Source of the DNA: Gammaproteobacteria bacterium
GTDB taxonomy: Bacteria > Pseudomonadota > Gammaproteobacteria > Chromatiales > Chromatiaceae
Assembly (NCBI GenBank): GCA_015490795.1
Contig: WFXD01000058.1
Span: forward strand, 1 to 35,176
Direction: 5' to 3'
Length of the DNA: 35,176 bases
Below the pieces are notes generated by a model. That model was not told the origin of the DNA. It did no database searches and saw only the letters and a program-made list of their open reading frames with translations. Numbering within the stretch: position 1 is the first letter of the stretch; each line of letters begins with the position of its first letter. Shown piece by piece: positions 1-35,176 of the stretch. A program made the translations under genes and the position numbers.

Positions 1-871
1 CAATACGATGCAGATTGGTTAATAATCGCCTCTTGTTTTCTGCTGCTGCAGCGTTAATGGGAAGCGATTTATCATCAATGTCTGTAATTTCAACGCCAAA
101 TTGTTCGCTTGAGAGTGCATCGTCCTCCCAATTCAGATTAAATACTGCCATGCCAACACGTTCTTGAGATTGAGCAATAATCTCGGATAGAGCGCGTTTC
201 ATAACATACTCTCTTTTGCGATAGTAGCTGAACCAGTTTGCAAAATTTTGCTGGCCCTCGGCATCCATATCCTTAACGAATATCCTGTCATCGTCGTCAA
301 GCTGGCACTCGCCAAAATCATACTTGCCATTGCCGTTTTCATCATCCCAGGGATAGTAGTATGCACCCTTGCCATCTGGCCCCATATCTGTTGTAAGGTT
401 GCACTGCCCGGTATAGCTGCTTGAGGCTCCAATTCCGCTAGTGCAAGAGTCTTCAGGGTTTGCGAGATAAGGGTATTCCGGTGCGTTGTATACGTCTGCA
501 TTGGTGTATGGGTTGCCATCTTCATCCTCTCCTACCCAGGGCGTGTAGGTTTTTGATGGATCGAACATCAAAGTGTTATAGCCTGGGCAGAGCCTCCTCT
601 TTTTAAAGGTGTCAAAGGCGAAGGGGCCAGATGAAAACTCCAGAAAGCAGGCATACGGGCAGTCGCCAGTGCGAGAGTCTATGACCTCCTTTTCCATTGA
701 GCCGGAATTATCCAGCAGCAGCATGATGTTGGGTTGTACGCGTTGTTGCAGGAAGAGTGGCGTTTGGGATGGCGCTGAGTATAACGAAACAGGCGTTAAC
801 AGTATGGTTATGCCGGCAACGACAGTGAACAACCGGGTAGCTTTTACAGGCAGGGTATTCAGAATATGCAT
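1..871 (-). CDS. pilY1: PilY1-type pilus tip/assembly protein, N-terminal part (runs off the window)
   Basis: The frame is open from an ATG at 871 to the left edge, giving the first 290 residues; the C-terminal propeller domain expected in PilY1 lies outside. Residues 1 to about 33 form a signal peptide (basic start, hydrophobic core, cut near LYSA/PSQT). Residues 54-58 read DNSGS, the metal-ion-dependent adhesion motif of a von Willebrand A domain, as in PilY1 proteins that sit at the pilus tip and act in adhesion, retraction control and surface sensing. An acidic stretch (DEDGNPYTNAD, later DDENGNGKYDFGE and LDDDD) looks like calcium-binding loops. An AAAGAG-type ribosome site lies about 9 bases upstream. 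It is the last visible gene of the minor pilin operon, in the order known from Pseudomonas (fimU-pilVWXY1). The identity is firm from context and the vWA start; the C-terminus is unseen. Confidence 0.85.
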   Translation of the reverse strand, partial: MHILNTLPVKATRLFTVVAGITILLTPVSLYSAPSQTPLFLQQRVQPNIMLLLDNSGSMEKEVIDSRTGDCPYACFLEFSSGPFAFDTFKKRRLCPGYNTLMFDPSKTYTPWVGEDEDGNPYTNADVYNAPEYPYLANPEDSCTSGIGASSSYTGQCNLTTDMGPDGKGAYYYPWDDENGNGKYDFGECQLDDDDRIFVKDMDAEGQQNFANWFSYYRKREYVMKRALSEIIAQSQERVGMAVFNLNWEDDALSSEQFGVEITDIDDKSLPINAAAAENKRRLLTNLHRI

Positions 872-906
872 GTTTTATTGCTCTTTTAAAGGTTTGATTC
901 TGAACA

Positions 907-1593
907 TTAAAGTTGCAGCTGCAGGTGGCTTTGCAGCACATATCGGGTTGTTTTCTCTCTGCCCCAGCCAATTGCGGTGATTCTAAAAGCATACATCCGG
1001 GTGTCGGTGGATGATTCCCCTATGACAATGCTGGGAGGAGGGCCTAGGCCGCGGCCAATATACTCAATAATAAGGCGGGGTTGGTTTGTCAGCCCTTCAA
1101 TAGCGGGCAGGTCTAGATCTGTGCTGCCAGGCGTTATATAGCCTTTTGGCAACGCATCACAGGAGGATTGGTCGTTACACCAGCTGCTTTCATCGGTGGC
1201 AGTAAAGCGGCAATCTGTTGGGGATTTTCCCTGGCAGGGGGCGGAGATCCCCGGCGCTGCCTGTGTAGAGTAGAGTCCGTTACTGCTTGGGCCGCCAAAC
1301 CAGTCTTTTGTTGCGTTGTAACTGGCATCACTTTTTGGTACAAACTGGACGGATTCAGCAGTTACTTTGGTAGCCAGCCAGTTTTCTGCAGCTCGCAGAG
1401 CCGTTTCAGCTGATTGCATGGCGGTGTAGGTTTCGTGGAAATTTCCCGACATACGCTCTTCCAGTAGTGAGTTTTCTACGCCAGATATGCCAAGCAGGGT
1501 CATCACCAGTAACAAAAGCATGGCGATAACCAGGGCGGCACCGCGTTGAGTATGGCGGGCTGTTGGAGCGGGTTGTTTTGTTGGGTTGTTCAT
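907..1593 (-). CDS. pilX: PilX-family type IV minor pilin
   Basis: The protein has 228 residues. The N-terminus is a short basic leader followed by QRGAALVIAMLLLLVMTLLG, the class III signal and transmembrane helix of PilX proteins, which lack the usual glutamate at +5. The segment SLLEERMSGN after the helix is also typical of the family. The rest is a cysteine-containing globular head. PilX is a minor pilin that, with FimT, PilV, PilW and PilY1, primes pilus assembly in the inner membrane and ends up near the tip. The start overlaps the end of pilW by 4 bp (ATGA type), which implies coupled translation. The assignment rests on the N-terminal signature and on gene order. Confidence 0.85.
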   Translation of the reverse strand: MNNPTKQPAPTARHTQRGAALVIAMLLLLVMTLLGISGVENSLLEERMSGNFHETYTAMQSAETALRAAENWLATKVTAESVQFVPKSDASYNATKDWFGGPSSNGLYSTQAAPGISAPCQGKSPTDCRFTATDESSWCNDQSSCDALPKGYITPGSTDLDLPAIEGLTNQPRLIIEYIGRGLGPPPSIVIGESSTDTRMYAFRITAIGWGREKTTRYVLQSHLQLQL

Positions 1594-2612
1594 AGATCGG
1601 CAAGCCGGTTGCGCAGCTTTACAATAAATTCAATTTTTTCTTTAAAGTCAGGGCCTTGATCTTCTGCTTTTGGAACGGGTTTGCCCGAGCTGATGGTTAA
1701 GGTGATGCGGAGGCTGGCGATGCGGTTTTCGAACTGCCCATCTACGGTATCCCAATCGATGTAACGATCTGATGTGCCATCGGGTGGGTCGGTAATGTCG
1801 ATGCCGTAGCTGACCTGAAAATCCTCAACGCCGGACAGGATCTCCTGGCGGTTGCCGCCAAGCCGTGTAGCATAGAGTGAGCTTGTTACTGTGTCATCAT
1901 CATCTGATGGTGTGCCCTGATCATCGATTGTTGTACTCAGGCTGTAGGTGACAGCGTCCATTTTTATTGCTGTGGCAGAGGAGTAGTGCTCACTGCCAAA
2001 GTAGTGGGTTGTCTCTGTTTCAATGTTGTATACGCCATCCAGGCTGAGTTCGGTCTTGTGCTCCAGTTTTCCATCGCTGGCTTTATTAGTGAGCATGAAG
2101 GCGGCAATCATGCTGCAATCACTGACGGTGATGATGTCGCCGACTTCAAGCTCATCATAGGCAGGGTGGTCGCTATCGACAAATACGGCACTCTCTCTTG
2201 GTGTCATCGGGGCTGTAACGGGCAGGCCATACTCGGGCAGTGCGTACCGTACGGTGAGGGAGTCGGCGCTGTCCTCTCCGCCCTCGCTGCCGGTAACGGC
2301 GTGGTTGAAATTGTAGAGGCCACCCAGGTCGTCGTCTTTTTTAACCGTACTGTGGATCCGGCTTGCTCCTTTTTGAGCTGAAGGTGCGCAGCCGTAAAAG
2401 CCGGCAGGTGAGATCTCTTTGATCATGCGGCTGACAATATAGCGTATGTTCTCCTGGATCCTGGCAGACTCTTCCTGCACCTTGAAGGTCTTTTTGCTGC
2501 CCAGGAACATGGATGAGGCTCCGGCTATCAGCAGCAGGCTGAGAATCATCGCCACCATCAGTTCAACCAGGGTCAACCCCTGCTCTCTGTGGTTGCTGCG
2601 CGAGCCTCTCAT
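1590..2612 (-). CDS. pilW: PilW-family type IV minor pilin
   Basis: The protein has 340 residues, the usual size for PilW. The leader ends in EQG, and the mature protein would begin LTLVELMVAMILSLLLIAG, a prepilin peptidase site with glutamate at +5 and a hydrophobic helix. KEISPAGFYGC is a PilW-like motif near residue 70. The large periplasmic head holds acidic runs (PSDDDD and GGEDSADS). PilW is a minor pilin of the tip complex. It overlaps pilV by 4 bp upstream and pilX by 4 bp downstream, so the three are surely cotranscribed. Confidence 0.87.
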   Translation of the reverse strand: MRGSRSNHREQGLTLVELMVAMILSLLLIAGASSMFLGSKKTFKVQEESARIQENIRYIVSRMIKEISPAGFYGCAPSAQKGASRIHSTVKKDDDLGGLYNFNHAVTGSEGGEDSADSLTVRYALPEYGLPVTAPMTPRESAVFVDSDHPAYDELEVGDIITVSDCSMIAAFMLTNKASDGKLEHKTELSLDGVYNIETETTHYFGSEHYSSATAIKMDAVTYSLSTTIDDQGTPSDDDDTVTSSLYATRLGGNRQEILSGVEDFQVSYGIDITDPPDGTSDRYIDWDTVDGQFENRIASLRITLTISSGKPVPKAEDQGPDFKEKIEFIVKLRNRLADL

Positions 2613-3142
2613 GGTATCAGGCTCATGGTGTGACGCCGGAGTGCGGTATCAGGATTGCGGTCATCATCCCACCAGATTTTTACCGCAAAGACGTTGGTGC
2701 CTTCGCCTTCACACCCATTCTCTTCTTTGGAGGCACCGTCATTTGGCGAGCTGTCAAGGCAGATGACGCCTTGCCCCTCTGGCAGTGCCGTGTTTTGCTC
2801 ACTCCATGCCCAATAGTCATACTCTGCGAGCCTATTGCTTTCACAGCCATCTTCGTCACCTATGCATCCAGGGTCACCATCAGGATCACCGGTGAGACTA
2901 TCGTAATGGCCAGCAGCCACCCCCGCTGTATTGCTGCGCAATCTGTCGGCGCCATCAATGGCTCTGAGCACGGCAAGCGTGGACTGCGCTGCGCTTTGGT
3001 TGCTGCGCAGTGCATTGAACTGAAGCCCGGCCAGGCCAAGGAGTCCCACGGAGAGAATAATGGCGGTAATGAGCACCTCCATCAGGGTAAAACCGGCCTG
3101 GTGGCCATAGCGTTCTGCTCTCTGCTGTGTGTGATTACTCAT
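2609..3142 (-). CDS. pilV: PilV-family type IV minor pilin
   Basis: The protein has 177 residues. After a hydrophilic leader, the prepilin site QAGFTLMEVLITAIILSVG is followed by LLGLAGLQ, the hallmark of PilV. The phrase ALRSNQSAAQSTLAVLRAIDGADRLRSN matches the conserved helical region of the family, in which a methionine is common where this protein has GADRLRSN. The head has four cysteines and an acidic, calcium-site-like stretch (DPDGDPGCIGDEDG). PilV joins the minor pilin tip complex. It overlaps fimT by 8 bp and pilW by 4 bp. Confidence 0.87.
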   Translation of the reverse strand: MSNHTQQRAERYGHQAGFTLMEVLITAIILSVGLLGLAGLQFNALRSNQSAAQSTLAVLRAIDGADRLRSNTAGVAAGHYDSLTGDPDGDPGCIGDEDGCESNRLAEYDYWAWSEQNTALPEGQGVICLDSSPNDGASKEENGCEGEGTNVFAVKIWWDDDRNPDTALRRHTMSLIP

Positions 3143-3644
3143 CGGGCGTGCATGGCTCTTTTGTTACTGAGGTGTGTCCGGCGGGTTCAATGGTAATGCT
3201 GCGCTTCTGGTTTCCAGTACAGTGGCTGTATTCGATAGTAAATGCTATGGGATCACTCGATTGTGTGGCTCCAGAGCTGTTGAAGCTGACTAAGGCTGGG
3301 CCTTCCATGTTGTAGTCTCCGGGGGGAGGCGGCCAGGAGCGCAGTTGCTCTTTATCGCCAGTGTCGACAAAAACAAACCATCCATTCGGCCAGCCATCGG
3401 CTCCTCCGCAGATGATGTTTCCCTCTTCGTCGGTGCCTGTGGCGCAGATGGATACGTTGATTCCGCGCTTTACTGATTCGCTCCGGGCAAATGACAATGC
3501 GGTTACCAGGCTGTCGGTGTGTGCGGCAGCCTGGTTGTTTGCCATCAGGACACTCATTCCAGGTATGCCAACGACAATGATTATGGCAGCCACGACAAGT
3601 GTGACAATGAGTTCAATGAGGGTAAATCCATCTGTTTTTTTCAT
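3135..3644 (-). CDS. fimT: FimT/FimU-type minor pilin (GspH domain), first gene of the pilin operon
   Basis: The protein has 169 residues. MKKTDGFTLIELIVTLVVAA gives a very short leader, the G/F prepilin cleavage site and E5. The family phrase ALSFARSESVKRGINVSICA (residues about 46-65) is diagnostic for GspH/FimT pseudopilins, and WPNGWFVFVD follows, also conserved. FimT/FimU initiates the minor pilin complex. It is the promoter-proximal gene of the minus-strand operon. The 81 bp between it and epmA (3645-3725) must hold the promoter unless transcription reads through from efp-epmA; no clear sigma-70 or sigma-54 promoter could be picked there by eye. Confidence 0.85.
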   Translation of the reverse strand: MKKTDGFTLIELIVTLVVAAIIIVVGIPGMSVLMANNQAAAHTDSLVTALSFARSESVKRGINVSICATGTDEEGNIICGGADGWPNGWFVFVDTGDKEQLRSWPPPPGDYNMEGPALVSFNSSGATQSSDPIAFTIEYSHCTGNQKRSITIEPAGHTSVTKEPCTPDE

Positions 3645-3725
3645 TATGTGGAAAATCTATCAGAGTTTATGCGCCTGCGTCGTTGTTTGGGGATAATCTG
3701 TTCAAAATCCCGGACAGACGGTATC

Positions 3726-4709
3726 TCATGCGCGTGCAATTGGAAAGGTGAGCACCTGATCAATATGTGTTGCCCTGGTTATCTGCATCAGCAGCCGGTC
3801 TATTCCCAGTGCTACGCCTGCGCAATCCGGCAGCCCGGTATCCATTGCCGCCAACAGGTTTTGATCGATGGGGAGAGCAGGCAGCCCTTCTCTCCTCCTC
3901 TGCTCAAGATTCTGATGGAATCTCTGGCGCTGCTCTTCGGCATCGGTCAGCTCGTGGAAGCCATTGGCCAGCTCCATGCCCTCCATATAGAGTTCAAACC
4001 GCTCCGCCAGGGGAGGGGAGCCGGGGCGGATTCTGGCCAATGAGGCCTGGCTGGCAGGGTAGTCGAATACAAAGGTGAGGCGGTTTTTCCCAAGCTGCGG
4101 CTCGATGCAGTGGGTGAGCAGCAGGTCCAGCCAGCCATCTTTTGAGGATAGATCCAGCCTCTTTGCATCTACAATGCCATGCTGTCTGGCACACTGTTTC
4201 AGCTGTTCTTTTGTTGCAAGATGCGGATCAATATCGAGGTGGTGCTTAAATATCCCGCTGTAGCTGAGGTGTTCAACCGCTTTTGGCTCAGGCAGTATGC
4301 GGTTGACCAGTGTCGCTACATCGTCCATTAACTGGCGGTGGTTGAAAGCTGGACGATACCACTCAAGCAGGGTGAATTCCGGGTTGTGCTGACGCCCAGA
4401 TTCGCCATCTCTAAAGGCTTTGCAGATCTGATAGATTGCCCCGCTGCCAGCTGCCAGCAGGCGTTTCATCGGGAATTCCGGGGATGTCTGAAGATAACGT
4501 GGCCGGGGAGCAGGGCCGTTGCAGGCGAGTTGAAAGCTCTCTATTGCAGGATCGGTTGCGGCATAGGATGAGCAGACTGGTGTCTCTACTTCAAGCACAC
4601 CAGTCTGTTCAAAATAGGCCCTGATCTTTGTCAGGAGCTGTGCCCGGAGGCGGATCATCTCCAGGCTGGCAGTGGGCCGCCAGCTTGGGTGATGCAGATC
4701 CGGCTCCAA
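3726..4709 (-). CDS. epmA: Elongation factor P (R)-beta-lysine ligase
   Basis: The protein has 327 residues, the standard size. It is a truncated class II lysyl-tRNA-synthetase paralogue (PoxA/GenX) that attaches (R)-beta-lysine to the conserved lysine of EF-P. Motif 2 is visible as FRDGESGRQHNPEFTLLEWY at about 98-117, and motif 3 as GVALGIDRLLMQI near 297-309. The N-terminal anticodon-binding domain of LysS is absent, as it should be. It starts 9 bp after efp, so the pair is an operon: substrate first, then its ligase. The enzyme that makes the beta-lysine, EpmB, is encoded divergently next door. The hydroxylase EpmC is not in the window. Confidence 0.95.
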   Translation of the reverse strand: MEPDLHHPSWRPTASLEMIRLRAQLLTKIRAYFEQTGVLEVETPVCSSYAATDPAIESFQLACNGPAPRPRYLQTSPEFPMKRLLAAGSGAIYQICKAFRDGESGRQHNPEFTLLEWYRPAFNHRQLMDDVATLVNRILPEPKAVEHLSYSGIFKHHLDIDPHLATKEQLKQCARQHGIVDAKRLDLSSKDGWLDLLLTHCIEPQLGKNRLTFVFDYPASQASLARIRPGSPPLAERFELYMEGMELANGFHELTDAEEQRQRFHQNLEQRRREGLPALPIDQNLLAAMDTGLPDCAGVALGIDRLLMQITRATHIDQVLTFPIARA

Positions 4710-4718
4710 AGTGTTCTC

Positions 4719-5288
4719 CTATTTTCCGGCTCGGGAGACGTACTCGCCAGTGCGTGTATCCACTTTGATGGCTTCGCCAATCTGGATGAAGAGCGGCACG
4801 CGCACCACGGCGCCGGTCTCCAGGGTGGCGGGTTTGCCGCCGCCACCCGAGGTATCGCCCTTTAGTCCGGGGTCGGTATCTGTAACTGTGAGAATGACAA
4901 AGTTGGGCACCTCGACGATAATGGGTGTGCCGTTCCACAGGGTGATGGTGCATATATCCTGGTCTTTGAGCCATTTGGTTGAATCGCCCACGGCTGTGGC
5001 ATCGGCACCGACCTGCTCATAGGTGTCAGGGTCCATAAAGTACCAGAATTCACCGTCGTTATAGAGATACTGGTAATTGCTCTCAACAACATCAGCGGCC
5101 TCGACCGATTCGCCGGATTTAAATGTGCGCTCAATAACCCGCCCATTTTTAAGATTACGGATCTTGACCCGGTTAAATGCCTGGCCTTTACCGGGCTTTA
5201 CAAATTCATTCTCAATAATTGAGCAGGGGTCGCCATCCAGCATAAACTTGAGGCCGCCCTTGAACTCATTGGTGCTATAACTTGCCAT
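4719..5288 (-). CDS. efp: Elongation factor P
   Basis: The protein has 189 residues from the ATG at 5288. This start gives the canonical [14 protein letters not shown] beginning and is preceded by a GAGG ribosome site; the frame extends 12 codons further upstream, but those codons are not conserved. EF-P relieves ribosome stalling at proline runs. The lysylation loop PGKGQAF places the modified lysine at residue 34, as in Escherichia coli, which fits the neighbouring epmA and epmB. The three OB-like domains are intact up to the terminal GEYVSRAGK. Confidence 0.97.
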
Positions 5289-5322
5289 CTCATCCTCGCA
5301 AAACAACAAAAATCCGGCGCTC

Positions 5323-5352
5323 ATGATACCCCGAACTGACAGCCTCTGTCAG
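5323..5352 (-). promoter_or_regulatory. Candidate sigma-70 promoter for efp-epmA, inside the 5' end of epmB
   Basis: Read on the minus strand, CTGACA (5352-5347) lies 18 bp from TATCAT (5328-5323), which would start the transcript about 27 bases upstream of the efp start codon. The -10 box covers the ATG of epmB. A perfect 7-bp inverted repeat, CTGACAG-N3-CTGTCAG at 5336-5352, overlaps the -35 box and may be an operator. The gap between the two divergent start codons is only 34 bp, so the promoters have to overlap coding sequence. This was predicted by eye only. Confidence 0.4.
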
Positions 5353-6333
5353 ACGCCATCCTGGCAGGAGGCTATTGCCAATGCGTTTGTCTCTCCCGAG
5401 GCGCTGGTTGACTATCTTGAGCTGGATAGGTCGCTGCTCCCGGCGGCACATGCAGCCGCCCGGCGGTTTGGGCTGCGAGTGCCGCGAGAGTTTGTGGACC
5501 GCATGGAGCGAGGAAACCCCCAGGACCCCTTGCTGCTGCAGGTTCTGCCAATAGGCGCGGAGCTTGAGCTGCGGCATGGGTTTGTACTGGATCCAGTGGG
5601 GGATCTGGCGGCAACCCCTGCTGCTGGTATTTTGCATAAATACCACGGTCGGGCGCTGTTGATTACCACAGGTGCCTGTGCCGTCAATTGCCGATACTGT
5701 TTCCGCAGGCATTTCCCCTACCAGGACCTCTCTGCACACCTGGATCGCTGGCAATCGGCGCTTGATTATCTTGGTCGTGATACCAGCATCAAGGAGGTCA
5801 TCCTGAGCGGGGGTGATCCCATGATGATTACCGACAGCCGGCTGGCAGAGCTGCTTCGGGCGCTGGAAGCCATCCCGCATCTGACCCGGCTGCGGATCCA
5901 TACCCGGATGCCCATTATTGTGCCGCAGCGTGTAACGGAGGATATTCTGGATGAGTTGCGCCGAACACGCCTGAATACGGTCATTGTTGTGCACTGTAAT
6001 CATGCCCGTGAGTTGACGCGCCAGGTCTGCCAGGCGCTTAAAAAACTGGAAGCATGCGGGGCGAGACTGCTTAACCAGTCAGTTTTGCTGAAAGGGGTAA
6101 ACGATGAGTTGGAAACGCAGATCCAGCTGTGTGAATCCCTGTTTGATGCACATGTACTCCCTTATTATCTGCACCTGCTGGACCCTGTGCAGGGGGCTGC
6201 GCATTTTAATGTGAATAAAAAAGAGGCACAGCTTCTGTGTCGGCTGCTACGGCAACAGTTGCCAGGATACCTTGTGCCGCAGCTGGTGTATGAAAAAGCG
6301 GGGGAGAGATCAAAAATCCCGGTAACTTTGTAG
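5323..6333 (+). CDS. epmB: EF-P lysine 2,3-aminomutase (radical SAM)
   Basis: The protein has 336 residues, close to the family size of about 340. It converts L-alpha-lysine to (R)-beta-lysine for EF-P modification. The radical-SAM iron-sulfur site is CAVNCRYC near residues 119-126, inside the EpmB phrase [29 protein letters not shown] (SAM-binding GGDP motif) and [16 protein letters not shown] (PLP/lysine region) follow. The N-terminal [21 protein letters not shown] is also diagnostic. It is divergent from efp-epmA. The ATG at 5323 has no strong ribosome site, but the conserved N-terminus supports it. Confidence 0.95.
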
Positions 6334-6508
6334 AAAACTGCGTTTTCGCACTCTAATTATGTGGAGAGGCCTTTGTTAGTGTAGGGATATTGTAGTAACA
6401 TGCCGCTCCATCCTTAAGAGTTGCTTATCTGAGGTTGGTATCTTAAATACTTACGTTACTGGTAGTAATGTTTAAACGGAGCTTTGGCAGCTATTGTCTG
6501 CACATACT

Positions 6509-8323
6509 ATGACCAGCGCATTAAAAAAAGCAGATACCAGCAAAAGGCTGCGCGCCACATCCTGTAGCCTTTCAAAGCTGTGGGTTCCAGAGCGCACAGA
6601 ACCCCCGGAAGAGTTTTTTCTGGCGGATGCAGAAAAAACCCAGGCATGGCTGGCAGACTTGCCAATGGCTAATGTTTCAGAGACTGCCCGGCAGGTTTTG
6701 GATGCACTGGTTGATTTTAATCGCAAGACTATCCCGAATAAAACCCGCATCAGGGTTGCTGATCTCTTTCGGCAGCCACTTCGCTACATCAGTCAGAACC
6801 TTGAAAAGCACTATATTGATGCCGCACTTCCCCTTACGGCAAAGAGCAGAAGAGCCGTTAAACTGAGCCAGGAGCTGCATGCTGAGCTGGCAGTCGCATA
6901 TAAAATCTTTATTCTGGAGTCCTTTGCGTATCGTGGGCGGAACAGCAAGCGATTGGTTGCCATCGCCATCCAGAGGGCAATGAGCTGCTTGTCTGAGGTG
7001 CTCTATTTGGCGACCCTGGAGTATGATCAGTACCCTGAACATATCTGGCAGGAGATTCACCTCCTGTATGCATTGGCAGCAAAAAACAGCATCCACAGAT
7101 TGCCCATTCAGAGTCGCAGCAAAACTGCTACAGGAGGCAGCTGCATTGGGGATCTGTATAAACGCACACTGCTGTATGCACTGGCCGCCCCCTGCTGTCT
7201 CAGGCAGCGTGAGAATCAGTTTATCTATGGGCAGTTATTGGAGTGGACAAACTTTGTTCGACTGACTGTTCCAGATATCAGCGGATATAACAGCGGACAG
7301 TTCCTTGTTCGGCTCTCCTCTGACGCACCGCCCAATCACCTGTCGCTGGAGAAAAAAAAGCTAAGCAGGCGCTGCCGCATACTGGATACCCAAAGGCTGG
7401 TGGATCATCTGAATGAAGTGCTGATGAGCATGAAGCCACAGGTCGTTAAAGATAAGCCGGTGGGGAGAGCCAGGTTATCCAGATCAATGATCGAGCACCT
7501 CATGCTAAATTTGAGTGGCAGACCTAAGCGCAGGTTTTCTCGCACAACGCATGGGTATACGCTCAAACTTGCAGTGGGCATGCCGCATGTCTATAGCCTT
7601 GTAAAAACCAGTGCCCAGCATGATGCTGCCCGTTTCGACCGTGATGCAGGGGGCGAGGTCGATTGGCTGGATCAATACATACCGCGTGACTCCATCTATT
7701 CAGATGATTCTGAGAGTGATTGGAGCGACTCCTCAAACCTGCTGCTTAATCTGGATCTAGAGGGCGACAGTGCAGCTTCCAGCCGTTCTGACTCATCACT
7801 TCAAGGGACGATGCTGGAGGATAATGTCCAGTCTCCCTGGGCCTTGAGTTGCAATCAGAGAGAGGCAGAGGCATACGAGTGTAAAACCAGAAATGAGAGC
7901 GCTGGTGGCTACTGTGTTGACTGGGTTGATAGCAATGCCCCAAAAATAAAGCCCGGAGAGTTAATTGGCATCCAATCGCAGAGCAGAGGCAAGGGTTTTG
8001 GCGTTGCGACTGCTCGATGGATAAAAAACAACCCGGTAAGCAGACTACAGATAGGCATGCAGCTTATCGCCCCAAACTCCTTTGCAGTGAAGGTCAGGCT
8101 GGATGATAAAGGAAAGATCTCTTGTATCTACAACAGCCTGTTGGTGCCTGAGTCAAAGTTTGCCAAAATACCACTTAGCCTCATAGTGCCGACGCACTCT
8201 TATCAGGAAGGTGATATTTTGTGGATCAGCAGTGGGAACAATGAGCTGCGCATCTCCCTTATGCAGCTATTAAATGTCACAACATCATTTTCACAATATC
8301 GCATTACCTACCACTCAAAATAG
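6509..8323 (+). CDS. Large protein with atypical PilZ-like C-terminal domain, upstream of a FimX homologue
   Basis: The protein has 604 residues from the ATG at 6509; a TTG at 6494 is an alternative, and only the TTG has a GGAG-like site (about 12 bases away). There is no signal peptide or membrane segment. The N-terminal half is alpha-helical in character with no motif I recognise. A low-complexity acidic/serine stretch (about residues 395-450) links it to the C-terminus. There, NESAGGYCVDW fits the [D/N]-x-S-x-x-G half of the PilZ c-di-GMP motif, followed by GELIGIQ, a GVATARWI strand and LQIGMQLIAP, the beta-barrel pattern of atypical PilZ proteins. The usual RxxxR half is not clear. Its position directly before a FimX-like gene suggests a partner in c-di-GMP control of pili; that role is inferred. 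Confidence 0.6.
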   Translation: MTSALKKADTSKRLRATSCSLSKLWVPERTEPPEEFFLADAEKTQAWLADLPMANVSETARQVLDALVDFNRKTIPNKTRIRVADLFRQPLRYISQNLEKHYIDAALPLTAKSRRAVKLSQELHAELAVAYKIFILESFAYRGRNSKRLVAIAIQRAMSCLSEVLYLATLEYDQYPEHIWQEIHLLYALAAKNSIHRLPIQSRSKTATGGSCIGDLYKRTLLYALAAPCCLRQRENQFIYGQLLEWTNFVRLTVPDISGYNSGQFLVRLSSDAPPNHLSLEKKKLSRRCRILDTQRLVDHLNEVLMSMKPQVVKDKPVGRARLSRSMIEHLMLNLSGRPKRRFSRTTHGYTLKLAVGMPHVYSLVKTSAQHDAARFDRDAGGEVDWLDQYIPRDSIYSDDSESDWSDSSNLLLNLDLEGDSAASSRSDSSLQGTMLEDNVQSPWALSCNQREAEAYECKTRNESAGGYCVDWVDSNAPKIKPGELIGIQSQSRGKGFGVATARWIKNNPVSRLQIGMQLIAPNSFAVKVRLDDKGKISCIYNSLLVPESKFAKIPLSLIVPTHSYQEGDILWISSGNNELRISLMQLLNVTTSFSQYRITYHSK

Positions 8324-8494
8324 CCCGAACGCAGCCAAAATCTTATTGGCCGCTCCATTGCGCCGCACTCTGCCCCCAGCAGAAACCCACGCACCCCGGT
8401 GGAAAACAAGTTTTCTTAAAAAGAAGCGGTATACCATCCCTGTAAATGCAATATAATCGCAAGAGCTGACATCTAAGATATAAATATTACGCCC

Positions 8495-10630
8495 ATGCCC
8501 GCCAGTGCCACAATCGAGTTGCTGATTATTGACCCATCACGGGATGATACAGAGTTACGCATTAGCACGTTGCGAAATGCGGGGCTGGCAGTCCATGCAA
8601 AAAGGGTTGATACGGCAGCTGCTCTTGTTGGCGCATTGGACAGCAGAGACTTTGATATTGTGCTCTATGCATGCGGTGATGAAAATATAGCGCTATCGGA
8701 TGCATATAAAATTTGTGAGCAAGCCAGGCAGGATCTCCCCTTTATTGTTCTGCACCAGGATGAAGTTGCCAATGAGGAGGAGGTAACCACGAATGAAAAA
8801 ATCAGAGATGTCATCCTCAAACATGATCTACAGCGCATCCAGCGCGTAGTAAAGCGTGAACTGCACGACCTTAGAATCCGGCAGCAACTTAAGGATCTGA
8901 AACGGCAGCTGCAGGAATCTGAGCGACGCTGTGCTTCACTGATAGAAAATTCCCAGAATGCGATTGCCTATATTCATGAGGGTATGCATATCGGTGCAAA
9001 TGCAGCTTATCTTGGCATGTTTGGTAATCTGGATGTGGAGGATATTGAAGGGTTGCCCATTTTGAATATGGTGGCACCCAGTGACCACAAAAGATTCAAA
9101 GCGTTTCTCCGCAGGTTGCCTGAAAAAAGTGGCGTTTCAGAACTGGATGTAAAGTGTCAAAGCAGCAGTGGCAACGCTTTTGATGCGCGGATGGAGTTTT
9201 CTAACGCCAGTATTGATGATGAGCCATGCACACAGATTATTATCCGTGATCAATCAAGGACAAATGAGCTTGAAGAAAAAATAGAGATTCTCAGCCTGCA
9301 AGATTCACAAACCGGCCTCCACAATCGCTCCTTCTTTTCAAAGAAGCTGGAGCAGGCGGCAGAGCATTTTCAGGAACCAAACGGGGCCTGTTCCCTTTTG
9401 TATATCAGTATTGATCAGTTTCAGGCAATCCAGAACACCGCAGGTATTGCTGCTGGCGATGCTATCCTTAAAACAGTTGCAGACATCCTCAGCCAAACGG
9501 TAGGTGAAGATGAGGTCCTGGCCCGCTTTGGTGAGCACTCATTTACCATATTGAGTCAATGTTCAAAAAAGGCTGAAGCTGAAGCGATTGCAGGGAGTAT
9601 ATGCAAAGCGCTGGACAGAGCATTCAAGGGGCAATCCAGGTATGATATTAATCCAACCTGTAGCATTGGAATTGCCTGTTCCGAGGGTGAAACCTCGATC
9701 CAGGATTTTATTGATCATGCCTACTTCTCCTGTGAAATAGCAAGAGGTAATGGTGGCAATCAGTTTGCAGTCTATGACCCCAATGCTGCGCTGCCTGGAT
9801 ATGAAGATGGTGCATCGCTGGATAGGGGACAAGAAGGCAGCACTGCCCAGAAACAGGAAGAGGTTGAAGAGGCAGTCATTGATGCAAGAGGGGTGGTTAA
9901 GGAGGCGCTGGCAAATGGCCAAATGCGCCTGGTTTATCAGCCTATAGTCAGTCTGCAAGGTGACTCCAGAGAGAACTACTCCGTCATGGTGCGCCTGCTC
10001 GACAGTCATGGTGGAGAGATAGATGCCGGCACGGTATTTGATAAGGCTGAAGTAAGCGAGTTAATGGTTGATGTTGATCGTTGGGTTGTCAAACATGCCA
10101 TTCGGGAGCTGACCCGGCAACGCAAAGAGGGACGAAAAATAAACCTCTTTGTTACGATCTCCAGTGCCAGCATTGTAGACCCATCCACACTGTTGATGGT
10201 TTGTGACAGCTTGCGCGAGGCGCAGGCGAAAGGTGCCTGGTTAACATTCCAGATTCGTGAAGCAGACCTGCGCGCACATACGCAGGAGGCCAAGAACCTT
10301 GTAAAAGGGCTGAAAAAAATCAAATGCCAAATTGCAGTAACACACTTTGGGTTAGCTCCAAAGCCAGAAGCCATTCTTAAACGCCTGCCAATTGATTTTG
10401 TAAAACTGGATGCCTCATTTCTGAAAGATTTGGCAACGCAACAGAAAAAGCAGGATGATCTGGCAGAGATTAACGCAAATATTCAGGATCATGGTATTAA
10501 AACCATTGCCACAGCCGTTGAGGATGCAAATAGCCTGGCTGTGTTGTGGACAGTGGGTATTAACTGCATTCAGGGCTATTTTTTTCAGGAGCCATCGGAG
10601 ACGATTGCTTTTGATTTTGGCAGCACTTGA
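8495..10630 (+). CDS. fimX: FimX-like c-di-GMP receptor (REC-PAS-degenerate GGDEF-degenerate EAL)
   Basis: The protein has 711 residues; Pseudomonas FimX has about 690 and the same domain order. Residues 1-125 are a receiver-like domain (IELLIIDPSRDD). About 140-265 is a PAS domain (IENSQNAIAYIHEG). About 270-430 is GGDEF-like and starts DSQTGLHNRSFFSKKLEQ, but the signature is GEHSF in place of GGDEF. About 470-705 is EAL-like, but EAL is SVM, the DDFG metal motif reads THFG, and the AEGVE glutamate is replaced (ATAVE). Neither cyclase nor phosphodiesterase activity is expected. FimX proteins bind c-di-GMP in such a dead EAL domain and promote PilB-driven pilus extension. The pilin operon lies on the other side of the epm genes. 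Confidence 0.88.
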   Translation: MPASATIELLIIDPSRDDTELRISTLRNAGLAVHAKRVDTAAALVGALDSRDFDIVLYACGDENIALSDAYKICEQARQDLPFIVLHQDEVANEEEVTTNEKIRDVILKHDLQRIQRVVKRELHDLRIRQQLKDLKRQLQESERRCASLIENSQNAIAYIHEGMHIGANAAYLGMFGNLDVEDIEGLPILNMVAPSDHKRFKAFLRRLPEKSGVSELDVKCQSSSGNAFDARMEFSNASIDDEPCTQIIIRDQSRTNELEEKIEILSLQDSQTGLHNRSFFSKKLEQAAEHFQEPNGACSLLYISIDQFQAIQNTAGIAAGDAILKTVADILSQTVGEDEVLARFGEHSFTILSQCSKKAEAEAIAGSICKALDRAFKGQSRYDINPTCSIGIACSEGETSIQDFIDHAYFSCEIARGNGGNQFAVYDPNAALPGYEDGASLDRGQEGSTAQKQEEVEEAVIDARGVVKEALANGQMRLVYQPIVSLQGDSRENYSVMVRLLDSHGGEIDAGTVFDKAEVSELMVDVDRWVVKHAIRELTRQRKEGRKINLFVTISSASIVDPSTLLMVCDSLREAQAKGAWLTFQIREADLRAHTQEAKNLVKGLKKIKCQIAVTHFGLAPKPEAILKRLPIDFVKLDASFLKDLATQQKKQDDLAEINANIQDHGIKTIATAVEDANSLAVLWTVGINCIQGYFFQEPSETIAFDFGST

Positions 10631-11012
10631 ATCGTGGGCTGAATATGCCCTTGCGGTCACTCCAAAAAACAGCGGCTGCCAGTTTTTTTGCACCTGCTGC
10701 CCACCACCTATCCACCGTGATGGTGCGTTTCTGATTGATCAGATGCAGCAGCGTTGCTGTGGGCTTTTTAATCCCGCATTGAGAAGCGATGTATCCGGGC
10801 ATAGCAAATAAACTCAAGCCAACCATTATCCCCTGCAACAGCTCTGAACCCACAGGCCGTGACCTGTGCGGCATTCTGCTCCCCCCCATTGTTAAATGCA
10901 GAGACATCTCTATCCAGCGGGCTGATGGGTTTTAGCGGGGGCGGCTGACAGGGTATCCTCCTCCTTGACATGGGTGTTGCCACTAAGCAGAATGGATATC
11001 TTTGATTTTCCT
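10631..11012. other. 382-bp intergenic stretch, no convincing gene
   Basis: This stretch lies between fimX and the first MITE-like element. It holds a possible terminator just after fimX and a minus-strand open stretch (about 10768-10980) whose translation (phrases such as ACGFRAVAGDNGWLEFICYAR) looks somewhat protein-like. That stretch has no start codon outside the mobile repeat and no family I recognise. It may be the remains of a gene broken by the repeat element. Confidence 0.4.
10664..10689. terminator. Possible terminator after fimX
   Basis: A run of six A, a GC-containing imperfect hairpin (CAGCGGCTGCCAG) and a run of seven T lie 34 bp after the fimX stop codon. The layout suits a bidirectional terminator, but the GC stem is short and mismatched. 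Confidence 0.35.
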
Positions 11013-11180
11013 CTAGGAGCCTGTCGGACTTAGGTGAATTGTAGCGAGGGAGTGGGAGAGTGAGCACAAATATTCCCGGTTTTGAGGCGCATAGTGGGCC
11101 TACGCAACGAAAAACCGGGGATATTTGAGCCGCTCTCCCACTTCCGCAGCCAGTTCATCCTAAGTCCGACAGGCTCCTAG
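11013..11180. repeat. MITE-like palindromic element, copy 1 (168 bp)
   Basis: The ends are a perfect 22-bp inverted repeat (starts CTAGGAGCCTGTCGGACTTA at 11013; mirror at 11159-11180). Inside the ends, a second pair of arms (GGGAGTGGGAGAGTGAGC and its near-complement, then ATTCCCGGTTTT with AAAACCGGGGAT) makes the whole element one long imperfect hairpin. It encodes no transposase. It is inverted relative to copies 2 and 3. It ends 17 bp before the ATG of the heme-SUMF1 gene, so that gene's promoter must lie within or beyond it. Confidence 0.85.
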
Positions 11181-11197
11181 TTATAGGCTTGATTTTG

Positions 11198-12322
11198 ATG
11201 CTGAATCCAGCTGCACCGTATAAGGTTGTGAAGCGCCTTGCTGGCAGATGCGTTCTGCTGCTCTGCTCATTGGTTTTAGTTGCTTCGATCTCTGTAGCAG
11301 CCGCTCCAGCGGTGCAGGAGGGGGAGCCGGCAGAGCTGCCTTTTCCGGTTGAGTCGGAGGCGGATATCCAGCAGGAGCGGATTGCAGACTATCTGGAAAC
11401 AGGTCAGCCCAACTGCGCCCTCTGTCATGCACAGCAGCAGCGCCCTGCCATAGATTACACGACCGATAAAGAGTGTCTGCAGTGCCACAATACAGACTAT
11501 AGCCAGCGTTTCCTGGATATTGATGAGCGCTATAAGGTGCCATTGGAGGATAGAGCCTACAAGGTGGCTCTGGCAAAGGCGGCCCCCTCCTCCCCACCGG
11601 TCAACATCGAGCGAAAGGCCCCTGAGGGTATGGTGCTGGTGCCTGCGGGTGAGTTTACTATGGGGACGGATGACTGGTGGCCAAAGTCCGGGCCGGCGCA
11701 CAAGAAGTATCTGCCTGACTACTACATCGATCTCTATGAAGTGACCAATGCCAAATACAAGCTCTTTGTTCAGGCCACCGGACGGCGCCTGCCGGATGAC
11801 TGGGTAAAGAGCAATAATGAGATCCCGGAGGGGATGGAGGATCATCCGGTTGTCTTTGTAAGCTGGCAGGATGCCAATGACTACTGCGAATGGGCTGGAA
11901 AACGCCTGCCAACCGAATATGAGTGGGAGAAGGCGGCAAGAGGCACCGACGGCAGGGTCTTTCCGTGGGGTGATGAATTCGACAAGAATAGGGCCAATAC
12001 CCCGCAGTACGGCCTGGGCAAGGCGATGAAGGTAGGCTCTTTTGAAAATGGAAGAAGCCCCTATGGCCTCTATGATATGGCGGGCAATGTCTTTGAATGG
12101 ACGGCGAGCTGGTACAAGGCCTACCCGGGCAATACCCACAAAGACCCCAATGAGGGAGAGACCTACCGGGTGGTGAAGGGCGGTTCCTGGTATGACTGCA
12201 CCTACTACAGATGCGGTATCAGTGCGCCAACCTACAACCGAATCTTCTTTCACCCAATGACAAAGAATTTCAGCTTTGGTTTTCGTTGCGTCCAGGATGT
12301 AAACAGAGATGATAGAGATTGA
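11198..12322 (+). CDS. Exported diheme cytochrome c-FGE/SUMF1 fusion protein
   Basis: The protein has 374 residues from the ATG at 11198; an in-frame TTG at 11189 is less likely. A signal peptide (hydrophobic CVLLLCSLVLVASISVAAA) sends it to the periplasm. Two c-type heme sites, CALCH and CLQCH, follow within about 30 residues of each other. From about residue 140 there is a complete SUMF1/formylglycine-generating-enzyme-like domain: PEGMVLVPAGEFTMGTD, YYIDLYEVTNAKY, GKRLPTEYEWEKAARGTDG, SPYGLYDMAGNVFEW and a final GFRC. Near the end, VVKGGSWYDCTYYRCG keeps a C-x4-C pair like the copper-binding catalytic cysteines of true FGEs, shifted by one residue. No sulfatase gene is nearby, so the substrate is unknown. 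The next gene is of the same type. Confidence 0.85.
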   Translation: MLNPAAPYKVVKRLAGRCVLLLCSLVLVASISVAAAPAVQEGEPAELPFPVESEADIQQERIADYLETGQPNCALCHAQQQRPAIDYTTDKECLQCHNTDYSQRFLDIDERYKVPLEDRAYKVALAKAAPSSPPVNIERKAPEGMVLVPAGEFTMGTDDWWPKSGPAHKKYLPDYYIDLYEVTNAKYKLFVQATGRRLPDDWVKSNNEIPEGMEDHPVVFVSWQDANDYCEWAGKRLPTEYEWEKAARGTDGRVFPWGDEFDKNRANTPQYGLGKAMKVGSFENGRSPYGLYDMAGNVFEWTASWYKAYPGNTHKDPNEGETYRVVKGGSWYDCTYYRCGISAPTYNRIFFHPMTKNFSFGFRCVQDVNRDDRD

Positions 12323-12443
12323 ACTGATGGCTTTAGAGGTACTTGTAAAACTCCGCAGGCGCTCCCTGGCGGCGTTAAAAACGGACTCAAAATGCTCATT
12401 TGCTGTGCGTAAACCCCGCTTTTTCACCAATTTCCGCCTTGCC

Positions 12444-13694
12444 ATGAACCACCTGCAAAGTTTTGCAAGCACCTGTTTACACAAGAGAAAATGTGCAGTT
12501 GGTCAGTTCCTGCAAAAAAGTTCTTTGAACCCGAAGGTGGCACTTTGTAGTCTGGTTGCTGCCTTAAGCCTTCATCAGACGGCTTATGCCGCATCGGATC
12601 TGGCAGCTGATCTGGATAATGGCAAGGCACTCTACACGAAGTACTGTTTCTATTGTCATGGCAAGGAGGGCCGGGGTGATGGTGCCGTTGCCATTGCCGT
12701 ACAGCCAAAGCCTGTCGATTTTGTGAACGACCAGGAGCGGATGAGCCGAAGCGATGCCGAGCTGATGAAGAGCATTGAAGAGGGCATTGTTCAGGATCCC
12801 GACTCCCGCATGTATATGCCCGCCTGGAAGGAGGTATTGAGCAGCGCGGGGCTGCGGGATGTACTGGCCTATGTCAGATTGCTTGCCGCACAGGGTGGAA
12901 AGCCGCCAGCGGATACCGGCAGAGAAGGGAGCGCTGTCAAACAGCAGGAGAAAGAGGCGGCACCGGCTCCCGATGATATGGTCTATATCCCTGCTGGTGA
13001 CTTTATTATGGGCAGTGATAAGGTGGACACGGATGCGATGGGCCTCAGGTTCGGCAGCACCCCCTATTACCTGAATGAGAAGCCCAGGCGCACGGTGACG
13101 CTGGATGCATACTATATCGACAAATATGAGACCACCAACCAGCAGTACAGTGAATTTGTAGCGGCCATGCAGGGCCGGGTAAGGATACCCCCGCCAGCGT
13201 ATTGGGAGCATGGCGTCTATGCAGAAGGGGAAGAGCACTTCCCGGTGCATACCGTGCATTGGTATGCGGCATCGGCATACTGTCGCTGGAGAGGCAAACG
13301 GCTGCCAACAGAGGCCGAATGGGAGAAGGCCGCCAGGGGCATTGATGGCAGAGAGTTCCCCTGGGGAGATGAGTACAGCCCGGACAAATCCAACAATCAA
13401 TCCAATTTTGGTGGCGTGATAGCGGTTGGCTCCTATGAAGAGGGAAAGAGTCCATACGGTCTTTATGATATGACAGGCAATGTGGCGGAGTGGGTTGATG
13501 ACTGGTATAAAGCCTATCCGGGCGGCGAGAGCCATAAGGATCCCAAGTACGGTGAACGCTACAAAGTGATACGCGGTGGCGGATGGGGTGGGATGGGGCA
13601 CTACAATCTGCCGCTCTACTACTCTACAACGCACCGTGAAAAAGGCATCCCGACAGATGCTTTTCGGGATGTTGGTTTTCGATGCGCCAAATAA
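12444..13694 (+). CDS. Exported monoheme cytochrome c-FGE/SUMF1 fusion protein
   Basis: The frame opens at 12309, but its first 45 codons are basic, unlike an export signal, and read like translated noncoding sequence. I use the ATG at 12444; a TTG at 12525 would give a tidy signal peptide (LNPKVALCSLVAALSLHQTAYA), and the start is uncertain. A cytochrome c domain follows: NGKALYTKYCFYCHGKEGRG holds the CxxCH heme site, and DSRMYMPAW supplies the likely distal methionine. After a charged linker comes a SUMF1 domain (MVYIPAGDFIMGSD, GKRLPTEAEWEKAARGIDG, SPYGLYDMTGNVAEW, GFRCAK). The region matching the catalytic cysteines reads GGGWGGMGHYN and has none, so FGE activity is not expected. It is probably cotranscribed with, and paralogous to, the gene before it. 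Confidence 0.82.
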   Translation: MNHLQSFASTCLHKRKCAVGQFLQKSSLNPKVALCSLVAALSLHQTAYAASDLAADLDNGKALYTKYCFYCHGKEGRGDGAVAIAVQPKPVDFVNDQERMSRSDAELMKSIEEGIVQDPDSRMYMPAWKEVLSSAGLRDVLAYVRLLAAQGGKPPADTGREGSAVKQQEKEAAPAPDDMVYIPAGDFIMGSDKVDTDAMGLRFGSTPYYLNEKPRRTVTLDAYYIDKYETTNQQYSEFVAAMQGRVRIPPPAYWEHGVYAEGEEHFPVHTVHWYAASAYCRWRGKRLPTEAEWEKAARGIDGREFPWGDEYSPDKSNNQSNFGGVIAVGSYEEGKSPYGLYDMTGNVAEWVDDWYKAYPGGESHKDPKYGERYKVIRGGGWGGMGHYNLPLYYSTTHREKGIPTDAFRDVGFRCAK

Positions 13695-13746
13695 CGCAGT
13701 AGCCCTCTAGGCTGCTTTTGTGTAAAAACAGCGTGAAAGGGAAAAA

Positions 13747-14691
13747 ATGCCAAATATAAAAAAAATTTGGGCTGCTGTTATGGCGATGCTGTTGACAGGA
13801 GCAGTGGGTGCTGCTGGAAAAGAGGATGCCAGCGTGGAGAGCCATTTGGCGCAGCAGGCCTGTTTGCAGATTGCCAAGCGGCTGGCCTCGGTCTATACGC
13901 GTGATTGCAGGTACAACAATGGCTTGGTAACCACGGGGCAATTTTCTGTAGAGGGCCGCCCGATTCTGGAGAAGGTCTACCCTCCACGTCCACCCAAAAA
14001 ACCCAGAGCACGCGTGATGCTCGTGGGAGGGATCCATGCCGATGAACTCAGTTCTATCAGCATCGTCTTCAAATGGATGCGCATTCTGGATAAGTATCAC
14101 TCCGGCCTGTTCCACTGGAAGGTGGTTCCGCTGCTTAACCCGGATGGCCTGTTCCAGGCAGGCCGCGCATTGCGGGTAAATGCCAATGGTGTCGATCTCA
14201 ACCGGAATTTTCCTGCCCCTGATTGGCAGGCAAATGCGCTGGAGGGCTACTGGATAAAGCGAACGGGGCGCAATCCAAGGCGTTATCCTGGCCCCTCGGC
14301 ACTGAGCGAGCCTGAAAGCCTCTGGCTGGCAAAAGAGATCGAACGTTTTCGTCCGGATGTCATTGTCGCTGTCCATGCCCCCTATGGCGTGGTGGATTTT
14401 GATGGCCCACCCAAAGGCCCCGGCAAACTGGGAAAACTCCATTTGAATCTGCTGGGCACCTACCCTGGTTCGCTGGGTAATTATGCCGGGCTGCAAAAAA
14501 ATATCCCGGTGGTGACGATTGAACTCAGGCATTCAGGGATTATGCCGCGCTCAAAAGAGATCAGACGTATCTGGATAGATCTGGTTCGTTGGGTGAAAAA
14601 CAATATCCCTAAAGATACGCCACCCGTTTATAAGGGGTTGCAGGCGTTTATGCAGGATATGGAAAAAACCGAACTACGGCGCAAAAACTGA
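13747..14691 (+). CDS. Exported M14-family zinc carboxypeptidase (MpaA-like murein peptide amidase type)
   Basis: The protein has 314 residues with a signal peptide (IWAAVMAMLLTGAVGAAG). Zinc ligands are H97 and E100 in GGIHADELSS and H210 in VAVHAPYG. Substrate-binding features NPDG and VDLNRNFP (R153) and the catalytic glutamate E259 in VVTIELRH complete an intact M14 active site. Related enzymes trim peptidoglycan peptides; MpaA itself is cytoplasmic, whereas this one is exported, so it probably acts on the sacculus or on released muropeptides. A ribosome site AAAGGGA lies 6 bases before the ATG. Its 3' end and the convergent L,D-transpeptidase gene were the original flanks of the accessory insert. 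Confidence 0.85.
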   Translation: MPNIKKIWAAVMAMLLTGAVGAAGKEDASVESHLAQQACLQIAKRLASVYTRDCRYNNGLVTTGQFSVEGRPILEKVYPPRPPKKPRARVMLVGGIHADELSSISIVFKWMRILDKYHSGLFHWKVVPLLNPDGLFQAGRALRVNANGVDLNRNFPAPDWQANALEGYWIKRTGRNPRRYPGPSALSEPESLWLAKEIERFRPDVIVAVHAPYGVVDFDGPPKGPGKLGKLHLNLLGTYPGSLGNYAGLQKNIPVVTIELRHSGIMPRSKEIRRIWIDLVRWVKNNIPKDTPPVYKGLQAFMQDMEKTELRRKN

Positions 14692-14696
14692 TTTTT

Positions 14697-14871
14697 CCAG
14701 GAGCCTGCCGGGTTTAGGATAATCTGGCTGCGGAAGTGGGAGAGCGGCTCAAATGTCCCCGGTTTTTCGTTGCACAGGCCCACTATCTATCTATGCGCCT
14801 CAAAACCGGGAACATTTGCGCTCACTCTCCCGCTCCCTCGTTACAATCCACCTAAGCCTGCAGGCTCCTGG
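14697..14871. repeat. MITE-like palindromic element, copy 2 (175 bp)
   Basis: The ends are CCAGGAGCCTGCCGGGTTTA and its near-complement ending GCAGGCTCCTGG, with the same internal arms as copy 1 in the opposite orientation. It starts 5 bp after the M14 peptidase stop codon and could act as a bidirectional terminator between convergent genes. Confidence 0.85.
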
Positions 14872-14881
14872 GTTCATAAAG

Positions 14882-14964
14882 CTATTGGTTGTTTCTGGCC
14901 AGTGGTGGCGTGCTTATTGTGTCAGTACCCTCATAGCCAAACCCCATCCCCTTCGCGTTTCCAG
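14882..14964 (-). pseudogene. 3'-end fragment of the L,D-transpeptidase gene
   Basis: This is a copy of the last 27 or so codons and the stop of the transpeptidase gene at 18286, made by the flanking duplication. An 8-bp deletion (CTCATAGCC here, CTCATAAACTATGCGCC in the intact gene) breaks its frame, which agrees with loss of function. Confidence 0.85.
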
Positions 14965-14973
14965 GGACAATAG

Positions 14974-15754
14974 GGGACAGACCACGATTAACCTGATATT
15001 TTCTCTTTCTATGCTAACAAAGATTGGGAGAAGGGTATGCCTCGTCGGGCAAGATTATCAATGGCTGGTATTCCATGGCATATCATTCAGCGCGGTAACA
15101 ACCGAGCCGCCTGTTTTTATGCAGATGAAGATTATCGGTTTTATCTGAGTACCCTAAAAGAACAGTCTGATATATATGGCTGCACGGTTCACTCATATGT
15201 TTTGATGACAAACCATGTTCACCTGTTGCTTACTCCAAAAAAGAAAGACAGTGCAGCACTGCTGATGAAGCACCTAGGGCAACGATATGTTCAATACATC
15301 AATCGTACGTATCAACGCAGTGGAACGCTTTGGGATGGTCGCTTCCGTTCATGTTTAACGCAGAGTGAAGAGTATGTGTTGTTATGCTACCGTTATATTG
15401 AACTGAATCCGGTAAGGGCAAATATGGTGGCGCATCCAAGAGAATATACATGGTCAAGCTATCTCGCAAATGCTGAGGGGAGAAAAAATGATCTGCTGAC
15501 CCCGCATGAAGAATATTTGAGAATTGATCGAAATGATCTGGGTCGGCGGAAAGCCTATAGGGGATTATTTAAAGCTCATGTTGATGAGGGGCTTGAGGAT
15601 CAGATTAGAGAAGCGACTAACGGGAATTATGTGCTAGGAAATACCCGTTTTCGAGAAGAAATTGCACAGGTATTAGGCAGGCGAGTGACGAGAGGGAAGG
15701 CGGGAAGACCACCAAAGAAGGTTGTAGTTTAATGGATAAACCGTGGTCTGTCCC
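14974..15754 (+). mobile_element. Complete RAYT element with REP-type ends
   Basis: Perfect 13-bp inverted ends, GGGACAGACCACG at 14974-14986 and CGTGGTCTGTCCC at 15742-15754, bracket a Y1 transposase gene with 50 bp of leader. Such short palindromic ends are typical of REP sequences served by REP-associated tyrosine transposases. Confidence 0.85.
15037..15732 (+). CDS. REP-associated tyrosine transposase (Y1/HUH family)
   Basis: The protein has 231 residues. The family opening MPRRARLSMAGIPWHIIQRG is followed by the HUH metal site H60-V-H62 in MTNHVHLLLTP and by CYRYIELNPVRANMV, whose Y120 is the likely nucleophile. GTLWDGRFRSCL is another conserved block. These enzymes cut and rejoin single-stranded DNA at REP hairpins. 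GAGAAGGGT directly before the ATG is a strong ribosome site. All catalytic residues are present, so the enzyme may be active. The 13-bp inverted ends around the gene and the deletion derivative at 17942 are the likely substrates. Confidence 0.93.
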   Translation: MPRRARLSMAGIPWHIIQRGNNRAACFYADEDYRFYLSTLKEQSDIYGCTVHSYVLMTNHVHLLLTPKKKDSAALLMKHLGQRYVQYINRTYQRSGTLWDGRFRSCLTQSEEYVLLCYRYIELNPVRANMVAHPREYTWSSYLANAEGRKNDLLTPHEEYLRIDRNDLGRRKAYRGLFKAHVDEGLEDQIREATNGNYVLGNTRFREEIAQVLGRRVTRGKAGRPPKKVVV

Positions 15755-15781
15755 TTAATATACTTAATATACTTAATATAG
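15755..15781. repeat. Three tandem 9-bp units next to the RAYT element
   Basis: TTAATATAC occurs twice and is followed by TTAATATAG, directly after the right REP end. The next bases (TCCCTTAAAT) repeat the TCCCTTAAT of the element border, so the tract looks like a small slippage or repair scar at the insertion edge. Confidence 0.7.
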
Positions 15782-15905
15782 TCCCTTAAATAAAACCTTG
15801 ACTGGATTATTTCCCTAGTTGTCTCTTGGTGATGGTAGAGGCATAGTTAGGCACTAGCTCAATTGATATTATGCCGTAAATTCAAAAAATAAGGATGGGG
15901 GAAGC

Positions 15906-17042
15906 ATGGAAATAAAGATCTGGAACAATGTCAGCAGTATATCCATTTTGATACTTGCTCTCGTTGGCAGTGTTAATGGCGGGGCGTTTGAGGATGGGGT
16001 TGCGGCTTATGAGCAGGGTGATTATGAGACAGCCCATCGCCTCTTGAGACCACTTGCTAAGCAAGGTGTTATAGGGGCTCAATACAATCTCGGCATCATG
16101 TACCATAATGGCCAAGGCATTCCACGGGACTATGCCAAGGCGGTTTACTGGTATCGCAAGGCCGCTGGGCAAGGATATGCCGATGCCCAGTATAACCTTG
16201 GAAACATGCACAACAATGGATATGGCGTGCCACAGGACTATGCCAAGGCAGCGCATTGGGTTCGCAAGGCTGCCGCGCAAGGTAATGTGATGGCCCAGAC
16301 CTTACTTGGCATCTTTTTCGATACAGGCCAAGGTGTACCACAGAACCATACTGAGGCGGCACGATGGTTTTACAAAGCTGCTGTGCAAGATCATGCAGAG
16401 GCCCAACTTCTACTTGGTGTCATTTACTTTGAGGGCCAAGGCGCACCGCAGAACCACACCGAGGCAGCACAATGGTTTCACAAAGCTGCTGTGCAAGATC
16501 ATGCAGGGGCTCAGGAGTTACTTGGCGCCATGTACCTCGAAGGTCAAGGTGTATCACAGAACTATACCAAGGCCGCACACTGGTTTCGCAAGGCTGCTGA
16601 GCAAGATCATGCCGATGCCCAGCACGATATTGGCCTCATGTACCTCAAAGGTCAGGGTGTGCCACAGGACTATGCCAAAGCCGCACACTGGTTTCACGAA
16701 GCTGCAGCGCAAGGTGTTGCCAGTGCTCAGTTCAGTCTTGGTATCATGTATGCCAATCACATGGGTGTTCCACAGGACTATGTCAAGGCTGCACACTGGT
16801 ATCGCAAGGCTGCAGAGCAAGGTTATGCTGATGCCCAGTACAATCTAGGCACTATGTATGCCAATGGTCAGGGTGTATTGCAGGACTATGTTTTAGCCCA
16901 TAAATGGTTCAATCTTGCGGCATTAGGCGGTACTGCAAACGCTGTCAAAAACCGAGACTTTATTACCAAGTTGATGACACCCTCCCAAGTTGTCAAAGCT
17001 CAGCGGTTAGCTCAGGAATGGCAACCAATAATAAGTGAATAA
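15906..17042 (+). CDS. Exported Sel1-repeat (TPR-like) protein
   Basis: The protein has 378 residues. A signal peptide (ISILILALVGSVNGG) is followed by EDGVAAYEQGDYETAHRLL and eight Sel1-like repeats of 36 residues with the consensus AQYNLGIMY-NGQGVPQDY-KAAHW-RKAA-QG, then a typical Sel1 cap (KWFNLAALGG) and a charged tail. Sel1 solenoids are protein-binding scaffolds. The repeats are also visible in DNA as a degenerate 108-bp period, which means the copy number could change by recombination; middle repeats 3-5 (VQDHAEAQ, VQDHAGAQ) are the most alike. A GGGGGAAGC ribosome site precedes the ATG. It lies within the accessory insert; its role is unknown. Confidence 0.85.
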   Translation: MEIKIWNNVSSISILILALVGSVNGGAFEDGVAAYEQGDYETAHRLLRPLAKQGVIGAQYNLGIMYHNGQGIPRDYAKAVYWYRKAAGQGYADAQYNLGNMHNNGYGVPQDYAKAAHWVRKAAAQGNVMAQTLLGIFFDTGQGVPQNHTEAARWFYKAAVQDHAEAQLLLGVIYFEGQGAPQNHTEAAQWFHKAAVQDHAGAQELLGAMYLEGQGVSQNYTKAAHWFRKAAEQDHADAQHDIGLMYLKGQGVPQDYAKAAHWFHEAAAQGVASAQFSLGIMYANHMGVPQDYVKAAHWYRKAAEQGYADAQYNLGTMYANGQGVLQDYVLAHKWFNLAALGGTANAVKNRDFITKLMTPSQVVKAQRLAQEWQPIISE

Positions 17043-17146
17043 TTGATACTCTGGGGCGCTGAAAGGAATATGTTGAATATGGAAAGCAACCTAATAATTG
17101 ATAGCGTGACGTGAGGTCGTTTATCTAACTATTATGATGAAAAAGC

Positions 17147-17857
17147 ATGTTTGATACACGCTGGGGAATATACATTGATATTGAGGGTTTTGGTTTTCAA
17201 TACAACCATACTATGAAGGCTTTGTTGCCATTAAACGCCCTGATGGAAGGAATCTATCAGATTGGTAGGGATAAATACAATGATGATGTCTCTCGTTTAT
17301 TCGCGCATCAGTTTGGCGATGGTTTTGTGGTTGTCAGCTGCTTTGAAGAAAAATCACTAGATCGTCCAGTGGCCATTGCCATTTCATTAATGAGGCATGT
17401 ATTAGCAGCGGGAGGACTTGCTAAAGCATCAGTCTCAGAAGGTGGATTCGAAGATATTAAAGGCTGTTATCCAAGAAATATAATCGATAATGAAAAAGAA
17501 GGTTCGGTGGCAATGGGGGCAGGTTTAATGACAATCATTCCAGTCATGGGTACTGCCCTAATAAATGCCGTTGCTCTTGATAAGCGTAGCCCTTCTGGGT
17601 CGCTGCTCACCATAGACTCAGTCAATGCAGTGCGCCTTTCAAAATGCTTTGCAAAACGAGAAATAGAAAATGGATTGGTATCTATCAATTGGTTAAAAGG
17701 CGATCAACGCCTAGTGTCAGAGATAAGTGCTGATGCAGGTTTAGAGAATCCCCCTGAGAAAGAGCGTGAATTGTTGTTAAGGAAGTACATCAGTAATAAT
17801 AAATTAAAATCCAGCTGGATTCGAACTACGTGCTATGAACAAGAGATATTTATTTAG
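17147..17857 (+). CDS. Uncharacterised protein, possibly a degenerate class III nucleotide-cyclase fold
   Basis: The protein has 236 residues, with no signal peptide and no clear membrane helix apart from a weak hydrophobic stretch near residue 125 (GAGLMTIIPVMGTALI). I do not recognise the family. Near the start, IYIDIEGFGF resembles the first metal-binding aspartate motif of adenylate/guanylate cyclases (D-I-x-G-F), and HQFGDGFVVVS, about 45 residues later, resembles their GDG hairpin. The usual substrate and transition-state residues (K, D/T, N, R) are not evident. It follows the Sel1 gene by 104 bp in the accessory insert. Function should be left open. Confidence 0.5.
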   Translation: MFDTRWGIYIDIEGFGFQYNHTMKALLPLNALMEGIYQIGRDKYNDDVSRLFAHQFGDGFVVVSCFEEKSLDRPVAIAISLMRHVLAAGGLAKASVSEGGFEDIKGCYPRNIIDNEKEGSVAMGAGLMTIIPVMGTALINAVALDKRSPSGSLLTIDSVNAVRLSKCFAKREIENGLVSINWLKGDQRLVSEISADAGLENPPEKERELLLRKYISNNKLKSSWIRTTCYEQEIFI

Positions 17858-17897
17858 GCTCCTCAGGGATATCTGTGGGTAATTTCCACCTTTAGCG

Positions 17898-17940
17898 CCA
17901 GATAATAGGGGGCAGACCACCAGATAATAGGGCGATAATA
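17898..17940. repeat. Degenerate REP half-copies left of the mini element
   Basis: CCAGATAATAGGG occurs twice (17898 and 17919 onward), and GGGGGCAGACCAC at 17908 is a one-base variant of the REP head that begins the neighbouring element. It looks like a partial, decayed extra REP copy. Confidence 0.6.
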
Positions 17941-17941
17941 G

Positions 17942-18016
17942 GGGACAGACCACGATTAACCTGATATTCTCTCTTTCTATGCTAACAAAGATTGGGATAA
18001 ACCCGTGGTCTGTCCC
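17942..18016 (+). mobile_element. 75-bp mini-RAYT element (transposase deleted)
   Basis: It carries the same 13-bp inverted ends as the complete element at 14974. Its first 56 bp match the leader of the complete element with one difference, then it jumps to the bases just before the right end. The junction falls at a GGA shared by both sides (15027-15029 and 15734-15736 in the full copy), so one deletion at microhomology removed the gene. Confidence 0.9.
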
Positions 18017-18036
18017 TTATTGCTCCCGCTCTACAT

Positions 18037-18093
18037 GGGTTGCAGGCGTTTATGCAGGATATGGAAAAAACCGAACTACGGCGCAAAAACTGA
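18037..18093 (+). pseudogene. 3'-end fragment of the M14 peptidase gene
   Basis: This duplicates the last 18 codons and stop of the gene ending at 14691, identical as far as can be read. It has no start and is not expected to be translated. Confidence 0.85.
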
Positions 18094-18098
18094 TTTTT

Positions 18099-18276
18099 CC
18101 AGGAGCCTGTCGGGTTTAGGGTGGACTGGCTGCGGAAGTGGGAGAGCGGCTCAAATATCCCCGGTTTTTCGTTGCACAGGCCCACTATCTATGCGCCTCA
18201 AAACCGGGAACATTTATTTGCGCTCACTCTCCCACTCCCTCTCGCTACAATCCACCTAAGCCCGACAGGCTCCTGG
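18099..18276. repeat. MITE-like palindromic element, copy 3 (178 bp)
   Basis: It has the same orientation and flanking bases (CCAG...CTGG) as copy 2, as expected if both come from the segmental duplication. It lies 9 bp after the transpeptidase stop codon (minus strand), where it could terminate transcription. Confidence 0.85.
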
Positions 18277-18285
18277 GTTCAAAAG

Positions 18286-19524
18286 CTATTGGTTGTTTCT
18301 GGCCAGTGGTGGCGTGCTTATTGTGTCAGTACCCTCATAAACTATGCGCCAAACCCCATCCCCTTCGCGTTTCCAGTATTGGCGCTTGTATGCATCGCCG
18401 CTGTAGTTGTTGCTGTTGTAGCGCTGGTTAAAGCGGACTACAACCAGCCCCTCCTCGCCTGGGTCTGAGAAGATGCTGAGGTCAGTGAGCTGGATCTCGA
18501 TCTGGGTCTTTGCCTTGTTAATGGCCTCTTTACGTGCCACCCAGTTTGCGTAATCATGCTTTCCGGCCTGGAATGATTGTGAGTAATTTGCTGCATATCG
18601 CGCAATATTGCGGCTCTCCCAGTCTCTGCGCCACTTCTCGATGGCATCCTCAAGCTCTTTGCGCTGCTGCTCAATGTGAAAGGGCGCCTGCCAATCCACC
18701 TTTTCAGCAAGGATGACAGGGGTTTTTCCAATATCAATCAGGGGGGTGAGCGTCTCAAAATCTGCATTTGCCAGCGCTACGCAGCCTTCGCTGGAGCGCG
18801 GTGCCCTGCTGTAGGTGTCGCTGGGGACGCCGTGAATCCAGATGCCATAACCTGTGCGTCCCAGCCGGTGATCCCACGGGTTTGGGTAATCAATCGGGAG
18901 GGCGCCTGCACCATAAAGGTCGGGGAGCTCTTTGCCGGAAATACGCTGTGAAATGAAATAGACGCCAACCGGGGTTTTCAGATCCCCTTCCACCTGTTTC
19001 GCGATACCATTTTTGCCAATAGAAGCATAAAAATTTGCGAGCAGGCGGGGGGTGCCGTTGTCATTCTCAAACAGATAGAGGCGGGACATCTCCAGATCGA
19101 CCACAATGATCCGTTTCTGGTCGGCCGACAGACGCAGCATGCTGGCTGGCAGGGTGCCCTGCTGGGGTTGTGAGAGGTGGCTGCGAAGGCGGCTTCGGGC
19201 TTCATCCCGCAGCTCGTTGATGCGCCCTCTGGCTTTGAGCGGAAGGTTGCCAAACTCGCCTATCGGCTGGCTTTTTGCCAGCAGCAGGTCGCCATATACC
19301 AGCTGGGCCAGGCGGAACTTCGGGTTTAACTCAACCAGTGTTTCAATGCTTTGCAGCGCCTCATCCAGATGGCGGTCACGGATATGGTTGAGTGTATCTA
19401 CCAGCAGCGCCTCCTCCTTGTACTGGAGCTGGTGGGGGTGTGCGTCCGGTTCAGGTGCGGCGCTTGCGTGCAGTGACCAAAGGCAGGTGATCAGAGTGGA
19501 GAGGTGAACAGCGCTCAATCTCAT
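18286..19524 (-). CDS. L,D-transpeptidase (YkuD) with Cds6-type C-terminal domain
   Basis: The protein has 412 residues. The signal peptide ends near HASA/APEP. About residues 40-120 are helical and TPR-like (VELNPKFRLAQLVYGDLLLAK). The YkuD domain spans about 138-275: RLYLFEND, KTPVGVYFI, IWIHGVP with H231, and SSEGCVAL with the catalytic C248; the arginine usual after the cysteine motif (SxGCxR) is alanine here. A charged helix leads to a C-terminal NTF2-like domain (about 320-400; VRFNQRYNSNNYSGDAYKRQ) of the kind called Cds6 in transpeptidase annotations. It would make or remodel 3-3 peptidoglycan crosslinks or anchor proteins to the wall. It overlaps the upstream TPR gene by 4 bp. Its last 30 codons lie in the direct repeat. 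Confidence 0.87.
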   Translation of the reverse strand: MRLSAVHLSTLITCLWSLHASAAPEPDAHPHQLQYKEEALLVDTLNHIRDRHLDEALQSIETLVELNPKFRLAQLVYGDLLLAKSQPIGEFGNLPLKARGRINELRDEARSRLRSHLSQPQQGTLPASMLRLSADQKRIIVVDLEMSRLYLFENDNGTPRLLANFYASIGKNGIAKQVEGDLKTPVGVYFISQRISGKELPDLYGAGALPIDYPNPWDHRLGRTGYGIWIHGVPSDTYSRAPRSSEGCVALANADFETLTPLIDIGKTPVILAEKVDWQAPFHIEQQRKELEDAIEKWRRDWESRNIARYAANYSQSFQAGKHDYANWVARKEAINKAKTQIEIQLTDLSIFSDPGEEGLVVVRFNQRYNSNNYSGDAYKRQYWKREGDGVWRIVYEGTDTISTPPLARNNQ

Positions 19525-20558
19525 TGCAGTGATACTTCTCGAACAATTTTCCAGCCTTCGCCATCCCTTTTCATGCGAAGATATTTTCGGCTCTCGTCGC
19601 TATAGGTGTTTGAGCGGTAGGTCTGCAAAAACTCAATCCTGGCCTCATCCTCGCTTATGGCAGTAATTTCAGGGTCCAGCACCTCAATCTCGATGAAGCG
19701 CGGTTTGGCGATACGCTGCTTGCGCTGCTGCACCCATGCCGTCCGGGAGAGGCCGCGTGATGGCTTGAATTTTGGGTGGTAGTGGCTCAGGTAACCTTCG
19801 ATATCCTTGTTGGACCACGCCTGCGCCCATTGGCGCGCAGCGGAGAGAATGCCCTGCTCGAACTCTGATGCCGCACCCTCTGTCCCATCGGACTCATCTT
19901 CCATCAGCATGGCCAGTTCGGCATCCTCCTCTTCAACGACCGGGGCAGCTGCCTTCGCTGCGGCTGGGGCTGCTGTGGGCGCGGGCTGGGTTTTGGCAGC
20001 CGGAGCGGAGGCTGCTGCCGTGGGTTGATGCGATGCGTTATTGATTGTGCCAACAGAGAAGAGCTCGCTCATCAGTGCCAGCTTGTCGCGTGCGGCGGCA
20101 TTCTCTTTGTCCAGTGACAGCGCGTGGTTGTAGGCGTCGGCGGCCATCATGGCGTAGATATTGCCAAGGTTTTCATGCGCTGTGGCATAACTTGGATGGG
20201 TGGTGATGGCGGACTGTAGCGCCTTGCGGGCGTCATCGAACCGCCCAAGTGCAGAGTAGGATACGGCCAGATTGTTGTAAGGTTCAGGCAGCTCCGGATA
20301 GTCTTTGGTGAGTGCTTCGAATATCTTGATCGCCGCTTCCAGTCTGTCCTGATTCACCAGGATCAATCCTTTAAGAAAGCGCGCCTCGGCGTGGTCAGGA
20401 TTGGATGCCAGAAAGTGGTCAAGCTGCTTTATGGCCTTGTCTGGATGCCCCTGTTCCACCAGGGTTTTAGCCGCGTTCAGAGCATCTTGCTCACTACTTA
20501 TGCTTATGGCGGGGGTGGCTATAAAAGCTATCAGTACAACTAAGAGTGTGCGTAACAT
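19521..20558 (-). CDS. Exported TPR protein with Cds6/NTF2-like C-terminal domain
   Basis: The protein has 345 residues. The signal peptide (MLRTLLVVLIAFIATPAISI) is followed by about four TPR units (HPDKAIKQLDHFLASNPDHAEARFLKG, LPEPYNNLAVSYSALGRFDDARKAL, SYATAHENLGNIYAMMA). An Ala/Pro-rich linker (about 183-220) leads to a C-terminal domain (about 235-345; WAQAWSNKDIEGYLSHYHPKF, FLQTYRSNTYSDESRKYLRM). This domain resembles the C-terminus of the transpeptidase encoded immediately downstream, and the two genes overlap by 4 bp. The pair is probably one functional unit in the periplasm, with the TPR protein as scaffold or substrate recruiter. That role is inferred. Confidence 0.8.
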   Translation of the reverse strand: MLRTLLVVLIAFIATPAISISSEQDALNAAKTLVEQGHPDKAIKQLDHFLASNPDHAEARFLKGLILVNQDRLEAAIKIFEALTKDYPELPEPYNNLAVSYSALGRFDDARKALQSAITTHPSYATAHENLGNIYAMMAADAYNHALSLDKENAAARDKLALMSELFSVGTINNASHQPTAAASAPAAKTQPAPTAAPAAAKAAAPVVEEEDAELAMLMEDESDGTEGAASEFEQGILSAARQWAQAWSNKDIEGYLSHYHPKFKPSRGLSRTAWVQQRKQRIAKPRFIEIEVLDPEITAISEDEARIEFLQTYRSNTYSDESRKYLRMKRDGEGWKIVREVSLQ

Positions 20559-20811
20559 GTTAATTGTCGGAGCCTTGATTTAGCGAGTCTGAAACGCTTG
20601 ATTATACCCATTTGGCGGTATCTGTGACCACAATTAAATTCTATCGATGGTTTGAGATCAAGTATAGATTAAAAGTTAAGGTATTGATTTGAATGGGCTA
20701 ATAAAAACATGCCTGCAATGTACCGGATGCAGGGTCAACTGCATTAATAGCTGGCCCACACCCTCTTTTTTGATTAAGCTGTAGCGCGAGCCAATAAGCC
20801 TGCGGTTGTGG

Positions 20812-21489
20812 ATGAGCATGAACAGATTACACCCAAGCCTTAGTGTAGGCACCCTGCTGAACCTGCAACCCGCTGCTCAAAATGCCGGGTGCGGCTTTGA
20901 TGTGCAGTTGATCGGTTATATGCCGGGTGAGAGTCTGCTGGTATCTCAGCCGCTCAATAACAGGAGTGCCGTTAAGCTGGTTGCCGGAGCGGCCTATCAG
21001 GCACGCATTGCATCGGGTGATTCTACCTACGCTTTTGAGACGGAGATCGTGCGCCTGTGTGATCAGCCGTATCAATATATGCACCTGCGGTTTCCAAAAG
21101 GGATACAAGGGGTTATATTGCGCCGTGCCCAGCGAACCCGGATCAGCGGGTCGCAGCTGGTGCTCAATATGCAGGATGGCGCAGGGAGACGGTCGGTCAC
21201 CATGTTTGATATCAGCCCGCTGGGGGCCTGTCTGGTCTCAGCGCAGCCTTTGGGCAAGGTAGGGGAGTTTTTCTGCATTGATGTGCGGCACGAATCTGCA
21301 ACGGATGTGCTGGCCTTCCCCTGCACCATCCGCCACATCAACAAAACCTCTGTGAGAGAGGGCGAGCCAGCCTACTATCATGGTGTCGAGTTTTCAAAAC
21401 TGGATGTGAATGCACTCAATTTTATTGCCCATTTTATTCGGGACAGTGTGGCGAGGCAGAGAACTCCCTCTGGGGTCGCATACTCTTAA
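20812..21489 (+). CDS. PilZ-domain c-di-GMP-binding protein (YcgR-like)
   Basis: The protein has 225 residues from the ATG at 20812; an ATG two codons later (20818) is preceded by a better GGATGAG site and may be the real one. About residues 1-105 form a YcgR-N-like barrel (VGTLLNLQ, FDVQLIGYMPGESLLVSQP). The PilZ domain follows with both halves of the c-di-GMP signature: RRAQRTR (RxxxR type) and DISPLGA (DxSxxG), ending YHGVEFSKLD. Both barrels and all nucleotide-binding residues are present. Proteins of this form bind c-di-GMP and slow motility or adjust the envelope. The target here is not shown by the context. Confidence 0.88.
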   Translation: MSMNRLHPSLSVGTLLNLQPAAQNAGCGFDVQLIGYMPGESLLVSQPLNNRSAVKLVAGAAYQARIASGDSTYAFETEIVRLCDQPYQYMHLRFPKGIQGVILRRAQRTRISGSQLVLNMQDGAGRRSVTMFDISPLGACLVSAQPLGKVGEFFCIDVRHESATDVLAFPCTIRHINKTSVREGEPAYYHGVEFSKLDVNALNFIAHFIRDSVARQRTPSGVAYS

Positions 21490-21519
21490 TGATTCGCAAA
21501 GTACTTAAGGTATAAATGT

Positions 21520-21660
21520 ATGGATTTCAGTAAATTAGAAAAAAATCCAATTGTGAAAAAGCTGATGTCTCCCTGGACGCTGGTGATTGCCTCACTGATA
21601 CTGATTGGTGGCGCAGGTACACTGTCCGCCCTGGTGGCGGTGGGCATCATCGTCCCTTAG
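21520..21660 (+). CDS. 46-residue single-pass membrane protein
   Basis: The frame runs ATG to TAG. Translation starts MDFSKLEKNPIVKKLMSPW, a basic, cytoplasm-facing head, followed by one hydrophobic helix (TLVIASLILIGG, then LSALVAVGIIVP) to the C-terminus. AAGG lies 9 bases upstream of the ATG. It is 30 bp after the PilZ gene on the same strand, so the two may be cotranscribed. Codon choice looks like that of the neighbours. No known family is recognised. Confidence 0.6.
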   Translation: MDFSKLEKNPIVKKLMSPWTLVIASLILIGGAGTLSALVAVGIIVP

Positions 21661-21693
21661 CGGCTTCGGTTTCTCGGGCGGTGCGGGAGCACG

Positions 21694-22821
21694 CTACTCG
21701 GCAGGCTTAACGGGTATCCCTATGATGGACCGGGTTGTCCTTGGCTCTGGTGGGGCGGGTACCGGCTCCTGTTCGGCTGCCCTTTCACGGGGCTTTTCTG
21801 CGTTAACTCCCTCAGTCTGGTGGATCGGTGCGGTTGCTTCAGGTTCCACGGACTCAGCGGGTGTCGGCAACTCATAAGGGGTGATCTTTATCAGAACGCC
21901 CATCAGTGGGTGGTCGATATAGTGCAGCTCGCCACTGCGCATGCGTCGATGAGCCTGCATCCGGTATCTGTGATACGGTTGAGCCTGCTCTGTAAGCCCC
22001 CCCCCAAAGGATTGCTCATAAGATGGATAGGGGGTGGCTGACCTGATCCGCCTGAGCAGATCCAGCTCGACGTGCAGGTAGCGGCTTACGCTGATGCGTA
22101 TCGTGCCCTCCAGACCGGGTGGTTCTGCGGTGGCAATCGACTCAAGCCCACCGAATATTCCGGCCTCTGTGACAAGCTCGGCGCCCTCCTCTCTCTCTAT
22201 CTCCGTCTTGCTCTCTGGCGCTGCATAAGGGGTTCGCAGATAGAGGAGTTGTGCATTTTTTTGGTTACTGACCGGCTGACGCCATGCAAGGTGGATCTCG
22301 GGTTGCAGACCACGGCTTCGCTGAAGACGGCTGAATTCACTCTTTAGCCTGAACTCATCTTCCGGGAGCAGTGCGTATGGCTCGGGTTGTTGCAGCTCGG
22401 CCACCGCTGGCAATCCGGACGGGCCAAGGGTGGCTGCGCCGGGTGTGGGCAGATCCCCAGCCAATCCGCTGTTCCCGGCCGGGGTGCTGTTTTCATCCGC
22501 AATATCTGGTGATGCAGTGGGCAGGTTGAGGTTTGCCGCGCTGTTGAGATCATCAATGCCGTCTTCGGCAGCAGCCTCAAGGGGTTGCACCTTGTCAGCC
22601 GGATCTGCCTGTAGCGGCCGGGCATGCTCAAAATCAGGGGTGCCGGGGTCGCTGGGCCACGCCTCGCTCAGGCTGGCAGGCTGGATGTCGCGGGTAAAGA
22701 TGATGATCTCGACCTCATACCAGGGAAGCGCCTCCTCCGCCAGGGATGAGGTGGCAGAGAGCATGCAGCAGAGCAGGGTGGCGAACCAGTGGTGAAGTTT
22801 CATATTCCGTGCCTGTTTCAT
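21694..22821 (-). CDS. csiV: CsiV-family protein (peptidoglycan-binding septation protein)
   Basis: The protein has 375 residues; an internal ATG at 22803 would also give a good signal peptide (MKLHHWFATLLCCMLSATSS). The mature N-terminus WYEVEIIIFTRDIQP is diagnostic of CsiV, which in Vibrio activates the wall synthase regulator LpoA during cell division. The family C-terminal part is also present (GTIRISVSRYLHVELDL, then MRSGELHYIDHPLMGVLIKITPY). The region between (about 60-150) is a Pro/Ala/Asp-rich insertion, and a Pro/Glu-rich tail follows residue 330. It starts 10 bp after mfd, the neighbour expected from other gammaproteobacteria. A run of nine C (21997-22005) lies inside the gene. 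Confidence 0.85.
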   Translation of the reverse strand: MKQARNMKLHHWFATLLCCMLSATSSLAEEALPWYEVEIIIFTRDIQPASLSEAWPSDPGTPDFEHARPLQADPADKVQPLEAAAEDGIDDLNSAANLNLPTASPDIADENSTPAGNSGLAGDLPTPGAATLGPSGLPAVAELQQPEPYALLPEDEFRLKSEFSRLQRSRGLQPEIHLAWRQPVSNQKNAQLLYLRTPYAAPESKTEIEREEGAELVTEAGIFGGLESIATAEPPGLEGTIRISVSRYLHVELDLLRRIRSATPYPSYEQSFGGGLTEQAQPYHRYRMQAHRRMRSGELHYIDHPLMGVLIKITPYELPTPAESVEPEATAPIHQTEGVNAEKPRERAAEQEPVPAPPEPRTTRSIIGIPVKPAE

Positions 22822-22831
22822 AGCGGGCAGT

Positions 22832-25800
22832 TTACTGCCTGCCAGAGATCAGGTCGAGCAGGTTGGTGACCTGTTCGATGCGTCTGTTGCGGTCAGAAAG
22901 GTCTTTGTAGAAGCGCAGCCGGTTGCTGCCATCCAGTTTGAACTCTCTGGGGCGTGACTGAATCAGCTGGATCAGGTGCATGGGGTCGATCTTGGGCGTC
23001 TCGTCAAAGATGATGCGGCCGCTCTCCGGGCCAACCTCTATCTTGCGGATGCCCAGGGGCTGAGCCTCGAGCTTCAGCTGGGTGATGCCGAACAGGAATT
23101 TGGCCGGCTCCGGCAGCAGGCCGAAGCGGTCGATCATCTCCACCTGCAGTTCGCGCAGTTCGCTCTTTGAGCGGGCGCTGGCGATCCGCTTGTAGAGCAC
23201 CAGCCGCGAGTGTACATCGGGCAGATAATCCTCCGGCAGCAGTGCTGGCAGTTGCAGGTCGATCTCGGCACCGTGATCCAGCGGCCGATCCAGCTCGGGC
23301 TGGCGTCCCGCCTTCAGCGCCGCCACCGCCCGCTCCAGCAGGTCGCTGTAGAGAGTGAAGCCGATCTCGTGGATCTGCCCGCTCTGGTCATCGCCCAGCA
23401 GCTCGCCAGCCCCGCGAATCTCCAGATCGTGTGTAGCGAGGGTGAAACCGGCGCCCAGCTCCTCCAGCGATTCGATCGCCTCCAGCCGTTTTTTGGCATC
23501 GGGCGTCATGCTCTTGGGCGGCGGGGTGAGCAGGTAGGCGTAGGCGCGGTGGTGGGAGCGCCCGACCCGGCCGCGCAGCTGGTGCAGCTGCGCCAGCCCC
23601 AGTTTGTCGGCGCGGTTGATGATGATGGTGTTGGCGCTGGGTACGTCGATGCCGCTCTCGACAATGGTGGTGCAGACCAGGATGTTGAAGCGCTGATGAT
23701 AGAAGTCGCGCATGATCTGTTCCAGTTTTCGCTCCCGCATCTGGCCGTGCGCGGTCTGCACCCGTGCGCCGGGCAGCAGTTTCCCCAGGCGGGCGGCGAT
23801 GTTCTCAATGGTCTGTACCTCGTTGTGCAGAAAATAGACCTGCCCGCCCCGTTTGATCTCGCGCTGGCAGGCCTCGGCGATCAGGGTGTCGTTCCACTGG
23901 CTGATGAAGGTCTTGATCGGGTGGCGGCCGGTGGGGGGGGTGGCGATGATGGAGAGGTCGCGCAGCCCGGCCATCGACATGTTCAGCGTGCGCGGGATCG
24001 GGGTGGCGGTGAGGGTGAGCAGATCGACCTCGCTGCGCAGTGATTTCAGCCGCTCCTTGTGGCGTACGCCGAAGCGGTGCTCTTCGTCGATGATGGCCAG
24101 CCCCAGCCGCTTGAATGTAACGCCGGACTGTAGCAGCTTGTGGGTGCCGATGATGATATCCACCTGGCCGGATGCCAGTCCGGTGAGCACCTCTTGCTGC
24201 TGCTTGGCGCTGCGGAAGCGGGAGAGTGACTCGACCCGCACCGGCCAGTCGGCAAAGCGGTCGGCAAAGTTCTGGTAGTGCTGCTGAGCCAGCAGTGTGG
24301 TGGGCACCAGCACCGCCACCTGTCTGCCCCCCTGTACGGCGCAGAAGGCGGCGCGCATGGCGACCTCGGTCTTGCCGAAGCCGACATCGCCACATATAAC
24401 GCGATCCATCGGGTGGGGCGAGGCCATATCGGCCAGCACCTTTTCGATCGCCTGCGACTGGTCGGGTGTCTCTTCAAACTCGAAGGCGGCGGCGAAGGTG
24501 GCGTATTCGTCACCCGGCTGCGGGTAGGCGAAGCCGGGGTTGGCGGCGCGCCGGGCGTAGATCTCCAGCAGCTCTGCGGCGACGTCACGCACCCGTTCGC
24601 TGGCCTTGCGTTTGAGGCGCTCCCACTGTTCGCCGCCCAGCCGGTGCAGCGGTGCCTTTTCCGGCGAGGCGCCGGAGTAACGGCTGATCAGGTGCAGTGA
24701 GGAGACCGGCACATAGAGCTTGTCGCCCCGGGCGTACTCCAGGGTGAGGAACTCGGTCGCCATCCCCCCTACATCGAGGGATTGCAGCCCCAGGTAGCGT
24801 CCCACGCCGTGATCCTCGTGCACCACCGGGGCGCCGATGTGCAGCTCGGTCAGGTTGCGGATGATCTGATCCGGGTCGGATTCCGAACTCTTGCGGCGGC
24901 GCTCCTGCCGTACCCGTTCGCCCAGCAGCTGTGTCTCGGTGATGATGACCAGACCGGCATCCTTCAGCCAGAGCCCCTGCTCCTGCGGCGAGACGGTCAG
25001 TGCCAGCGGGGCGTCGGATGTGAGGAATGCCTGCCAGCTCTCCAGCACGGCGGGTCTGATCTCGAAGCCGTGCAGGGTATCGAGCAGCATCTCGCGGCGG
25101 CCGGCGCTCTCGGCGATGAAGAGTATGCGTCCCGGCTGGCTGGCGATGAAGGCCTGCAGGGCCGCGGCCGGTTGCGCCGTGCGCGCCTGCAACCCCAGTG
25201 GCGGCAGGGTTGCGGTGCCGAAGTTGTGGAAACCGGCATAGCCCTTGCGGCGGCTGGGGATCTCATGGTGTTCAATCTGTATGGATCTGCCCTGGTTGAG
25301 CCGGGCGGCCAGCTCGTCGGCGGTGAGATAGAGCTCTGCCGGTTTCAGGATCGGGCGTTCAGTATCGTGCCGACGCTGCTCGTAGCGTGTCTCAACCTGT
25401 TGCAGGAACTGGGTGGAGTGGCTGCGTGTCTGTCCAATCTCGATGGTCAGACACTGTTCCGGCAGATAGTCGAACAGGCTGGCGGTCTGCTCAAAAAAGA
25501 GCGGCAGGTAGTACTCCAGCCCGCCGGGGGCGTTGCCTTCGCTCACTTCATGGTAGATCAGGCTGCGCTGTGGATCACCCTCTATCCGGGTGCGGTGAGC
25601 CTGGCGGAACTGCTCGATACCCGCCTCGTTGAGCGGAAATTCGCGGGCAGGCAGCATCTTGATCTGCGTTACCTTTGCTATCGAGCGCTGGCTCTCCGGG
25701 TCGAAGGTGCGGATGCTGTCAACCGTATCGTCGAACAGGTCGATGCGAAAGGGGTGCGGACTGCCCATTGGAAAGATGTCAAGCAGTGAGCCGCGCACGG

Positions 25801-26308
25801 CAAATTCGCCGTGCGCCATCACCTGGGATACGCACTGGTAGCTGGCAGACTCCAGTTGTCGGCGGGTTTTGTCCAAAACAAGCGGCTCGCCGGTTGCAAC
25901 CAGCAGGCTGTTGGCATGGACATAGCTACAGGGCGGCAGGCGTTGCAGCAGGGTGCTGACCGGGACAATCAGCAGCCCCTTGTGGATGCTGGAGAGCCGG
26001 TAGAGCGTCAGCAGCCGCTGTGAGACCAGCTCGGGCAGGGGTGAAAAGATGTCGTAGGGCAGGGTCTCCCAATCGGGAAAGTTCAGAATGGGCAGCGCCT
26101 CTTGCCCTGAAAAGAAGGCCAGCTCCTGCTCCAGTTCTGTGGCTGACCGGGCATCTTCAGTGATGACCAGGGTGAGTCCCGAGTGGCTTTTTGCGGCAGA
26201 GGCGATAGCCAGAGCGGTACTGCTGCCATAGAGCTGACCCCACTGCAGCCGCTCGTTGGGCGAGGTGGGAAGGAGGGGGTGTAGCGGGTTGGCTGGGGCT
26301 GCTGGCAT
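22832..26308 (-). CDS. mfd: Transcription-repair coupling factor
   Basis: The protein has 1158 residues, full length for Mfd. It displaces stalled RNA polymerase and recruits UvrAB. Domains in order: the UvrB-homology module (FFSGQEALPILNFPDWETLPYD near 70-90), the RNA polymerase interaction domain (GAPVVHEDHGVGRYLGLQ near 495-512), the ATPase with Walker A GDVGFGKTEVAMRAAF (near 640), DEEH box IIDEEHRFGVRHKER and TATPIPRTLNMSMAGLRD, helicase domain 2 with QLRGRVGR, and the TRG and C-terminal D7 domain. All motifs are intact. It is transcribed toward csiV and diverges from the copper-chaperone gene. Its coding DNA is notably GC-rich, which creates several long spurious frames on the other strand. 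Confidence 0.97.
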   Translation of the reverse strand: MPAAPANPLHPLLPTSPNERLQWGQLYGSSTALAIASAAKSHSGLTLVITEDARSATELEQELAFFSGQEALPILNFPDWETLPYDIFSPLPELVSQRLLTLYRLSSIHKGLLIVPVSTLLQRLPPCSYVHANSLLVATGEPLVLDKTRRQLESASYQCVSQVMAHGEFAVRGSLLDIFPMGSPHPFRIDLFDDTVDSIRTFDPESQRSIAKVTQIKMLPAREFPLNEAGIEQFRQAHRTRIEGDPQRSLIYHEVSEGNAPGGLEYYLPLFFEQTASLFDYLPEQCLTIEIGQTRSHSTQFLQQVETRYEQRRHDTERPILKPAELYLTADELAARLNQGRSIQIEHHEIPSRRKGYAGFHNFGTATLPPLGLQARTAQPAAALQAFIASQPGRILFIAESAGRREMLLDTLHGFEIRPAVLESWQAFLTSDAPLALTVSPQEQGLWLKDAGLVIITETQLLGERVRQERRRKSSESDPDQIIRNLTELHIGAPVVHEDHGVGRYLGLQSLDVGGMATEFLTLEYARGDKLYVPVSSLHLISRYSGASPEKAPLHRLGGEQWERLKRKASERVRDVAAELLEIYARRAANPGFAYPQPGDEYATFAAAFEFEETPDQSQAIEKVLADMASPHPMDRVICGDVGFGKTEVAMRAAFCAVQGGRQVAVLVPTTLLAQQHYQNFADRFADWPVRVESLSRFRSAKQQQEVLTGLASGQVDIIIGTHKLLQSGVTFKRLGLAIIDEEHRFGVRHKERLKSLRSEVDLLTLTATPIPRTLNMSMAGLRDLSIIATPPTGRHPIKTFISQWNDTLIAEACQREIKRGGQVYFLHNEVQTIENIAARLGKLLPGARVQTAHGQMRERKLEQIMRDFYHQRFNILVCTTIVESGIDVPSANTIIINRADKLGLAQLHQLRGRVGRSHHRAYAYLLTPPPKSMTPDAKKRLEAIESLEELGAGFTLATHDLEIRGAGELLGDDQSGQIHEIGFTLYSDLLERAVAALKAGRQPELDRPLDHGAEIDLQLPALLPEDYLPDVHSRLVLYKRIASARSKSELRELQVEMIDRFGLLPEPAKFLFGITQLKLEAQPLGIRKIEVGPESGRIIFDETPKIDPMHLIQLIQSRPREFKLDGSNRLRFYKDLSDRNRRIEQVTNLLDLISGRQ

Positions 26309-26358
26309 CTATCGACTGTTTTGGCTGCGGAGAAAACCGTGTATTCTCGCATATTTAC

Positions 26359-26392
26359 ACCTGAATGCTGCAAGCACTTGCAGTATTCAGGT
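26359..26392. promoter_or_regulatory. 34-bp near-perfect palindrome between mfd and the copper-chaperone gene
   Basis: ACCTGAAT-G-CTGCAAG is mirrored by CTTGCAG-T-ATTCAGGT around a CA centre, leaving a single mismatched pair. It sits in the 182-bp divergent gap, about 50 bp from the mfd start and 99 bp from the lipoprotein start. There is no T-run on either side, so a dimeric regulator site is more likely than a terminator. Which gene it controls is unknown. Confidence 0.5.
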
Positions 26393-26490
26393 TGCAGGCA
26401 GGGTTGCAGTCCTGTCCGGGTGTGTCGTTTTGCCACATACCGGGGCTGTTCCCCATGCCTTATACTCTTAACCCTTTCGAGGTGCGTTAT

Positions 26491-26958
26491 ATGTTTTCCA
26501 TGTCAATGATTATCAGACGGTTTTACCTGTCGTGCAGGGTGTTGCTATGCTCCTTCATGCTGGCAGGGTGTGCCGAGGCCGGGCTTGAAATCAGCGATGC
26601 CTGGATTGCCGAAGCACCGCCAAATGTGATGGCGCAGGCAGGTTATCTGACACTGAAGAATGGCACAGCCAGGCCAGCGAGCCTGATTGGCGTGACCAGT
26701 GATGCCTTCAAGAGTGTTCAGATTCACCAGACACAGCATGATGCCGCAATGGGGATGATGAAGATGTCCCATGCAAAAGAGGTTGTGATCCCTGCTGGCA
26801 GCACACTGCAATTTAAGCCGGGTGGCTATCACCTGATGTTGATGCAGCCAAAATCGGCACTGAAGGCGGGCGATCAGGTTGAGATGACCCTGACCTTTGC
26901 CGACGGTGCTGAATCCAGGGTCACCTTCACGGTGCGGCGTAATAAATTTACGCTTTAG
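26491..26958 (+). CDS. PCu(A)C-type copper chaperone lipoprotein
   Basis: The protein has 155 residues from the ATG at 26491, which has a GAGGTG site 7 bases upstream; the frame extends further upstream without conservation. The leader ends in a lipobox, FMLAGC, so the mature protein is anchored in a membrane. The periplasmic copper-chaperone domain has the H-M-H-M ligand set: SVQIHQTQHDAAMGMMKM and GGYHLMLM. DAWIAEAPPNVMAQAGYLTL is the typical first strand. Relatives deliver Cu(I) to cytochrome oxidase or handle copper stress. A second small membrane-anchored gene follows 16 bp later. Confidence 0.9.
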   Translation: MFSMSMIIRRFYLSCRVLLCSFMLAGCAEAGLEISDAWIAEAPPNVMAQAGYLTLKNGTARPASLIGVTSDAFKSVQIHQTQHDAAMGMMKMSHAKEVVIPAGSTLQFKPGGYHLMLMQPKSALKAGDQVEMTLTFADGAESRVTFTVRRNKFTL

Positions 26959-26974
26959 GATTTGCATCCTGGCT

Positions 26975-27439
26975 GTGACACAAAAAATCTGGATGGGTGC
27001 GACGGCACTCATACTGGTTGCCGTTGTTGGGATTGGTGGCCTGCAGATCTGGCGGCAGACGCCAAAGGATATTGTGGCCACCGCAGCGCTGGATAGCCGC
27101 TGTGATCTACAGGCGGGGGGGTGTGAATCCCGTTTTCCGGACGGTGGCCGGGTTAGCTTCTCGATTGAGCCACGCCCCATCGTAAGTCTGAAGTCGCTGC
27201 AACTGAAGGTTCAGGTAGCGGGTCTGGAGGTGCAGGCAGTGGCCGTCGATTTCCGTGGGCTGGGTATGAACATGGGGTTCAACCGGCCGCATCTACAGCA
27301 GGATGCCGAAGGTGAGTATTCAGGCACGGGGGTCCTCGCTGCCTGTATTGTGGATCGCATGGTCTGGGAGGCTACCGTACTGGTAACGACCCGTGATGGC
27401 GTTTATGCTTTCCCCTTCCGTTTTGAAACGATGCGCTGA
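26975..27439 (+). CDS. Membrane-anchored periplasmic protein of unknown function
   Basis: From the GTG at 26975 the protein has 154 residues; an ATG at 26993 would remove six. It has an N-terminal signal anchor (MGATALILVAVVGIGGLQIW) followed by a soluble periplasmic domain. Cysteines in DSRCDLQAGGCESRFPDGG and in VLAACIVDRM could form disulfides or bind metal. DFRGLGMNMGFNRPHL and VLVTTRDGVYAFPFRFE suggest a beta-sandwich. It follows the copper chaperone by 16 bp and is likely cotranscribed, so a role in metal delivery to respiratory enzymes is possible, but I do not recognise the family. Confidence 0.65.
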   Translation: MTQKIWMGATALILVAVVGIGGLQIWRQTPKDIVATAALDSRCDLQAGGCESRFPDGGRVSFSIEPRPIVSLKSLQLKVQVAGLEVQAVAVDFRGLGMNMGFNRPHLQQDAEGEYSGTGVLAACIVDRMVWEATVLVTTRDGVYAFPFRFETMR

Positions 27440-27508
27440 TAGAAGACGGGGCTTCCGTCCCGCAGATCTATAGATGGCGAGAGTCAACGCCTGCTTCCGA
27501 ATACAACA

Positions 27509-28645
27509 ATGAACATCTATCTTGTAGGTGGTGCCATACGTGACCGGCTGCTGGGGCTGCCGGTGCATGAGCGTGACTGGGTGGTGACTGGCGCAACCGG
27601 GCCGGAGATGCTGGCCGCAGGGTTCCATCCCGCAGATGCCGATTTCCCGGTTTTTCTGCACCCCGAAACAGGAGAGGAGTACGCGCTGGCCCGCACCGAA
27701 ACCAAAACGGGTGCCGGGTATAAGGGGTTTGAGGTGGATGCCTCTCCAACCGTCACACTGGAGCAGGATCTGGCCCGGCGTGACCTCACCATCAATGCGT
27801 TGGCGGAAGATGAAAAGGGGCAACTTATCGACCCTTTCCGGGGGCAGCAGGATCTGGATGCCGGGCTGCTGCGCCATATCACCCCCGCCTTTGTGGAAGA
27901 TCCGGTTCGGCTGCTCAGGGTGGCGCGATTCGCTGCTCATCTGGGGGGGCTGGGCTTTGAGGTTGCCGCAGATACCCAAGCCCTGATGGTGCAGATGGCG
28001 CAGTCGGATGAGCTGCAACATCTCCGGCCGGAGCGCATCTGGCGGGAGATGCGCAAGGCGCTGCTTGAGCCGCAACCCTGGCGCTTCTTTGAGGTGCTGC
28101 TCCAGTGCGGGGCGCTTGAGCGGCTGATCCCTGAGCTGGCTGCTGCAATCAGAGAGAGCGGTGCCGGGCCGCCCCCCTTTACTGCATTGCGCAGAGTGGC
28201 TGAGCAGAGTGATGAGCTTGCTGTTCGCTTTGCCGCAGCGCTCTATCCGGCAGTGGAGGCCACGGCCTCCGTAACGGCACTCTGCAACAGGTTGCGTGCA
28301 GAGAGGGGGTGCAGCGATCTGCTGGGTCTGGTTGTTCGTTTGGAGTCAGCGTTTATTGCAGCAAAAAAAGCCGGGGCTGAAGCCCTGTTGCAGCTTTTGG
28401 AAGAGGCAAGGGCGCAGCAGCAGCCCAGGCGGTTTCAGGGCTTTCTCCGGGTTTGTGAGGCGCTCTGGCCGGACGATGCGGAGGTTGCCGTTGTGCGGCT
28501 GAAGTTGGCGCTGATGGGCATGGATGATATTGTCGCCGGTGATCTGCTCGCTGAGGGGTACCAGGGCTTGGCGCTGGGGGTGGAGCTTGCGCAACGGCGC
28601 GTCCAGGCTATTGAAAAGAGAGTGATGAGTATTGCCCATGATTGA
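27509..28645 (+). CDS. cca: CCA-adding tRNA nucleotidyltransferase (no HD domain)
   Basis: The protein has 378 residues, of the gammaproteobacterial Cca type. It adds or repairs the 3' CCA of tRNA. The nucleotidyltransferase head is complete: YLVGGAIRDRLLG, HERDWVVTGATGPEML, DFPVFLHPETGEEYALARTE, RRDLTINALA, and the RNA-binding LRHITPAFVEDPVRLLRVARFA. In Escherichia coli a phosphohydrolase HD domain follows. Here the matching region (RFAAALYPAVEATAS) has no HD or HTL motif, so the extra phosphatase activities are probably absent. It overlaps tusA by 8 bp. Confidence 0.93.
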   Translation: MNIYLVGGAIRDRLLGLPVHERDWVVTGATGPEMLAAGFHPADADFPVFLHPETGEEYALARTETKTGAGYKGFEVDASPTVTLEQDLARRDLTINALAEDEKGQLIDPFRGQQDLDAGLLRHITPAFVEDPVRLLRVARFAAHLGGLGFEVAADTQALMVQMAQSDELQHLRPERIWREMRKALLEPQPWRFFEVLLQCGALERLIPELAAAIRESGAGPPPFTALRRVAEQSDELAVRFAAALYPAVEATASVTALCNRLRAERGCSDLLGLVVRLESAFIAAKKAGAEALLQLLEEARAQQQPRRFQGFLRVCEALWPDDAEVAVVRLKLALMGMDDIVAGDLLAEGYQGLALGVELAQRRVQAIEKRVMSIAHD

Positions 28646-28868
28646 GTGTGATGAAGAGCTGGATCTCTCCGGCCTGAGCTGTCCACTGCCCACACTGCGC
28701 GCCAGCAAGGCGCTGGCGGGCATGGCGCCCGGCCAGGTGCTGCATGTGATTGCCACCGATCCGGGCACGGCCAGGGATCTTCCGGCCTTTATCAAAAACA
28801 GCGGCAATGAGCTGCTGGAGTCCCGCGAAGAGGCGGGCAGGTTCTATTATCTTTTGCGAAAGGTGTAG
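28638..28868 (+). CDS. TusA-family sulfurtransferase
   Basis: The protein has 76 residues from the ATG at 28638, inside the last codons of cca. LDLSGLSCPLPTLRASKAL holds the CPxP motif with the sulfur-carrying C15, and VLHVIATDPGTARDLPAF is the rest of the TusA fold. Such proteins pass persulfide sulfur, either for tRNA thiolation (TusA proper) or in sulfur oxidation pathways. The link to the tRNA-maturing cca favours the first, but no tus or dsr gene is in view. It ends 1 bp from the end of the convergent porin gene. Confidence 0.9.
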   Translation: MIECDEELDLSGLSCPLPTLRASKALAGMAPGQVLHVIATDPGTARDLPAFIKNSGNELLESREEAGRFYYLLRKV

Positions 28869-28869
28869 C

Positions 28870-30123
28870 TTAGAACCTGTATTCGACCCCAACCGTTACA
28901 AAGATGGCTGAGGCGTCCTTGAACTTGCCGGTGATGCCTCCGGCCTTGATGTTATCGTCGTCTGCATCCAGCTTTAGCTCTTTTTTGCGATCATAGAGAA
29001 GCGCCCCGCCAATAGTCAGTGAGTCGGTGTACCTGTGTTTGGCCCCCACAGAGAACATGATGGCGTCAGAGTCGGGCAGATCGAAGCCAACGTAGCGCTT
29101 CTGGACGGGGGTCTCGTCGTAGGCGAGTCCCGCCATCAGAGACCACTCCCTATTGAGCTGATGGGTAATGCCCAGGCGATAGCTGTCGCTGTTGACCCAG
29201 TTTTTTATCCCCGGATTATCAAAGGCTGCAAACGGATGGCCTGCGGAGAATGTGCGGTCATAATCAAAATCGAGTTCGTTATAGATGGACCAGAAGGTGC
29301 GCTCAAAGACAACCTCGGCCGTGGTTTTGCTGTTATTGAATGTGTAGGCGGCGGCCAGATTCAGTGCAGCGGGTATCGGCACATCAACCTTGGCATCGCC
29401 AGAGTAGTTGAATGCAGGGGCGGCAGGAAAATCCAGATCGGCATCACCTCTGATGGTAAGCCATATTTTTGACCGGTAGGTTGCGGCCAGGGAGAGGTTG
29501 TCCGCAGGCCGGACCAGGATCGCCAGGTTGTAGCCGTAGTCGATAGAGTCCCCTTTCAGATCCCTGCCAATAGGCACTGCTGCCGCAGCAGAAGGGGAGC
29601 TTTTTACAAGGCCCCGGCTATAGACCACCCGGAAACCCGCGGCAACAGAGAGCGATTCATGCAGCTGGAAGGCAACGGTGGGGTTGGCCTCGTAGGTCTG
29701 AAGGGTGAACTCCTCTGCGGCGGCTTCCGCTGTGCCGCCCCAGCGCTTGCTAAGGCCGGCAGGCGCAACCAGAGAGAGCCCGAAGCGCATGTTGCCCACG
29801 GCCGGGCTGCTGTAGTGGAAGGTGGGGATGATGAAGTGCTCCCGGTTGGTCTCATCCTCGAATGATTCGCCAAATGCTGAACCATCAAAGTCGATAGGGG
29901 TCAGCTGAATGTATGAGAGATCAGCCTCCAGCAGGCTGCGGTCTGCGTTGAATACCATGGCGGCCGGGTTGTAGTATGCTGCATCGGCACCGTGGGCGTT
30001 GGCGACATAGGCGGCGGAGAGGGCGGTTGAGTTGACAGACTGTTCCGGGATTTTGTAACCCCCGGCCATGAGTGGTGATGATAGAATCACTGATGCCAAA
30101 GAGGAGAGTAAAAACTTTTTCAT
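28870..30123 (-). CDS. FadL/OmpP1-type outer-membrane transport protein
   Basis: The protein has 417 residues. A signal peptide ends at SPLMA/GGYK. The FadL hatch start follows: YKIPEQSVNSTALSAAYVANAHGADAAYYNPAAMVF, with its NPA loop (quoted in pieces: GYKIPEQSVNSTALSAAYVA and DAAYYNPAAM). Alternating hydrophobic strands run to a terminal VTVGVEYRF with the C-terminal aromatic residue used for outer-membrane insertion. Such 14-stranded barrels import long-chain fatty acids or aromatic hydrocarbons. No fad genes are nearby, so the substrate is open. Confidence 0.9.
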   Translation of the reverse strand: MKKFLLSSLASVILSSPLMAGGYKIPEQSVNSTALSAAYVANAHGADAAYYNPAAMVFNADRSLLEADLSYIQLTPIDFDGSAFGESFEDETNREHFIIPTFHYSSPAVGNMRFGLSLVAPAGLSKRWGGTAEAAAEEFTLQTYEANPTVAFQLHESLSVAAGFRVVYSRGLVKSSPSAAAAVPIGRDLKGDSIDYGYNLAILVRPADNLSLAATYRSKIWLTIRGDADLDFPAAPAFNYSGDAKVDVPIPAALNLAAAYTFNNSKTTAEVVFERTFWSIYNELDFDYDRTFSAGHPFAAFDNPGIKNWVNSDSYRLGITHQLNREWSLMAGLAYDETPVQKRYVGFDLPDSDAIMFSVGAKHRYTDSLTIGGALLYDRKKELKLDADDDNIKAGGITGKFKDASAIFVTVGVEYRF

Positions 30124-30314
30124 CTCAGCCTTTCCCGGTAGAAGCTAAAAATAGAGGTAATTTCATTGTTATCACTTGGTTGCGATGATTTCGCATGCCG
30201 ATAACGGACGCTAGCATCTTGGGGCTGTTTTCACAAGCGTTTGCTTTTTCCTGTTGATACGGATGGAATGGCAGATTGCGACGATCTTCAATGAACCTCC
30301 AAAGGAGCTGTTTG

Positions 30315-31373
30315 ATGCAGTTTTTAACCCAGTGGTTTAGACGCCATCTCTCCGACTCCGGGGTGGTGTTTCTGGCACTCTTCCTGGTTATTGGTTTTGC
30401 TGTAGTCATCATGATGGGAGATATGTTGATGCCTGTACTGGCCAGTGCAGTCATTGCCTATCTGCTGGATGGTGTCGTTGAGCGATTGAAGAGCCGGGGG
30501 GTGCCGCATATTGTTGCAGTTTCAGTGGTTTTTTGTCTCTTTTTCCTGTTTGTTACGGTCGTGATCTTTGGCCTTGTCCCTATAATCTCCCGCCAGGGCA
30601 CTCAACTCTTCCAGCAACTGCCCATTATGATCTCAAAGGGGCAGCAGGTTTTGATGCAGCTGCCAGACCGTTACCCGGATGTAATTACCGTTGTCCAGCT
30701 GGAGGAGTTTACAGCCGTGCTCAGCCAGAGGATTGCCGAGCTTGGGCAGACCATTGTCTCTGTTTCGCTCTCCTCTGTCGTGGGTGTGATTACGATTCTG
30801 GTCTATTCGGTGCTGATGCCGATGCTGGTCTTCTTTTTCATGAAAGACAAACAGCTGATCATCGACTGGGCACTGGGCTTTATGCCTCAGGATCGCAAGC
30901 TGGCGATCACCGTATGGAGGGATGTGGATCTACAGGTGGCCAACTATGTGCGCGGCAAGTTTATCGAGATCATTGTACTGTGGGCCATCTGCTTCGTGAC
31001 CTTTAAGCTGTTTGGCCTGGAGTATGCCATGTTGCTGAGTGCACTGGTGGGGCTGTCGGTGATTATCCCCTATATTGGTGCCACGGTAGTGACCATCCCG
31101 GTGCTGTTGATTGCCTGGTTTCAATGGGGGTGGGGCAGTGATTTTATCGGATTGACCGTGGCCTATTTTATTATCCAGGCACTGGATGGCAATGTGCTGG
31201 TGCCTCTGCTCTTCTCTGAAGTGGTCAACCTGCACCCTATCGCCATCATTGTGGCTATTTTGGTGTTTGGTGGTTTCTGGGGTTTTTGGGGGGTCTTTTT
31301 TGCCATCCCGCTGGCAACGCTGGTGCAGGCTGTTATCAGCGCCTGGCCCAAGCCTGTTGATCAGCTAGAGTAG
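30315..31373 (+). CDS. perM: AI-2E/PerM-family membrane transporter
   Basis: The protein has 352 residues from the ATG at 30315; AAGGAG at 30302-30307 is a strong ribosome site that decides this start over an upstream one. Eight or so membrane helices are arranged as in the PerM/YdiK family: two near the N-terminus (FLALFLVIGFAVVIMMGDML, VAVSVVFCLFFLFVTVV), an amphipathic central region (about 95-150) and further helices toward the C-terminus. Conserved phrases are VLASAVIAYLLDGVVERL, SVIIPYIGATVV and DGNVLVPLLFSEVVNLHP. Members export small molecules or act as sodium/proton antiporters; the substrate cannot be told from the sequence. Confidence 0.85.
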   Translation: MQFLTQWFRRHLSDSGVVFLALFLVIGFAVVIMMGDMLMPVLASAVIAYLLDGVVERLKSRGVPHIVAVSVVFCLFFLFVTVVIFGLVPIISRQGTQLFQQLPIMISKGQQVLMQLPDRYPDVITVVQLEEFTAVLSQRIAELGQTIVSVSLSSVVGVITILVYSVLMPMLVFFFMKDKQLIIDWALGFMPQDRKLAITVWRDVDLQVANYVRGKFIEIIVLWAICFVTFKLFGLEYAMLLSALVGLSVIIPYIGATVVTIPVLLIAWFQWGWGSDFIGLTVAYFIIQALDGNVLVPLLFSEVVNLHPIAIIVAILVFGGFWGFWGVFFAIPLATLVQAVISAWPKPVDQLE

Positions 31374-31410
31374 GCGCTATAAGTCGGATTGTTATCAGGG
31401 GGTATTTACA

Positions 31411-33582
31411 GTGAAACTCTTGAAGGTTTTAGCAGGGCTGCTGGGCCTGGCTGTTGTGCTGATGGTGGCAGCCATCATTATTGTGCCACAGATGGTTGAC
31501 CCCAATGATTTTCGGGATGACATCGTTGCCAAAGTGAAAGAGGCCACGGGGCGTGAGCTGCAAATCAGTGGCGACATCGAGCTGTCCCTCTTTCCCTGGC
31601 TGGGCCTGGAGTTGGGTGAGCTGAAGCTGAGCAATGCCAAAGGGTTTGATGCGGCAACCTTTGCATCCATCAAACAGGCAGCGGTCAAGGTCAGGATCAT
31701 GCCGCTGCTGAGCAAGCAGGTGGAGGTGGATACGGTTTTGCTGGATGGGCTGGTGCTCAACCTGGCCAAAGCCAAAGATGGCCGGACAAACTGGGATGAT
31801 CTGGCGGGCGCACAGCAGACTGCCCCCGCCGGTGATCGCGCAGCAGCGCCGGGGCAGCGTCCAGAGAGGGCAGACTCAACAGCGGCCATGCCATTGGCAG
31901 GGTTGGCAATCGGTGGGCTTACCGTCTCCAATGCCAACATCAGCTGGCGCGATGATAGTAGCGGCCAACAGCTCGGTATCCAGCAGCTTAACCTGCAGAC
32001 AGGCGCTATCGTGCCTGGGCAGCCAGTGGATCTGGCGCTGGATTTTATTGTAGAGGGCCAGGCACCCGCCATTAAGGCCACTGTTCAGCTGAGTGGCACG
32101 CCACAATTGAGTGCAAAGATGGATCGGCTCAATATCAACAAACTGATACTGAGTGTGGATGCCACAGGCGACCTGTTGAAGGGCAAGCCACTGAAGCTCA
32201 AGCTGGAGACGGGGGTGGCGCTGAACCTGTTGTCGCAGCATCTTAAGCTCGATGGACTGCAACTCCACGCAAATGGCCTGCTGCTGAGTGGCGACCTTGA
32301 GGCCAGTGACCTGGCCAATGAGCCGCTCTTCAGCGGGGTGCTGAAGTTGGCAGAGCTGAATCTGCGGGAGTGGCTGGCACAGCATGAGATGCCGGTGCCG
32401 GCAACTGCCGATACAACGGCGCTTACCCGTGCCGCGCTGGCCATGGAGCTGGCTGGCACCGCTAAAAAGCTGGATATCACCAAACTGGCGCTGGCGCTGG
32501 ATGATTCCAGCCTTACCGGTGAGCTGAAGATAGAACAGCTGGCCTCGGCCATGCCCGCCATTGATTTCAACCTCAATGTCGATGCCATCGACCTGGATCG
32601 CTACCTGCCGCCATCCGCAGATGAGCCAGCCGCTGCAAAAGCCGATAAAGCAGCAGTGGCCCAGACGCCAGCGGCCCAGACACCCGCGCTGAATTCAGAG
32701 GGGCAACCCGAGGCTGAGCTGCTCCCTGTTGCACTGCTGCGTCAGCTTGATATCAACGGCCTCTTCCATATTGGGCGACTCACAGTGAAAAAGCTGCTGG
32801 CCGAAGAGGTCGAGCTGAAGGTCAAGGCCAGGGGCGGGCACCTTAAGGTAGAGCAGCAGGTAAAGCGTTTCTACCAAGGCAATCTTCAGGCCGCAGTAAC
32901 GGTAGATGTCAGAGGTGAAGAGCCGCTGCTACAGATCACCAAACGGGCAACGGAGATACAGGCAGAGCCCCTGCTGCAAGATCTGGTGGGTGCCGGGCGC
33001 TTGCGTGGCGCCGGACGCTTCAGCGCCAATCTAAAGACACGCGGCAACACCGAACAGGCCTTTCGCCAGCACCTCGATGGGGATATTGGCTTTCGCTTCG
33101 AGAAGGGTGCGCTAAAAGGCATTGATCTGGCTCAGACCATCCGTGAAACCTGGGCAAAGATCAAGGGGAAACCAGCGCCCCCGGCCAACGATAAACCAGA
33201 GACAGATTTTAGTGAACTGGCAGGAACAGCCGTTATCACCCAGGGTATTCTGGTGAATGAAGACCTGATGGCAAAATCCCCTTTTTTGCGTGTAGATGGC
33301 AAGGGGCAGGTTGATCTTGTACAGGAGCAGTTGGACTACAGATTGACCACAACAATAGTGAAGTCGATGGAGGGGCAGGGCAGTAGCGATATGAAGGATC
33401 TCATGGGGGTGCCTGTGCCGGTCAAGATAACCGGCCCCTTTGCGGCACCCAAAATACGAGCGGATATGGATGAACTGGCCAAGCGCCTGCTGACTGACAA
33501 GGTTGAGCAGAAGATTGAAGAGAAGCTCAAAGGCAAGCTTCCTGATGATGTGAAAGAGAAGCTGAGAGGGCTGTTTCGATAG
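31411..33582 (+). CDS. AsmA-family protein (inner-membrane-anchored, phospholipid-transport-related)
   Basis: The protein has 723 residues from a GTG at 31411 with GGGGG-type sites 9 bases upstream. One N-terminal membrane helix ([19 protein letters not shown]) leads to the AsmA start, [41 protein letters not shown] (key parts [14 protein letters not shown] and [11 protein letters not shown]). The long periplasmic part is beta-rich with a Pro/Ala/Gln linker near 415-440. The conserved C-terminal AsmA block includes [14 protein letters not shown] and [18 protein letters not shown]. AsmA proteins belong to the bridge-like lipid-transport group. It ends at the overlap with the mutY frame. Confidence 0.9.
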
Positions 33583-34661
33583 CGCCTGACAAAGCCGCGA
33601 AGAGCGGCGGTGCCCCTGTAGCGTTTGCGCAACCCGTACTGAACTGGTTTGATCGCCATGGGCGGAAGGGCCTGCCCTGGCAGCGGCAGCAGACGCCCTA
33701 CTCTATCTGGATCTCAGAGATCATGTTGCAGCAGACCCGGGTTGCAACAGTCATCCCCTATTTCGAGCGCTTCATGCAGCGTTTTCCTGATATCGATAGC
33801 TTGGCCAATACGCCTCTTGATGAGGTGCTCCACCACTGGTCAGGGCTGGGATATTATGCACGGGCGCGTAATCTGCACCGGGCAGCCCGATTGATATGCG
33901 AACAACATGCAGGCCATTTCCCGCTGCGGTTTGAACAGGTGCTGGCGCTGCCGGGCATTGGGCGTTCGACTGCCGGGGCGATACTCTCACTGGGAGCAGG
34001 AGAGCGGCATGCCATACTGGATGGCAATGTCAAGCGGGTGCTGGCGCGCTGCTTTGCCATAGCTGGCTGGCCAGGGCATTCGGCCGTGCAAAAGCAGCTG
34101 TGGCAGCATGCGGAACAGCATACACCTGACGAACGAGTGGCGGATTATAACCAAGCCATGATGGACCTGGGCTCACTGGTCTGTACCCGCAAGATGCCAC
34201 AGTGCCGGGAGTGCCCTTTGGCACAGATATGCCAGGCCCACGCCCAGGGTGATGAAACAGCCTACCCGGCCCCCAAACCCCGTAAAACAGTACCGATTCG
34301 CACCACATGCATGCTGATCCTGAAAAATGGGAAAGGAGAGATCATGCTGGAGCAGCGTCCGCCCAGTGGCATCTGGGGTGGGCTTTGGTCACTGCCAGAG
34401 TGTCCAACTGAGGATCAGGCAATACAGTGGTGTGATGAGCAGCTGGGAATTACTGGCCGATTAGTATCAAGCTGGCCGGTGCGCCGCCACACCTTCTCCC
34501 ACTTTCATCTGGAGATCACCCCGCTAGAGATTCAGGTAGAGCCAAGAGATGCCGTGATGGAAGCGCCCCGCCGACTCTGGTATAACCCTGCACAACCTGG
34601 CGCCTGCGGCGTGGCTGCCCCCGTCGCGCGCCTGATTCGAGAGTTCCAAGCAAAATCATGA
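33579..34661 (+). CDS. mutY: A/G-specific adenine DNA glycosylase
   Basis: The enzyme removes A opposite 8-oxo-G. The helix-hairpin-helix reads [20 protein letters not shown] with the later catalytic aspartate in [12 protein letters not shown]. The iron-sulfur cluster cysteines follow as C-x6-C-x2-C-x5-C ([17 protein letters not shown]). The C-terminal NUDIX-like domain ([27 protein letters not shown]) checks for 8-oxo-G. Conserved sequence ([15 protein letters not shown]) reaches upstream of the first in-frame ATG (33723), but no ATG, GTG or TTG exists between it and the stop at 33546. I place the start at ATA 33579, which overlaps the asmA stop (ATAG) and follows GAGAGGG by 9 bases; a CTG at 33639 is the other option. 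Operon with yggX. Confidence 0.88.
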
Positions 34662-34671
34662 GGAGAGAGCC

Positions 34672-34926
34672 ATGAGCCGAACTGTAAATTGTATAAAGCT
34701 GAAGCGTGAAGCCGAAGGCCTTGACCGCCCTCCTTATCCGGGCGAACTGGGGCAGCGAATCTTTGAAAATGTCTCAAAAGAGGGGTGGCAGCTCTGGATG
34801 GCCCAGCAGACCAAAATCATCAATGAATACCGGATAAACCCGACAGATCCCAAGTCCCGCAAATTTGTCGAAGACCAGATGGAGCAGTTTTTCTTCGGTA
34901 CCGGCAATGCCCTGCCAGTAGAGTGA
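34672..34926 (+). CDS. yggX: YggX, probable Fe(II)-trafficking/oxidative protection protein
   Basis: The protein has 84 residues. It matches YggX along its whole length: MSRTVNCIKLKREAEGLDRP with the conserved C7, PYPGELGQRIFENVSKEGW, QTKIINEYRINP and KFVEDQMEQFFFG. YggX protects iron-sulfur clusters such as the one in MutY from oxidation, which suits its usual place just after mutY, as here (10 bp apart). GAGGAGAGAG precedes the ATG. Confidence 0.96.
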   Translation: MSRTVNCIKLKREAEGLDRPPYPGELGQRIFENVSKEGWQLWMAQQTKIINEYRINPTDPKSRKFVEDQMEQFFFGTGNALPVE

Positions 34927-34954
34927 TTTTTTCAAAAATGGCACCCCTGCCTAC

Positions 34955-34983
34955 TTGACGCAGAGGCACCATCCCGGTCTAAT
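34955..34983 (+). promoter_or_regulatory. Sigma-70 promoter for tRNA-Phe
   Basis: TTGACG at 34955-34960 and TCTAAT at 34978-34983 are 17 bp apart, and the GC-rich ACGCCC after the -10 box is a discriminator typical of stable RNA genes. Transcription would start about 7 bases before the mature tRNA. Confidence 0.75.
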
Positions 34984-34996
34984 ACGCCCTTCTTTT

Positions 34997-35072
34997 GGCC
35001 AGGTAGCTCAGTCGGTAGAGCAGGGGACTGAAAATCCCCGTGTCGGCAGTTCGATTCTGTCCCTGGCCACCA
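34997..35072 (+). tRNA. tRNA-Phe (GAA)
   Basis: The gene is 76 nt long with CCA encoded. The acceptor stem GGCCAGG pairs with CCTGGCC. The D arm is GCTC-AGTCGGTA-GAGC. The anticodon arm GGGGA-CTGAAAA-TCCCC has the anticodon GAA. The T arm GGCAG-TTCGATT-CTGTC has one G-T pair. All positions fit a canonical cloverleaf. Confidence 0.98.
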
Positions 35073-35120
35073 TATAAATCAATAGCTTACGGTTGTTTTG
35101 GGTTTTGTAAGTTGTACCCC

Positions 35121-35154
35121 TTGCGTGACTTTTGCGTGAGCTGGCTCACGCAAA
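35121..35154. repeat. Inverted repeat and direct repeat just downstream of tRNA-Phe
   Basis: TTTGCGTGAGC (35131-35141) and GCTCACGCAAA (35144-35154) are perfect 11-bp arms around TG, and TTGCGTGA at 35121 is a third copy of the core. There is no T-run, so it does not look like a terminator. It lies 49 bases past the tRNA, where integrase arm sites are often found. Confidence 0.6.
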
Positions 35155-35176
35155 GCCGCTGCAACGCTACTACCCC

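Follow-up and report, generated by a model that had tools for sequence, protein, structure and literature searches.

A foreign block of 3,072 bp entered the junction of two convergent host genes, those for an M14 peptidase and an L,D-transpeptidase, in the window (the whole stretch of 35,176 nucleotides that was analysed), as evidenced by its structure, the empty sites in congeners, its single occurrence in the genome, and a feature common to the two flanking MITE copies. The best reading, to which a probability of about 0.6 is given, is an insertion with long target duplication that arose by recombination or repair, with the ends of a TIRYT element at or near both joints. The event is real and resembles a known type of insertion in which the target is copied, and it provides a clear case of foreign genes placed between two convergent genes, neither of which was broken because the target was duplicated.

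Structure of the locus and the direct repeat

The features of the locus are listed in Table 1. The two copies of the direct repeat (330 and 340 bp) were 92% identical, far beyond chance, with a longest common exact stretch of 73 bp, and each was composed of the tail of the M14 peptidase gene, a MITE, and the tail of the L,D-transpeptidase gene, as described in the sequence-only reading. Pfam matches confirmed the M14 peptidase, L,D-transpeptidase, Sel1, and Y1_Tnp assignments. The left copy adjoined the left element end, and 10-14 bp separated the right element end from the start of the right copy. Both host genes survive, since the peptidase gene is completed by the left copy and the transpeptidase gene by the right one. 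In order, the insert contained a tyrosine-transposase element, genes for a Sel1-repeat protein and a class III cyclase-like protein, and a miniature version of the transposase element. The filler next to the right copy had no convincing match to either flank; its matches to a 9-bp stretch of the repeat and, in register, to the M14 sequence (7/14) were weak, being equalled by 143 and 273 of 5000 shuffles, respectively. No Rfam match at gathering thresholds was obtained for positions 10500-20000.

Table 1. Features of the insert and its flanks (positions in the window)
Feature	Position	Strand	Basis or remark
M14 zinc carboxypeptidase gene, intact	13747..14691	+	PF00246, 1.6e-14 (Pfam), ORF; final 57 bp in left repeat
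Left direct-repeat copy	14635..14964	+	M14 tail, MITE, dead L,D-transpeptidase-tail fragment with 8-bp deletion
MITE, left copy	14697..14871	.	Private changes, CTAT x3
Acquired insert, 3,072 bp	14965..18036	+	Single place in genome; empty sites in 4/5 congeners
Left terminal inverted repeat (TIR) of TIRYT element	14966..14986	+	GGGGACAG motif
TIRYT-type Y1 transposase, 231 aa, ORF intact	15037..15732	+	PF01797, 1.6e-12; NHVH and YIELNP motifs
Right TIR of full TIRYT element	15738..15757	-	Sequence comparison
Sel1-repeat protein gene, cargo	15906..17042	+	PF08238, 4.2e-88 (Pfam)
Class III nucleotide-cyclase-like protein gene (predicted), cargo	17147..17857	+	Foldseek on predicted fold
Miniature, internally deleted TIRYT element	17934..18022	+	Right TIR forms the right insert end
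14-bp filler, element end to right repeat	18023..18036	.	Sequence comparison
Right direct-repeat copy	18037..18376	+	Dead M14 tail, MITE, tail of intact L,D-transpeptidase gene
MITE, right copy	18099..18276	.	CTAT x2
L,D-transpeptidase gene, intact	18286..19524	-	YkuD and Cds6_C (Pfam), ORF

Empty sites and foreign origin

The M14 and L,D-transpeptidase genes were adjacent in four of five congeners, with no insert, duplication, or MITE between them, and the fifth (G004) had no match to the locus; the comparison was made with congeners, in which the peptidase gene was 76-87% identical at the DNA level, rather than with same-species strains. From these empty sites, which lack the MITE part of the target, it follows that the convergent genes were formerly adjacent, as the sequence-only reading had proposed. 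A search of the genome found the insert at one place, and all four exact genome copies of the 13-bp end motif were located inside it, marking it as an acquired block. The G+C content was 0.40-0.44 across the transposase and cyclase genes versus 0.47-0.61 over most of the flanks.

TIRYT element and its miniature

The outer inverted repeats of the insert matched at 20 of 23 bases (14964-14986 versus 18004-18026; core of 19 nt at 95%), and hence the inverted ends are real, though slightly further from perfect than claimed in the sequence-only reading. The mini element reported there proved to be a version of the transposase element with an internal deletion, sharing 67 left-end bases at 96% as well as the right end. 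The left TIRs of both the full and the miniature element contained GGGGACAG (TIRYT consensus GGGGWSAS, PMC3733652), and the right TIR of each differed from it by one base (AGGGACAG).

The transposase translation contained TNHVH and YIELNP, and the motif table of PMC6006769 gives NHVH, YIELNP, and W[EQ] or FQ for TnpAY1 subclass 2.1. Its length (231 aa versus a median of 238), the GGGGACAG inverted ends, and the presence of a miniature are further points of likeness to TIRYT and this subclass (PMC3733652, PMC6006769). At the presumed place of the W motif the protein reads LWDG, and the motif would then be WD, not the listed W[EQ] or FQ. Pfam at E up to 0.01 detected Y1_Tnp alone (subclass 2.1 has a C-terminal helix-turn-helix-like domain). 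REP-associated RAYTs belong to the same HUH/Y1 superfamily; however, REP_Tyr_transpos (NF047646) scored 68.5 bits, under its curated cut-off of 80, and the element ends here are TIRs. As judged from its motifs and ends, the element is better placed with the TIR-associated TIRYT group than with the REP-associated RAYTs, so that the ends formerly called RAYT-type remain those of a tyrosine-transposase element and are reassigned to the TIRYT type.

Cargo genes

With the Sel1 protein as query (E up to 1e-30), a match was found in one of five congeners (42% identical). Searches of Pfam and NCBIfam at E up to 0.01 left the cyclase-like protein unmatched. In a Foldseek comparison, its predicted fold matched class III nucleotide cyclases (best E 8e-6, probability 1.00), and over the 32 hits having E no higher than 0.001 the TM-scores by query length were 0.37-0.47, below 0.5. 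The product is thus predicted to be class III nucleotide-cyclase-like on low E-values but with low TM-scores. Relatives (41-77% identical) were found in six scattered genomes, and the gene was present in one of 194 family genomes. At the six loci of these relatives, no TIRYT or Sel1 match was found within the flanks compared, and the protein had no match in plasmid and phage collections at E up to 1e-5. No restriction-modification function was found among the three insert proteins with Pfam and NCBIfam.

MITE copies in the direct repeat

The MITE in the repeat is a multicopy element unrelated to TIRYT. A CTAT expansion was common to both copies of the locus and occurred in none of 37 other aligned copies. 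The nearest relative of the left copy was the right copy, and the right copy was 90.4% identical to some other copies versus 88.5% to the left one. The reading of the two copies as sisters relies on the common CTAT expansion and a few common sites. Substitutions between the repeat copies were confined to the MITE (9/171 versus 0/154 outside; Fisher p 0.004), unlike indels (four in the MITE and two outside). This distribution would mildly favour the joining of two alleles, since alleles kept separate, with the genes conserved meanwhile, would be expected to show it, and it could instead reflect a mutable hairpin. Five of the eight private substitutions of the left copy were found in 0/37 others, which leaves gene conversion from other MITE copies unsupported.

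A 330-bp tandem duplication formed first, with the block inserted afterwards at its junction, would yield the same final structure, and the repeat has the MITE palindrome close to its middle; this order is improbable because the insertion would have to fall within a few bases of the junction and because none of 32 other MITE loci shared flanks at E up to 1e-4. These loci were 31 retrieved ones and window positions 11015-11178, of at least 40 places, some being cut by contig ends. A MITE-driven duplication was rejected on the same comparison. Two MITE loci, L073 and L086, had a common 15 bp directly beside the MITE.

An artefact of assembly or strain mixing, by which two strain variants were merged in one contig, is likewise improbable: the genome is a draft of 125 contigs, several of which end inside MITE copies, but the two repeat copies bear private differences, neither new joint is inside the MITE, the end repeat is short (67 bp), and the reported contamination of the genome is 0.21%.

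Direct repeats at other TIRYT loci

A first scan, mostly with 1.5-kb flanks, covered two sets of loci, one of 28 with the window among them (five others were skipped because their flanks were short) and one of 26 (three skipped), and direct repeats of at least 60 bp across the transposase were found in the window and at L037, L042, L048, L059, L100, L129, and L130. A second scan used longer flanks wherever the contigs were long enough; 49 loci, the window among them, were scored for spanning repeats (at least 100 bp, 85%) and abutting ones (within 150 bp). The scanned loci were of mixed TIR types, the GGGACAGACCACG end being present in not all of them. L142-L144 were left out as smaller copies of L165-L167, and L162 was scored on a wrong transposase match, with a 188-bp identical repeat beside a transposase fragment lying outside the count. 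Spanning repeats were found at 7/49 loci and abutting ones at 4/49 (window included).

As a control, 20 windows from 11 genomes were divided into 520 overlapping pseudo-loci, of which 14 were spanned and one had an abutting repeat, all in one window. Treated as independent, which overlapping pseudo-loci are not, they gave p 0.002 for abutting and 0.004 for spanning repeats; compared by window, spanning repeats were found at 6/48 loci versus 1/20 windows (p 0.66), the case rate being biased upward because five of the 48 loci (L138, L139, L140, L141, and L148) had been picked for a first-scan repeat. Repeats around other TIRYT loci are therefore not clearly commoner than in control windows.

Long repeats abutted TIRYT ends in genomes G167 (476 bp, 97%) and G137 (612 bp). 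The gene corresponding to the in-between gene of G167 was also near the same PEP-CTERM gene in two relatives, G117 and G137, so that the parallel with G167 is only partial. The repeat of G137 (89%), where weak repeats had already been seen in the first scan, was a diverged paralogous PEP-CTERM gene, and the G153 repeat was an apparently multicopy gene, which we take to be that of an Rpn-type nuclease. No clean TIRYT empty site was found among the matches listed in the genera of G198 and G143.

These data bear on the first of the two origins offered by the sequence-only reading, namely that a RAYT moved cargo. Movement of the whole block by the TIRYT transposase, from the left TIR to the right TIR of the miniature, as a composite single-strand transposon whose insertion made the duplication, would explain the TIRYT ends at both insert edges, the intact transposase ORF, and the abutting repeats of G167 and G137; it is nevertheless unlikely, since the bounded block occupies a single place in the genome, repeats abut the transposase gene at only 3/48 other loci, and the cargo was not seen travelling as a unit. 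Taken together, the repeats that are not clearly commoner than in controls and the cyclase relatives with no TIRYT or Sel1 match in the flanks compared leave a cargo-carrying TIRYT transposon, or a RAYT acting as one, unsupported. That TIRYT transposases in general mobilise host or foreign genes between a full and a miniature element, with the insertion itself duplicating hundreds of target bases, is very improbable. Recombination, the second origin offered, fits better.

Proposed mechanism

For the insertion with long target duplication, we infer a route through repair or recombination, a part played by the TIRYT ends, and reversibility, as follows. The TIRYT element, the Sel1 gene, the cyclase-like gene, and the miniature would have entered the M14/L,D-transpeptidase junction as a foreign block, which would have come to be flanked on both sides by the 330 bp that separate the two joints. 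Since the joints lie at or near the element ends, the termini of the incoming DNA were probably set or exposed by the TIRYT ends. The duplication most likely arose from recombination or break repair between two non-identical chromosome copies, for example by unequal exchange between insertions of related elements at a distance of 330 bp from each other; a target-site duplication made by the transposase is less likely. Classical end joining is an unlikely joining route, as a search of this genome gave no match to a Ku gene. Clean loss of the insert is predicted, in that recombination of the two repeats with each other should delete it and retain one repeat copy.

Comparison with known systems

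The sequence-only reading left the precedent unnamed. Insertion with long target duplication is already known, reportedly from Nobusato et al. (2000). As in the present locus, foreign genes lie there between long direct target duplications recognised against an empty relative; here one target copy was present in the four congeners, with the MITE part absent, and the flanking genes are whole. Long and variable target duplications are described in the available text of PMC3031569 and PMC1643837 around restriction-modification gene inserts, whereas the present insert is bounded by TIRYT ends, carries Sel1 and cyclase-like cargo, and was compared between congeners, not strains. In the Dup-IS-Dup event of P. 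fluorescens SBW25, a laboratory event, 59,943 bp were duplicated around one IS481 copy without target-site duplication, and the structure was readily lost (PMC11708052). Mobile-element DNA lies in both cases where two copies of a duplicated segment meet; there it is a whole IS, whereas here 330 bp surround a 3.07-kb block with cargo. The precedents, so far as these sources describe them, carry restriction-modification genes or a whole IS, and the cargo here is neither.

In the available text of PMC3733652 and PMC6006769, single-strand transposition with cargo and long target duplication is not described for TIRYT, in contrast to the cargo and long flank duplications seen here, and the titles and abstract openings among the matches listed did not report this combination for RAYT or TIRYT; REPIN excision is treated in the available part of PMC3116915. 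The case is no demonstration that TIRYT elements carry cargo. It extends the pattern of long target duplication beyond restriction-modification genes and links it to TIRYT ends. Restriction-modification cargo is typical of the published long-target-duplication cases and perhaps not defining.

Structure and ancestral state of the locus

Two direct-repeat copies of 330 and 340 bp (identity 92%) enclose 3,072 bp carrying, in order, an element with a Y1 transposase, genes for a Sel1-repeat and a cyclase-like protein, and a miniature version of that element. The insert with duplicated flanks proposed in a sequence-only reading was borne out and had been well described. In each copy a MITE of about 175 bp stands between two gene ends, the final 57 bp of the M14 peptidase gene and the end of the L,D-transpeptidase gene. 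The peptidase end in the left copy belongs to an intact gene, as does the transpeptidase end in the right one, and the remaining halves are dead gene fragments; the transpeptidase fragment of the left copy lacks 8 bp present in the right copy and in one congener. On the left the joint coincides with the element end; on the right it falls 10-14 bp past the end of the miniature, with filler between, for which an origin search gave no established source.

Coordinates of features (window positions unless a locus is named)
Feature	Position	Remark
MITE copy outside the repeat	11015-11178	
Adjacent genes sharing a diverged direct repeat	11189-13694	65%; both matched in congeners
Left repeat copy	14635-14964	
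Insert	14965-18036	
Miniature element	17934-18022	window element minus its middle
Right repeat copy	18037-18376	
Low-G+C stretch outside the insert	20400-20800	
Direct repeat in locus L138 (genome G167)	4009-6948	476 bp, 97%, of PEP-CTERM gene 5′ half; ends at TIR; right copy adjoins TIRYT element

Four of five congeners have the peptidase gene next to the transpeptidase gene (gap between aligned parts about 80 bp at most), and MITE, insert and duplication are all absent at the junction; the query had no match in the fifth (G004). The earlier inference that the two genes were adjacent before insertion is therefore correct, relatives do carry the empty site, without the MITE, and insertion and duplication are derived in the lineage of the window. 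The adjacent genes at 11189-13694 presumably encode similar formylglycine-generating-enzyme-like parts.

Composition and relatives of the insert

The insert is foreign to the host genome. The search for further copies suggested in the earlier reading returned a single occurrence in its own genome, and all four exact copies of the 13-bp end motif lie within it (one mismatch adds four places elsewhere, where a reversed control pattern gives seven). Of five congeners, a single one had a match to the Sel1 protein (42% identical; E up to 1e-30). G+C was 0.40-0.44 across the transposase and cyclase genes vs 0.47-0.61 in windows of the two flanks (12000-14600, 18400-20600). The Sel1 gene was closer to the host value, and one stretch outside the insert was low too (Table).

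The transposase has 231 residues and scores under the cut-off of the NCBI model for REP-associated transposases. TIRYT is the name given to TIR-associated tyrosine transposases in PMC3733652, and PMC6006769 places them mostly in TnpAY1 subclass 2.1, without REP association. By sequence the window element fits this group, sharing the motifs NHVH and YIELNP and carrying GGGGACAG in the left ends of both the full and the miniature element, whereas its W motif, WD, is outside those listed in PMC6006769. DNA matches to some part of the element were obtained in 51 of 194 family genomes, and similar ends recurred, often clustered, in loci from them.

The cyclase-like gene occurs in 1 of the 194 genomes, and a pattern-based scan gave six named loci, in a Thiohalomonas MAG (77% identity), two Halomonas (69%) and MAGs of Pseudomonadales (63%), Burkholderiales (44%) and Nitrospirae (41%). 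D11 and D58, which we take to be metal-binding aspartates, are invariant in the alignment of seven sequences. The predicted model (mean pLDDT 82) matched adenylyl and guanylyl cyclases of class III, the best hit having E 8e-6 and probability 1.00, although among 32 structural matches (E up to 0.001) the TM-score by query length was no more than 0.37-0.47. Neither TIRYT nor Sel1 was matched in the fetched flanks of the relatives, and these loci thus gave no sign of a conserved cargo unit. In these loci (L102-L107), from scattered bacteria, the gene is single; it lies amid short ORFs of the same strand in Halomonas and the Pseudomonadales MAG, and one small ORF separates it from a large, presumably ATPase-like gene in Thiohalomonas. 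Such surroundings may be integron-like or those of a defence island.

Origin of the duplication

The locus adds a new example to a known class of events, with the TIRYT ends as its unusual feature. Its structure matches insertion with long target duplication, known from restriction-modification genes (PMC3031569, PMC1643837), and also Dup-IS-Dup of P. fluorescens SBW25, in which, according to PMC11708052, the junction of a 59,943-bp duplication holds an IS481 copy that has no target-site duplication and is lost together with the duplicated segment. The same paper suggests IS insertion into breaks, and for restriction-modification inserts it gives reported target attack by the enzymes or, alternatively, existing breaks. 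A Ku gene was not found in the genome.

Within this explanation we infer unequal exchange as the preferred route: each gene tail would have received one of two related elements, at a spacing of 330 bp, and unequal exchange between these elements would produce the window arrangement, restoring both genes and joining two alleles. Had the repeat formed inside a single chromosome, drift like that of the MITE would be expected in the dead gene tails, whereas in alleles of different chromosomes they would have been under selection until joined. Substitutions between the copies numbered 9 in 171 aligned bases of the MITE and 0 in 154 outside (Fisher p 0.004), with four gaps in the MITE and two outside, the substitution count varying with alignment (a second MITE alignment places ten private substitutions). 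This pattern is mild support for exchange between chromosomes that were not identical, with a mutable hairpin as a possible alternative source of MITE-only substitutions.

The two MITE copies are taken as probable sisters, a CTAT expansion being common to both and found in none of 37 other aligned copies; a few more shared sites are present in some others too. Against this reading counts that the right copy overall matches some of the others better (90.4%) than it matches the left one (88.5%). The left copy is nearest to the right one, and its eight private substitutions account for the right copy being nearer overall to others. No flanks were common to any two of 32 other MITE loci (E up to 1e-4). 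The palindromic MITE, mostly 168 bp, occupies at least 40 places in the genome (40 of 131 candidates scored), on contigs C5, C12, C17 and C103 among others, and G017, from a different genus in the family, has it too; several contigs terminate inside it, and copies L073 and L086 have 15 bp next to the MITE in common.

Repeats at other TIRYT loci

Forty-nine transposase loci, window included, and 20 control windows taken from 11 of these genomes were scanned for repeats ≥100 bp long and ≥85% identical, those within 150 bp of the gene being scored as abutting. Of the 49 loci, 7 had a repeat spanning the gene and 4 an abutting one; among 520 overlapping control pseudo-loci 14 were spanned and one had an abutting repeat, all from one of the 20 windows. 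Compared by window, spanning was not significantly different (6/48 vs 1/20, p 0.66), and 5 of the 48 other loci had been picked after a repeat was already seen. For each of the remaining three abutting cases an ordinary or partial explanation is available: the repeat is a diverged paralogue in G137 and an apparently multicopy gene in G153, and in G167 the 476-bp repeat surrounds a gene found near the same gene in two relatives. Since there is no significant window-level excess, the choice of loci was biased and such explanations exist, the data do not show the transposase as maker of such duplications. A TIRYT transposon that carries cargo and makes a long target duplication is considered very unlikely. 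Direct repeats of 1,125 bp (99.5%; L161, genome G056) and 1,295 bp (100%; L148, G434) spanning TIRYT-like genes are possibly IS copies.
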